Source: Timema cristinae | Taxonomy: Eukaryota > Arthropoda > Insecta > Phasmatodea > Timematidae | DNA length: 64,000 nucleotides | Assembly (NCBI GenBank): GCA_039000515.1 | Contig: JBCFYV010000100.1 | Coordinates: 57,155,160 to 57,219,159, forward strand | Direction: 5' to 3' | Part shown: in pieces, positions 1 through 64,000 of the stretch | How the letters are laid out: every line of letters begins with the position of its first letter | Numbering within the stretch: the first letter of the stretch is position 1 | Notes under the pieces: generated by a model | The model's database searches: none | What the model saw: only the letters and a program-made list of their open reading frames with translations | Told to the model about the DNA's origin: nothing | Made by a program: the position numbers and the translations under genes

Positions 1-238
1 GCTGTGACGATTGTCAACTATTGTCGACGCACTCTCTCTTGCGATAAATCGAAATGCTGCAACGTGTGTTAGCACTGCTGAAAAAGCTGTTTAGACTAAT
101 AAATGCGATAAAAAATTGTGCGTTTTGTTAATATGCTTTATTTGATCCGGCAAGTAAATTGTTGTATAGGATGCTGGTTTCTTTCTAACGTGATCTTAGT
201 TTGAATTGAATGAAATGTTAAGACAATGCTGAAACTAT

Positions 239-507
239 ATTATTATTATTATTATTATTATTAGCACCGCGTCTTACTACCTTGGGTTATACGCACTTAC
301 GCTAATGTGTAATGGTAGGGTGATTGTGAGATGAATGAAGACTACAGTTAACGTGAATCCGAACACGGTGGAGCCCTGGCATTACCCACATTCACAAGAT
401 GTCTTGTCAAGGTAAGGAAGGTTTGGAAATCAGATAAATCTGTCCCGGACGAGGATCGAACCGGCGCCAGCACAGAAGTCTGACACTTACCTAGACCACC
501 AGTCACC
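239..507 (-). mobile_element. SINE family V, full-length copy
   Basis: tRNA-derived SINE read on the minus strand. The head has an A-box-like GGTGGTCTAGG and a B-box-like GGTTCGATCC (degenerate here). A unique body follows, then the tail with CCCGAACGGG-like and GTAAGACGCGGTGC motifs and a (TAA)n end, seen here as (TTA)n at the left. Several single-base losses make it an older copy. The same family recurs about a dozen times in this window. Confidence 0.85.
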
Positions 508-1392
508 AAAAAGTCTATACTAATATTTATAAAGAGGAAAGATTTGAATTTTTGTTTGTAATGGATAAACTCAAAAACTACTGGACCGATTTTAAAAATT
601 CTTTCACCAATATAAAACTACATTACCAGCGAGTAACACAGGCTATATTTTATTTGAAAATTTAATTTATTCCTCATAAAAATGTCGATAGTATATTATA
701 TAGTCGTTGGAAAAAAAAAGTTATTGAAGAGAAAGTGGGTTGGTGAAGGGGGCGGGGAGTAGGGGTGAGGAAAGAGGAATGAGATGAAAATAGGAGGGAG
801 GATAAAAAGAGGAGGGCTATACAGTGATGGTAGGACTGTATTTAAAAAAATAGTTTTGTTTTTATATTGACATGATGGATGATTTGAAGCTTTGTTTTAC
901 AGGATTCCTTAAAATATTTTTTTTACGGGGAAGGGGCTAGTAGTAAATAACTTGTTCAAATATACTTTATATTAATTACGTACTATTTCATTTTTATGTG
1001 GAGAGAAATAATGTGTCCCATTTTGTCCTTTTTTTAAAAAAAAAAGTCAGAAAAAGTGAAAATGTCTAATTTTGTTGATGTTTAGGTGACTCTACCCTAG
1101 TCCCTAGAGGAGACGCAACGAACCACTGTTTTTTTTTTAAATATTGATCCAGTCTGACAAACAAATGAACACATATCTTGACGAGATACCATGAACTCAT
1201 AAAATCCTTTCTTTCCCTCTGTCAAGGCATTGTTTAGCTCTACTAGAGTTTTATTACAATTTGTTGCGGCAGTTTTTACTAATCAAGATAGCGAATATTT
1301 GTGCCTTAGAAAAAATAATAAATATCTGGTAGAGAGAGAAAGGTTCATTTGTTGATCTCTATCAAACAAAATGTTATGTTTGTATTTTCTAT
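508..1392. other. Non-coding stretch, nothing recognised
   Basis: AT-rich sequence with short homopolymer runs and no supported exon on either strand. It should be intronic to the minus-strand esterase, whose later exons lie beyond the left edge. Confidence 0.5.
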
Positions 1393-1604
1393 ATTATTAT
1401 TAGCACCGCGTCTTACTACCCGTTCGGGTTGTACGCACTTACGCTAATGTGTAATGGTAGGTGATTGTGAGATAAATGAAGGACCTACAGTTTAACGTGG
1501 GATCCGAACCACGGTGGAGGCCTGGCATTCCCCACATTCACAAGATGTCTTGTCAGAGGTGAAGGAAGGGTTTGCCGGGACCGAGGAATGAACCCCGGAC
1601 CCCC
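1393..1604 (-). mobile_element. SINE family V, 5'-truncated, next to a splice donor
   Basis: Minus-strand copy with tail (TTA)n at the left. The head is missing and about 20 bp of the body is deleted (TTTGCCGGGACC where other copies have the TTTGGTAATCAG stretch). It ends about 20 bp downstream of the donor of esterase exon 3, so the insertion nearly touches the splice site. Confidence 0.8.
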
Positions 1605-1624
1605 ACGGCGCGACGGGTGCTCAC

Positions 1625-1790
1625 CGAAGGCCCCAAGCCTGTAGTTGGGCGCCACCAAGATGACGTCCTTGTCCAGCAAGTTGTCCGGACAATAGTCGAT
1701 GCTGTTACCGGAGCCGTGCGTGAAGCCCCCAGCGTGGAGCAGGACCACAACGTCCCACTGCAGGTTCTCCTCTTTGGTGTCGTTCAGGAG
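1625..1790 (-). CDS. Esterase exon 3 (oxyanion-hole exon)
   Basis: Encodes LLNDTKEENLQWDVVVLLHAGGF and on to NYRLGAF. The acceptor has a long pyrimidine tract ending in CTCCTAG; the donor is GGTGAGC, leaving one base (phase 1). The glycine-rich loop is HAGGF, with Ala in place of the usual first Gly. Confidence 0.9.
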
Positions 1791-4054
1791 CTAGGAGACC
1801 AGCAGAACGAGGAGGTGTTCAACTCTCGCCATTCGTGATAGAGGGGGGAGGGGTTTCTCGCTACTCACACAGTGGGAAACCGTTCAAAGAAAGTTACATC
1901 TTAGTATACTCGCCCTAGCTACGAACCCGGACCGCTTTGTTTCTCTCAAAATGTGCCTGACATCTCAAAGTCGATGTGTTACCTGGATTCGTTTCTAATC
2001 CTAAAAGAATCTTGTATATACTACATACTGTTTTTATATCTCTTAAGACTCAATATTGTATTATACTGCATACATGTATTTTAAGTCTTCTCAAGACTCA
2101 ATATTGTATTATACTAGATACATGTATTTTATAGTCTTCTCAAGACTAAAATGTATTATACTAGCATACATGTATTTTATAATCTTCTTAAAGACTCAAT
2201 ATTGTATTATACTAGCATACATGTATTTTATAGTCTTCTCAAAGACTCAATATTGTATTATACTAGCATACATGTATTTTATAGTCTTCTCAAAGACTCA
2301 ATATTGTATTATACTAGCATACATGTATTTTATAATCTTCTTAAAGACTCAATATTGTATTATACTAGCATACATGTATTTTATAGTCTTCTCAAAGACT
2401 CAATATTGTATTATACTAGCATACATGTATTTTATAATCTTCTTAAGACTCAATATGTATTAACTAGCATACATGATTTTATAGTCTTCTCAAAGACTCA
2501 TATATTATTATAGTAGCATACATGTATTTTAAACTCTAAATGTATTATAGTATAATAGTAGTGTTACCACTAATGCAATTTGTTATAATTGTACAAAGCA
2601 CGTGGTTTGGGGGCTAAGAGGGGGTTACTGACCCCCCCCCCCCCGGTAGCGCAACTATCCTGAATCCCCAGGCATGTGAATACACAAGAGACACAGCCGG
2701 TACTCGAACCAAGGTCGTTGTCCCTCCTCACCCTGGTCGTGTACACGTTGATATGGAGGCAGTCCTCGTGACCTATGACGAGACGCTCCGGGTGACTCCT
2801 TTGGGCGCACCTATGCCTGTCCTTGGTGGCGTCGAGCACTCCCGACCACGGCTCAGGGGCTTCAGGAGGCTGTGGACAATAACAACAGCTGGTAAAATTC
2901 CGTAGCACAACTTCCTTCGGAGGGGAAGTGAAGCCGTCTGTCCCCTCGTGTCGATTGTGGCGATTGTGTAAAATAACCCTGGAATATATCTTTCCGGGTA
3001 AAATTTGGTAGGACCTTTCGCTATCGTTCATAGAAATTATCGTGTTCTGATACAATCAGTCGGTTGATAAAGTGCAAGTCCAGGAATAATTGATATTAAA
3101 ACTAAAGGCAGACAAATGAAATGAAAATACTCTGTGTTTAGAACACGACAATTGCCTTAACCAAGCAGCAATGATTTCATTTTGATTTGCGACAGTCATA
3201 GCTCGTCTGTTTGTCTAAATCAAGGCCGTGGCCAGCCAATAATTTTATAGGGGGGGGGGGCACATCCCCCAGCTGCTGGAAACTATATAAAAAAAATTAT
3301 AAATAATAAACAGTTCTAAAAACTATCTGAAGTGTTTCTTTTTATGGCAACATAGCCCCCTAATTTGTATTGTACTTGTATCTTAATTTCGATATTTGTT
3401 GAACCATAAATAAGGCCATATATATTTTGTTCATAAAATTTCGGGAAAAGGGGGGGGAGGGGTTCAACCCCTCTTGACTACGGCCTTGGTCTAAATGTGA
3501 ATTATTCTCCGTGTCCGTCCGTTACTAAAGTCCTTAGAAAGTTAAAAAAGTTGTTTCGACTTATTCGGAGGACTATGTGTCGCTGTGGCTTCTTCTTACG
3601 GACTACGGACTACGGACTACGGACCCTGTGTAGGCCCCCCACTCACCCTGAACCGCAGGTCCCCCAGAGGAGGCTTGGCGTACGGGATACCGAGGAAGGA
3701 GTAGATAGTCTTGCCTTCCCTCGTGGCCAGGATGGTTCCCCTGACGAGACCCTCAGCCGTGGGCACGATGGGTCCACTAGGAGGAGGTCGGGGACTGTCG
3801 TCTTCTTCCGCCGCGGTGACCTCGGGGGATACGTCCACCCTCTCCTCCTCGACGTCGGGGGGATCCTCTCGGTGATAGCCATCGTCTTCCTGTCGCCCTT
3901 TCCCTGGCGATTCGTCGTCTTCGTAGTCGTCATTATCGTCTTCGACCTCGAACTCGTCGTCTTCGACCCAATCGAGCGTATCCTCGTCCGCTGAGCAGAC
4001 GACCACAGCGAGAAGGATCGAGAAGCAACACCACCACAGCCATTTCCGCCCCAT
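1625..4054 (-). CDS. Type-B carboxylesterase, 5' part (3 exons, continues past left edge)
   Basis: Secreted alpha/beta-hydrolase of the carboxylesterase/cholinesterase family. Three phase-0 junctions join exons 4054-3647, 2869-2732 and 1790-1625. The start at 4054 is chosen because MGRKWLWWCCFSILLAVVVC is a good signal peptide; the Met ten codons upstream would precede it with polar residues. Visible family motifs are the N-terminal GLVRGT, FLGIPYAKPP and GDLRFR, then EPWSGVLDAT, the GHEDCLHINVYT disulphide/strand block, the oxyanion-hole region HAGGF (usually HGGGF or HGGAF) and NYRLGAFG. The catalytic Ser, Glu and His exons are outside the window, so activity cannot be judged. About 75 residues of very acidic linker separate the signal peptide from the esterase fold, which is unusual. 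Cholinesterase-like adhesion proteins are an alternative to an active enzyme. Confidence 0.92.
2040..2535. repeat. 51-bp minisatellite, about 10 copies
   Basis: Unit with CATACATGTATTTTATA and AGTCTTCTCAAAGACT, the latter a self-complementary hairpin. The period is exactly 51 bp in the core, which leaves long open frames that are artefacts. It lies in intron 2 of the esterase and does not touch an exon. Confidence 0.92.
2732..2869 (-). CDS. Esterase exon 2
   Basis: 46 codons, phase 0 to phase 0, encoding PPEAPEPWSGVLDATKD through GHEDCLHINVYTTR. Acceptor TTGTCCACAG, donor AGGGTGAGG. It joins exon 1 to give the family sequence DLRFR-PPEAPEPW without a gap. Confidence 0.92.
3221..3488. mobile_element. 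hAT-like MITE with perfect 8-bp target duplication
   Basis: Ends CAAGGCCGT and ACGGCCTTG are inverted repeats of about 14 bp. The element is flanked on both sides by GTCTAAAT (3213-3220 and 3489-3496). An 8-bp target duplication and a CA-starting terminus fit the hAT superfamily. The 268-bp interior has poly-G runs and no coding capacity. A second copy in opposite orientation lies at 35977-36234. It sits in intron 1 of the esterase. Confidence 0.8.
3647..4054 (-). CDS. Esterase exon 1 (signal peptide and acidic linker)
   Basis: 136 codons ending in phase 0 at donor AGGGTGAGT. Order: signal peptide (residues 1-22), a linker dominated by Asp and Glu (about 23-90, with a Pro-rich end SPRPPPSGP), then the first esterase strands PTAEGLVRGT and FLGIPYAKPPLGDLRFR. 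Confidence 0.92.
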
Positions 4055-4194
4055 GCTGCCGCTATTTGCTGTCCCGTCAAACAAAACATACGTGTAACTC
4101 TCGCCAATCGACGGCTCACTATCTTATCTGCCACATAGCGGCGGTTTCTTAGTTGTTCGACGGGTTGCGATAACAGGGCCATGTCGGTGACTCG

Positions 4195-4455
4195 GTCCCG
4201 TCTTGCGTTGTGACTGCTGATACGGAGCCTTCATGGTGTGACAACTGTGACACGCTTGGACACTGAATAGCTTGCTTGATAGGGAGGTTCTCATGGTGTG
4301 ACAACTGTGACACGCTTGGACACTGATTAGCTTGCCTGATAGGGAGGTTCTCATGTGTGTGACAACTGTGACACTGAATAGCTTGCCTGATATGGAGCCT
4401 CTCATGGTGTGACAACTGTGACACCGACTAGCTCGCCTGATATGGGAGGTTTTGT
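4195..4455. repeat. 60-bp tandem repeat upstream of the esterase start
   Basis: About four copies of a unit containing GGTGTGACAACTGTGACAC and CTTGCCTGATAGGGAGG, 140-400 bp upstream of the esterase ATG. It lies in the promoter or 5' UTR region. Confidence 0.85.
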
Positions 4456-4557
4456 CTCGAAACACAATTAGGGTTTACAGCATTGGACAAAACTATTGTT
4501 CAGTTCCTTGACGAATTACGCTACGATCTTATAAGCTCCATGTTAATATTTAAAATC

Positions 4558-4729
4558 ACCCGCCTCGGTGGCGTAGTTGGCTAACGCGCTTGTCATGTTG
4601 AGCTCGACTGCTGAGGACGGGGAGATCAAGGTTCGAATCTCGGTCGGGTGAACTGGGGGTGGTTTTTCCTAAATGGCATTCCACTCTCCCTCCACGTAAA
4701 TACGGGTTCACTTCCTCTAATTCAACCTT
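4558..4729 (+). mobile_element. SINE family C, cut by assembly gap
   Basis: tRNA-derived head GGTGGCGTAGTTGGCTAACG (A box) and GGTTCGAATC (B box), then the shared body CACTCTCCCTCCACG. The copy runs into the N gap, so its tail is missing. Confidence 0.88.
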
Positions 4730-4829
4730 NNNNNNNNNNNNNNNNNNNNNNNNNNNNNNNNNNNNNNNNNNNNNNNNNNNNNNNNNNNNNNNNNNNNNNN
4801 NNNNNNNNNNNNNNNNNNNNNNNNNNNNN
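4730..4829. other. Assembly gap (100 N)
   Basis: Fixed-size run of N, placed inside a SINE copy. Confidence 0.99.
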
Positions 4830-5100
4830 AGCACCGTTAAGAAAACGGCCGTCAAATAATACTCCCAAGAACAGCTCAAGTCCGATGTTTGGAGAGTATC
4901 TAGTCAACTCGTCCAACTAGAGGTAGGCCTGGCTACTGTTTCTATGCGCGAGCTAGCGTGGTCGTCACTTCCTGTCCTTGACAGACCCGAGTTTCCCTGC
5001 TCTTGGAGGAAGAGCGGCTCGTGTCACGTGATCTGCTCCGTGGACGATCGTGAGTAGTGACGAGATGAAGTCCTTGTGGGACGTTTCGTCGAGCAAGACT
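4830..5100. other. CpG-richer stretch, possible esterase 5' region
   Basis: Noticeably richer in CpG than its surroundings (for example TATGCGCGAGCTAGCG). It lies upstream of the minus-strand esterase, so a promoter or 5' exon is possible. No TATA box or splice evidence supports this. Confidence 0.25.
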
Positions 5101-5186
5101 ATCTAGCTAATCTGTCTATCAATCTATATTTATATCTATCCATCTATCTTTCTTTCTTTCTACCTATCTCTCTCCTATCTCCTATC

Positions 5187-5399
5187 TCATGTACTCTTGT
5201 ATCTCCTCGTGACAGCTAACTTGCTCCTCACAAACTTCATCCCCATGTCCTCCACTTTCCTGGTCTCTCTTTCATTCAGAGTACATGTTTCTGCTACATG
5301 AGTGACAAAGGGTACAAAGTACACTCTGTACAACACTTCCTTACACTTCAAGGACAATTCTCTTCTCCACAGCAGGTCTCTTACACACCTATAGAACAA
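5187..5399 (-). mobile_element. LINE fragment, C-terminal part of reverse transcriptase
   Basis: An open frame of 70 codons reads RRELSLKCKEVLYRVYFVPF, AETCTLNERE and [19 protein letters not shown]. This is the 'K..LY...P...Y.AE.W.L...E.KF.R....TR' signature that follows the RT domain in non-LTR retrotransposons. It continues upstream directly into the 37-bp array, whose unit derives from the same frame. Confidence 0.75.
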
Positions 5400-6197
5400 C
5401 TCTCCACAGCAGGTCTCTTACACACCTATAGAACAACTCTCCATAGCAGGTTTCTTACACACCTATAGAACAACTCTCCATAGCAGGTCTCTTACACACC
5501 TATAGAACAACTCTCCACAGCAGGTCTCTTACACACCTATAGAACAACTCTCCATAGCAGGTCTCTTACACACCTATAGAACAACTCTCCATAGCAGGTC
5601 TCTTACACTCCTATAGAACAACTCTCCATAGTAGGTCTCTTACACTCATATAGGATTACTCTCCATAGCATGTCTCTTACACACCTATAGAACAACTCTC
5701 CATAGCAGGTCTCTTACACACCTATAGAACAACTCTCCATAGCAGGTCTCTTACACACCTATAGAACAACCCTCCATAGTAGGTCTCTTACACTCATATA
5801 GGATTACTCTCCATAGCATGTCTCTTACACACCTATAGAACAACTCTCCATAGCAGGTCTCTTACACACCTATAGAACAACTCTCCATAGCAGGTCTCTT
5901 ACACACCTATAGAACAACTCTCCATAGCAGGTCTCTTACACACCTATAGAACAACTCTCCATAGCAGGTCTCTTACACACCTATAGAACAACTCTCCATA
6001 GCAGGTCTCTTACACACCTATAGAACAACTCTCCATAGCAGGTCTCTTACACACCTATAGAACAACTCTCCATAGCAGGTCTCTTACACACCTATAGAAC
6101 AACTCTCCATAGCAGGTATCTTACACACCTATAGAACAACTCTCCATAGCAGGTCTCTTACACACCTATAGAACAACTCTCCATAGCAGGTCTCTTA
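5380..6197 (-). repeat. 37-bp array derived from a LINE coding segment, about 22 copies
   Basis: On the minus strand the unit is GTGTGTAAGAGACCTGC followed by TATGGAGAGTTGTTCTATAG. This is the segment encoding [12 protein letters not shown] in the adjoining LINE frame. The period of 37 is not a multiple of three, so the array is not coding. The same array occurs at 24335-25255 in the other orientation. Confidence 0.92.
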
Positions 6198-6213
6198 CAC
6201 AGTAAGGTGTAAT

Positions 6214-6400
6214 ATAGCCAAGTAAGAAACGGCAGGAGAGAGAAAAGACAAGAAGTTAGAATGATGGATGAAGAAGGAAGAACATTGAAGACAGAAGAGG
6301 ATTAAAAGGAACTATTGATGAGATATTTTGAGATATTCAACCCGGAAGAATTAACTTCATGGATGATACATTATAGTAGATGAAAATTAAATTGACCATA
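6214..6400 (+). mobile_element. LINE fragment, linker between endonuclease and RT
   Basis: Plus-strand translation gives EVRMMDEEGRTLKTEED then a stop then KELLMRYFEIFNPEEL. This is the typical 'D.EG...T.......YF..L.N' linker of non-LTR elements. Its orientation is opposite to the RT fragment across the array, so the locus is rearranged. Confidence 0.6.
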
Positions 6401-7365
6401 TTCAGCAGTAAGTAATTTTAATTGACGTAGCTTAGCGAGGTCCTGTTTTAACGCGACTATTTGGCATTTTGCCTGTTTGTTTGGAGGTTAGTTACTGTCA
6501 AATGTGGTGACCAATTTTATCGAAATTTAATAGGGATGTTCTTTGAAACTATGCCTAACAACGTATTCGTGTGGTTATTGGTTTCAATATGGATGCTGCT
6601 AAAATGATTTTTTTGTTTAATAGATAATCTCAAGTGATTTAAATTTAAATTCCAACCAATCGATTGAGTCCATAGGGCGTATTAAAAAAAATTGAGTTCT
6701 TAAACCAGGTGAACAATGATTTTTCTCATACAATTTACTAGAGATTACAGTATTCATTGATTTCCTGTCTAATTTGATCACCAATCAACTTCAAACACAA
6801 GGTTAAATCGTAAGACCGTAGTAATGATAAGAACATGACATAACTCTTAGCATGATGTACTCAAAAAATGCTATTGTTCACAGAATTACTATCAGTAATT
6901 AAACTCGGCTAAATGATCTAAAAAATAGTCAGCTAAGATTTCTGCGCACACCTCTTGTTGGTGTCTACGCTCCTGGTAGCCGCGAGGCTACTGCTCGCAT
7001 CGGCGCGACTGCTGGATTATCTTTACACTATATATACTACTACTTACTTATTTTTACTCTCTCTTATCTCTATCTCTCTCTCTCTCTTCTAAAGCTGGAA
7101 GGGACAAACAACCTCTTGGAGTGTTCTGGAACTTTGAGTTGTTTGGTTTCACTCTGGCTGTTGTTATAAATGACGGAACACGACGACGATGACGTGCTGA
7201 CTTTACGGAAAAAACCACTCTTTATTTTATTTATTTATTTTACCCGACCTCTTGGTAAATGAAAGATAGAGAGAGGTTCCTGGTTGCTGCTGACCTAGAA
7301 ACCATGAGTTTGATTTCTCGCGAGGGGAATAATTTCCACGTGTTTGGTTAATTAGACTGAATAAC
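6401..7365. other. Non-coding stretch with a CT microsatellite
   Basis: No supported exon. A (TCTC)n-like tract lies at about 7057-7090. A short GC-richer piece at 6950-7010 is unexplained. Confidence 0.5.
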
Positions 7366-7620
7366 CCCGCCTCGGTGGCGTAGTTAGCTAACGCGCTAGT
7401 CGTGTTGAGCTCGACTGCTGAGGACGCGAAGATCGAGGTTCAAATCTCGGTCGGGTGAACTGGAAAGGGGGTGTTCCTAAATTGTTTTCCACTCTCCCTC
7501 CACGCAAATGCGGGTTTACTTCCTCTAATTCGACCTTCCCCCTTCCTAATACATTAGCGTAATCAGTACTTAAGCGTATAACCTGAACGGATAGTAAGAT
7601 GCGGTGATTAATAATAAATA
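7366..7620 (+). mobile_element. SINE family C, full length
   Basis: Head CCGCCTCGGTGGCGTAGTTA, body and tail GCGTATAACCTGAACGGATA with an ATTAATAATAAAT end. Target duplication TAGACTGAATAA on the left and TAGACTAAATAAA on the right. Confidence 0.9.
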
Positions 7621-8939
7621 AAAAATAGACTAAATAAACAAACCCTCATTATATATTATATATTCCACCCCCCTTAATTCCTAATCTCATCGGACACGGA
7701 AAGAGCCTCCACGGAAAGGCTCTACGATTTATTTGTACTTTTTATACATTCAGTCCTCCGCCCCTTGGACAAACAGTAAGTACATTAGTACTGAGTTTGA
7801 GTTCTAACCTTTATTGTTTGGAGGGACTCTTAAATATGTTTCGTTGGATCTCAGTGACTGACACAAAATAGCTTCGACATGGGTACATTACAAAATAGGG
7901 TTAATACAATAATATTAAACTCATACTTTTGAATAACATATTTTAATATTATCGACTATTTCTATTATTCCTTCGGTAATTGAATGAACTTGGCTTAAAA
8001 ATAATCTTACTAACCTCACTTGTAATATTATTTATTACCGGTATTCTTTCTTCTCTTCAACTTCTTCGGATACACGCGTTCTCTTAACATATCATAATTC
8101 CTCATTGTCCAAAAATTATGGCCACACCAACAAAACGCAAGCTTTGGCAAATTCTCTGACACGGACTTGTGGAGCCCTGGTTTTGATTCACTTACTGAGC
8201 AGACTATACTACTACAGACAAATTGATTTGATGTTTATGTATAAAACCAGCCCAAACACACGGCACTATTTTATTCTTTATTTATTTATTTTTCTTTTGG
8301 ACTTGATTTAAATGAATTTTTTACTCTAATTAAATTTAAATTAAAAACACAGAACATCTAATAAACCAACCAATAAAGAAAGTCCTCTCTGGCTGGTTGC
8401 GCTGTGAGTGTGTCTGTGTGGTGGTTTGTTTGTTTTTTGTTTGGTTGGTAGAAGTAGAAGGAAGGCAAGTGAGCAAAAGAGTCGCTGTGTACCAAGGCAC
8501 TATGACACGGTAGGAGGTAAACTTTCAACAAGTGGTCGACGCCCTGGGGCAGACAGCGCTTTCCGCTTTGCCCGGATTGAAACAACGTTGCTCGTACTAG
8601 GAACGGAGAAGACTAAAAGAGGTATTGTAAACGTAAATAATATTTATAAAATACATTTTCTTATATATGGATTACCTTCATTTTTGGTATTTATCCTAGA
8701 TTGGTCGTTAAAGAGTATGGACACGTAAATATTCAAATTAATAGTGAACCTATCAAGGTGGCGGATAATAAAATGGGATATAAAGATACACTGTTAGGGC
8801 GTTAAAATACTCAGGCTTACGAACTTGTTTTTGTTTTAGTGAATCATATATTTATTTATTATTTGATTATTTCATCACGTTTTTAGTATTCACTCGGGAT
8901 ACATCCATACATTATTAATTACACTCATGTAATAAGGAT
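7621..8939. other. Non-coding stretch, nothing recognised
   Basis: AT-rich, with two short open frames (near 8105-8311 and 8408-8728) that match no family I recognise and lack splice or composition support. Confidence 0.45.
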
Positions 8940-9075
8940 GAGACAGGTAGAATTTGAGAGGAAATGTAGCCAAACTTGCGTGGAGGGAAAGGGCGAAAAA
9001 AACATTTAGGGGGAAGTAATTCTCGTTGCAGCCAACCAGGATTCGAACCCTGATCTCCTTGTCACCAGCAATCCC
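8940..9075 (-). mobile_element. SINE family R, partial
   Basis: Minus-strand body (TTGCGTGGAGGGAAAGG) and B box (GATTCGAACCCTGATCTCC in plus orientation). Both ends are lost. Confidence 0.65.
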
Positions 9076-9289
9076 GTAAAAAAAAAAAATCTAAGTGACG
9101 TGCTAAGTTCGTAATTCAAGCAACTGCGAGGGTGAATAATTTAATTAGTTAAATCGTTAAAAAGGCGAACCAAAAACCTACTACTCTCTTTCAAGAATAC
9201 ATAAATAGGTTTGAGTAAAATTATTAGAAATCTAATTTTTTTTAAATGTAATAAAAAAAGGGAACAATTCTAACAAAATGTTTAAATTG

Positions 9290-9530
9290 TTGGTGGAATA
9301 TCGGATAAAGGCGTCTGTCTCATCCAGTCTGGTTTGCCAGTAAAACGTGGAGGTTGGAGTTGGAATCCCGGATGAGTTTAGTTAGCGTTTTACCCCCACC
9401 CCTTACACCCCTTCCATGCTTGCTCAATTAACCTCCACGACAAATGTGGGTTCATTTCCTATAACTTTTACCTTCCTAATTCCTACTCCATTAGTGTAAA
9501 TATGTAGCTATCCAGGACGGGTAGTAAGAC
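9290..9530 (+). mobile_element. SINE family R, highly diverged
   Basis: Weak tRNA-like head, then CCACGACAAATGTGGGTTC, CCTACTCCATTAGTG and GACGGGTAGTAAGAC in the family order. Confidence 0.55.
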
Positions 9531-9794
9531 ATAACAATATACCACATATACCACACACCATAATAGTTTAGCAGACCCATAAAAAATATATCAATAATTA
9601 ATAAACAAATTCATTTTATTATCTTCAACACGCTACATTAAAATAAACATACCTATAGATTAGTTGTATAAAAATTATAAATAATTATACTTAGCCTACA
9701 ATATTAACGGATTAAATAGCCAAGCTATTATATTAATTGCTATTTACGGTTATACCTATAGCCGCATGTAAATACCATAGTCTTTAAATTGATA

Positions 9795-9892
9795 AAATAC
9801 ACCGGGATAAGAGAATCGAACACGGGACTTTTGACATAATACGTCAATGTTCTTTCTAACCACTGAGCTATCCAGAAGTCATTTTGGTGTCA
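9795..9892 (-). mobile_element. SINE family D (tRNA-like head)
   Basis: The minus strand reads GGATAGCTCAGTGGTTAGAA (A box) and GTGTTCGATTCTC (B box), spaced as in a tRNA. The acceptor stem does not pair, so this is a SINE head rather than a tRNA gene. A sister copy lies at 50824-50912. Confidence 0.55.
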
Positions 9893-11100
9893 TGGTTCAT
9901 TCTTCACTCATATTTTAGGGCAGGGTCTTTGATGGACGTGCCATTTCTCAATTTAAAGGATACAATTTTTTTTTTTATCCGCGAATAATAAATGACCGCA
10001 TGTTTCGTATGAGTTTATCCGCCATCAGAACTGATTGACTGCACTAGATAGTTCATTAGTTGCAAATAATATCTATCTATCCATCTATCTATCTATCCAT
10101 CACTTGTTCAGATCATAACAATGTTGATTTCAACATAATATATTAGGTTTTGACTATTAGAAAACTACTTATTCTCAGTTTAACATAAATTCATAATTAA
10201 TCCCTAGTTTATTTATACATTTGGCAATGCAACAAAAATAGTAGTAGACAATTTATAGCAACATTATTTTTAAAAAAACATAAATAAAGCTTAACAATGT
10301 TATTTAAAAAACTTATTACGTTTTTAAAAAAACTTTATAAGTTAAAAAACTTATTATTTTTAAGAGCTTATTGAGTTTAAAAAATATTATTAAAAATTAA
10401 CGAGTTAAAGCAGTATTGTTTAAACAACCTAATGAGTTAAAATAGTATTTTTTAATTTTAGAAACCTAATAGGTTTAAATATTATTATTTAAAATATTTA
10501 ATAAGTTGAAATGATATTATTTTAATGACTTAAAAGCAATAACATTTACAAAAAACTTGTAATTATTTAGTCAAAAAACATTATTTAAGGTATAAATATC
10601 ATAAAAAAAATATCAGGATTTTATCATTTGTAAGTTGGTAGTATTGAGTAATATTTAGTTAAATAACCAAGTAAACGAATAACAGCATAGGACCGAAGAA
10701 GAACATTGTAGCACGATCAGCACCTAAAATCAAACGATCATTATCTTATCTTTGTTCTAAAGATAGTTCGACTAATCCAAACATTGAATTGAGAAACTTT
10801 ACATTAAGTTTAAGTGAGATATTTTATAAGTAAGACTAAGTAAATAAAGAACCTATGTAAAACATTAAGACCTAAATTAAAGTACACATGAGTGAAATCA
10901 ATAAATATTTTAACTAAATGAACAAGATTAAAGGAAATAAATAATGAATGACCAAAGGAGATATTTAACTAAACCAGTATAAGGGATACATTCATAGCCT
11001 AGTTTAATGAATTGAAATAAACCACCGGATCTCTCAGACCTCCTCAATTACTATAGTTCCTTGTTCAACGTCACTGACGAAGCTTTGAAAATCTTCCACA
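9893..11100. other. Very AT-rich stretch with degenerate repeats
   Basis: No exon. Between about 10260 and 10560 an irregular 40-50 bp motif (AACTTATTA, GAGTTAAAAYAGTATT) recurs, suggesting a decayed tandem array. A (TATC)n tract lies near 10070-10100. Confidence 0.45.
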
Positions 11101-11114
11101 TGGACTTTTTTTTT

Positions 11115-11290
11115 TACGGTAGGTAGGTAGAATTTAGAGGAGGAGATGCAGCCGCATTTTCATGGAAATTATAGTGGTTAATTAAATAAACATTTCAGGA
11201 GAAAATTCACCTCCCTATTTACATATATACCCGACTGAGATTTGAACCCTGACCTCTTTGACGCCTTTGCCTGCGTGCCCACCGGCACGG
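11115..11290 (-). mobile_element. SINE family R, partial
   Basis: Minus-strand body GAATTTAGAGGAGGAGATG and B box GATTTGAACCCTGACC (plus-strand spelling). The tail is replaced by unrelated sequence. Confidence 0.6.
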
Positions 11291-11319
11291 GTAGTTAAAT
11301 ATATTTAATATATGAGGTT

Positions 11320-11338
11320 AGTAGTAATAATAATAATG

Positions 11339-11369
<31 letters not shown>

Positions 11370-11405
11370 TTAATAATAATAATGATAATAATAATAATAA
11401 TAATG

Positions 11406-11450
<45 letters not shown>
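11320..11450. repeat. (TAA)n microsatellite
   Basis: About 130 bp of TAA with scattered GAT variants. It gives a meaningless poly-Tyr/Ile open frame. Confidence 0.95.
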
Positions 11451-11529
11451 TCCCACGATCGCATCATTTGAGAAAAGGATAAGGTAATGTAAAATTTGTA
11501 CCCGCTCAAATTTAGTAATCATTATTATT

Positions 11530-11795
11530 ATGCAAAAGGTTTCATGCAGTGTTGTGTCGTGGAGTGTTACCAGGGTAATCAGAGCTGTAACTACTGTGAA
11601 TTGTTCTCATTACAGAATAGAGCTCCTTGTCCGGGTTTAAATGGAAGTAGATCCTCATTGAGGTATGTAGTGCAGAGCCTATATGCATGGTCGGTTAACT
11701 TGAGACCGAGTGGGTGATAGATAACATATCACAGGTTTAATTTAATCTTGCTCTGCTTACTCTGGCAACACTCAACGACACAACCATGGTTAAAT
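11530..11795. mobile_element. MITE with about 30-bp terminal inverted repeats (family M)
   Basis: The left end GTGTCGTGGAGTGTTACCAG and the right end CTGGCAACACTCAACGACAC are inverted repeats, extended by GGGTAATCAGAGC and GCTCTGCTTACTC. Related copies are at 15310-15566 and 51447-51648. No coding capacity; the target duplication is not clear. Confidence 0.7.
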
Positions 11796-12279
11796 ATACA
11801 GGGTGTAAAAGAGGCCGAAATAGACATATTTTCACTATTTGCACTTCTTTTACCCTGAAAGGTAACAACAAACAGTCTATCACCCGCTTCAGTGGCAGGA
11901 CGGTCTAAGAGCCTATTTCCACGAGAGTATTTAGTTAGCAGCGCTGCTGACGTCCGTAGCAGAGCTGTCGTCACGCTGTCAATATTAAACCCATGTTTTA
12001 TTATAAGATTTCAGTAATAAAATAATATTTTTAGCCATTTTGGACCCCCACCGCCTTCCACCTTTCTCCTTCCTTCTAACAGGAATTAGTATAATTTTTA
12101 TGCATTATATAAATTGCTGGTGGTTATTAACGAGACTTATAAATTAATGGTGCGAAATAATTCACAATAAAATTCGCAATAAACATTATTGTAAATTAAA
12201 TCTAAATTTAGTATATTGAACTTGTAAAATTTAGAAATTTATGTCATTATAATATATTTTTAATTTACTCGCGATTAAC

Positions 12280-12375
12280 CTCCCGATTCTTTCTTGTCTC
12301 TCTCTGTATTACGTAAGCATTGTTCGGACCTCCCTCCCCTCTCCTCTAAGGACTTTACGTAATACTTGAATTTGG
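12280..12375. mobile_element. Possible DNA-transposon remnant with TATTACGTAA ends
   Basis: The inverted pair TATTACGTAA and TTACGTAATA surrounds a short CT-rich segment (GACCTCCCTCCCCTCTCC). Similar termini occur in insect DNA transposons. Only end-like sequence is left. Confidence 0.3.
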
Positions 12376-12539
12376 AATAAACTTTCTGATCTTGTTTTTT
12401 CTTGCTCATTGCTGTGTTCAGATAACTTTGAATCCCAAACGGCTGGTAGTATCTCTATCTCGCTATTAAACACATTCCAAACTCTCAAAGGATTGTTTTA
12501 TAGTAATAAATACTACTGTAATTGTTAGCCTGACACAAC

Positions 12540-13020
12540 AACACGTGGTTCTGTTTTGAAAGAGTCACGCGTATTTCTGCCGCCCGTGGAAAACACGCAC
12601 CATTTAATTTAACGTATCTACTACATTGGCAACGCTGCTAGGGAACGCCGCGGCTAGTCGCGAGGACGGACGATCGTGAGCGGCAGCAGTTCTGATAATT
12701 CAACCACTTACGCTCGTAGAAACACAACCGTTTAAAACAAGACAAGGTATCATGAAGCAGCGCTGCTAAATACGCTCGTGGGAAAGGATACACGCACAGT
12801 GAACGCTGGTTATAAGCGCCGACAAGCGGAAACCTGCGAGCGGGGATACGTTGTTGTGTTAAACCACACGTCACATAGTAAATGCTTGAGCTTGTGTCTG
12901 AGCGCAGGTAGTTCTGCGCTCATCCGCTATCAGGAATGTTTTGGATATTACTGCTCACAGGTGTTACTGGCTGTCTTTTTGACGTATGTCGTGTTCTGTG
13001 TTGAACGTAAATATTAGATT
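12540..13020. other. CpG-rich unexplained segment
   Basis: Richer in CpG than the flanks, with a perfect hairpin TGAGCGCAG-GTAGTT-CTGCGCTCA at 12899-12922. Short open frames occur on both strands without recognisable domains. It could be a transposon or LTR piece or a promoter. Confidence 0.3.
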
Positions 13021-13401
13021 TGTTTTATTAAGTTCTTTGTTTTTTAAATATGGTATTTCATAAACTAAATTTAAGCGTTTGAATTTAATATGGCGGAAAG
13101 TAAAGTAATTGACATTGACTTAATAATTTCGTTATTCTTAAGTAGGTATTAATAAAAAAAACTATCACTGCCTTCTTTAAGTTTTGTAAAAAAAATGGTG
13201 GTACTTCGCATACCTTTATTTATGTAGTGAATACCCAATTTTTTAATAGCCAAAGCTTTGAGAACAACGCTATCCATAAAATAATAATTCATCCATACTA
13301 GAGCTCATCTTTATATGAAACCTACATACACTTCAACTCGCAAGCTTCCAGCTTATACCGCGAGAGCGTCACTAGCGTTAACCAGCGTCCACTGTGTGCG
13401 T

Positions 13402-13634
13402 ACCCTAAGGCGTCACTCTCATGTTAGACTGGCTTGCTGATGACGGGGAGATCGGGGCTCGAATCCTGGCCGGGTGTACTAAGGGTAGCATTTTCCAAAA
13501 TTATTTAACACTCTCCCTCCACAAAAATTGCGGGTACACTACCTCTAAAATACAATTTTCTTTATCCCTAATACATTAGCGTAAATAGTACAGATGAGTA
13601 TAATCCGAATAGCTAATAAGACGCGATGCTAAAA
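13402..13634 (+). mobile_element. SINE family R, just downstream of an FN3 exon donor
   Basis: tRNA-like remnant CTAAGGCGTCACTCTC, B box GGCTCGAATCCTGG, body CACTCTCCCTCCAC and tail ATAATCCGAATAGCTAATAAG. It ends about 30 bp from the donor of FN3 exon n. Confidence 0.75.
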
Positions 13635-13664
13635 TATAATTTAGATTGAAAATAAATGTAGTAC

Positions 13665-13955
13665 CTGCAGTGAGCGCCACTACTTGCACCGGAAGTGACA
13701 TCACGTCCCCATCGAACCTGGCCATGACCTGCACGGTGTAGTTGGTTCTCCTGCGAAGTCCCGCGATCGTAAAGTTTCTGGCATCCCTGGAAAGGTCGCT
13801 GCTGCACGCCTGAATCGTGGGATCCACCCCCGCAACCCCCCAACACACCTGATAGCCCAGGGAACAAGGTAGCCCCGGGTACAATGGCACCCAAGAGACG
13901 GAGATGTTGTTCCTGGTCATATCAGCAACAGACACGGACTCCAGCATGGTGTCAT
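13665..13955 (-). CDS. FN3 exon n (type B)
   Basis: Encodes [38 protein letters not shown] and [13 protein letters not shown]. 291 bp, intact, phase 1-1. The acceptor CTGTGAATGTTCCAG is the last member of a tandem series of about ten acceptors (see the 91-bp array). Donor GCAGGTACTA. Confidence 0.85.
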
Positions 13956-16900
13956 CTGGAACATTCACAGGTCAACCTTCAGGACAAATGAACGCTCTTG
14001 ATGAATACCCAAGCTATCAAGATCAGCAACTCAAGCATGGCGTCATCTGGAACAGTCAAAGGTCAACCTTCAGGACAAATGACCGCTCTGGATGAATACC
14101 CAAGCTATCAAGATCAGCAATTCAAGCACGGCGTCATCTGGAACAGTCACACGTCAACCTTCAGGACAAATGACCGCTCTGGATGAATACCCAAGCTATC
14201 AAGATCAGCAATTCAAGCACGGCGTCATCTGGAACAGTCATACGTCAACCTTAAAGACAAATGATCGCTTTTGATGAATACCCAAGCCATCAAGATCAGA
14301 AACTCAAGCATGGCGTTATCTGGAACAGTCAAAGGTCAACCTTCAGGACAAATAACCGCTCTGGATGAATACCCAAGCCATCAAGATCAGCAACTCCAGC
14401 ACGATGTTGTCTGGAACAGTCACAGGTCATCCTTATGGACAAATGATCGCTCTGGATGAATACCAAAGCCATCAAGATCAGCAACTCAAGCATGGTGTCA
14501 TCTGGAACAGTTACAGGTCAACCTTCAGGACAAATGATCGCTTTTGAACAGTCAAAGGTCAACCTTTAGGACAAATGACCACTCTGGATGAATACCCAAG
14601 CCATCAAGATCAGCAACTCCAGCACGATGTTGTCTGGAACAGTCACAGGTCATCCTTATGGACAAATGATCGCTCTGGATGAATACCAAAGCCATCAAGA
14701 TCAGCAACTCAAGCATGATGTCATCTGGAACAGTTACAGGTCAACCTTCAGGACAAATGATCGCTTTTGAACAGTCAAAGGTCAACCTTTAGGACAAATG
14801 ACCACTCTGGATGAATACCCAAGCCATCAAGATCAGCAACTCCAGCACGATGTTGTCTGGAACAGTCACAGGTCATCCTTATGGACATATGATCGTCATG
14901 GATGAATGTCAACATAATAAAGATCTCCATATCCTAATCCAATAATATAAATTTTCGTATAGCCCGAACATATAGTAAGAAGTGGTGCACGGTTTCCCAA
15001 CCTACTTGGCCTCGACGTCGCGACGCTGATGTACACTGGTGGCAAGACATGATGACCCACGGAGAGCGTCGCAGTCACGTCGTAGAGTGAGCAGGCCTCC
15101 AGACCCACGCGCTCCCATTTGCTACCGGTGGCATTGCTGGTGCAGTACTTGTGATTGGTGTAGAGGTTAGAGGCGCAGATGTCCAGATTGTAGCCACATC
15201 TCACGGAATTCTCCGGAATCTCCCACTGCACCACGAAGGATGTGTTGGTCACGCTGGCTGCGCTCAGACTTCTTAAAGATTCTGTAGACAGGACGTCAAG
15301 TTGGTGTGGATCAGTGGCATGTCATGGTGCGTTGCCAGAGTAAGAGCAGCGTGTTTAAACTGTTCATGGGATATGTTCTAATCGACTCAGTAGAACACTC
15401 ATTTGGTCAGGTATAAACGGAAATGCATTTCCATGTGAAGTGTGTGGATAAAAGGACATATATGATTGGTCAAATGGGGACCGTGTGGGAGAACATAATT
15501 ATCAAAGGTCCAGCTTTGACAAGCTCTGCTTACCCTGGCAACACTACAGGACACGAGACTGGTGTTGGGACAAAGCCAGTATTAAAATAACCCCAACGAA
15601 CTGTAATTCTCTTCATACATAGTTTAGATATTATACTCTCTTAGTTGAGTATGTAACATAATTTTTGTCTTGTAAATAATTAAGTGTAACATTTTATACA
15701 ATGCATTTACTAAACACACTCGTGGTCATGAAGTCTAAAGGTGTTAGACACGCATTACACGAGGACATCAATGACGGGGAAGTCGAGGTTTGTATCCTAG
15801 TCGTATACATTGGTGATGGTTGTGATTCATCACTGTGGTTTTTCGATCCTTTCTTTACTTTGATTGGGGTGAACTTCCTCCAAGTGAAATTCATCAGTCT
15901 CACCCCTCAAAATAACCAAGGTGTTAAAACGTACTCATTAAAGCACAAACACACAAGCATACATACACACGCATGAGTACAAAATATATATACACGCATT
16001 TATTGAGAAAAGAAGCTTGGCACTGATCAAGGTTATCCAATTCTAAAATAAAAACGTTTACAAGAATAGTCCTAATCTCAAGATGATTGTTTAAAATGAA
16101 ACTTGACATGTAGTACATTTCCTATACAATTATCTAAATTTAAAGAAGTTGCGTCCCTCTCGAAGAAATTCCAATCTTTTGCTTTTCAAACCAGACTAAG
16201 AATTAATAACCAGTGGGGTAATTGTTTTTTTTATAACCAGTTAAAAGTCCCAAGGTATTAAAACAAACAATTGTTTTCAAAGATTCATTTCCGGTATATA
16301 TTGTGTTCTGAACACTTGTTTTTTTTAGTGCAAGCTAGAGAAAACGGTAATAGCCTTGACACAGTTATTTTAAGGATACTTTTGAAAACTAACTGTATCT
16401 GGCTAATTTTCTGATGGATGGATCCTTCCATGAGGATCACGGGGTTTGCAAATATCATCCCCAACAACTTGAGTCGGACCCGAAGATAATTTGAAAAAGA
16501 CGGTAGAAGTGACACGCAAATACCGATGACGTTTATACTCGTGCAATAAGGTTGTACAAACAGGTATAAACTTACCTGCAGAGAGAGGAGTCCTCGCCAG
16601 TACAAAGGCTTCAAAGTACGTCCCTCCCACAGTCGTGGTTGACACTGTGATGTTATAATCGGTGCAGCTGTTGAGACCAGGGATGATGAACGATGGCGTC
16701 GAGTCGGATATCTCACCAGTTGGTGTGCACCCTGAGCTATTACCGCTCGATAGATCAGTCCAACAGACATCATAGTCCAAGGTAAGCTTGGTTGAGGTGA
16801 GACAGGTCCATTGGGGGCCCCGAAGCTATAAGTGGGTTTTCAGCTTTATCGCAAACTAGTCACGGGGGCTACCCAATGAAAAATATTGTAAAAATACAAA

Positions 16901-19900
16901 TTTTTTAGGCTGTATGGAATTTTGTAGATTATTGTAGGGCCTAGAAGGCTGTAACAATTATTGGGTAAAAGTCCTTTCATTTTGTTAGAATTTATAGTGT
17001 ATTTAAATTAGTTTAAAAAATAACGATTGCTAATGTTTTTGAAATAAGTATTTAAAAGGGAAAGGGGTTTGTTTGAAAATAAAAAATTTGTAATTTTTAA
17101 ATTTTTTTTTTTAAATAGTTTCATATGAAATGTCAGATTTAATTAGCAAGCATTTAGTTAGGTAAACAATAAAAATTTGTGTTGGGAAGAAAAAATTTTC
17201 TTATGNNNNNNNNNNNNNNNNNNNNNNNNNNNNNNNNNNNNNNNNNNNNNNNNNNNNNNNNNNNNNNNNNNNNNNNNNNNNNNNNNNNNNNNNNNNNNNN
17301 NNNNNTGGTTGACACTGTGATGTTATAATCGGTGCAGCTGTTGAGACCAGGGATGATGAACGATGGTGTCGAGTCGGATATCTCACCAGTTGGTGTGCAC
17401 CCTGAGCTATTACCGCTCGATAGATCAGTCCAACAGACATCATAGTCCAAGGTACAGCTTGGTGAGGTGAGACAGGTCCATTGGACCTCGAAGCTATAAG
17501 TGTTGACAGACTTCACTCGCAAACTAGTCACGGGACTATCAACTGAAAAATATTGTAAACATACAAATATTTAGGCTGTATGGAATTATGTAGATTTTTG
17601 TTAGAACTCTTTTTGATGAATCTAAATGTAGGTAAATTTCTCTCATGCTGATAACATCCTTTCTGAGCTACTCTGTCCATTTTAAAAGAAAACCAAACCA
17701 AAGCATTTTTTTTAAAACCCTCTAGAAAAAATATTGTATTTAATTGTTTGGAGAACATTTGTCACTTTCTTGCATCGGTAAAATCATCATTTATCTTTAA
17801 GATCAAATTGTGTTTGATAAATTCCTTCCACCGGTGAGTCAGCCAGCCTGTTGCAGTCCAGACTTTTTAATTGACTTTTTCATCATATAAAAAAAGAGAA
17901 CATTTCAATTTATCTTTTGTTGAAGACCTATTTTTCGTTATCTACCAAACTTCAAGTCAACTTTGAGAAAACAGAAGTTTTAGTAAAATCAAACAATTAT
18001 TTTCATAGACTAATAAGATAAGTCATTAAGATAAAGATGAATTAAAAAAACTATTATTTTAGAGAAATCATGTTAAACATATTATTTAATATATTTAACA
18101 AAGTAAAAAAAAAATGATCTTTTAAGGTTTTAAAATTAGGATAATGCTTGTTGAGGGGTTAGACCAAATTTAGCAACATGTTGTTTAGGAAACGATTAAA
18201 AAGGGAGGGAGGTAAGATTTATAATTATGTATAGTAATGAGTTTGAGTGGATAATTATAGTAATAACAACATATCATGTTTAGATGCCAATTATTACCGT
18301 TGGTTAAAGCATCTGAAGACCATTGTTCCGAAAAGACGCTCTCTCCTAGCCACGCCTCTAGAGTAATGTCGTAGTTGGTGTCACTCTGGAGTTGAGTGAT
18401 TGTAAAACTGGTTGCATCAGTAGACAGATTGCTCCTGCAGATTTGCAGAGAGATGTCTTCACCTTTACCCCCCAACACACTCGGTACCCCAAGGCACAAG
18501 GTGATCCTGGGTATACTGGGACCAAGAGATGGATATCTCGCGTGTGCCCACGCTGACCACTTGTGCTGACTGGATCATGGTACTATCTGGAACATGGCAT
18601 TCGTAATCTTCTACAAGACAGAACGTTGCCAAATGCACATCTAATGGTTTTATAGTTCTAATTGCAATGATCAGATGTTAAATATGTGTCATACTTAGGG
18701 TAGTTAAAGGCTGAGACAGTTGAGAAATATAGATCTCTTGGATGTTGGTTCAACATCAAGGAGGGCATAAACTAAAGGAAATGGTTAGATCCCGGAGCTA
18801 CTACAGTCTAAATACCTTGCTTAGCTCCAAAAGTATTTACACTAAAACATTGATGAGGACAAACAGCGCTATTGTGTGTCCGGACAGTCTTATACAACTC
18901 GGAGACGTGGACCACGATCAACAGGAATAATAACGGGTGCAACTTACTATAACTGGCCGTGAAGACGCTGAGGTTCTTTGGCGGCAAGACCTGACTATCC
19001 ACGGTGAGTGTCGCTCCAACATTATAACGGGAGCAAGTTGAAGACCTGTGACTTGCCATTGGTTGCCGGTGGCGTTGAGACTGCAGTACCTGTCGTTTGA
19101 GACGGTACTGGTGGCGCAGATGTCCAGGGCGTGGCCACATCTCGCCGAGTCGTCCAGTATCTCCCAGTTCAATACGAAGGAAGAGTCGAGCACATCACTA
19201 GCAGTGAGGCTCCTCAAGGATCCTGAACAAGATACAAGATAGAGCTTCGTCAGAACTAACATCGTTGTAAGGATTTTCAAACTTAAGATCAAGATTTTGG
19301 TGAATACTATATATTATTTTATGATTTATTTGTGTATGGTATGTTAATAACTAACCAAAGTTAGGTTCAACTTAAGAGTAAAATGACAATCGGGGCAAGG
19401 GAATCAAACAAACTCAAGCTTTCTATGAAACTGACCCACTCTTCTGGAGACTGGGTCCTGCGATTCAAAGGTGCAACATATCGCACTAGTTTTGAGGGAC
19501 CAAACCAAAAAATAAACTTTTCTCTTTCCTCATCAGATACTTGGAATCTACCATCATATAACTCAGGTGCCAATCGAAGACTTCGACCTTCCTGAGGTCT
19601 CACTTGACTTCTGACTAATGTCAAAACCCAACTGGACTATTTCAAGTGGCTTTCACAAATATTCCCGCAATCGTCATATTGTTCAACTAAAATTGTAACA
19701 AAAAATCATCCGTATCATACAAGCAATCAGCCTCTCATAGACCATCCAAAAATTGTACTTTCTAATTATCATTACGATCTGAATAGCACCCTTCAACAAA
19801 AATAACAGCAACAACAATAAAACTGATACAAACATAAGAGCTTTCCTTCCTAGTCACTGTAACACATCTACAATTGGTCATCCGAAATTCTAAGTCTCAA

Positions 19901-22273
19901 TTTCAAAGTTTAGCTACACCATTTTCACAGGATCTCTAGACAATATCTGATAATATTTACATAACAGTATATATGTAGAGGATAAAATACTTCTAAACCA
20001 CCTAGTTCTCGATGAAGTTCTATCATGCGGGATTTATTTTTATTTTTATTTTATTATTATTACTGTAAAAAGTGAGCAATCGAAGATAAAACCATTGAAT
20101 AGTGCGCTCTTTCAATATAACTCGAATAAAAGTTATGTATTCAAAAACATCTCTACACTAATCATTACTCGTCAAGGATAACGTCTTATGGACCTTCTTC
20201 TCCTCTGACCTAACCTTAAATTCCTTGCCCCACGAAGCGCCTTTCAAGCAGATAATTGGGAATTCCCTTTTAATCTGGAAGCGCCTTCCCGGGTTACATC
20301 CCTTTAAATACATGCCCCCTATTATTGGATATCAACGGCTGGGGGAGGGGGGGGCGGAGGAGGCAATGAAACTACGTGGGATTCCCCGAAGTACCCCTCA
20401 ACAAAGGTCTCATTTCAGACAAAAACCCATTGGTCCTTCCCCTTTCTTGAATAGCTCTGACCTCACTTACCCCTTCTCAAGCAAAACATATCATCTTATC
20501 CCTATGACCATGCTTATCCTTCCTACTCAGTATCCTTTAATATTTCAGGCATAGGATCCCAGGTTGGAAACGTCTTCCCTCCTTCCATTCCAGTGACCCT
20601 AAAACTCTGTGCCTCTCTAGAGACATACCCTTGTATCTTACCACCCAAGTTTTGGTAAAGAATACACTTGGACTTTACGGTAATAAATCACAGAGTCTTC
20701 GAGTTAGAAGAAGAGATAACCAGCCCACACCTCCACCCACTATCGATTACAAAAGATACGGATGAAGGGTTGCCGGGACGTATCAAGCTAGTTTTATAAA
20801 AAGAATCCCTTCCCTCATCTGTGTAGGTCATGTCTTGTCCGAACAACTTACGCGCCGTCGCCGGAGTCCTCGCCAGTACAAAGGCTTCAAAGTACGTCCC
20901 TCCCACAGTCGTGGTTGACACTGTGATGTTATAATCGGTGCAGCTGTTGAGACCAGGGATGATGAACGATGGTGTCGAGTCGGATATCTGACCAGTTGGT
21001 GTGCACCCTGAGCTATTACCGCTCGATAGATCAGTCCAACAGACATCATAGTCCAAGGTACAGCTTGGTGAGGTGAGACAGGTCCATTGGACCTCGAAGC
21101 TATAAGTGTTGACAGACTTCACTCGCAAACTAGTCACGGGACTACCAACTGAACAAAAGAATGTGAAGAGTGTTATTAACAATATTATTTTCGTGGTATA
21201 GTTTTTATGAATATCATTTAAAAATAACTACTTTCCTACAATATTCATCCTGACTATGGAATTTATTTTAAACCCCTCTTACCATCTGCACTACAGGACC
21301 GGGAAAAATTAAACCAAATATAAGATAAATATGTAAAAGGAATCAGACATGTATGATGAGGAAAGAAATAAAGGGGAAATAACTCAGTCAGGTATGATGA
21401 GTGGAGAATAAAGGGGAATAACTCAGTCGGTATGATGCAGAGTAATTTGCTAGCCATTAAATATTAAGGTAGTACATAGCATAATTGTGATAGAAGTGAT
21501 GAAAACAATTGAGTGGTATTATACTAATTATATTGGGATGAGCTTGTGACCTGCTGTGGTTCCCGATAGTAAATATGGTAGCGACACTTGATTCCCTTCG
21601 AACAACGCCTTGACCTGAAGGTTGTAGCTTGTGCCGCTCTGCAGTCCTGTGACCGTGAACTCGTAACATCCCTGGACACATCGGTCCTACACGTGGGGCT
21701 GGTCACACCTGTGACCCCCCAGGACACTTGGTACCCTAGGGCACAGGGCGACCCGGGGTACACTGGTACCCACGAGATGGAGAGCTCACTTGTGTTCACG
21801 TTGACCACTTGTGCTGACGTGATCATAGTGTTATCTGGAACGGAAAGCATAGATCACGCTCACAGAATCACCTTAACTTGACAAGAATCAAACCTCCCCC
21901 CATTAATTATTTACAGATTAAATGAATCTAACCTTTTTTTTTTGACAAGTCATCCCATCCGATTAAAGAGGTCGTTACAACTTCACAAATACATTGATAT
22001 ACAGAAAGTTTATCTCAAACAAAGGTTTATTTTGTTCCTTCCGAATAAATACATACATAAATACGGCAAGATGATTAGCCTGTCCCATACTCATTATAAT
22101 TATATAATAATATACCAATACAAACTACTACGACCGTAAAAGTTGATACTCTTCATCAAAAAATGACAGCTGAAGATTACATTCTTCGGCCCATTAATGC
22201 GTTAAAATAGGTTTATATATATGAATATATATGTATACATACATACATCTATATGGCTATATTGGCTCTCTCT

Positions 22274-22314
<41 letters not shown>

Positions 22315-25300
22315 TATATATATATACACACTATACACATTTACATATATTATAGTAGGATTTGAACTGTAACATATATAGGCTATCATTATATATATAA
22401 TGTCAATTATGATATATATGTAGCAGTCCAAACTCGATCCCAGGACAAACTAGACCGAACTACGCCGTATCAGTACATTCTGCCTGATGTAGGATAAACC
22501 GGTATAGCCTGATATTTTAAAGCAATACTAGTTTTCAACCTTCTTAGCCCATACGATGAGTTGACCTTGAATATGTTTTATCATGCACAGATTACGTGCA
22601 AATGTTTTTAGATAACCTAACCTAACCTAACCTAACTAAACCTGATCTAAATTAGTTGATCCTGAAATTTTGGCTTAGCTCATAGGCTAAATTAGTAGAG
22701 ACTATAATTTTATTAGGCCAAACCAGGTTTAGGCTAGGTTAGGCTAGCCAACAACATTTGCGCGCGATCTGTGCATGATAAAACATATCCAAGGTCAACT
22801 CATCGTATGGGCTAAGAAGGATGAAAACTAGTATTGCTTGAAAATATCAGGCTATACCGGCTTATCCTACATCAGGCAGGATGTATCAATTTGGCATAGT
22901 CTGATCTAGTTTGTTCTGAAATCGGATTTGACGGTAGCATAATACACTAGAGTTGCGATTATCCGACCTAAAGTGGCGGATTTCCGGGCCGTATAACGGA
23001 AAAGTTGGACAATATAAAATCTGAGTGTAAGTAATTTTCAGTATGGGTTTACCTCCTGTAGTTACATCTCCTTTGACACAGCTTTTATTTCCAGCCATAT
23101 CAAGACAGTGCTGCTATCTACACCGACCAATAGTACTGTATTGTACGCCAACAGCATGTATAGCAGTTATGCTTTGCTGTATCCAAAGTAAAGTTGTAAG
23201 GGGTTTGCAGTAGATTTTTTTTATTAATCACTAGTGGATATGTATTGGTTCGTTTATTTTAAAACGCACTTGTTAACAACGATAACTGAGCCGGATAATC
23301 AAAGGTTGTATAATCATGACTCTAATATATATATGAATAATTATCTAGGTCTATGACACATTAGATTGCCTTTAAAAATCTTGCGTGCCTGTAGTTATTT
23401 AATTTAAATTAGTAAGAATATTTTAATAAATTTGGAAAAGTTAATTTTCACTGCCAACCCTTTAATTCCGTGAACTAAAAAAACCCAGCGTTTTCTGTCA
23501 AACCTACCCTTTAAAAAGGTTTTCCTTTCTAATAAGTACTAGCAGGAGTACCCGGCGTTGCCTCGGTAGCCGACTGAAAAGTAATATCTTCTGATCCAGT
23601 TTTTAGTTAATTAATTTTTTTTATCAAAATCAAAACTCCGTCTTGTAGGTGTACATGTTCGTGAACAGACGCTACTAGTTTTTAAAATTCCAAATCTCTG
23701 TTGTGTGGTAGATATCACGCAATGCCCATGACCGAAAAAAAACTCTTCATTTTATTAATATAAGGTTTCTAAATATTTTAATGGATTTTTTTCTCGACGT
23801 TGTACCTCCATTAGTAGGACGTGATTTGAAGGTCATTACACACGTACCCTAAGGACAACCGGTGCTTGCACTAAACATAAGCCTATTTCTAATAGCAACT
23901 CACATAACGCAAGACTGCAGCCCACCTGTTCTTGTCGTCACGACGCTGTGGTTTACTGGCGAGAATACATGAAGTCCGACCGTGAGGACAGCGCTCACAT
24001 GGTACAAAGAGCATGGTGCGAGACCCTTGCGCTCCCAGCGGTCTCCAGGGGTACCAAGGACGCAATACTTGTCGGCGGTGGCGACTCTAGTGGTGCACAC
24101 GTCCAGGGTGTGGCCACATCTCAGAGAATCGTCAGAGATCTCCCAGTTCACGACGAAAAGATGAGCTGGTCACATCGCTGGTAGACAGGCTCCTCAAAGA
24201 CTCTGAGAAATTTTAGGTACATTAAGTGGGCGACAAAGAGAGGTAGCCTTCAGATTGTAAAATATATTGGCAGAAAGATTGAGGAGAAAGATAGTAGTAG
24301 AGAGGATCTAATGAGAAGAGGACAACAGGGAGAGTTGTTCAATAGGTGTGTAAGAGACCTGCTATGGAGAGTAGTGTTCTTATAGGTAAGTGTAAGAGAC
24401 CTGCTATGGAGAGTTGTTCTATAGGTGTGTAAGAGACCTGCTATGGAGAGTTGTTCAATGGTGTGTAAGAGACCTGCTATGGAGAGTTGTTCTATAGTGT
24501 GTAAGAGACCTGCTATGGAGAGTTGTTCTATAGGTGTGTAAGAGACCTGCTTATGAGAGAGTTGTTCTTAAGGTGGATAAGAGACCTGCCATGAGAGAGT
24601 TGTTCCATAGGTGTGTAAGAGACCTGCTATGGAGAGTTGTTCTATAGGTGTGTAAGAGACCTGCCATGGAGAGTTGTTCCATAGGTGTGTAAGAGACCTG
24701 CTATGGAGAGTTGTTCTATAGGTGTGTAAGAGACCTGCTATGGAGAGTTGTTCAATAGGTGTGTAAGAGACCTGCTATGGAGAGTTGTTCAATAGGTGTG
24801 TAAGAGACCTGCTATGGAGAGTTGTTCTATAGGTGTGTAAGAGACCTGCTATGGAGAGTTGTTCAATAGGTGTGTAAGAGACCTGCTATGGAGAGTTGTT
24901 CTATATGTGTGTAAGAGACCTGCTATGGAGAGTTGTTCTATAGGTGTGTAAGAGACCTGCTATGGAGAGTTGTTCTATAGGTGTGTAAGAGACCTGCCAT
25001 GGAGAGTTGTTCCATAGGTGTGTAAGAGACCTGCTATGGAGAGTTGTTCTATAGGTGTGTAAGAGACCTGCCATGGAGAGTTGTTCCATAGGTGTGTAAG
25101 AGACCTGCTATGGAGAGTTGTTCTATAGGTGTGTAAGAGACCTGCTATGGAGAGTTGTTCTATAGGTGTGTAAGAGACCTGCTATGGAGAGTTGTTCTAT
25201 AGGTGTGTAAGAGACCTGCCATGGAGAGTTGTTCCATAGGTGTGTAAGAGACCTGCTAAGGAGAAAAGAAGTGTCCTTGAAGTGTAAGGAAGTATAGTAC

Positions 25301-26946
25301 TTAGTACCCATTGTCCTATATAAAGCAGAAACATGGACATTGAATGTAAGAGAGACCAAGGAAAGTGGAGGACATGGGAATGAAGTTTGTGAGGAGCAAG
25401 TTAGCTGTCACAGGAGAAATCAAGATTACATGAGATAGTAGAGGAAGCAAGAAGAGATGGTATGGACATGTGATGAGGATGGAGAAAAAGATACCAAAGA
25501 GAATTATGAAACTAAGAGTATAGGAAAAAGACCGCAAAGGACACCAATAAATAGATGGAGGAGTAGAAAGCCAAAAGTGTGCAACTTAAAAAAATAATGG
25601 AATCAATTAAAACAGGAAGAATGGTGGAATGAAAAAGGAAGATGGAGGAATTTTACTAAACTGACAGTCACGCCTGCAAAAAATTGGTTATAAAGAAGAA
25701 TAAGAAGAAGATGATAATCCTGACATTGATTTGTCTATAAAAATGTCTTGTACTTCTATGCTTATATCATATTAATTATGTTGAATAATTTAATAATTTT
25801 TGGATTCGTTGGTATTCACGGTTTAAATAACACTGTTTGGGAGTCTTTAATGAGGTGGCTCTAAAATCAACTTTTGCTGCTAAGTTCAGCCTTCAAACAA
25901 AACCTCTCCATATTATTTTTATGAAATGTAAGTTTTTATATATTCTCTAGGTTTATGTCGTGGAGGGTCTTTCTATGTCTCAATGAGATGAGATGAGGGG
26001 ATAGTGAGTATGAGGGGAGGATAGTAGAGTATGAGGGAGATAGTGAGTATGAGGGAGAGTATGAGGTGATAGAGTATGAGGGAGATAGAGAGTATGAGGA
26101 GATAGAGAGTATGAGGAGATGATATGAGGGAGGATGGAGATAGAGTATGAGGTGATGTTAGGAAGAGTATGAAGGTTTGTGGACCCCACTAGAAGCTTTT
26201 AAACCTAACTTAAGCCTACTTAACCTAACTTAGTGACCGTTGGGTAATTCCCCTTTCAGGAAAGATAGCTATGATACCAGCCGGGAATCGAGCCTGGGAC
26301 CCCAAGGCTCGTAGCTAGGTTCACCAACCCCTACACCACGGGGACGGTCACCTTAATGTCTAATGATACGTTCATCATAATCTGAACACGTGTTTCTTAA
26401 TAACTATTTAGAATATCACTGTATTAATTAAATTTGTTGATAAATAAATTATGCCTGGACATATGCCCCCCAGAATATATTTTAATCTACATTCTGGCAG
26501 GAATATTGATACTGGCCATTTTACGTGAATAGACCAAATAGCTGAGTAGTAAAAGAAAAAAAAAAGTTGTACGGCGCGAATAATTACACCAATGAAATAA
26601 TATACACTATTACCTACTTACTCTATGGCATTAGGAACTAGGAACACTGTTACAGAAAAAAAAGAGAAACATCTTTGGTCACCAAGGAGAATAAGAAAAA
26701 AAAATTGATTGAATTAAAACTTGTATATATTATACTCGGAAATTATTGGATCTATAAAAGTATATTCCAACTAAAATATTTTTATCTTTTATAGAACTAC
26801 AAATTTACAAAGATAAGATATTTCGTACCTGAAATAATTGCGGAGAAATGATGAAAATTGGAAAAATTTCCCTCTTGTAAAATACTCTCAATGTAATTTT
26901 CATGAGAAAATGAGAATTGCCCATCTTGTTTAGAGTAATAAATAGA

Positions 26947-27017
<71 letters not shown>

Positions 27018-27483
27018 CTAATCAAAATCGTTAAAGTAAGTTTCGAGAAAATTGATTTTTTCTCTTTTTACCTCTCAATACACTACCCTTAAATTTATGA
27101 TTGGACATCTATCGCCAAAAACCCCTCGAGTGGTCCTTACTAACACCCCAGATACCGAGTTATTGCCCAATATGTAAAAGAGTTTCGGACCAAGGTACAG
27201 ACAGACAGACAGACAGACAGACGTCATCACGAAGATAACATTTTTTTTTTGTTTCAGGAGGTCATGAAACGTCGATATTTATCAAAATATCGGCGTAGAA
27301 TTTTTCGACGATCATAATACTTTCCCTCCGAGGTGTAGAGAGAAAGTAAAAAGTACACAAAAAAAAAAAAACTACTTAGATGTCAAAAAAATAGTTTTAT
27401 AGAGGTGTAAGACTAATTTCAGAATTATTCAAGCATGTATAGTTTTTGTCTAGAAGTTATATTATTATAACTCGTCATATAAA

Positions 27484-27530
<47 letters not shown>

Positions 27531-30486
27531 GCATCGCGTCTTACTACCCGTTCGGGTTATACGCACTTACGCTAATGTGTAATGGTAGGATGATTGTGAG
27601 ATGAAATGAAGGACCTACAGTTTAACGTGGAATCCGAACCACGGTGGAGGCCTGGAATTCCCCACATTCACAAGATATCTTGTCAGAGGTGAAGGAAGTG
27701 TTTGGAAATCAGATAAATCTGTGCCGAGACCGAGGATTGAACCCCAGCCGCCAGCATAGCAGTCTGACAACTTACCCCTAGACCACCAGGTCACCCTATA
27801 TAAAATTAAATACACGGACATAGGCCATCCTATGTTCACTTGCCACGACGTCCGACAGACGCGGCGACGCTTTGTTCCCCGTGACGTACTTACGGGCTGA
27901 CCCCGGCGTCCTCGCAGTGACGGTCGCATTGTCAGACATTGTCCCTCCAACCACGCTCGCCACTCTGATATCATAATCCGTGCAGCTGTTGAGAGCGGTG
28001 ATGTTGATTGACGGTGTCGAGTCAGATGTTATACCGGTGTCACGGCAGGTCTCTGCATCTGTCACCCCTCTGTCGTTCCAACAGATCCTGTAGCTAAGGT
28101 CACAGTTCGTGTTGGGGGGCCGGGTCCATAGCACCGAGATATCGTAGGTGTTCAGATGAGTCACTTGGAGATCAGTCACAGGGTCCGGGACTGGACACAA
28201 ATATAGAATGACAACAGCTCTTAGATGCATAAATATCAGCATGTGTGGAGTGAACTGTTGTTGGATCATTATAATGACAACAGCTCTTAGATGCATAAAT
28301 ATCAGCATGTGTGGAGTGAACTGTTGTTGGATCATTATAATGACAACAGCTCTCTAGATGCATAAATATCAGCATGTGTGGAGTGAACTGTTGTTGGATC
28401 ATTATAATGACAACAGCTCTTAGATGCATAATATCAGCATGTGTGGAGTGAACTGTTGTTGGATCATTATAATGACAACAGCTCTTAGATGCATAATATC
28501 AGCATGTGTGGAGTGAACTGTTGTTGGATCATTATAATGACAACAGCTCTTAGATGCATAATATCAGCATGTGTGGAGTGAACTGTTGTTGGATCATTAT
28601 AATTAGCTTAATACTCTCAGTCCTAAATCTAGTTCTGACTGACACTCACCCTCTCACCTTTGATTAAAAAAATAAATCAAAAAGTAGTGTAAATATTTAT
28701 AATGTTGATCATTATTGAAATGTTAGTTATTATGTTAACAATACATTAGAAACTTTTTAAATGAATATAAAAACTTTCCATATAATTCCAAGACATTCTT
28801 GACAGATATTCAACAATTTTATATATCAACATGTGAAGATAATTAAATTATCTATTTATACTGGACCAATATTTGATTTATTTTGGCCAAAAGAAGGTTT
28901 TGATATAAAATCTGCCAAAACATTGCCTTTTTCTCGCTTCGTCTATATGATCAACCTTCTATCCTGTACATTTTGAAGCTAACAATCCTGTTCAGAAAAT
29001 CATTGCCCAAACTGTACATATAGCTTGTTTGAACCGAGAGTAATACAAATACCCAGTACACTTACATCCGGAAAACTATGCTAATACCATTAAATTGTGT
29101 TCAAAGTTTCGGCGTACAGCGCCGGGAGAGCAAAGCTGTGCAAGCATGCGTGTATAACAGGTTGCATAGGAGTTAGGCGCATGGTACTGGACACCTCGTA
29201 ATCTTGGAGCACGACAACAGATCATTCCACAGTTAATAGTAAACAACACATTATTATTATTATTATTATTATTATCATTAGCACCACGTCTTACTACCCG
29301 TTCGGGTTGTACTCACTTACTCTAATGTGTGATGGTAGGGTGATTGTGAGATGAAATGGAGGACCTACAGTTTAACGTGGGATCCGAACCACGGTGGAGG
29401 CCTGGCATTCCTCACATTCACAAGAAGTCTTGTCAGAGGTGAAGGAAGGGTTTGGTAATCAGATAAATCTGTGCCGGGACCGAGGATTGAACCCCGCTCC
29501 CCCAGCATAGAAGTTTGACACCTTACCCCTAGACCGCCAGGTCACCAACAACACACCAGTCCAGCTTGAAATGGTAATACGTTCTGAGGGTCATCATTAA
29601 CGGTCCTACATCACAGAGTGCTCGTCATAATTACACATTGTGCAGTGCCGTGCGCCTAGATCCTATACAACCTGTTATACACGCATGCTTGCACAGCTTT
29701 GATCTCCCAGCGTTTAACGCTGAAACTTAGAACACAATTTAATGGTATTAGAGTGGTTTTTCTAGTGTACTATTGCTAGTGTACAGGTATTTTGTAATGC
29801 TCTTGGTTCAAACAAGCTACATGTGAGTTTCCGAACACCCTGTATATGCTATCACTCACCGGCACTGGTATCGGTCGTCTCATTCAGTCTCTCCGTGCTC
29901 GAGTTTGAGTACCCGACCTGCCCTAACGTGGTGACTTCAATAAGGTACCAGGTGCAGGAAGACAGACCAGTCGAGGTGTAGGTGAAAGTGTTTATCGTAT
30001 GACAGGAGATCTCCGTCCCATTATCTAGATCCGTCAGGCAGTAACTGAACCCGGTCCTTGGACATCCGTTGTCAACGGGAGCCAGCCACTGGACCATTAT
30101 TCGAGAAGAATCTGAATACAGAACCTGGATATCTCGCACGGGACCAGGACCTGGAACCAAAATTAATCAATTAGGTTATATTTAGAGGAAATGTACCCAC
30201 ATTTGCATGGAGAGAGCGTGGAAAACATATACTTTTAAACAGCCCTCAGTACACCCAACTAAGATTCGAACCTAGATCTCTCCTCGATCATCGTCAGTCT
30301 AATCTTAATCTACTGCGAGAGTATCGCCTTATACCATGCGGCCACCGAAGCGGGTGATCTGTAGTTACCTCAAGAGATGTTATCCGGTGTAGTGAGTATC
30401 TACCCCTGTAAGATAGACTCACCTGTACAGGTTTGACTTGAGGCCAGCACAGCGCAGGCCAGAACCATAACTGAAGGGAGGTACAT
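13665..30486 (-). CDS. Secreted or surface protein with ten Cys-containing FN3 modules (signal peptide to module n; 3' end not found)
   Basis: Extracellular modular protein. The exons, each in phase 1-1, run on the minus strand: signal peptide 30486-30423; c 30150-29860; d 28190-27894; e 24202-23926; i 21834-21551; f 21148-20852; k 19222-18948; l 18586-18298; h/g 16875-16576 (g is probably the same exon assembled twice); m 15281-15006; n 13955-13665. Each module is about 92-99 residues with an FN3 pattern (tryptophan in strand B, Tyr-Cys-Trp in strand C, a TDY or T.Y motif in strand F). Most carry an extra cysteine pair, as in CTLDYDVCW or CALGYQVCW. Similarity groups e/k/m, i/l/n and f/h show that a three-module cassette was tandemly copied. 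Exons e, i, k and l contain 1-2 base indels. I do not recognise the specific family; adhesion or receptor function is inference. Confidence 0.82.
13951..14890. repeat. 91-bp array carrying the acceptor of FN3 exon n
   Basis: About ten copies at exact 91-bp spacing, some with an extra 41-bp piece. Read on the minus strand each unit contains the splice acceptor (CTGTTCCAG) followed by exon-like bases ATGACGCCATGCTTGAG. The array therefore grew from the exon n acceptor outward into the intron. Confidence 0.9.
15006..15281 (-). CDS. FN3 exon m (type A)
   Basis: 276 bp, intact. Encodes [30 protein letters not shown] and [20 protein letters not shown]. Acceptor CTGTCTACAG, donor CCAAGTAGGT. Confidence 0.85.
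15310..15566. mobile_element. MITE family M copy
   Basis: The left end has CGTTGCCAGAGTAAGAGCAG and the right end GCTCTGCTTACCCTGGCAAC, inverted repeats shared with the copies at 11.5 and 51.4 kb. It lies about 30 bp upstream of exon m. Confidence 0.65.
15715..15905 (+). mobile_element. Possible diverged SINE (R-like head)
   Basis: TGGTCATGAAGTCTAAAGG resembles an A box, GACGGGGAAGTCGAGGTTTG the B-box region, and CACTGTGGTTTTTCGATCC the start of the body. No tail is visible. Confidence 0.35.
16576..16875 (-). CDS. FN3 exon h (type C), 5' end degraded
   Basis: Encodes [36 protein letters not shown] and [15 protein letters not shown], with donor GCAGGTAAGT. The coding sequence is nearly identical to exons f and g. 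The first 75 bp (16800-16875) carry many indels and the acceptor CAG is lost. The same region is clean in the copy across the N gap, which points to a noisy contig end. Confidence 0.75.
16876..17205. other. Low-quality contig end before gap
   Basis: The first part follows the intron upstream of exon g (GGCTGTATGGAATT is shared) with accumulating errors. After that it becomes unrelated AT-rich sequence up to the N run. No gene. Confidence 0.5.
17206..17305. other. Assembly gap (100 N)
   Basis: N run inside an FN3 exon that is present on both sides of the gap. Confidence 0.99.
17306..17542 (-). CDS. FN3 exon g (type C), cut by gap; probable false duplicate of h
   Basis: Clean 5' part of a type C module: [30 protein letters not shown] and [12 protein letters not shown]. 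Acceptor ATATTTTTCAG. The 3' part is in the gap but is present in exon h. Exon and flanking intron match h, so g and h probably represent one exon. Confidence 0.75.
18298..18586 (-). CDS. FN3 exon l (type B), two frameshifts
   Basis: Encodes a B-type module ([20 protein letters not shown], then [16 protein letters not shown] after correction, then [20 protein letters not shown]). The exon is 289 bp where intact homologues are 291. One base is missing at the ISW-VP junction and one near the run of six G after CWG. Acceptor CATGTTCCAG and donor AACGGTAATA are intact. Assembly error or decay. Confidence 0.75.
18948..19222 (-). CDS. FN3 exon k (type A), one frameshift
   Basis: Encodes [31 protein letters not shown] and, in the next frame, [20 protein letters not shown]. 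275 bp instead of 276, so one base is lost near GGTCTTCAACTTGC. Acceptor CTTGTTCAG, donor TATAGTAAGT. Confidence 0.78.
19223..20851. other. Intronic stretch, nothing recognised
   Basis: Contains overlapping open frames on both strands at 19367-19624 with fairly non-repetitive composition but no domain I recognise. A CT/poly-G patch lies near 20340-20360. No exon is supported. Confidence 0.4.
20852..21148 (-). CDS. FN3 exon f (type C)
   Basis: 297 bp, intact: [47 protein letters not shown] and [14 protein letters not shown]. Acceptor TCTTTTGTTCAG, donor GCGCGTAAGT. Almost identical to g/h within the exon; identity stops at the splice sites. Confidence 0.87.
21325..21450. repeat. Short GGAAATAACTCAGTC repeat, 2-3 copies
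   Basis: Few-copy version of the intronic repeat that is expanded to more than ten copies at 43020-43560. It sits at the same place relative to the type B exon. Confidence 0.6.
21551..21834 (-). CDS. FN3 exon i (type B), one frameshift
   Basis: Encodes [20 protein letters not shown] and [19 protein letters not shown]. 284 bp instead of 285; one base is lost where the intact copy j has GTTACCGAGTTC. The second Cys of CALGYQVCW is Ser here. Acceptor CCGTTCCAG; the donor GCAGGTCACA is unusual but identical in exon j. Confidence 0.78.
22200..22335. repeat. TA and CT microsatellites
   Basis: Mixed (TATA)n and (CT)n tracts. Confidence 0.9.
22420..22940. mobile_element. Foldback element with about 190-bp inverted arms
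   Basis: The left arm contains TGCCTGATGTAGGATAAACC and CCCATACGATGAGTTGACC. The right arm carries the complement in reverse order (GGTCAACTCATCGTATGGG, GGCTTATCCTACATCAGGCA). Arms are about 90% alike. The central spacer has a run of CCTAA units (TTAGG on the other strand). No coding capacity. Confidence 0.85.
22945..23330. mobile_element. Tigger/pogo-like DNA transposon remnant
   Basis: Left end TAGAGTTGCGATTATCCGAC and right end GATTATACAACCTTTGATTA with GATTATCCGG-like pieces; spaced ends resemble those of Tigger-type elements. A short open frame starting MAGNKSCVK on the minus strand is not a recognisable transposase. A related single end lies at 49655-49762. Confidence 0.4.
23331..23925. 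other. Intronic stretch, nothing recognised
   Basis: AT-rich, no exon or clear repeat. Confidence 0.5.
23926..24202 (-). CDS. FN3 exon e (type A), one frameshift
   Basis: Encodes [15 protein letters not shown], then in the next frame [20 protein letters not shown] and [19 protein letters not shown]. 277 bp against 276 in copy m. The extra base sits in the A4 run at 24156-24159 (plus strand), a homopolymer. Acceptor TTTCTCAG, donor ACAGGTGGG. Confidence 0.78.
24225..25690 (+). mobile_element. LINE 3' fragment with internal array
   Basis: The plus-strand frame before the array reads [20 protein letters not shown]. After it come ELSLKCKEV-like, [18 protein letters not shown] and [10 protein letters not shown] pieces. 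These are, in order, the motifs C-terminal to the RT domain of non-LTR elements (YLG...I, AE.W.L, W.GHV.R). Many stops; inactive. It sits in the intron upstream of exon e. Confidence 0.75.
24335..25255 (+). repeat. 37-bp array inside the LINE, about 25 copies
   Basis: Unit GTGTGTAAGAGACCTGC followed by TATGGAGAGTTGTTCTATAG, same as at 5380-6197 but on the opposite strand. It lies exactly between the LINE segments encoding [16 protein letters not shown] and RRELSLKCKEV, so it is an expansion within the LINE frame. Confidence 0.93.
25980..26180. repeat. GA-rich imperfect array (GAGTATGAGG)
   Basis: Irregular repeats of GAGGGAGATAGAGAGTATGA. Purine-rich on the plus strand. Confidence 0.8.
26272..26348 (-). 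mobile_element. tRNA-like SINE head (family E)
   Basis: The minus strand reads GTGGTGTAGGGGTTGGTG (A box) and GGCTCGATTCCCGG (B box). The acceptor ends do not pair, so not a functional tRNA gene. Confidence 0.45.
26820..27355 (+). mobile_element. Dispersed CAGACAGA element (family Q)
   Basis: Shares long collinear stretches with copies at 40252-40750 and 47250-47704: GAAATGATGAAAATTGG, AATCAAAATCGTTA, AAAACCCCTCG, then a (CAGA)n run and GTCATGAAACGTCGA with ATTTATCAAAAT. An (AT)n tract at 26945-27015 interrupts it. No coding capacity; class unknown. Confidence 0.75.
26945..27015. repeat. (AT)n microsatellite
   Basis: About 35 perfect AT units. Confidence 0.98.
27488..27795 (-). mobile_element. 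SINE family V, full length
   Basis: Long (TTA)n tail at left, GCGTCTTACTACCCGTTCGG, body, and the head complement CTAGACCACCAGGTCACC at right. It lies 100 bp downstream of the donor of FN3 exon d. Confidence 0.92.
27894..28190 (-). CDS. FN3 exon d
   Basis: 297 bp, intact, phase 1-1: [49 protein letters not shown] and TARTPGSA. Acceptor TTTGTGTCCAG, donor GCCCGTAAGT. Confidence 0.87.
28200..28606. repeat. 65-66 bp array abutting the acceptor of exon d
   Basis: About six copies of a unit with GACAACAGCTCTTAGATGC and GTGTGGAGTGAACTGTTGTT. It starts about 10 bp upstream of the exon d acceptor. The acceptor itself is not clearly repeated. Confidence 0.92.
28780..28945 (+). mobile_element. Dispersed repeat family P, partial
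   Basis: Collinear with 42425-42590: AGATATTCAACAA, ATCAACATGTGAAGATAATT and TTTGATTTATTTTGGCCAAA. Unknown class. Confidence 0.55.
28990..29848. mobile_element. Foldback element with about 190-bp arms, split by a SINE
   Basis: Left arm: TAGCTTGTTTGAACCGAGAG, CCATTAAATTGTGTTC and GCAAGCATGCGTGTATAACA. Right arm: the same in reverse complement, ending CCGAACACCCTGTAT. A SINE V copy is inserted at its centre. The right end stops about 12 bp from the donor of FN3 exon c. Confidence 0.85.
29251..29546 (-). mobile_element. SINE family V nested in foldback element
   Basis: Full copy with the direct repeat AACAACACA on both sides (29242-29250 and after 29546). It inserted after the foldback element. 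Confidence 0.92.
29860..30150 (-). CDS. FN3 exon c (first module)
   Basis: 291 bp, intact, phase 1-1: [38 protein letters not shown] and [20 protein letters not shown]. Acceptor TTTTGGTTCCAG, donor GCCGGTGAGT. It follows the signal-peptide exon by 270 bp. Confidence 0.87.
30185..30352 (-). mobile_element. SINE family R, partial
   Basis: Body TTGCATGGAGAGAGCGTGG, B-box complement GATTCGAACCTAGATCTC and head complement ACCATGCGGCCACCGAAGCG. The tail is missing. In the intron between the signal-peptide exon and exon c. Confidence 0.75.
30423..30486 (-). CDS. Signal-peptide exon of the ten-module FN3 gene
   Basis: ATG at 30486-30484. Encodes [20 protein letters not shown] then T and a split Gly, a typical signal peptide. 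The donor ACAGGTGAGT leaves phase 1, matching every FN3 exon of the gene. Confidence 0.85.
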
Positions 30487-30599
30487 TTAAACCTGTAACA
30501 AAAATAACAAACAAAACAGGATTAAAATTATCATAAAACACCAAAAATATATTTGTTCTCATTTCTATAGTGCGGTTTTTGTAGGAAAGAACTTTCAAT

Positions 30600-30910
30600 G
30601 GCCGAACAGTTTAAGGCGTCACTCTCTCAATCAACTAGACTGCCGGGTGACCTGGTGGTCTAGGGGTAAGGTGTCAGACTTCTATGCTGGCGGCCGGGGT
30701 TCAATACTCGGTCCCGGCACAGATTTTTCTGATTTCCAAACCCTTCCCTCACCTCTGACAAGATATCTTGTGAATGTGGGGAATGCCAGGCCTCCACCGT
30801 GGTTCGGATCCCACGTTAAACTGTAGGTCCTTCATTTCATCTCACAATCACCCTACCATTACACATTAGCGTAAGTGCGTATAACCCGAACGGGTAGTAA
30901 GACGCGGTGC

Positions 30911-30988
<78 letters not shown>

Positions 30989-31190
30989 TAGACTGACAAT
31001 GACTGAGAAAGCGTTGGGTATACTGAGGGTGTTTTTTTTTCTTCAAAACGGTTTTCCCCACTAACCCTTAACGCAAATTCGGGTGCACTTCCTTTAAAAT
31101 GCAAACTTACTCACCCTTAATTCATCAACGTAATTAGTACATTTGCGTACAACCTGAACAGGTAGTAAGACGCGATGATAAATATATTAA
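30600..31190 (+). mobile_element. SINE family R, split by a SINE V
   Basis: Head part GTTTAAGGCGTCACTCTC to AACTAGACTGCC (30600-30645), then the remainder from AACTAGACTGAC to CAACCTGAACAGGTAGTAAG (30986-31190). The duplicated AACTAGACTG flanks the inserted element. Confidence 0.85.
30646..30985 (+). mobile_element. SINE family V nested inside SINE R
   Basis: Complete copy: GGTGACCTGGTGGTCTAGGG head, GGTTCAATACTCGG B box, tail GTATAACCCGAACGGGTAGT and a long (TAA)n. Target duplication about 10 bp. Confidence 0.95.
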
Positions 31191-31356
31191 AAAAAACTAC
31201 TGATCTCTAATTAAAGGATCACCACGTTCATCCCCAGATCGTTACATTATCAGTCAAGGTCACCGATATCTAGAGCTTAATTAATCATCCGTTTCAATTA
31301 AACGACACATTTTATTCACAGACAATGTCGGAGGTTGCTTTGAAGGACGAGTTTTT

Positions 31357-31611
31357 TTATTATTATTATCACCGCGTCTTACTACCCGCTCGGGTTTTAC
31401 GCCTATGTACTAATTACGCTAAAAGGTTCGGAATCGGAAAGGTTGAATTTAAAGGAGGTGAACCGGAAATTGCGTGGAGAGAGAGTGGAAAACTATTTAG
31501 GAAAAATCACCCTCAAATCACTCGAGTGAGATACGAACCTCGATCTCCCTGTCCTCGGTAGTCTAGCTCAACATGAAACTAGCGCGTCAGTTAACTACAC
31601 CACTGAGGCGG
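31357..31611 (-). mobile_element. SINE family C
   Basis: (TTA)n and GCGTCTTACTACCCGCTCGG at left, body, and GATACGAACCTCGATCTCC and ACCACTGAGGCGG at right. Confidence 0.88.
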
Positions 31612-31876
31612 TTTTTTTTAAAACATTTACAGAAAGAAATGTAATTGTGAAAATGTTTATCCATGAGATTATGGATGACCTTGGACGGTACCTAACCCGA
31701 ATAGGTTGTTTTTACAGTTTTATCTGCCCCTGGAGGTAAATATGAAATGGTTTGATATGATTGGTTCAAACTTGATGACGTTGTAAAGTCATACAGCATG
31801 GTATTTTTACTTTCTCTCGACCCCTCGAAGAAAACTGACCATACACAAATAAAATGAACTTGAGATTTTGATAAAT

Positions 31877-32616
31877 AATACTAATAATAATACTTAGTAC
31901 CGCGTCTTACTACCCATTTGGTTTATGCGCTTAAGGGTGTTACATAGGAAAGTCGTTTTATGCGTTTGGAAATCCCACATTTTTTAAGAAGTGGTTTTAT
32001 ATTTTTAAATATGGTTTTCACCAAACTGTAGCCGAAATCTATCAACAGGTCCTTATCTAGCTATAAAGTTTAAATTTAAAAAAATAATTCAACTACTCTC
32101 TACGCCAATATTTGTACTTTTGAGATTAAAGTAAAACGATAGAAACCTAGAACTGTCATCCTCCATCAAATAAAGTCATTTTTTGAAAAGCTCACAACAG
32201 ACAATTCGAAGCATAATGCGGGATTGTTTTTATGGTTATATTCAAGTTACCAGACTTTTTTAAAAACCTTAAATTTCAAGTCTAAACTCCTTAACTGGTC
32301 AAAACCTAAGCCTAAATTTTGTTGAAAACCATTTTAAATATTACCAAACCAATTCGTAAATAATCCAGAATTTCGAAACAGCAGCAACGCTTTCAGTGCT
32401 CCCCCATGTAACACCCTTAAGTACTAATTACGCTAATAGGTTAGGAATTAGGAAGGTTGAATATAGAGGAGGTGAACTAGCATTTGCGTGGAGGGAGAGT
32501 GGAATACTATATATGAAAAAATCCCCTTAGTTCACCTGACCGAGATTCGAACTTTAAACTCTCTGTCTTTGACAGTCTAGTTTAACATTAAACAAGCGCG
32601 TTAGCTAACTACGCAA
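31877..32616 (-). mobile_element. SINE family C, split by a TTAA-flanked MITE
   Basis: The tail part ends at GCGCTTAA (31934) and the body resumes at TTAAGTACTAATTACGC (32417). The intact SINE sequence is recovered by removing the insert and one TTAA. The head end is lost at the start of the palindrome at 32617. Confidence 0.85.
31935..32416. mobile_element. 482-bp MITE, TTAA target duplication (piggyBac-type)
   Basis: Ends GGGTGTTACATAGG and CCCATGTAACACCC are inverted repeats. TTAA flanks both sides (31931-31934, 32417-32420). TTAA duplication is the hallmark of piggyBac-type transposition, though the GGGTG terminus is not the canonical CCC. Non-coding interior. Confidence 0.8.
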
Positions 32617-32713
32617 CATTTTTTAAGGAGTCATGAAACGTCGACATTTATCAAAATCAACCGCCTCGGTTGATTTTGATAAATGTCGACGTTCCATGAC
32701 TCCTTAAAAAATG
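32617..32713. repeat. 97-bp near-perfect palindrome
   Basis: 47-bp arms with one mismatch (GTCATGAAACG against GTCATGGAACG complement) around a 3-base centre CCT. Arms carry the family Q sequence GTCGACATTTATCAAAATC. The centre CCGCCTCGG is the first bases of SINE C. It may be a rearrangement scar or an assembly foldback. Confidence 0.95.
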
Positions 32714-32804
32714 TTTTTTTCGCGGTGCCATCTGTCTGTCTGTCTGCCTTTCAGCCTCAATCCGAAATCATTTTGCCGATTACTTGTTGTTTATGGTTTT
32801 AATA

Positions 32805-33066
32805 TTAATATTTATTATTTAGCACCGCGTCTTACTACCCGTTCGGGTTATACGCTTTAAGTACTAATTACGCTAATTGATTGGGAATTTGGAAGGTTGA
32901 ATTAGAGGAAGTGAGCCAGCATTTACGTGGAGGGAGAGTGGAAAACCATTTAGGAAAAACCACCCCCAGTTCACCCGACCGAGATTCGAACCTCGATCTC
33001 CCCATCCTCAGCAGTCGAGCTCAACACGACTAGCGCGTTAGCCAACTATGCCACAGAGGCGGGTAG
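32805..33066 (-). mobile_element. SINE family C, full length
   Basis: Clear head, body and tail. Direct repeat GGTTTTAATA at 32795-32804 and 33067-33076. Confidence 0.93.
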
Positions 33067-33196
33067 GGTTTTAATAAAGTGCTCAACTCTAAAATTTAAA
33101 GAAGTCAACTAGAGGACAAAAAGAGAAAGAATAGTTTTTCTCTAAATATAGACCCCTACTCAATTTTGGTATCTATTATCTAAGCACGGTTTGACA

Positions 33197-33455
33197 CCCG
33201 ATTCGGTGGCCGCATGGTATAAGGCATCACACTCACAGTAGACTAGACTGCCGATGACGGGAAGATAGGGGTTCGAATACCGGTCGGGTGTACTGAAGGT
33301 GGTTTTCCCAAAATTATTTACCATTCTCCCTCTACGCTAATGCGAGTACACTACCTCTAAATATAACCTTCTTAATCCTTAAAACAGTTTGAGTAATTAG
33401 TACTCAAGAGTATAACCAGAATGAGTAGTAAGACGCGCTGATAAGAAGAAAATAT
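33197..33455 (+). mobile_element. SINE family R, full length
   Basis: Head CGGTGGCCGCATGGTATAAG, B box GGGGTTCGAATACCGG, body and tail GTATAACCAGAATGAGTAGT. Confidence 0.88.
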
Positions 33456-33543
33456 AATTTTAATATCAATACTGCGAGTTCATAAAAACTATACTTTACC
33501 TCCATTACTGTTTACAGGCTGGGTAAGTTCTTTATTAAAGCCA

Positions 33544-33695
33544 TAATGTGGGGAATGCCAGGCCTCCACCGTGGTTCGGATTCCACGTTAAACTGTAGGT
33601 CCTTCATTTCAACTCGCAATCACCCTACCATCACACATTAGTGTAAAAACGTATAACCCGAATAGGTAGTAAGACGCGGTGCTAATATTAATATT
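33544..33695 (+). mobile_element. SINE family V, 5'-truncated
   Basis: Starts in the body (AATGTGGGGAATGCCAGG) and runs through the tail GACGCGGTGCTAATATTAAT. Confidence 0.85.
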
Positions 33696-33981
33696 TCGCT
33701 AACATATTTTCAGCCTACCTGTTTTCACTGAGCTGTTCTGGACTTCCTATGAAAAGCAACTGATGATGTCTTCAGATAAGTAATCCAATATCAATTTCTC
33801 ACACATTCTTGTCCGATCTAGATTACAATAAGATAATCTTCACAAGTACTTACTTAATGGATTAACAAGGTGGTTTTACGGTTGCAACATTATCAGTCAT
33901 TGTTTCAAGAGCTGATTGATAGGAACAAATATTTCACTCACATGATTCAAGGATATTATATTATACACTTCTTTATTTTAG

Positions 33982-34064
33982 GACCTGCCTCGGTGGCGTA
34001 GTTGGATAACGCGCTTGTCGTGTTGGGCCCGACTGCTGAGGACGGGGAGATCGAGGTTCGAATC
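33982..34064 (+). mobile_element. SINE family C head, cut by gap
   Basis: CCTCGGTGGCGTAGTTGGAT through the B box GGTTCGAATC, where the N run begins. Confidence 0.85.
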
Positions 34065-34164
34065 NNNNNNNNNNNNNNNNNNNNNNNNNNNNNNNNNNNN
34101 NNNNNNNNNNNNNNNNNNNNNNNNNNNNNNNNNNNNNNNNNNNNNNNNNNNNNNNNNNNNNNNN
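34065..34164. other. Assembly gap (100 N)
   Basis: N run between a SINE head and FN3 exon b. Confidence 0.99.
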
Positions 34165-34281
34165 GAGGAGTTCTCCAACATAGCCAGTACACCAGGTTGC
34201 AGTTGGTGTTGCTGGGACGGGCCCACTGCGCCAGCACGTAGTGCGTGTTCACGATACTGATCAGGTATTCCGTCACCGGAC
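34165..34281 (-). CDS. FN3 exon b, cut by gap, with five tandem acceptors
   Basis: Encodes GPVTEYLISIVNTHYVLAQW and ARPSNTNCNLVYWLCWRT. The innermost acceptor GTCGGCAG precedes 34281. Four equivalent acceptors follow at 34332, 34383, 34434 and 34485. The 51-bp spacing is in frame and open. Confidence 0.75.
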
Positions 34282-35890
34282 CTGCCGACATGCAACATAC
34301 AATGACACTGATCAGGTATTCCGTCACCGGACCTGCCGACATGCAACATACAATGACACTGATCAGGTATTCCGTCACCGGACCTGCCGACATGCAACAT
34401 ACAATGACACTGATCAGGTATTCCGTCACTGGACCTGCCGACATGCAACATACAATGACACTGATCAGGTATTCCGTCACCGGACCTGCCGACATGCAAC
34501 ATACAACGACACATCTTTACCCCAGTGGGAGAGGTTTTAGCACAATCAGGTAATATTTACGGGTCGTTTGGATCAGGTTGATCATTGGACGTTTAGCGTG
34601 CTTGTAAAACACCTGTGGATCTTACTGTGTGAGCTATAAATGGAATGAAACAAAGCACAGGGGGGTAGGTGTTGTTTGGACCTAGACACAGGAGCTGGAT
34701 GTTGTTTGGACCTATACACAGGATATGGATGTTGTTTGGACCTAGGCATAGAATCTGGATGTTGTTTGGACCTAGGCACATAAGCTGGATGTTGTTTGGA
34801 CCTAGGCACAGAATCTGGATGTTGTTTGGACCTAGGCACAGAATCTGGATGTTGTTTGGACCTAGACACAGGATATGGATGTTTTTTGGACCTAGACACA
34901 GAAGCTGGGTGTTCTTTGGACCTAGAAACAGGATATGCATGTTGTTTGGACCTAGGCACAGAAGCTGGATGTTGTTTGGACCTAGGCACAGGATATGGAT
35001 GTTGTTTGGACCTAGGCACAGAAGCTGGCCGCTGCATCAACTCACTTGCAAATCCAGCTGTCGTCACGTCGAGACTGACGGTCTCGGAATTGGCCGAGGT
35101 ACCCAGACTGGTGACGGTGAGGATGTAGGGGGTACAAGGCCACGTCCCGCTCACGGTGTGGTTCAGAGAGTCCCCTATCTCGCAGGTCCGCGCCTGGTCC
35201 AACAGGTTGGTCCAACAGTACTCGTACGAACCGACCTGACAACCTGAGGTCTCCTCGGGGGCGTCCCATGAGAACGTGAACAGAGTTGGTCCGACCTCGG
35301 AGAGAATGAGGTTGGTCACCGCGCCGGGAGCTGAACACAAGATATGCTCTGTTACTGACCTAGTATTGTACCAGGAGCTGAACACAAGATATGTTCCACT
35401 ACAGACCTAGTATTGTACCAGGAGCTGAACACAAGATATGTTCCACTACAGACCTAGTATTCTACCAGGAGCTGAACACAAGATTATGTTCCACTACAGA
35501 CCTAGTATTCTACCAGGAGCTGACACAAGATATGTTCCACTACAGACCTAGTATTCTACCAGGAGCTGATCACAAGATATGTTCCACTACAGACCTAGTA
35601 TTCTACCAGGAGCTGATATACACGTTTAGTTTAATATGAGAGGTTGAGAGGAAGTATAAGCTAATATAGAATAAAGAAATAATTCCAGAAAAGTCACAGA
35701 CTATTGTGTTTAAGCCGTGTGGCCTGACAGTGATATATAGTCTACGTTCTCGCTGACCAAGTTGGCTGCCTTAAGCAAAAATACATAATTATCATACATG
35801 AAGTATATATTTACCTGTGCAATTTATTTCTGCCTGTCCTCTGACAAGCACTGTCCATGTTAGTAGTAAAAGAAGTTTCACAAGAGACAT
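34165..35890 (-). CDS. FN3 gene copy 2: signal peptide, module a, partial module b
   Basis: Paralogue of the ten-module gene. Exons: signal peptide 35890-35815, module a 35330-35046, module b from 34281 into the gap at 34165. All junctions are phase 1, as in the large gene. Module a resembles module c and module b resembles d (NTNCNLVYWLCW against [12 protein letters not shown]), so the order signal-a-b matches signal-c-d. No further exon is visible between 34 kb and the next gene start at 30.5 kb. The remainder is either in the gap, lost, or the gene is truncated. Both acceptors (a and b) sit in tandem arrays. Confidence 0.72.
34250..34510. repeat. 51-bp array of exon b acceptors, five copies
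   Basis: Unit ACACTGATCAGGTATTCCGT plus CACCGGACCTGCCGACATGC plus AACATACAATG. On the minus strand each unit holds a pyrimidine-poor acceptor and the first 30 bases of the FN3 exon. The translated unit is GPVTEYLISVIVCCMSA. Confidence 0.95.
34660..35030. repeat. 30-bp minisatellite, about 12 copies, after exon a
   Basis: Unit GGATGTTGTTTGGACCTAGG plus CACAGAATCT with variants. Period 30 leaves long open frames on both strands (MLFGPRHRIW; VPRSKQHPDS). These are artefacts: the exon a donor lies just to the right at 35045. Confidence 0.93.
35046..35330 (-). CDS. FN3 exon a
   Basis: 285 bp, phase 1-1: APGAVTNLILSEVGPTLFTF, CQVGSYEYCWTNLLDQ and PCTPYILTVTSLGTSANSE. Acceptor TCTTGTGTTCAG, donor GCAAGTGAGT. 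Intact. Confidence 0.85.
35331..35625. repeat. 47-bp array carrying the acceptor of exon a
   Basis: About six copies of GAGCTGAACACAAGATATGT plus TCCACTACAGACCTAGTATT plus CTACCAG. Read on the minus strand each contains TCTTGTGTTCAG followed by CTCCTGG, which is the exon a acceptor and its first exon bases (CTCCCGG). Confidence 0.93.
35815..35890 (-). CDS. Signal-peptide exon of FN3 gene copy 2
   Basis: ATG at 35890-35888. MSLVKLLLLLTWTVLVRGQA then EINCT and a split codon. Donor ACAGGTAAAT in phase 1. Resembles the 30.4 kb signal exon in position, phase and the terminal C-T-G. Confidence 0.83.
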
Positions 35891-35976
35891 TTTGGTTCTG
35901 TAAGATAGAAGAGGCATTGCACGATTATATTTGGACCCATAAGAGTCTGAAAAAAACAACAACGGGAAGTGAGTTG

Positions 35977-36234
35977 CAAGGACTTAGCCAGGGGGGGGGG
36001 GGGCTTTGGGGTTTCACTCCCCCCCCCCCGAAATTTTATGAAAAAATTATTTATGGTTCAAATAATATCTAAATTAAGATACAGGTACAAATTAGGGGGT
36101 TAATGTTGCCATAAAAAACGTCAGATAGCTTTTATAACTGTTTATCATTTATAATTGTTCTAACTTCCAGCAATTGGGGTGTGTGACCACCAACCCCCCC
36201 CCCCCCCTGAAATTATTGGCTGGCTACGGCCTTG
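35977..36234. mobile_element. hAT-like MITE, second copy (inverted)
   Basis: The right end GGCTGGCTACGGCCTTG matches the left end of the copy at 3221. Internal ATTATTTATGGTTCAAATAA is also shared, in opposite orientation. Flanks GTGAGTTG and GCTGAGTTG are a target duplication with one extra base. Confidence 0.75.
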
Positions 36235-36267
36235 GCTGAGTTGACCCACCACCTACTTTATTGTGAA

Positions 36268-36333
36268 TGAACTCATCTTTGACTCGAATACATCTTCTGT
36301 TTAGCTTAGGTTCGAGTCGAAGGTGAGTTGATT
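36268..36333. repeat. Short inverted repeat
   Basis: AACTCATCTTTGACTCGAA and TTCGAGTCGAAGGTGAGTT pair across a spacer of about 25 bases. Confidence 0.7.
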
Positions 36334-36672
36334 TGTGGCTAATTATTATCTAGCGAATCAACTCGCCTCTTATTTCACTCAGAATAGTTCTTGCACAGCG
36401 GACTTTTATAATTGGTCAACCAATGAAGCCACGGGCTAAAGGAGGGGGAATTTAGGGGGTTCAAACCCCCTTGAACTTTTACCAAGTTTTGTAATATGAA
36501 GTTTAGAGATCACCTTGTAAAACACTTCAAATAGTTTCTAGAGGTATTTGATTTTAAAGAACATTCCAGGCGAATATCATTCTAAATGGCTTCTAGAAGC
36601 ATCCGATTTTTAAAAGACATACCCGTAAGGGGTCACTCCAAGTAGTTTTTAAAAACATTCAATTTTCAAAAA

Positions 36673-36945
36673 GGTGACCTGGTGGTCTAGGGGGGTAAGG
36701 TGTCTGACTTCTGTGCTGAGGGTCCAGGGTTCAATCCTCGGTCCCGGCACAGATTTATCTGATTACCAAACCCTTCCTTCACCTCTGACAAGACATCTTG
36801 TGAATGTGGGGAATGCCAGGCCTCCACCGTGGTTCGGATCCCACGTTAAACTGTAGGTCCTTCATTTCATCTCACAATCACCCTGCCATTACACATTAGC
36901 GTAAGTGCGTATAAACCTAAGGGTAGTATGACACTGTGCTATATA
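36673..36945 (+). mobile_element. SINE family V
   Basis: Complete head and body. The tail is damaged (ATAAACCTAAGGGTAGTATG) and there is no TAA run. Confidence 0.9.
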
Positions 36946-38430
36946 TCTAAATATAATTAAATATATTTATGTATATACAGTATATATTTATATAAAAGTT
37001 CCACCACTACTGTATGGAATTACAATATTCTTAGGTTTTATTAGAAACCCCCCCCCCCTCCCAAAATTAAATCTTCCCTGCGCACATATCTGGAGCATTG
37101 TTTCTCTAAGGGGCCGGTGGAAATAGGTATGGGGTTGGTAAGGGAGAGGAGAAGGGGGGCAACAGTCGGGGGGTCCCAAAGTCCCGTTTAAGTGTTTTAA
37201 AAGCCAGAATATTTGGAAAACTGATATCAAATCATCAAGACCAAGTAGAAGTAATCTTGCAGGTCTATCCAAGTAGTTACTAAATGTGATGATTAATACA
37301 TCATTCGAATAACTTTTAATGTTTGAAAAGATGGTATCACAAACAATAATGAAAGGTGAAAGGTAAAAAAAGGGGGGAGGGGAGGGAAGTCACACTACAC
37401 ACATTTTACAGGACGACTTTTTTTTTTATCTCAAACCTTATAAGGGTTCCAGCAATTACTTTTTTTTTAAAAAAAACCTACAGATACCTCGTTTAACCGT
37501 AATTTAAAGTGCATTAGAAAGGTCTCAAGATTTCTAACTAACAGATGGTAGCACTGACGAAATTTGAGCTAAAATTGAATTGTACTTTTCCCCTTTTTTC
37601 CCCTGTACTATCAAGTTTGTTTTATAGAAAAAGAAAAAAAGGGCTAAATAAATTAAATATCGACCCAGTAGATAGTTGATACACCTGGTGATATCAACAT
37701 TTATCAACAAGAAAAAATTAACAAACAAAACCCCATAACATTAATTTAACACTTATGTGCATATTTAATTTTTTTTAAAAAAAGGTAATCGTGAACAAAA
37801 TGAAGATTCTATTTCGTAAAATAGTGAAATCGAACCAACTTTTGATTGTTTTGTAAAATTACGGAACACTTACTTATAAAAATAAAATGGTGTTCTCTGC
37901 TGTTGATAACGTCCAGACCACTAAACCCTGAGACGAGGAGGGATCTTTATTACCGGTTTCTGAAGAACGAACTATTTTCTGTAGAGGTATGACCTACTAT
38001 TGGACCTTCTCCCACGTCGATAGTCGTCTCTAAATGACAAGGTACTAATCCCCCCTTGGGTCGGACCAATAATTCAACGGCTTAACACGGATCATCTGGT
38101 TGTTGTTACATATCCTGCCAATCTGTAGACAACATTGTTACTCTGTTACTCTGTTACTGTGAAGAGGAGCTTTTCAATGACATGTATATTACAGGATTAG
38201 CCGCAATTGGGAGGGGGGCGGGGGGGAACCTATTCTTTTTTTTCACTTTATAATATAGAGAAAGTATTATGATAGAGAACATTTATAATCTATTGATAGA
38301 TTATTCATGGATTTATGAAACGATTTATGTTTTCCACACGTGACTCACATAATTTGTCATGATGGATAGTGTATTTATTGTTATATTCTCTATCTGATTG
38401 TCCAATTTGTCAATAGAGGATAAGGTGTAA
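36946..38430. other. Intergenic stretch, nothing recognised
   Basis: AT-rich with poly-C/poly-G patches near 37047 and 38210. No supported exon or tandem array. Confidence 0.5.
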
Positions 38431-38439
38431 TTAGGTTGA

Positions 38440-38790
38440 CTGGTTAGAACTGCTCAATATAGGAATAATGGTGTAATGAGGTGGACTGGTAGAACTAGCT
38501 CAAGATAGGATAGGTGTAATGAGGTGGACTGGATAGAACTAGCTCAAGATAGGTATAGGGTGTAATGAGGTGGACTGGATAGAACTAGCTCAAGATAGGT
38601 ATAGGGTGTAATGAGGTGGACTGGATAGAACTACTCAAGATAGGTATAGGGTGTAATGAGGTGGACTGGATAGAACTACTAAAGATAGGTATATTGTAAT
38701 GAGGTGGACTGGATAGAACTAGCTCAAGATAGGATAGTGTGTAATGAGGTGGACTGGATAGAACTAGCTCAAGATATGGAGGGATAGGTG
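38440..38790. repeat. 45-bp minisatellite, about 8 copies
   Basis: Unit GTGTAATGAGGTGGACTGGA plus TAGAACTAGCTCAAGATAGG plus TATAG. Intergenic; no exon next to it. Confidence 0.92.
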
Positions 38791-38799
38791 GCGTACTTT

Positions 38800-39480
38800 T
38801 GTTAGGTGCGGCAATTAACTATCGAGTGCTTAACACCAGAGAATAAGGAAGACTTTTTATACAGAAATACAAATTTTTATTTTAACGAAAAAAAATTATT
38901 TAATACAAATCAGACGAGGCTGCTACCTTCCTTGGTTCCACTATGGTGTCGCTTATTAGATAAGCTCATAGTGTAATCAGTCAAGGTAAGACTGCTACCT
39001 TTTAGGTTAAGTGAAGGGTATATACATTACCATGGATAAGGATTAACAACTCTGTTTTAACAAGTAAACACAGACATGACGTGTTTAAAGATAATTATAT
39101 CTGTAATTTCTTTCCATTATTTATGACTTTGAGTGCAGTAATTTATTTCCTCGGAATGAAGTCCTGCCACCATTGGCCAGACAGCGATGAGTCGACTATT
39201 AAGAATATCTCAAGTTTAATCAGTTCTTTGTGACCGACATATTCGTACAAAGAGGAGTTGAGGATTAATCCGTTAGAGATTATTAGAGACAATTTGATAT
39301 GTAATTGTAAATCAATTATATTTCTAATTGTTAGGTATATGACTTTTTTTTAATTTAAGGTATTTATCAGCACACGAGAATTTATATGTGCGAGTTTATT
39401 GTACAAACCACAATAGACTTGGGGACCGTCGGCTTTACTTGCTTACTATAATTAGAAAGTTGTGCTACGGATTTTTATAG
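38800..39480. other. Intergenic stretch, nothing recognised
   Basis: No exon, array or transposon ends identified. Confidence 0.45.
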
Positions 39481-39489
39481 CTCAAGAAA

Positions 39490-39585
39490 AATCCGTCGAT
39501 CTCGGTTGGGTTTGAACCCATGAATATCTAGTCCTGAGACGAGCACTTTACCCTAAGACCACAGATGTCAACTTCAAATAAAAAT
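39490..39585 (-). mobile_element. tRNA-like SINE head (family F)
   Basis: The minus strand reads GTGGTCTTAGGGTAAAGTGC (A box) and GGGTTCAAACCCAACC (B box). The rest is not recognisable. Confidence 0.45.
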
Positions 39586-39976
39586 GAACATTTCTAAATG
39601 GGTTGTATTTGATGAAACTTAAATATATAAAAGAATTGTTTAGAATAAAAAATATTTATTTCTGCATAGAATAGATGAAAAATCAATCAAAGGTTCTGCG
39701 TATTGGAGAACTTTCTCGATCTTTTATCTGATACAAATGGAGACAATTACTTGAAAACGCTTAAGATATGTTAAACGAAATAATATATATATATATTGTA
39801 TTATAAACATAAAGCATGATATTTCACCAAAGAATATAATGAAATAATATACATTATTATTCGTGCTGTGCATTTACAACTCCCTTTTTCCCAAAGATCT
39901 ATTTAAAAATTGTAAAAATATTGATTTCATAAATATATATTTCGAATTAAAGTTGTTGTTTTTTTAGGAGTTTTAC

Positions 39977-40234
39977 CCGCCTCGGTGGCGTAGTTGGCTA
40001 ACGCGCTAGACGTGTCGAGCTCGACTGCTGAGGACGGGGAGATCGAGGTTCAAATCTCGGTCAGGTGAACTGGGGGTGGTTTTTCCTAAATGGTTTTCCA
40101 CTCTCCCTCCACGCAAATGCGGGTTCACTTCCTCTAAAATTCAACCTTCCCAATTCCTAATCCATTAGCGTAATTAGTACTTAAAGCGTATAACCCGAAC
40201 GGTTAGTAAGACATGGTGCTAAATATTATTATTA
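39977..40234 (+). mobile_element. SINE family C, full length, inserted near element Q
   Basis: Perfect 17-bp target duplication TTTTTTAGGAGTTTTAC at 39960-39976 and 40235-40251. Complete head, body and tail ending AAATATTATTATT. Confidence 0.96.
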
Positions 40235-40251
40235 TTTTTTAGGAGTTTTAC

Positions 40252-40750
40252 AACTTTACATTGATATTTTGAATCTCAAATAGTCACAGAGAAATGATGA
40301 AAATTGGAAAATTTCCTCCGTGTAATTTACCCTTCAAGTAATTTTAATTTAAAAAAATGAGAGCTGATATCTTGTTTATAGTTATAAACAGTGTTTGGAT
40401 ATAAAATTTAATCAAGATCGTTAGAGTGAATTTTGAGAAAATCAATCTTTTCTCTTATTGCCATTTAGTAGAATACCCTTAATTTTAGGGTTAGATGTCG
40501 AATTTCTAAAACCCCTCGGGAGGACCTTATGAAAACCCTAGATACTATATTTTAGCCCGATTGGTAAAATAGTTTCGGTTCTAGCCCGAGGTACAGAAAG
40601 ACGGAAGACAGACAGAAAAATGTGATTGAAAAAAATAATTTGTTTTAGGTTTCAGGTCATGAAACATCAACATTTATCAAAATTCGAGTTAGATTTTTGT
40701 TGAAGACCACAATACTTCTCTCTCCAAGATGTCGAGAAAAAGTAAAAAAA
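40252..40750 (+). mobile_element. Element Q copy
   Basis: GAAATGATGAAAATTGGAAA, AATTTAATCAAGATCGTTAG, AAACCCCTCGGGAGGACC, GACAGACAGA, GTCATGAAACATCAACATTT in the same order as at 26.8 kb and 47.3 kb. Confidence 0.8.
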
Positions 40751-40975
40751 AAGTGCAAATGAATCTCTCTTGGAAAGATATCAAAATAGAGCAACACAAA
40801 TTTAAATTAATGTAACTATGTTGAATTTTGTGAGAATTTTCCCCAATTTATTGCTGAACCAGATAATATTCTGCTCGAGTTTAATCGTTAATTTTTCAAG
40901 TGAAAATAAAAAACACACGTTACATTAATTAAATAATAATAAATAATAATTGTTATTTCACTATTTTGACTTCTA

Positions 40976-41222
40976 GCCTGCTTCGCTGGTCGTATGGTCT
41001 AAGGCGCTACTTTCGTAGTAGACTAGACTGCCTACCATGGAGAGATAAAGTTCGAACCTCAATCGGGTGTACTGTGGTTTTTTCAAAATGATTTTCCACT
41101 ATCCTTCCACGCAAATTCTGTTACACTTATTCTAAATGTAATCTTCCTCATTCCTATAACTATAAACGTAATTAATACATAAGTGTTTAACCATTACGGG
41201 TAGTAAGACATGGCGCTTTATA
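40976..41222 (+). mobile_element. SINE family R
   Basis: GGTCGTATGGTCTAAGGCGC head, AAGTTCGAACCTCAATCGGG B-box region, tail ACGGGTAGTAAGACATGGCG, then (TA)n. Confidence 0.82.
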
Positions 41223-41304
41223 TATATATATATATATATTGACTCAAAGATTCTCAATGAAACTCACGAGCCCTCACTACGCAAAAATAAGGACTATAAA
41301 TGTT

Positions 41305-41575
41305 GAATTTAGACTAAATGTACCCGCAATTGCGAGGAGGGTGAGAAAAAACCATCTGATCTTTATCAGCGCGTCTTAATACCTGTTCAGGTTATACGCA
41401 TATAATATGATAATTACTCTAATGGGGTAGAGGCGAGGAGGAAAGCATTTTAGAAATAAACTACCCGTATTTCATGGAAGGAGAGTGGGAAGTCGTTTAG
41501 GAAAAACCACTTTCATTAAACCCTACCAGAATTCGAACCCCGATCCTCCTGCCATCAGCAGTCTAGTCTTGTACT
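41305..41575 (-). mobile_element. SINE family R, copy inserted in a fragment of another
   Basis: 41305-41357 is R body only (CGCAATTGCGAGGAGGGTG). From 41362 a second R copy starts at its tail complement CAGCGCGTCTTAATACCTGT and runs to CAGCAGTCTAGTC. Confidence 0.7.
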
Positions 41576-42129
41576 ATTATTTTCTCTATTGACTCAGGTA
41601 ATTAACATAAAAAATGAATAATTTCATTCAGGGAATTATTTTAAGCTATTTTTATTATAAAAACTCAGGAATGTACTAACTACATCTTTATATGTTGGGT
41701 GTCTTGGAGAAATAAAATAAAGCATCACAATTTGAATAGTTTTAAAATAATTAGAACATGTTTAGAATATATTTAGAAATATTCACAAAACAAAGATATG
41801 ATCTCAAATACGTATATGTTTTATAAAATTTAATGTATTCATACAAATAAACAACACAACATTCAATAAAAATAAATATTTATTACACTGTAGAATCTTC
41901 TTTCGAGTTATCTTTAATTTATTTTCTGGTTAATTTGAAGCACAAACAATAGAAATAAAATATTTGTTGAAGGTGGGTGGTTGGGGGTGAGCCCAGAAAA
42001 GGTTTGTAACTTTTGTACCCTTATAAAAACAATTGTACAAAATAAATAAAATATTTTCTTCCCTTGTTGATATCAACAGTTGTCGAATATCTGTCATGAG
42101 CATAGCGGCATCAGATGACAAACATTTTT
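41576..42129. other. Intergenic stretch, nothing recognised
   Basis: AT-rich, no supported exon. Confidence 0.45.
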
Positions 42130-42142
42130 AATTAAGATAAAA

Positions 42143-42401
<259 letters not shown>

Positions 42402-42424
42402 TAATTAATTAAGATAAAAAGTTG

Positions 42425-42590
42425 TCATTAAATTCCAGGACACCCTTGAAAGATATTCAACAACTGTTGATATCACCGTGTGGAGAAAATTAAACTCTCT
42501 GTTTCTACTGGAGACATATTTTATTTATTTTGACCAAAAAGATGTTTTGCTATAAAATTTGCAAAAAAACACTGCACTTATCTCCCGTTC
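42425..42590 (+). mobile_element. Dispersed repeat family P, partial
   Basis: GAAAGATATTCAACAACTGT, ATCACCGTGTGGAGAAAATT and TTTATTTATTTTGACCAAAA, as at 28.8 kb. Confidence 0.55.
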
Positions 42591-42688
42591 CTCTCACCCC
42601 CACCCTAAAGTTACGTCTGTGCTTGGGTGCACAGTATTTGAGATGTTATCACGGATCCAGATTCCAACAAAGACACAGTACACAACGG

Positions 42689-42753
42689 TTATCTGATAAA
42701 ACTAAGGAGGATGGCGGAGATCATGACGTAGCCTGCGATGACTTGGGCGGCCC
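42689..42753 (-). CDS. Last exon, hydrophobic C-terminal (GPI-like) signal
   Basis: Strong acceptor GTGTGTTTGTTCCAG, 21 codons with stop TAA at 42689-42691. Phase 1 matches the FN3 exon. Confidence 0.7.
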
Positions 42754-43958
42754 CTGGAACAAACACACAACCGTTAGAACGTGCGATCTCTCGGAACACT
42801 TCACTGGAGGGGGAGGAACGGTGCGTTTGCTTTAGGTCGAATCCGAACATAGATTTGTCTTACGAGTACTAAATATTTTTAAAAAATATATGAAAATCGA
42901 GGAACTAGAAAAATAATAAATAGTCACTAACTTATATGTAAACATTTTTGTATTTGAAATACATCCATTATAAGATTCGTACATTCAGTTGAGAGATAAA
43001 TTAAAGGTTTGGAGTCCGTTTGTTGAGTAAAGGGGAAGGAATTCAGTCGTGTGTGATAAGGAAAGAAACAAGATGAGAAGGAATTCAGTCGTGTATGATA
43101 AGGAAAGAAACAAGATGAGAAGGAACTCAGTGTGTGTGATAAGGAAAGAAACAAGATGAGAAGGAACTCAGTCGTGTGTGATAAGGAAAGAAACAAGATG
43201 AGAAGGAACTCAGTCGTGTGTGATAAGGAAAAAACAAAGATGAGAAGGAATTCAGCTAGTATGATCAGGAAATAAATAAAATGAGAAGGAATTCAGCTAG
43301 TATGATCAGGAAAGAAACAAAATGAGAAGGAATTCAGCTAGTATGATCAGGAAAGAAATAAAACGAGAAGGAATTCAGCTAGTATGATCAGGAAAGAAAC
43401 AAAATGAGAAGGAATTCAGCTAGTATGATCAGGAAAGAAATAAAACGAGAAGGAATTCAGCTACGTGTACTCAGAAAATAAAACCAAATTAGAAGGAATT
43501 CCATCATAGATACTCAGTAAAGAAACAAAGGGGAAGGAAATCAGTCATTTATGATAAATAAATTAACAGAGACAATAGATGGGCATTAAGGTAGTACAAA
43601 GTGTGCAGGTGAGTGACGTAATATAAAACAAATGAGTGGTAATAGACTAATAATATTGGGATGAGCTTGTGACCTGCTGTGGTGCCCACTAAGGAAAACG
43701 GTTGCGACACTTGATTCCCTTCGAACAACGCCATGACCTGAAGGTCGTAGCTTGTGCCACTCTGCAGTCCTGTGACCGTGAACTCGGTAACATCCCTGGA
43801 CACATCGGTCCTACACGTGGGGCTGGTCACACCTGTGACCCCCCAGCACACTTGGTACCCTAGGGCACAGGGCGACCCGGGGTACACTGGTACCCACGAA
43901 ATAGAGAGCTCACTTGTGTTCACGTTGACCACTTGTGCTGACGTGATCATGGTGTTAT
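42689..43958 (-). CDS. FN3 gene copy 3, 3' end: B-type module plus GPI-like tail
   Basis: Two exons. Module j (43958-43674, 285 bp, intact) is nearly identical to exon i of the large gene and keeps both cysteines (CALGYQVCW). The last exon (42753-42689) follows in phase 1 and reads GAAQVIAGYVMISAILLSFI, Arg, stop. A small-residue stretch, then about 15 hydrophobic residues and an immediate end is the pattern of a GPI-attachment signal; a single-pass anchor with almost no cytoplasmic tail is the alternative. Upstream exons are not found between 44 and 48 kb (a gap lies at 45352). The C-terminal exon suggests how the large FN3 gene ends too. Confidence 0.72.
43020..43560. repeat. 41-bp minisatellite, about 13 copies, after exon j
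   Basis: Unit GAGAAGGAATTCAGCTAGTA plus TGATCAGGAAAGAAACAAAA with two subtypes (CAGTCGTGTGTGATAAGG). Expanded version of the short repeat at 21325-21450 beside paralogous exon i. Confidence 0.92.
43674..43958 (-). CDS. FN3 exon j (type B, intact)
   Basis: [56 protein letters not shown]. Acceptor TTCTGTTCCAG, donor GCAGGTCACA. Serves as the intact reference for exon i. Confidence 0.85.
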
Positions 43959-44479
43959 CTGGAACAGAAAGCAAAAATCAGGATCACAGAATATCAAGAC
44001 AGAACTCTGACCTCTTAGTTCTGCTGATCATCCACAGATCAAACCTTGCCGTTTATTTGAAGTATACTCTATTACTATTTACACCTTTTAAACGAGCAGA
44101 ATTCGGACCAACTGTAACTATGCATTGTCGCAACGAACGGCTAGTAACACCCAATCAAAGGTAGACAAATGAATTAACATTCATGTTAAGATCAAAATGA
44201 AAGCTTTAATTGTAGTAAAGGGATAAAGTCACCATTTTATAAACGTATATTATTTTAATTTTTCTATCTTTAATAACAAGTCCTATAATATTTTAAAAAT
44301 TATCAAATTAAGAAAATGTTGATTTTGTTAATATAATTTTATTTTAATCTAGAATTTTATTGGATAAATTTCCAACTCTCCCATTGATGTACTAGATGTC
44401 ATGTGGGTAAAGACATGCAGGTTAATTTAAATATTAAAAACTATACGGATCTTACAGAGGCTTTAAGCCCCCTCTTTTA

Positions 44480-44780
44480 AATGTGATGGAAAATAATTGA
44501 GAAGATCAGATGGACAGACAGGGTGACAATTGATGAATGGGTGAGAAGAGAACCATTTTGGATGTGGTTCTTCGGTACAAAGCAAACTGTTTTCTGCCAA
44601 ACGTTATAGAAGGAAAGGTTGAGGGAAAGAGGAGCTTAGGAAGGAGGAGGATTCAAATATTGGATGACTTGTAGGAAAGAAGGAAATTCTGGGATTTCAA
44701 GGAAGAGGCAGAGGGTCAGGGTGAATTGGTGGTATAGTTTACTGAAAAAAGGAATGGACTTGTTGTAAAACAGAACACCT
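44480..44780 (+). mobile_element. LINE 3' fragment (second type)
   Basis: Plus-strand pieces EKIRWTDRVTIDEWVRRE, IEGKVEGKRSLGRRRIQILD and WDFKEEAEGQGEL match the C-terminus of non-LTR retrotransposon polyproteins ('W.DRV.NEEV..R', 'GKR.RGR.R...LDDL'). Stops and frameshifts; it ends near a TAATGATAATAAA tail. Confidence 0.7.
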
Positions 44781-44852
44781 ACAAATAATGATAATAAACT
44801 CCATATCTATAAGGTGCGCAGTGGTCTGTAAGAGATCGACTCTACACTAACA

Positions 44853-45351
44853 TCATACTCGGTTTTCAGAATCCGGATCCTTTAGTCCGTAGCCCTTACC
44901 ATTCCGTAGAGGTTGACTCAATTTTAACTTTCTAAGGACCAGTGGATACGAAATGTCAAGGTCTACCAATTTCAGCAAAGTAAATGTGTTCTCGCGAATC
45001 GAAATTAAAGCACCAATGGCAATGAAAGGATCAGTTTGTATGGAAACAAATACCAAATTAAATTATAGCTATACGAATGGAGCTCTAATTCAGATATATT
45101 TTTCTGAAGATTTAAGAATCCCGGAAAGCCATGACATCTCGGTAACAGTTTTCTGAGGAATACCAAGCTCTCAGAAAGAGTTGTGTCGCTTTGATAAGTT
45201 AGACTTCCCATTAGTACAGTATTCTTAATAGCCTCTGCTTCACAGCTCACGTCTGTTTGCCCATTGCTATAGACAATTTCCTTCCAAAGAGTTGAATTGT
45301 ACGTAGTCTCCAACTTTCTCATTGGTTAGAACAATCAAGAGATTACTGATA
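44853..45351 (-). other. Unrecognised open frames beside a gap
   Basis: Two overlapping minus-strand frames (105 codons from MRKLETTYNSTLWKEIVYS; 67 codons with TLLKLVDLDISYPLVLRKL) with non-repetitive composition. A plus-strand frame overlaps them. They could be one coding exon with a frameshift, but I see no family motif. The left end is at the 45352 gap. Confidence 0.3.
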
Positions 45352-45451
45352 NNNNNNNNNNNNNNNNNNNNNNNNNNNNNNNNNNNNNNNNNNNNNNNNN
45401 NNNNNNNNNNNNNNNNNNNNNNNNNNNNNNNNNNNNNNNNNNNNNNNNNNN
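45352..45451. other. Assembly gap (100 N)
   Basis: N run. Confidence 0.99.
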
Positions 45452-46039
45452 GGGTGATTTGGTGTCAAATTAGACAATGTCGAGCTTACGTTCTGGTGGC
45501 CTTGAACTTTATAATTCCTTAAGGTCGATAATTAGTTAGAAAGATTTTTTTTTACTGTCATAAGTTTATCACTTGCGTCATTTATTGTTGCGGCACTTGA
45601 TGAATTATCCGCAATGATGATATAATGACTTAATCCGTTGTAAATGGACTTGACTCATTATAAATACAGACAAAATGAAGAAGAAATAAAGTAAGAAAGA
45701 GATTGCGAAATAAATTTATTACCAATAAAACAAACTTTTTTTTTCTTCTAAGCCTAACTTTTCTCAATTCTTACTTTTGTTGACTTAAAATGGTTTTGTC
45801 ATAAATTATTGTCTTCGGCCTCTGAGAATTTTTATATATATATATTTTCATTTCTACAGTTTCAATAAATTGATTGGTTTAAATAATAATCAGCAAATTC
45901 GGGCACAAATTGCACAATGTTTAGGTAAAAATAGAAAAAGAATATTTTCTTTAATAATATTTTTTTTTTGAGCTAAATAAAATATTTATGAATAAAACAC
46001 AAAGAGACGTACATTTTATTTTTAAAGAGACGTCCCGGA

Positions 46040-46395
46040 GATGCGTCTGGTGGTAGGAAGTGGGGTGGGATTGGGAATTGGGGTGGAATTGTTGGGAAAT
46101 GGGGTGGGATTACTGGGAATCGGGGTGGGATTGCTGGGAAAAGGGGTGTGATTGGGAAGCGGGGTGGGATTGCTGGGAAGTGGGGTGTGATTGGGAAGCT
46201 GGGTGGGATTGGGAAGCGGGGTGGATTGGGAAGCGGGGTGGGATTGCTGGGAATCGGGTGGGATTGCTGGGAAAAGGGGTGTGATTGGGAAGCGGGGTGG
46301 GATTGCTGGGAAGTGGGGTGTGATTGGGAAGCTGGGTGGGATTGGGAAGCGGGGTGGGATTGGGAAGCGGGGTGGGATTGGGACGTGGAGGGGGT
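46040..46395. repeat. G-rich array (GGGAAGCGGGGTGGGATT)
   Basis: Imperfect 18-24 bp units with repeated runs of three or four G on the plus strand, so G-quadruplex formation is possible. Yields repetitive open frames on both strands that are not genes. Confidence 0.92.
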
Positions 46396-46724
46396 GACCT
46401 TTTCGACTTTTGGTAAAAATTGTTGTAGCTTTAATAGCGGTAACCCACAACTTCAGGTCAACGCATTTCTGTTAAAATCCTCATTGGTCAACTTAGACCT
46501 ATACAATAGGTTTATATCGTGTCTGACAAGATTACACATATCCATATTAAGGAGATAGATGTACACACATCAGAGGAATGTGTAAAGTTGTTAACATTGG
46601 TATCATTGCAAGCATTGTTTGGTGAACTGATTCCTTACGGCCGTAATGGAACACCTTGTTTAGTTGCACCTGGGGCTGTGGAAACAAACGTAGCTTTAAC
46701 ATCCGCTCAAGTGGTCATCTGGCT

Positions 46725-46805
46725 TAAAGTTGTCACCCACGACAAAGTTGTCACCTACGTAAAAGTTGTCACCCACGTAAAAGTTGTCACCTACGTAAAA
46801 GTTGC
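46725..46805. repeat. Short 18-bp array (AAAGTTGTCACCYACGT)
   Basis: Four to five units of AAAGTTGTCACCCACGTA. Confidence 0.85.
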
Positions 46806-46892
46806 CATCTACATTTAAGTTATCACCCATATTAAATTAGACTAACGGCTCATCTACCTTTTTCATCCCTATCTCATTATTGTAAATATGAG

Positions 46893-46920
46893 GATGCCCG
46901 AACGGGTAGTAAGACGCAGA
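46893..46920 (+). mobile_element. Solo SINE tail fragment
   Basis: Only the conserved 3' motif remains: GCCCGAACGGGTAGTAAGAC. Confidence 0.6.
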
Positions 46921-46994
46921 GAACATAAAAACACATAGGCTAGGACTGCTTTAATCTTTTCAAAGACAGTCAATTGTTGAATCTACCTCCTCCT

Positions 46995-47115
46995 TTATCA
47001 AATCACGGTGTGCTATTCTAGTAATAGTCCTCCTCCCAAGATACGAGGATATCTTTCTCAAATCACGGGGTGCTATTCTAGTAATAGTCCTCCCAAGATA
47101 CGAGGATATCGCCGC
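46995..47115. repeat. 60-bp direct duplication
   Basis: ATCAAATCACGGTGTGCTAT to CCAAGATACGAGGATATC is present twice in tandem with small changes. Confidence 0.85.
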
Positions 47116-47249
47116 CTAGGAATCCGAGATATCAGATGTTGCGCTTAGGTTAAATATTGACAAAACCTCTAACAGCACACGAATTTGCTGTTTACTGGGA
47201 TGAGCACAGAACTATTTTCTATGACCCTATACATAGACATAGGTTAATA

Positions 47250-47704
47250 ATTGAAATTTTCCACTCGGAAAAGTTCAAAAATCCACATGTTTCACCTGAT
47301 CATTAAATTTTCCTGGAAGTAAATTTTACGAGAAAATTATAAATGCTATCCTGTTTATAATAATAAACCATGTCTATACATAAAATTTAATCAAGACCGT
47401 CAGAACGAGTTTTGAGAAAATCTATTTCTTATTTTCTGTGTTTGCCCTTCAGTAAACTACCCTTAAATTTAGGTTTAGACATCTAATTCCAAAAATCCCT
47501 CGGAGGGACCTCATGAAAACCCCATCTACCAATTTATAACCCAATCAGTAAAATAGTTTGGGCTCTAGCCCGAGGTATAGCCAGACAGACAGACGTCATT
47601 TCCAAAAACAAATTTTTGATTTAATGTGGCCAAGAAAAGTCGACATTTATCAAAATCTCGATATTCGATTTCTTTTGATCACAATAATTCTCTCTCCGAG
47701 GTGT
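47250..47704 (+). mobile_element. Element Q copy
   Basis: AATTTAATCAAGACCGTCAG, AAATCCCTCGGAGGGACC, CAGACAGACAGACGTCA and GTCGACATTTATCAAAATC in family order. Confidence 0.78.
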
Positions 47705-47932
47705 CATTATCATTATTATATTTCACTGCATCTTACTACCCGTTCGGGTTGTACGCACTTACGCTAAAGTGTAATGGTAGGGTGATTGTGAGATGAAATG
47801 AAGGACCTACAGTTTAACGTGGGATCCGAACCACGGTGGAGGCCTGGCATCCCACACATTCACAAGATGTCTTGTCAGAGGTGAAGGAAGGGTTTGGTAA
47901 TCAGATAAATCTGTGCCAGGACCGAGGATTGA
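47705..47932 (-). mobile_element. SINE family V, head truncated
   Basis: Tail complement TTACTACCCGTTCGGGTTGT through the body to GGACCGAGGATTGA. Confidence 0.88.
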
Positions 47933-48246
47933 CTTTTGTAGTTATTCTATTTTAAACTTTGTCCTAATAAGCATCGGGTAAGCAACTGATGCAATGGTGT
48001 AGTTATCATCCAACGCAAGATAATGGCATAGTTACTTTGTCTAGCACTTAGATAGCCCTAGAATTGTCTTTAAAAGTTCCAATGTTCATTAGGATAGTTT
48101 ACACGATAAGGGAGTTATCTTCCAAGAAAAGGTATATAATTATTTCTATGCTTGAAAAGAGTATTTTTTTAAGTCCACGAACAGCAGTAGTAAGGTAAGG
48201 ATGTTTAAACTAGAGTTTTGTCGAATACACTAGTTTACTAATACGT

Positions 48247-48520
48247 TATTATTAGCACAGCGTCTTACTACCCTTTCGGGTTATATTCATTTACGTTAAT
48301 GTGTAATGGTAGGGTGATTGTGAGATGAAATGTAGGACCTACAGTTTAACGTGGAATCCGAACCACGGTGGAGACCTGGCATTCCCCACATTCACAAGAT
48401 GTCTTGTCAGAGGTGAAGGAAGGGTTTGGCAATCAGATAAATCTGTGCCGGGACCGAGGATTGAACCCCGGACCTCCAACACAGAAGATTGACATCTTAC
48501 CCCTAGACCACCAGGTCACC
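48247..48520 (-). mobile_element. SINE family V, full length
   Basis: From TTATTATTAGCACAGCGTC to CCCTAGACCACCAGGTCACC. It lies about 250 bp upstream of the symporter start codon. Confidence 0.93.
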
Positions 48521-48699
48521 TTTTTCGAATACGGATCTTAAGTTTACCTACGAATACGTAATCCTGGCTTCAAATTCTAATATTGTAAAAAAATTATCAT
48601 CAACACAAATGTAAATGGAACTATAATATAATAAAATAAAATAGGAATAGTAACAAATCGTTTTAATTTTTTTGTAAAATAAAATGCAATCGTTAGATC

Positions 48700-48790
48700 G
48701 TAGATTAGCTGTCGAAACTCTTGTTTTGTTTTCAATATGGTGGACTAACTATCGAAACTCTTGTTTTGTTTCCAAGATGGTGGACGGACA
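48700..48790 (+). promoter_or_regulatory. Duplicated start-codon region with a 3-codon upstream ORF
   Basis: The segment CGAAACTCTTGTTTTGTTT with TATGGTGGAC or GATGGTGGAC occurs twice in tandem. The first copy gives ATG GTG GAC TAA (48737-48748), a minimal upstream frame. The second copy gives the true start ATG GTG GAC GGA at 48777. If transcription starts upstream, the small ORF should lower initiation at the real start. Confidence 0.6.
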
Positions 48791-48985
48791 ATCACCTCAA
48801 GAGCAGTTTCTGGCCCACCAGAGGTTCGGGGCGGTGGACTACTCAGTGTTCGCCGGCATGATGCTCGTCAGCGCTTCAATAGGAGTTTACTTTGGCTTTT
48901 GTCGAGGGAAGATGACCAAATCCGAGTACTTAGTAGGAGGGAGGAACATGAGAACATTACCAGTGGCCATGTCATTGGTTGTCAG
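48777..48985 (+). CDS. SLC5 exon 1
   Basis: [20 protein letters not shown] to [11 protein letters not shown]. The start is chosen because residues upstream of this Met are not family-like and the next residues lead into TM1. The donor GTCAGGTGAGG is the first of about nine tandem donors. Confidence 0.92.
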
Positions 48986-50176
48986 GTGAGGAACATGGGA
49001 ACATTACCAGTGGCCATGTCATTGGTTGTCAGGTGAGGAACATGAGAACATTACCAGTGGTCATGTCATTGGTTGTCAGGTGAGGAACATGGGAACATTA
49101 CCAGTGGCCATGTCATTGGTTGTCAGGTGAGGAACATGAGAACATTACCAGTGGTCATGTCATTGGTTGTCAGGTGAGGAACATGGGAACATTACCAGTG
49201 GCCATGTCATTGGTTGTCAGGTGAGGAACATGGGAACATTACCAGTGGCCATGTCATTGGTTGTCAGGTGAGGAACATGGGAACATTACCAGTGGCCATG
49301 TCATTGGTTGTCAGGTGAGGAACATGAGAACATTACCAGTGGTCATGTCATTGGTTGTCAGGTGAGGAACATGGGAACATTACCAGTGGCCACGTTCCTG
49401 GTCCTCGGTGTTAACAAGTGCGTTTTAAAATAAACAAACCTGTAAATATCCAACATTTACTGAATTTATAATGTGATCCAGTTGACGGTCTGTTTTCACT
49501 TGTTCTTGCTTTGTAGTCGATGTTTCAGTTCCAAAATAAAGTATTGTATAGCTAAGATTTAAAAAATATATTTCTAGTTTAATTTTCACTGTTCCCTTAC
49601 AATTTTTACATCGCACGGCAGATTCTATTTAAACAACATTAAATGGTTTGTGAAAATTAACAAAAAGTGGGCAGATACACTCGGATTCGGTATTATCCGG
49701 TTTTCCCGTTTTCTGGCCCGCAATGCGGCCACTTTAGACCGGATAATCGCGACTCTAGAATACATAATGTTTCATGAGGAGGAGGTGAGAGGGAGGGCGT
49801 CAAAAAAGGCAATCATGACTCCCCTGATGCACGAGGGATAGAAAACACTATTAGTTTTTAGAAGCAGTTTGGTAATTGTATGGTAGTTAAAGGTAATTTG
49901 CATGTATTTGACAGTTACGTGTCCGGTATTTCCTACATCGGAAAACCCACCGAGGTCTACCTGTATGGGGTGAACAGCATCTACACTATCCTAACATACC
50001 TGATTGCTGGTATAATTGCAAGAACTCTCTTCTTACCTGTTTTTCACGATCTACAAGTCACTTCTATCTACGAGGTAAGTAACATACCTGAATGTTAATA
50101 TAAATACGAGTACTCTCTTCCTAAATCCTCTTCGACTCTAGAGATCTACTTTATAATGAATGTATGTGTATGTAAG

Positions 50177-50207
<31 letters not shown>

Positions 50208-51244
50208 GTATGTATGTAAGTATGTATGTATGTATTGTATGTATTGTATGTATTGTACTTATCGTACTTATCCCGAAGGTTGGTCGGATCCTCAACAGAT
50301 CCACCGACAGCTGTAAGACCTGAAGAGGCGTACTAGGGAAATGAGGGGTGAGGTAGTTTCCCCACTGAGCCAGAAGGTACTCTTGCACATCACAAGTGAC
50401 ACCTTCACAGGGACTGGCTGTATATTGAATGTTATTACTAGTATTAACTGATACAAGTGACACCTTCACTCCATTTATTAGTATCGTTCATTAAATATTA
50501 TATTAGAGCTGAACGTTAGCGCGGTTATTTCCCGCTTAATAAAGCGGCCCCCTTAACCTACTAGGTGTGCTTGAGCTAATCGGGTTTTACCCCTTGTTCC
50601 AGTACCTGGATAGAAGATTCAATAAAAGTGTCAGTGTGATGGCCTGTTTAATGTACATCATCCTTAACGTGAGTAAATACTACTGCTTTCTACTTACCAC
50701 CGGTAAAACACGGGGGACAAACAACAACCAAGTAAAACATTTCTGTTGATTGTTGTTAGCTCAATGGTTGTCTTGTTTGTTTAAACCATAAGACAAGATT
50801 AGAAAGTATACTCTAAATTGAAAAATTACATTTGGACTCGGGTAATCGAACCCGGGACCTTTAGCTCAGTACGAAAATGCTCCTAACACTGAGCTATCTG
50901 GGAGTCGTCCGGTGTCCAGCTTTTGTTTTTCAAGTCAAGGAATATGATATTTATATGCGGCTATAAAACCGTGATTGGATAGATGACCTGGCGGTCTAAG
51001 GGGTAATGTGTCGGACTTCTGTGCTGGGAGTCCGGGGTTCAATCCTCGGTCCCGGTACAGATTTATCTGATTTCCAAACCCTTCCTTCACCTCTGACAAG
51101 ACATCTTGTGAATGTGGGGAATGCCAGGCCTCCACCGTGGTTCGGATCCCACGTTAAACTGTAGGTCCTCCATTTCATCTCGCAATCACCCTACCATTAC
51201 ACATTAGCGTGTGTTCAACCTGAACGGGTAGTAAGACGCGGTGC

Positions 51245-51277
<33 letters not shown>

Positions 51278-54200
51278 CAATAACAACTTGGCTATTTAAT
51301 CCTCATAATAATATAAGGGTTAAACATAGCTAAATATATATAATTAAATAGTTTATTAGCATACTCATAAACGGTCTTTTGTTTGCCAGATCACTTGGAT
51401 GCCAGTGGTTTTGTACGTACCAGCTCTGACGTTCAATCAAGGTACTTTCAGTGTTTTGTCGTGTAGTGAAGTGTTGCCAGGGTAAGCAGAGCTTGTTAAA
51501 ACTGTACCTGTGATATGTTCTCCCCCACTCTGTCCCCATTTGACCAATCATACATAGACTCTGCTCTAAACATCTCACATGGGAATATATGTTGGTTGAT
51601 ACCTGACCAATGAGTGTTCTACTGAGTGATGAGAACATATCACAGACCCCCACCTCGGTGGCGTAGTTAACTAACACGCTAGTTTCGTGTTGAACTCAAC
51701 TGCCGAGAGCGGGAAGATCTAGGTTCGAATCTCAGTCGGATGAACTGGGGGTTGTTTTTCCTAAATGGCTTCCCACTCTCCCTCCACGCAAATGTGGGTT
51801 CACTTCGTCTGAATTCCAACTTCCCAGTTCCTAAGCCATTAGCGTAATAAGTACTTAAGGTGTAACCCGAACAGGTAGACGAGGTGCTAAATAATAATAA
51901 AATGCACAGGGAGAGTTTAATCTCTGCAACAATCCATGACACGCCAATGTTTCAGTGATAGCATATAATGTACATGTATGTTTTTGGTTCAACTTATGTG
52001 TTTTTATTTGACTGAATCTCTCTCATATGCAGAGTAAATGTCTATAATAATTTTCCCTAGTTATATTAGGATTGTGGTAGGAAGAACAGTTTAGAATACA
52101 AACTGATGGATTTTACCACACGAATAAACTAATATTTCCTAAGTTTTGTTCAATAGGACATTGTGCATGAATAAACCAAGTGCCAGAAAGTAATATTTCT
52201 AAGTTTTGTTCAATAGGACATTGTGCATGAATAAACCAAGTGCCAGAAAGTAATATTTCTAAGTTTTGTTCAATAGGACATTGTGCATGAATAAACCAAG
52301 TGCCAGAAAGTAATATTTCTAAGTTTTGTTCAATAGGACATTGTGCATGAATAAACCAAGTGCCAGAAAGTAATATTTCTAAGTTTTGTTCAATAGGACA
52401 TTGTGCATGAATAAACCAAGTGCCAGAAAGTAACATTTCTAAGTTTTGTTCAATAGGACATTGTGCATGAATAAACCAAGTGCCAGAAAGTAATATTTCT
52501 AAGTTTTGTTCAATAGGACATTGTGCATGAATAAACCAAGTGCCAGAAAGTAATATTTCTAAGTTTTGTTCAATAGGACATTGTGCATGAATAAACCAAG
52601 TGCCAGAAAGTAATATTTCTAAAATTGTGTTAATATTGTAACTGCTTAGTTTCAGGTATGAATATCAACTATATAGCTCCTATTGTCATCGCCGTGTGTA
52701 TTTTCTACACATGTGTGGTGAGTATATGCACGTATGTGACCCAATATATTTTTTATCTATGAGTACTATAATGAGCCATGCAGGTCCTTGAAAACTTAGT
52801 CATTTGAATAGTTATGAAATTGACTTTGAAGATTGAATTCAAAATAAGAATATGTGAATAGTTTTTTATTTTTACAAATATATAATTTTAGGGTAGTTAA
52901 CAAATAATTAAACTTGAATTTTGTTAAATATATTTGAACAATTTGGTTTAAAATGTTTATATAAAGAGTGTTTATTGTGATCAACAAAATGATTTTGTTT
53001 GTTTTTATAAGTAAAACATACTTGAGGGTAGTTTACTTAAAAACTTTGTTTGAAAATTATCTTCGAATCCATAATACACAATATGGGAATGTTTGTTCGA
53101 TTGTGTCGTAACATTTATTATCACCTTAAATACGTGATCGTGGACACTTTTATTTACCTAATTTAATAAATAATCATCACCACTCACTTAAGTGGCCGCA
53201 TGGTCTAAGGCGTCACTCTTGCAGTAGACGAAACTGCCGATGACGGGGAAATCGAGGTTCGAGTGTTTTTTTTTCCAAAGCGGTTTGCTATTCTCCCTCC
53301 ACGCAAATGCGGGTACACGTATTAATATAAACTTAGTCATCTCTAAAACCATTATTGTAATTAGTACATAAGCGTATAGCCCGAACGGGTAGTAAGACGC
53401 GGTGATAATAAAAAACTGTTGATATTACCGCGTGTAGGTAACTAAACAACCCTATCTACTGAAAAAATATTTGATATATTTTGGATCTAAGAAATATAAA
53501 TATACGAACCTTGAAAAACAAGTGTCAAAAATAACAAATTGAGTTAAAAGAGGGGGAGGGGAACTCAAACCATAAAACGTTAATTTTATTTAATGAAAAA
53601 AAAAAAACCTTACAAAATATTGTTCAAATAAAGAGGAATATAAAAATAGAGTTGATGTTAAATTGACGTAAGGATTTTCTTTCCTGGTATTTTGTTATTT
53701 TTCTTGCCGCCAGGGTGGTATGAAGGCGGTGGTGTGGACTGACGTCATCCAGACATGCGCCATGATCCTTCCTATAATCCTGGTGATTTTCAAAGGAACG
53801 GCACAGATCGGGGGATTCGCTGAATTGTGGGAGATAAATCGCAAAGGAGAGCGTCTGCAATTACCGAGGCTAGTCTTGCTTCAATTACATCACCGGTAGT
53901 CGACAGTCAGATCTACTTTCAAACCACGTGATCTGCAAGACCATTATGTTGAGCCATCAAAACTTTAGCTAAAAAAAATTGTTTTGTTTCTTTTAACCTT
54001 TTTAAAAATCATTATTGAAATACTAAATTATAAAAATAACAGTTTGGATGGTATTTTTTTTATTATGGTGGCTTCTGTTGTTTACTAAAAATGATTTACA
54101 AACAAGAGCTTCTAAAAGGCTGTATTCACTTCATAAATAAATATGGCTAACCAGACGATATGAAGGTGGTTGATGACGTCAATACAACCCGTATTCGTGT

Positions 54201-57200
54201 GTTTGTGTTATAAAATAAAAAAAACTTTTCATTTTTAAAATCAGGCCTCCGCCGTGGTTCGGATCTCACGTTAAACTGTAGGTCCTTCATTTCATCTCAC
54301 AATCACCCTACCATTACACATTAGCGTAAGTGCGTACAACCCGAACGGGTAGTAAGACGCGGTGATAATAATATTTTGAAACTAATATGTTGAATAACTT
54401 TTTCTTTGATTTATGAAAAAAACACTTAATTACGTTAAAGATTATGGTAGCCAGTTATAACTAAATACAATTATGAATATAATAATTTTTATCTTATTAT
54501 TTCATGCTCTATAATAGCTCTTGTTGCCATAACCGTGAAACAAACAAAAATAATAGTTTTTATTAATATTTTAGGTTCGTTCAATTCATCATAAAATACC
54601 AAATGAACCATACAATAATTCTTAAGGAAGTATTTATGGAATATTTTGATAAATGTTGATAAACTATATAGTTTTACAAATGAAATATAAATAACTTTCT
54701 TCACGGGTTGACAATAGTGACCTTAAATCAACAATTGCTATCAAAGATAGTTTTTAGATGCTGGCTATTAGTAAGGAAATGAAACATGCTTGTTTTTTGG
54801 TCCAAATATAGTTTTTATATCATAATAATGTGTTTTGTACAACTTTCAGCGCAAGTCTCGACTTTATTGATCGATATAATATATGGGGAATACTACTAGG
54901 GAAACATAATATACAACACGCTATATAGTTGTTGCAACCAATTTAGCATGCAGAGATACTCATGTCTACCCAACATCGAGGCGGCCAACAGGTGAGAATA
55001 GTGTTATACATCTTGTAGACTTAGATACATTGAGACAGGTGTTATAACATCTTGTAGACTTAGAAACAGACAGGTGTTATAACATCTTGTAGACTTAGAA
55101 ACAGACTGGTGTTATAACATCTTGTAGACTTAGAGACAGACTGGTGTTATAACATCTTGTAGACTTAGAAACAGACAGGTGTTATAACATCTTGTAGACT
55201 TAGAAACAGACAGGTGTTATAACATCTTGTAGACTTAGAAACAGACTGGTGTTATAACATCTTGTAGACTTAGAAACAGACTGGTGTTATAACATCTTGT
55301 AGACTTAGAGACAGTGAGACAGGTGTTATAACATCTTGTAGACTTAGAGACAGACTGGTGTTATAACATCTTGTAGACTTAGAAACAGACTGGTGTTATA
55401 ACATCTTGTAGACTTAGAGACAGTGAGACTGGTGTTATAACATCTTGTAGACTTAGAAACAGACAGGTGTTATAACATCTTGTAGACTTAGAAACAGACA
55501 GGTGTTATAACATCTTGTAGACTTAGAAACAGACTGGTGTTATAACATCTTGTAGACTTAGAGACAGTGAGACAGGTGTTATAACATCTTGTAGACTTAG
55601 AGACAGTGAGACTGGTGTTATAACATCTTGTAGACTTAGAAACAGACAGGTGTTATAACATCTTGTAGACTTAGAAACAGACTGGTGTTATAACATCTTG
55701 TAGACTTAGATACATTGAGACAGGTGTTATAACATCTTGTAGACTTAGAGACAGACAGGTGTTATAACATCTTGTAGACTTAGAAACAGACTGGTGTTAT
55801 ATCATCTTGTAGACTTAGATACATTGAGACAGGTGTTATAACATCTTGTAGACTTAGAGACAGACTGGTGTTATTACATCTTGTAGACTTAGAAACAGAC
55901 AGGTGTTATAACATCTTGTAGACTTAGAAACAGACTGGTGTTATAACATCTTGTAGACTTAGAGACAGTGAGACTGGTGTTATAACATCTTGTAGACTTA
56001 GAAACAGACTGGTGTTATAACATCTTGTAGACTTAGATACATTGAGACAGGTGTTATAACATCTTGTAGACTTAGAGACAGACTGGTGTTATTACATCTT
56101 GTAGACTTAGAAACAGACAGGTGTTATAACATCTTGTAGACTTAGAAACAGACTGGTGTTATAACATCTTGTAGACTTAGAGACAGTGAGACTGGTGTTA
56201 TAACATCTTGTAGACTTAGAAACAGACTGGTGTTATAACATCTTGTAGACTTAGAGACAGTGAGACAGGTGTTATAACATCTTGTAGACTTAGAGACAGT
56301 GAGACTGGTGTTATAACATCTTGTAGACTTAGAAACAGACTGGTGTTATAACATCTTGTAGACTTAGATACATTGAGACAGGTGTTATAACATCTTGTAG
56401 ACTTAGAGACAGACTGGTGTTATTACATCTTGTAGACTTAGAAACAGACAGGTGTTATAACATCTTGTAGACTTAGAAACAGACTGGTGTTATAACATCT
56501 TGTAGACTTAGATACATTGAGACAGGTGTTATAACATCTTGTAGACTTAGAGACAGACAGGTGTTATAACATCTTGTAGACTTAGAAACAGACAGGTGTT
56601 ATAACATCTTGTAGACTTAGAGACAGTGAGACTGGTGTTATAACATCTTGTAGACTTAGAGACAGTGAGACAGGTGTTATAACATCTTGTAGACTTAGAG
56701 ACAGACTGGTGTTATAACATCTTGTAGACTTAGAAACAGACAGGTGTTATAACATCTTGTAGACTTAGAAACAGACTGGTGTTATAACATCTTGTAGACT
56801 TAGAAACAGACAGGTGTTATAACATCTTGTAGACTTAGAGACAGTGAGACAGGTGTTATAACATCTTGTAGACTTAGAAACAGACTGGTGTTATAACATC
56901 TTGTAGACTTAGAGACAGTGAGACAGGTGTTATAACATCTTGTAGACTTAGAAACAGACTGGTGTTATAACATCTTGTAGACTTAGAAACAGACTGGTGT
57001 TATAACATCTTGTAGACTTAGAGACAGTGAGACAGGTGTTATAACATCTTGTAGACTTAGAGACAGACTGGTGTTATAACATCTTGTAGACTTAGAAACA
57101 GACAGGTGTTATAACATCTTGTAGACTTAGAGACAGACTGGTGTTATAACATCTTGTAGACTTAGAAACAGACAGGTGTTATAACATCTTGTAGACTTAG

Positions 57201-60200
57201 AAACAGACTGGTGTTATAACATCTTGTAGACTTAGAGACAGTGAGACTGGTGTTATAACATCTTGTAGACTTAGAAACAGACTGGTGTTATAACATCTTG
57301 TAGACTTAGAGACATTGAGACTGGTGTTATAACATCTTTTAGACTTAGAGACAGACTGGTGTTATAACATCTTGTAGACTTAGAGACAGTGAGACTGGTG
57401 TTATAACATCTTGTAGACTTAGAAACAGTGAGACTGGTGTTATAACATCTTGTAGACTTAGAGACAGCAGTCTCAAATGTAAGCTCAGAAGATCTATTAG
57501 AACATTTCACCGACACGACTGATAATATTTTTAATAACTAAATTACAGGGCGTTGTGGATGTACATGTTTGGACTCTCCATCTTCTTTGCCCTGAGCTGT
57601 TACTGTGGTCTTCTTGTCTACGCCACGTATCACGACTGCGATCCTATATCAACACAGGTATGAACCTGGTACAGTCGGGACTACCTATATCCACACAGGT
57701 ATGAACCTGGTACAGTCGGGACTACCTATATCCACACAGGTATGAACCTGGTACAGTCGGGACTACCTATATCCACACAGGTATGAACCTGGTACAGTCG
57801 GGACTACCTATATCCACACAGGTATGAACCTGGTACAGTCGGGACTACCTATATCCACACAGGTATGAACCTGGTACAGTCGGGACTACCTATATCCACA
57901 CAGGTATGAACCTGGTACAGTCGGGACTACCTATATCAACACAGGTATGAACCTGGTACAGTCGGGACTACCTATATCCACACAGGTATGAACCTGGTAC
58001 AGTCGGGACTACCTATATCCACACAGGTATGAACCTGGTACAGTCGGGACTACCTATATCAACACAGGTATGAACCTGGTACAGTCGGGACTACCTATAT
58101 CCACACAGGTATGAACCTGGTACAGTCGGGACTACCTATATCCACACAGGTATGAACCTGGTACAGTCGGGACTACCTATATCCACACAGGTATGAACCT
58201 GGTACAGTCAGGACTACCTATATCCACACAGTGGTACAGTCGGGATTACAATTAAAGGGAGGAAAAGTTTCTAAACTAAATGTAAAGATGGGGGCCTTAG
58301 AATCTTAGAATCGCTAATCATACTCGATATTTGAGTATTATTAAAAATTATTTTTTGAGATTCGAAAATAGAAATTAAAAAAAAATTGGTGTATTTTAAA
58401 AATAAAATTGAATCAAATTAGTTTATAACTTCACTAGAGCGTTGATAATTCGCAATAATTGGGGAACGATCCAATATGGATATTTGAAAATACGGTACCT
58501 ACATTCATTAAAATTATAAACTAAGCATAGAAGGGATATTTAGGTAAACTCAGTGTTAATGTAGAAACATTTTCACTTTATTTAGACAACGAACTTACAA
58601 ACAAACAAAAATTTGTTGCTAAATATCACAAATTTGGAAAGAATATAATAAGGCAAAAAAAAAGCCTCCTTTTTTTTAAACAAGCCGGGTTGAGAAGCGT
58701 TTTTTTCTTTTTTGGCAGCCATCTCTCTGGTATTGATACCACTGTGGTTATTTTTATAAACAATTTTTTTTTATGATTCGTATTTTCAACGTCCGAACTA
58801 TCAACGCTCTACTGGATTTTAATTTGAAAATTGTAATGTTAAATGTTATAAATATAGTTCAAGTTATAGGGTGACCTGGTGGACTAGGGGTAAGGTGTCA
58901 GACTTCTGTGCTGGCGGCCGGGGTTCAATCCTCGGTCCCGGCACAGATTTATCTGATTACCAAACCCTTCCTTCACCTCTGACAAGACGTGTATTAATAA
59001 CAACTTGTGGATGTGTGGAATGCCAGGCCTCCACCGTGGTTCGGATTCCACGTTAAACTGTAGGGCCTTCATTTCATCTCACAATCACCCTTCCATTACA
59101 CATTAGCGTAAGTGCGTATAACCCGAACGGGAAGTAAGACACAATAATAATAGTTCAAGTTTAAAAAAAATCTTAATATTTTGATAAATTTTCGTCAGCC
59201 TTTTTCACTAGCCAAAGAGTAGTGTTGATATCTAGCAAATTTTAGTGTTTTTTCTTTTTTCTAATTTTTACTACCAGCTGTGCACACCAAAAAGTATATT
59301 ATTACTATCGCGTCTTACTACCCGTTCGTATCATACGCACTTACGCTAATGTGTAATGGTAGGGTGATTGTGAGATGAAATGGAGGACCTACAGTTTAAC
59401 GTGGGATCCGAACCACGGTGGAGGCCTGGCATTCCACACATTCACAAGTTGTGATTAATACACATCTTGTCAGAGGTGAAGGAAGGGTTTGGTAATCAGA
59501 TAAATCTGTGCCGGGACCGAGGATTGAACCCCGGATCCTCAGAACAGAAGTCCGACACGTAATATATACTCGATTACATCATCCCATCATAGCTTTGTTT
59601 TAGTGCAATTTCAATGAAAAGTCCACCATTATTAATATGTGTTAAACCTTTTAAATTATTGTCATAATTTCAATGATTGTATCATATTTGTTTTTATAAG
59701 ATATCATAACCTGTAATTAGTATTACCAATCTTTTCAAATATGAATCATATATTATTATTGCACTTTTTTTAACCCTCTTGTCTTAACTATTTTTTTGGG
59801 TATTTCACATATTTATTAATTACGCTAGTATGTTAGGGATTAGTAAGGTTGATTTTAGACGAACTGTACCTGCATTTGCATGAAGTAATAGTGGTAAACC
59901 ATTTTAGGGGGAACCCATCCTCAATACACCTGAACACATATCTCCCCTTCATCGGCAGTCTAGTTTTTCCAAGAGTGACGCCGTAAACCACGCGACCACC
60001 GAATCGAGTCGATTATAAAGTTGATATTTTAGATTTTATAACGGTTTCTATTCGTAACATTTGTATTATAATCTTGTTATCTTGGGTAACTTTGTCAATC
60101 CTAGCAGTTTAACATTTTACACACAAGATGTTAGTAGTTTTAATTCCCTGTTCCATCTCACTTTTAATATTCTGACTTGAAGTAAAGATTGCTGACCCTA

Positions 60201-63167
60201 TTATCCGTGGTCCCTAGACATTCTCTTTACGTCCACAGAGTCCGTATCCTCAATCACGTGACCACGCCAACCAGTGATATAAAAGTTATTGTCCCAGAAA
60301 ATGTGTGTCTTATGACTTACCCCATTTTTCCCTTGTACCCTTTGAGCTATGTCTATGTATATGTTGAATGCTGTATTTGTGCGTAACTGGTGTCCGTCCG
60401 GTTGATAGAACTACCGGATATCCAGTTGTCCGGATACCGGGGGGTTTATTTTTAATTCAGGTGGGTAAAAGCGCTCTTGTTTGATAGTTTTTGACGTACT
60501 GTTTTACCTGCTCAGGTGGTGACGGCCAAAGACCAGGTGTTCCCTCTTTTGGTGACACGAGTTTTCCAAGGAATCGACGGCCTGCCTGGAATATTCATAG
60601 CTGGAGTTTTCAGTTCCTCCCTAAGGTACATTCAGCTGCAATTTACGTATCAACACGTCACATTAGGTCTAGTAGCTTTTAGGTAAGACTCTTACTATAA
60701 AAATGGGACTGTAGTAGCTTTTATATCAATCAGATAAGGCTTTTTATATGAAAATTGGACTGTAGTATCTTTTATATCCATCAGATAAGGCTTTTCTTAT
60801 GAAAATTAGACCGTAGTAGCTTTTATAACCATCAACTAAGGTTTTTTTCTATTAAAATTGGACTGTGTATTAGCTTTTATAACCATCAGATAAGGTTTTT
60901 TACTATGAAAATTAGACCTTAGTAGCTTTTATAACCATTAACTAATGTTTTTTCTGTTAAAATTGGACTGTATTAGCTTTTACAACTATCAGCTAAGGTT
61001 TTTTCTATGAAAATTGGACTGTAGTAGCTTTTATAGCCGTCAGATAAGGTTTTTCCTATGAAAATTGGACTGTAGTAGCTTTTATAGCCGTCAGATAAGG
61101 TTTTTCCTATGAAAATTGGACTGTAGTAGCTTTTATTATTACCTAATGTTTTTTTTCTATTAAAATTGAACTGTAGTAACTTGTATCAGTTCAGTTTGTT
61201 CTATTAAAATTGGACTGTAGTAGCTTTTATAACCATCAGCTAAGGCTTTTTCTATGAAAATTGGGCTGTAGTATCTTTTATATCTGTCAGATAAGGGGCC
61301 ATCCTTAAAATATGTAAGGGTCTGGGGGTTAGTAGGGGAAGTATTTTCTTATGTTCTATTATGAGGGTGAGCGGGTTTCAGAATCCATCTTACGTTGGCT
61401 TAAGGTTTTATTTTATCAATGTTTCTGGTAAAATAAAATCTAAAATATATATTTTTTTGTCAGAAATAAATATATTAATATATGATGTTTAACTTATAAT
61501 ATTTCATTCACTAATTTATATGAACCGCAACTAAAGTATTCTTAAATTTTATATCACTCTTTTTATAAAAGATCCCTAAGTATAAAAATAAACAAACGAT
61601 TTAATATGAGACACTTTACCAAGTCGTAAGAAATTACGTAAAATAGGAAAGGGGGAAGGGGGGGGGGTTACGGAGGGTACGGAAAATCTTAAGTTACCTT
61701 TTACGACGGATGAACTTTGGGGGGGAGGGGGGGTCAGAAAGCATGAAAGAAAAGCCTTACATAATTTAATTTCCACCCCTAAGGTTCTCTATGAACCTTT
61801 TTTATTTAGCACCGAGTCTTACTACCCGTTCGAGTTATACGCTATTGTACTAATTATGCTAATAATTTTAAGTATTAGGAAGGCTTTATTTAGAGGAAGT
61901 GTACCCGCATTTTCATGGAGGAAGATTGTAAAATCATACTCGTTGAACTCTCCTGTGAGTACGTTGTCCACGAGTACGAAATGTTGATATCTCCTGTCAG
62001 TACGTTGTCCACGAGTGTGAAATGTTGATCTCTCCTGTCAGTACGTTGTCCTCGAGTGTGAAATGTTGATCTCTCCTGTCAGTACGTTGTCCACGAGTGT
62101 GAAATGTTGATCTCTCCTGTCAGTACGTTGTCCACGAGTGTGAAATGTTGATCTCTCCTGTCAGTACGTTGTCCACGAGTGTGGAATGTTGACATCCCCT
62201 GTCAGCACGTTGTCCTCGAGTGTGAAATGTTGATCTCTCCTGTCAACACGCTGTCCACGAGTATGAAATGTTGATATCTCCTGTCAGTACGTTGTCCACG
62301 AGTGTGAAATGTTGATCTCTCCTGTGAGTACGTTGTCCACGAGTGTGAAATGTTGATATTTCCTGTCAGTACGTTGTCCACGAGTGTGAAATGTTGATCT
62401 CTCCTGTCAGTACGTTGTCCACGAGTGTGAAATGTTGATCTCCCCTGTCAGCACGTTGTCCTCGAGTGTGAAATGTTGATCTCCCCTGTCAGCACGTTGT
62501 CCTCGAGTGTGAAATGTTGATCTCTCCTGTCAGTACGTTGTCTACGAGTGTGAAATGTTGATCTCCCTGTCAGCACGTTGTCCTCGAGTGTGAAATGTTG
62601 ATCTCCCCTGTCAGCACGTTGTCCTCGAGTGTGAAATGTTGATCTCTCCTGTCAGTACGTTGTCCACGAGTGTGAAATGTTGATCTCCCCTGTCAGCACG
62701 TTGTCCTCGAGTGTGAAATGTTGATCTCCCCTGTCAGCACGTTGTCCTCGAGTGTGAAATGTTGATCTCTCCTGTCAGTACGTTGTCCACGAGTGTGAAA
62801 TGTTGATCTCCCCTGTCAGCACGTTGTCCTCGAGTGTGAAATGTTGATCTCTCCTGTCAGTACGTTGTCCACGAGTGTGAAATGTTGATCTCCCCTGTCA
62901 GCACGTTGTCCTCGAGTGTGAAATGTTGATCTCCCCTGTCAGCACGTTGTCCTCGAGTGTGAAATGTTGATCTCTCCTGTCAGCACGTTGTCCACGACTA
63001 TGAACGCGATGTCTGCGGTGATCCTGGAGGACCTGTACCGACCTTGGATGAGGAGACCCATGACACAAAGGCACGAGAACCTGGTCCTCAAGTCCGCCGT
63101 TATTATCCAGGGGATGCTCTATTTCGCCCTGTTCTTTGTCGTCCAGAAACTCGGTACCATAGTGCAG
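48777..63167 (+). CDS. Sodium/solute symporter, SLC5 family (SMCT/SMVT-like), 10 exons, 3' end beyond window
   Basis: Plasma-membrane Na+-coupled transporter of the SLC5 group (monocarboxylate or multivitamin branch). Exons: 48777-48985, 49915-50074, 50603-50668, 51390-51441, 52656-52717, 53714-53895, 54850-54991, 57549-57657, 60516-60625, 62984-63167; phases join without gaps except inside exon 7. Family blocks: [20 protein letters not shown] (TM1), [108 protein letters not shown] (Na+-site helix) and [15 protein letters not shown]. About 425 residues are visible of roughly 600; the last helices and tail are off the right edge. Substrate cannot be told from this. Five splice junctions lie in tandem arrays. 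Exon 7 has a frame defect. Confidence 0.93.
48946..49395. repeat. 47-bp array carrying the exon 1 donor, about 9 copies
   Basis: Unit GTGAGGAACATGGGAACATT plus ACCAGTGGCCATGTCATTGG plus TTGTCAG. The last part is the end of exon 1 and the first bases are the donor, so each unit repeats TTGTCAG-GTGAGG. Period exactly 47. Confidence 0.95.
49655..49762 (-). mobile_element. Tigger/pogo-like end fragment
   Basis: The minus strand starts TAGAGTCGCGATTATCCGG and continues TCTAAAGTGGCCGCATTGCG, like the element end at 22.95 kb. Confidence 0.45.
49915..50074 (+). CDS. SLC5 exon 2
   Basis: [53 protein letters not shown]. Acceptor GTATTTGACAG (phase 2 in), donor GAGGTAAGT (phase 0 out). Confidence 0.92.
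50155..50275. repeat. (ATGT)n microsatellite
   Basis: TATG/TGTA tetranucleotide tract in intron 2. Confidence 0.95.
50603..50668 (+). CDS. SLC5 exon 3
   Basis: 22 codons: [20 protein letters not shown] then LN. Acceptor CCCCTTGTTCCAG, donor AACGTGAGT. Confidence 0.9.
50824..50912 (-). mobile_element. SINE family D (tRNA-like head)
   Basis: Minus strand AGATAGCTCAGTGTTAGGAG (A box) and CCGGGTTCGATTACCCG (B box arm). Same family as 9795-9892. Confidence 0.5.
50984..51274 (+). mobile_element. SINE family V, full length
   Basis: TGACCTGGCGGTCTAAGGGG head to CAACCTGAACGGGTAGTAAG and (TAA)n. Confidence 0.94.
51390..51441 (+). CDS. SLC5 exon 4
   Basis: [17 protein letters not shown] and one base. 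Acceptor TTTTGTTTGCCAG. Donor AAGGTACTTT; a MITE begins within about 6 bp of it. Confidence 0.9.
51447..51648. mobile_element. MITE family M, right end cut by SINE C
   Basis: Left end TTTTGTCGTGTAGTGAAGTG and TTGCCAGGGTAAGCAGAGC, interior GACCAATCATACATAG. The right inverted repeat is absent where SINE C is inserted. Confidence 0.65.
51649..51901 (+). mobile_element. SINE family C
   Basis: ACCTCGGTGGCGTAGTTAAC head, AGGTTCGAATCTCAGTCGG B-box region, tail TGTAACCCGAACAGGTAGA and AATAATAATAAA. Confidence 0.9.
52135..52622. repeat. 60-bp minisatellite, about 8 copies, before exon 5
   Basis: Unit AAGTTTTGTTCAATAGGACA plus TTGTGCATGAATAAACCAAG plus TGCCAGAAAGTAATATTTCT, nearly identical copies. 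It ends about 35 bp from the exon 5 acceptor. The acceptor itself is not repeated. Confidence 0.97.
52656..52717 (+). CDS. SLC5 exon 5
   Basis: [20 protein letters not shown] then V, a membrane helix. Acceptor CTTAGTTTCAG, donor GTGGTGAGT. Confidence 0.9.
53183..53412 (+). mobile_element. SINE family R
   Basis: GTGGCCGCATGGTCTAAGGC head, tail GTATAGCCCGAACGGGTAGT. A deletion follows the B box. Confidence 0.85.
53714..53895 (+). CDS. SLC5 exon 6
   Basis: [51 protein letters not shown]. Acceptor TTGCCGCCAG is clear. The donor CACCGGTAGTC is the only one giving phase 2 as exon 7 needs, but the last dozen residues are not family-like, so this end is tentative. Confidence 0.8.
54242..54372 (+). 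mobile_element. SINE family V, 3' half only
   Basis: From AGGCCTCCGCCGTGGTTCGG to the tail GACGCGGTGATAATAAT. Confidence 0.88.
54850..54991 (+). CDS. SLC5 exon 7, frame defect
   Basis: Starts in phase as [16 protein letters not shown] and ends as [20 protein letters not shown] then CLPNIEAAN in another frame. The length of 142 cannot satisfy both flanking phases; two bases appear to be missing near CTACTAGGGAAAC. Acceptor CAACTTTCAG, donor AACAGGTGAGA. Confidence 0.78.
54992..57473. repeat. 35/39-bp array after the exon 7 donor, about 65 copies
   Basis: Units GTGTTATAACATCTTGTAGA plus CTTAGAAACAGACTG (35) and a longer form with GAGACAGTGAGACTG (39). The longer form repeats the donor context (AACAGGTGAGAATAGTGTTA at the exon against ACAGTGAGACTGGTGTTATA in the array). 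About 2.5 kb, filling nearly the whole intron. Confidence 0.97.
57549..57657 (+). CDS. SLC5 exon 8
   Basis: [20 protein letters not shown] then [16 protein letters not shown]. Acceptor AACTAAATTACAG, donor CACAGGTATGA, the first of a tandem series. Confidence 0.92.
57641..58240. repeat. 41-bp array carrying the exon 8 donor, about 14 copies
   Basis: Unit GTATGAACCTGGTACAGTCG plus GGACTACCTATATCCACACA plus G. Each repeat ends like exon 8 (CCTATATCAACACAG) and is followed by the donor GTATGA. Confidence 0.97.
58870..59150 (+). mobile_element. SINE family V, subfamily with internal insertion
   Basis: Full copy with target duplication ATAGTTCAAGTT. It carries an extra stretch (GTGTATTAATAACAACTTGT) in the body, shared only with the copy at 59297. 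Confidence 0.93.
59297..59560 (-). mobile_element. SINE family V, same subfamily, head truncated
   Basis: Contains the complementary insertion ACAAGTTGTGATTAATACAC. Lies about 150 bp from its sister, inverted. Confidence 0.9.
59815..60002 (-). mobile_element. SINE family R, partial
   Basis: Body TTTGCATGAAGTAATAGTGG and head complement ACGCGACCACCGAATCG. Confidence 0.7.
60516..60625 (+). CDS. SLC5 exon 9
   Basis: [20 protein letters not shown] then [16 protein letters not shown]. Acceptor ACCTGCTCAG, donor CTAAGGTACA (phase 2). Confidence 0.92.
60665..61295. repeat. About 51-bp degenerate array, 12 copies
   Basis: Unit ATTGGACTGTAGTAGCTTTT plus ATAACCATCAGATAAGGTTT plus TTCTATGAAA with many variants. 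It begins about 40 bp after the exon 9 donor; the donor is not repeated. Confidence 0.9.
61803..61936 (-). mobile_element. SINE family R, tail and body part
   Basis: GAGTCTTACTACCCGTTCGA tail complement, CCGCATTTTCATGGAGG body. The head is lost at the array. Confidence 0.75.
61940..62983. repeat. 41-bp array carrying the exon 10 acceptor, about 25 copies
   Basis: Unit TGATCTCTCCTGTCAGTACG plus TTGTCCACGAGTGTGAAATG plus T. Each unit holds the acceptor CTCCTGTCAG and the first exon bases (CACGTTGTCCACGA), identical to the true exon 10 start. Confidence 0.97.
62984..63167 (+). CDS. SLC5 exon 10
   Basis: [60 protein letters not shown]. The acceptor is the last of the tandem series, the donor GTGCAGGTACA the first of another. 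Phase 2 in, phase 0 out. Confidence 0.92.
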
Positions 63168-63295
63168 GTACAGTCACAGTCTTATAGTGCAGGTACAGTC
63201 ACAGTCTTATTGTGCAGGTACAGTCACAGTCTTATAGTGCAGGTACAGTCACAGTCTTATTGTGCAGGTACAGTCACAGTCTTATAGTGCAGGTA
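63158..63295. repeat. 25-bp array carrying the exon 10 donor, 5 copies
   Basis: Unit GTACAGTCACAGTCTTATAG plus TGCAG. Each repeat gives AGTGCAG-GTACAG, the exon 10 end and donor. Confidence 0.95.
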
Positions 63296-63412
63296 TATTT
63301 ATGAAATAACATCCTCAGTACACCTGACCAGTATTCGAACCCCGATCTCCTGGTCATCGGTAGCATAATCTATTGCGAGAAGAGACGCCTTAAACCATTC
63401 TATCAACGAAAC
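63296..63412 (-). mobile_element. SINE family R head part
   Basis: B-box complement ATTCGAACCCCGATCTCC and GACGCCTTAAACCATTC. Confidence 0.7.
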
Positions 63413-64000
63413 TTTTTTTATTTTCCTACTTGATTAGTCAGCGAAACTTGTAGTTAAACAGTTATGGTAACTATCATAAAATAACGAGACGAGTAGCTAT
63501 TTACAAGCTCATTGTTTTAGGAATAGTTGAGGCTACCAACGAAAATATGATTTATTATTATTATTATTAATATTTTCAATAACAAAATTTCTTGCAAATT
63601 TGCCCTCGATCATGTAGGCGTTCATATCCCTTCTCGGGCTTCTCGTAATCCTAAATTATTTTTTATCGATAGCTCTTATAAGATGAGCCCTATAGGTCGT
63701 TGTATCCATAGCGCCAATTCTAGATTTGTCTAATTCGACTTTAATCATAAAAGGAAAACTAAACTCAGAGAGTTATTTTAGGAAATCCCTTATCAATAAT
63801 TTATCATGTAGAGGTTCTGCCTATATTATTTAAACTTACAATATTTTGATCTTTTTTTTTGCATAATGTTACTGCTTACTATTTAGTTATTTGTTATTAA
63901 TGTTACTTTTTATTATTATTATTATTAACTACTTTTTTTATCTCGTAACTATTCATCAGTATATAACATTATTTAGCCATTTTTTGTCTATAATTTTTTC
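63413..64000. other. Intronic stretch to the window edge
   Basis: AT-rich with (TTA)n tracts near 63550 and 63910. No exon seen. Confidence 0.5.

Follow-up and report, generated by a model that had tools for sequence, protein, structure and literature searches.

Minisatellite arrays spanning exon–intron boundaries in a 64-kb region of the stick insect Timema cristinae

Minisatellite-like duplications of intron–exon boundaries, termed 'mirages', have been described in amphioxus, with Adh3, the globin genes BflGb6 and BflGb9, troponin C and PGBD5 given as examples (PMC3087553, PMC3902484). Units of 10–72 bp are reported for Adh3 and of about 150–160 bp for the globin genes, and AG/GT is present in many of them. 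The accounts describe length instability, which at Adh3 is somatic, and the Adh3 data together with RT-PCR of the globin genes suggested regular splicing (PMC3087553, PMC3902484). Work on the potato RdRp gene indicates that a tandem duplication that crosses an intron–exon boundary can also create an intron (PMC4974935).

The region considered here, termed the window, is the whole stretch of 64,000 bp of Timema cristinae DNA that was analysed. Two genes in it carry arrays that lie across splice junctions, and a third gene was named by eye:

1625–4092, minus strand: gene of esterase or neuroligin type whose N-terminal stretch is acidic (named by eye)
about 13.7–44 kb, minus strand: FN3 exon cluster (Pfam fn3 and Timema protein matches)
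48777–63167, plus strand: SLC5 (SMCT1/SLC5A8-like) gene of 10 exons (reading frames and homology)
48777–48985, 49915–50074, 50603–50668, 51390–51441, 52656–52717, plus strand: SLC5 exons 1–5
53714–53868 (GC donor), 54850–54991, 57549–57657, 60516–60625, 62984–63167, plus strand: SLC5 exons 6–10

Homology and reading frame together fixed a list of 50 splice junctions, which leaves out an extra exon at about 42692–42754. The joined SLC5 exons, submitted minus the first part of exon 7, match the solved SMCT1 structure (PDB 7sl9) in two stretches with an E value of 1.4e-73. Among the 120 of 526 protein matches listed, identity to the joined exons is 40–48%, and those that are named come from insects and include insect SMCT1 proteins. 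No orthologue labelled Timema was present among these 120, nor among the 12 of a second search, most entries being without an organism name. The donor of exon 6 is a GC site (GAG|GCTAGT). Exon 7 (54850–54991) has one one-base frameshift, which is probably an assembly error.

In the FN3 cluster, Pfam fn3 passed in five of nine submitted reading frames, and the others were assigned through Timema matches; six of the seven protein matches to the joined exons are Timema fibronectin-type proteins. Over 96 residues, exon o (43674–43958) is identical to a protein of T. monikensis, which makes that species the nearest of the Timema compared. For exons a and b, the identity with T. californicum and T. 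douglasi is about 95%. Frameshifts seem to affect exons e, f, h and i as well. A near-duplicate exon (16576–16830 and 17306–17542, one copy being rich in indels) flanks a gap of 100 N, and the pair has the look of an artefact, from haplotypes or from a misjoin. At 34065–34281, the exons due after exon l in a T. tahoe model match the window at 50–57% only, and the FN3 gene seems to be cut off at the gap. An Rfam scan of the whole window gave zero matches.

Tandem Repeats Finder (TRF) returned 56 rows for the window. Rows with 2–7 bp periods were dropped, as were seven weak rows of 10–32 bp (starting at 771, 10070, 10304, 10373, 22297, 25605 and 36940, none on a listed junction), and the merging of overlapping rows left 23 minisatellite arrays. 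These total 12,214 bp, or 19% of the window. In Medauroidea, another stick insect, tandem repeats are put at 2.6% of the assembly, and the window is thus far richer. Seven of the 23 arrays span a splice junction; their units are 25–91 bp long and 4–45 exon bases lie inside them:

48941–49392, plus strand: 47-bp array over the donor of SLC5 exon 1 (48985|48986), the first unit having 45 exon bases and distal copies 1–8 retaining GTGAGG
57643–58231, plus strand: 41-bp array over the donor of SLC5 exon 8 (57657|57658), 15 exon bases
61942–63004, plus strand: 41-bp array over the acceptor of SLC5 exon 10 (62983|62984), 21 exon bases, 23 copies of CAG[TC]ACG
63159–63295, plus strand: 25-bp array over the donor of SLC5 exon 10 (63167|63168), 9 exon bases
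13938–14907, minus strand: 91-bp array over the acceptor of FN3 exon a, whose edge is at 13955; 18 bases are exonic
34256–34512, minus strand: 51-bp array over the acceptor of an FN3 exon whose edge is at 34281; 26 bases are exonic
35327–35616, minus strand: 47-bp array over the acceptor of an FN3 exon whose edge is at 35330; 4 bases are exonic

Several non-spanning arrays lie close to junctions:

28207–28603, minus strand: 65-bp array, 16 bp upstream of an FN3 acceptor
34670–35028, minus strand: 30-bp array, 17 bp beyond the donor of FN3 exon m
52126–52622, plus strand: 60-bp array, 33 bp upstream of the acceptor of SLC5 exon 5
55001–57467, plus strand: 35/39-bp array starting 9 bp into SLC5 intron 7, about 70 copies of 35 bp, no exon sequence
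60695–61296, plus strand: 51-bp array, 69 bp beyond the donor of SLC5 exon 9

TRF bears out the presence and unit lengths of the arrays given in a preliminary description of this DNA. That description placed five SLC5 junctions inside arrays, and four of them are there (the donors of exons 1, 8 and 10 and the acceptor of exon 10). The fifth, the donor of exon 7 (54991), is 9 bp outside the intron 7 array, in which the donor-like sequences ACAGGTG and ACTGGTG occur 29 and 38 times. All three FN3 acceptors that it counted do lie in arrays, by TRF and homology-set junctions. The non-spanning arrays have their nearest junction at 9, 16, 17, 33, 69, 113, 126, 172 and 200 bp, with seven more at 570–2605 bp. 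In the SLC5 gene, none of the seven arrays is more than 70 bp from the end of an intron.

Two other pairs of arrays should be mentioned. A 37-bp minisatellite is found twice, in inverted orientation (5364–6201 and 24329–25264), and each copy is wholly inside a dispersed repeat. Arrays of 41 bp are situated beyond the donors of the paralogous FN3 exons h and o (21343–21437, about 2 copies, and 43035–43501, about 11 copies); their units are alike by eye, a likeness that BLAST at E 1e-3 does not find.

Whether the arrays are in excess at junctions depends on what is counted. Judged on coverage, junctions are not over-represented: arrays make up 19% of the window and hold 7 of the 50 junctions (14%). 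Arrays expand where they arise, however, and cannot run through a coding exon, so that the founding unit is the event to randomise. When each array was collapsed to one unit (which leaves 52,823 bp) and units were placed at random 50,000 times, a mean of 0.96 spanned a junction versus the 7 observed (P = 0.00004). With dispersed repeats removed the mean is 1.25 (P = 0.00016), and with the two look-alike pairs each counted once it is 0.89, none of the 50,000 placements reaching 7. The local excess claimed in the preliminary description is thus upheld at the level of founding units. The two genes show it separately. In the SLC5 body four of seven arrays span a junction versus 0.59 expected (P = 0.0014), and in the FN3 stretch three of eight do so versus 0.53 (P = 0.012). 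When dispersed repeats are left aside, the expectations are 0.78 for SLC5 (P = 0.0039) and 0.74 for FN3 (P = 0.030). Arrays also crowd near junctions: 10, 12 and 16 units, the seven spanning ones included, are within 20, 70 and 200 bp, versus 1.56, 2.74 and 5.42 expected. It should be pointed out that this is a single window chosen for its odd look, and the P values are therefore optimistic for the genome.

At E 1e-3, no spanning unit has a match in the window beyond the array to which it belongs, and the only cross-match between array units window-wide is that of the 37-bp pair (5364 and 24329), which are non-junction arrays. The spanning units are thus unrelated within the window, which supports the view, already taken in the preliminary description, that the spanning arrays arose as independent events. 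Introners or another spreading repeat were considered and rejected, given that the spanning units match neither one another nor other sites in the window.

The direction of change can be read at some of the junctions. Exon bases in the arrays at SLC5 exon 1, exon 8 and the exon 10 acceptor encode residues that align with SMCT1, and therefore the junction sequence predates the array at these three sites. The acceptor of FN3 exon a shares the motif TTCCAG|AT with three paralogues, and only exon a has the array. Intron gain by tandem duplication, to which the preliminary description had linked the arrays, was rejected on these grounds: the arrays extend one end of pre-existing introns, the coding sequence is conserved and the three paralogous FN3 acceptors are array-free. 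Three of the spanning arrays have an internal divergence of 1–2%, with unit variants in mixed order; in the array that starts at 61942, one unit seems to bear an indel that shifts the remainder.

Use of the extra splice sites was modelled in silico for the donors of SLC5 exons 1 and 8 and the acceptor of exon 10. For exon 1, all nine downstream positions tried (eight of them GT) lead to an in-frame stop, which for any of copies 1–8 falls at residue 71, and the exon's own site leads to none. For exon 8 the same holds for 14 of 14 downstream positions (13 of them GT), again with no stop from the exon's own site; ACAG|GTATGA is intact in copies 1–13. At the exon 10 acceptor, 22 of the 23 CAG[TC]ACG copies bring an in-frame stop, and the last one alone leaves the frame open. 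Since inner copies bring stops, the cell must select the site at the exon edge, unless the other products are degraded or mended. At CAG|GT donors each added copy makes a GT…AG block, and if a distal donor were used, a second splice could in principle take out the retained block. In three of the four acceptor arrays no GT follows the AG, so that such a property is not required, and the idea of a second splice is inapplicable to these three.

The explanation that we regard as reasonably probable is that the arrays are minisatellites of the mirage type, i.e. exon-edge duplications that later expanded and that survive where splicing removes the extra copies. A segment of 25–91 bp that crosses an existing exon–intron border would be duplicated in tandem, and would then multiply into the intron via slippage or unequal exchange. 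The splice site at the exon's own edge, i.e. the first donor or the last acceptor, would give the normal mRNA, and the extra copies would leave with the intron. Because the outermost splice site would still yield a normal mRNA, an array may be tolerated at little cost. More of the duplications may arise at exons or close to them than elsewhere. A duplication within an exon would break the frame and be lost, and survivors would therefore cluster at the borders. As the arrays crowd near exons too, seeding near exons and subsequent survival can explain the pattern without a splice-directed process. The G+C content is 47% in spanning units, 40% in other units and 38% in the window, which is a trend only toward G+C-rich seeding. 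An array resembling the 30-bp one, in gene models of two other Timema species, also agrees with this reading.

The plain coverage figure counts against mirage-type expansion, and so does the lack of early stages. Ongoing seeding would predict some two-copy stages, and a search for two-copy or weak tandem duplications at the other junctions found 0 of 42, versus 54 of 3000 random noncoding positions (about 0.8 expected). Junctions appear to have a full array or nothing, in a sample that is too small to call depletion.

A process directed by splicing, such as a nick, an R-loop or a polymerase stall at CAG|GT, would make the junctions true hotspots and not places of survival. Seven arrays are at distance 0 from a junction, and each of the three donor arrays that span a junction sits on CAG|GT, the sequence at 10 of the 26 donors overall (P = 0.046). 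The association weakens for AG|GT donors generally, which number 14 of 26 (P = 0.14). AGGT, read on either strand, is in six of the seven spanning consensus units, and in the 16 non-spanning TRF consensus units it occurs in 7 versus 4.8 expected (P = 0.17). CAGGT occurs in 3 of these 16 versus 0.76 expected (P = 0.030), a signal that is gone when look-alike pairs are counted once: of the resulting 14 units, 5 have AGGT (P = 0.38) and 1 has CAGGT (P = 0.50). Evidence for either sequence as a general seeding motif is thus mixed. The excess of near, non-spanning arrays and the lack of GT after the AG in three of four acceptor arrays also speak against a splice-directed process, which is considered unlikely. 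Chance, acting on a high minisatellite load in a window that was picked by a reader for its look, is doubtful to a greater degree: the plain coverage figure agrees with it, but the founding-unit excess, present in each gene apart, does not.

Selection for splicing control, whereby competing sites would tune inclusion or yield nonsense transcripts, is suggested by the intact splice sites in the copies of exons 1 and 8, all of them GT, and by gene models of other Timema species that read through an array beside a donor. The T. tahoe (P0124) and T. douglasi (P0125) models have translated copies that resemble the 30-bp array beside the donor of FN3 exon m; their frames differ, as do, by eye, their copy numbers, in what are predicted models and a near-junction array. 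Also by eye, both models repeat the 'DDxM' start of an FN3 exon along with the upstream intron end, as a spanning array would. A second T. douglasi model (P0121) extends upstream of acceptor a into sequence that matches the array unit of the window. Tandem peptide repeats were absent from P0121, P0122, P0123 and P0126 when these models were scanned. The T. californicum model (P0123) has FN3 exons fused with an SLC5-type protein unlike that of the window; this suggests, at the level of a gene model, that FN3 and SLC5 genes adjoin in T. californicum too. The T. tahoe and T. douglasi models are predictions and not transcripts, however, the low divergence of three spanning arrays explains intact copies without selection, and the arrays show no relation in unit length, in sequence or in the junction affected. 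Selection for splicing control is thus very improbable. Little weight indeed, the least of all, is given to an assembly artefact in which error-prone reads or misjoins inflated short duplications. The indel-type frameshifts in several exons and the near-duplicate exon beside the gap are what it would produce, but unit variants are in mixed order within arrays, and the models of two other Timema species have an array resembling the 30-bp one. The copy numbers of the arrays could still be wrong.

A wider proposal can be put forward, i.e. that junction duplications recur throughout the Timema genome and are a main route of intron lengthening, with CAG|GT arrays tolerated via a GT…AG second splice. 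As a whole this is a speculative and unlikely extension, though worth stating.

The arrays described here are a real and dense insect instance of a known but little-studied kind of array. In the literature searched, which covered few subscription papers, no report was found of arrays across splice boundaries in Timema or any other insect. The 'mirages' described in lancelets would occur in a distant animal lineage as well. Intron growth is rarely caught happening, and the Timema arrays together with congeneric genomes could make it testable. In such species one might measure the rate of duplication at exon edges, whether arrays feed intron growth, and how splicing selects the correct copy among 5–26 similar sites.

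Comparison with known systems points to both shared and distinct properties. The human IFI6 (6-16) gene is said to have a minisatellite with multiple splice donors, with a unit of about 12 bp and repeat donors that are reportedly used, in an account placed in NAR in 1995. As in Timema, the minisatellite units supply splice donors, but there only one gene is involved. The Rogers model, i.e. duplication of an AGGT segment, and the potato RdRp case share with the Timema arrays a duplication that crosses a splice boundary and copies that supply GT and AG; in contrast, the Timema arrays lengthen existing introns and make no new one. Introners resemble them in being recurrent events at introns, but are described as one element copied into many genes (PMC9860276), whereas the Timema units are unrelated within the window.

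The closest likeness is to the amphioxus mirages. For these, data on splicing and instability exist. The Timema arrays differ in being found in an insect, with seven in 64 kb, several of them in a single gene, and up to 26 copies. As in amphioxus, there are arrays, here seven of the 23, that span an exon–intron boundary and include exon and intron bases, the units are short, 5′ or 3′ splice sites are involved, and AGGT is present in all but one of the spanning units. Judged by their sequence organization, the Timema arrays have the structure by which mirages are recognized.
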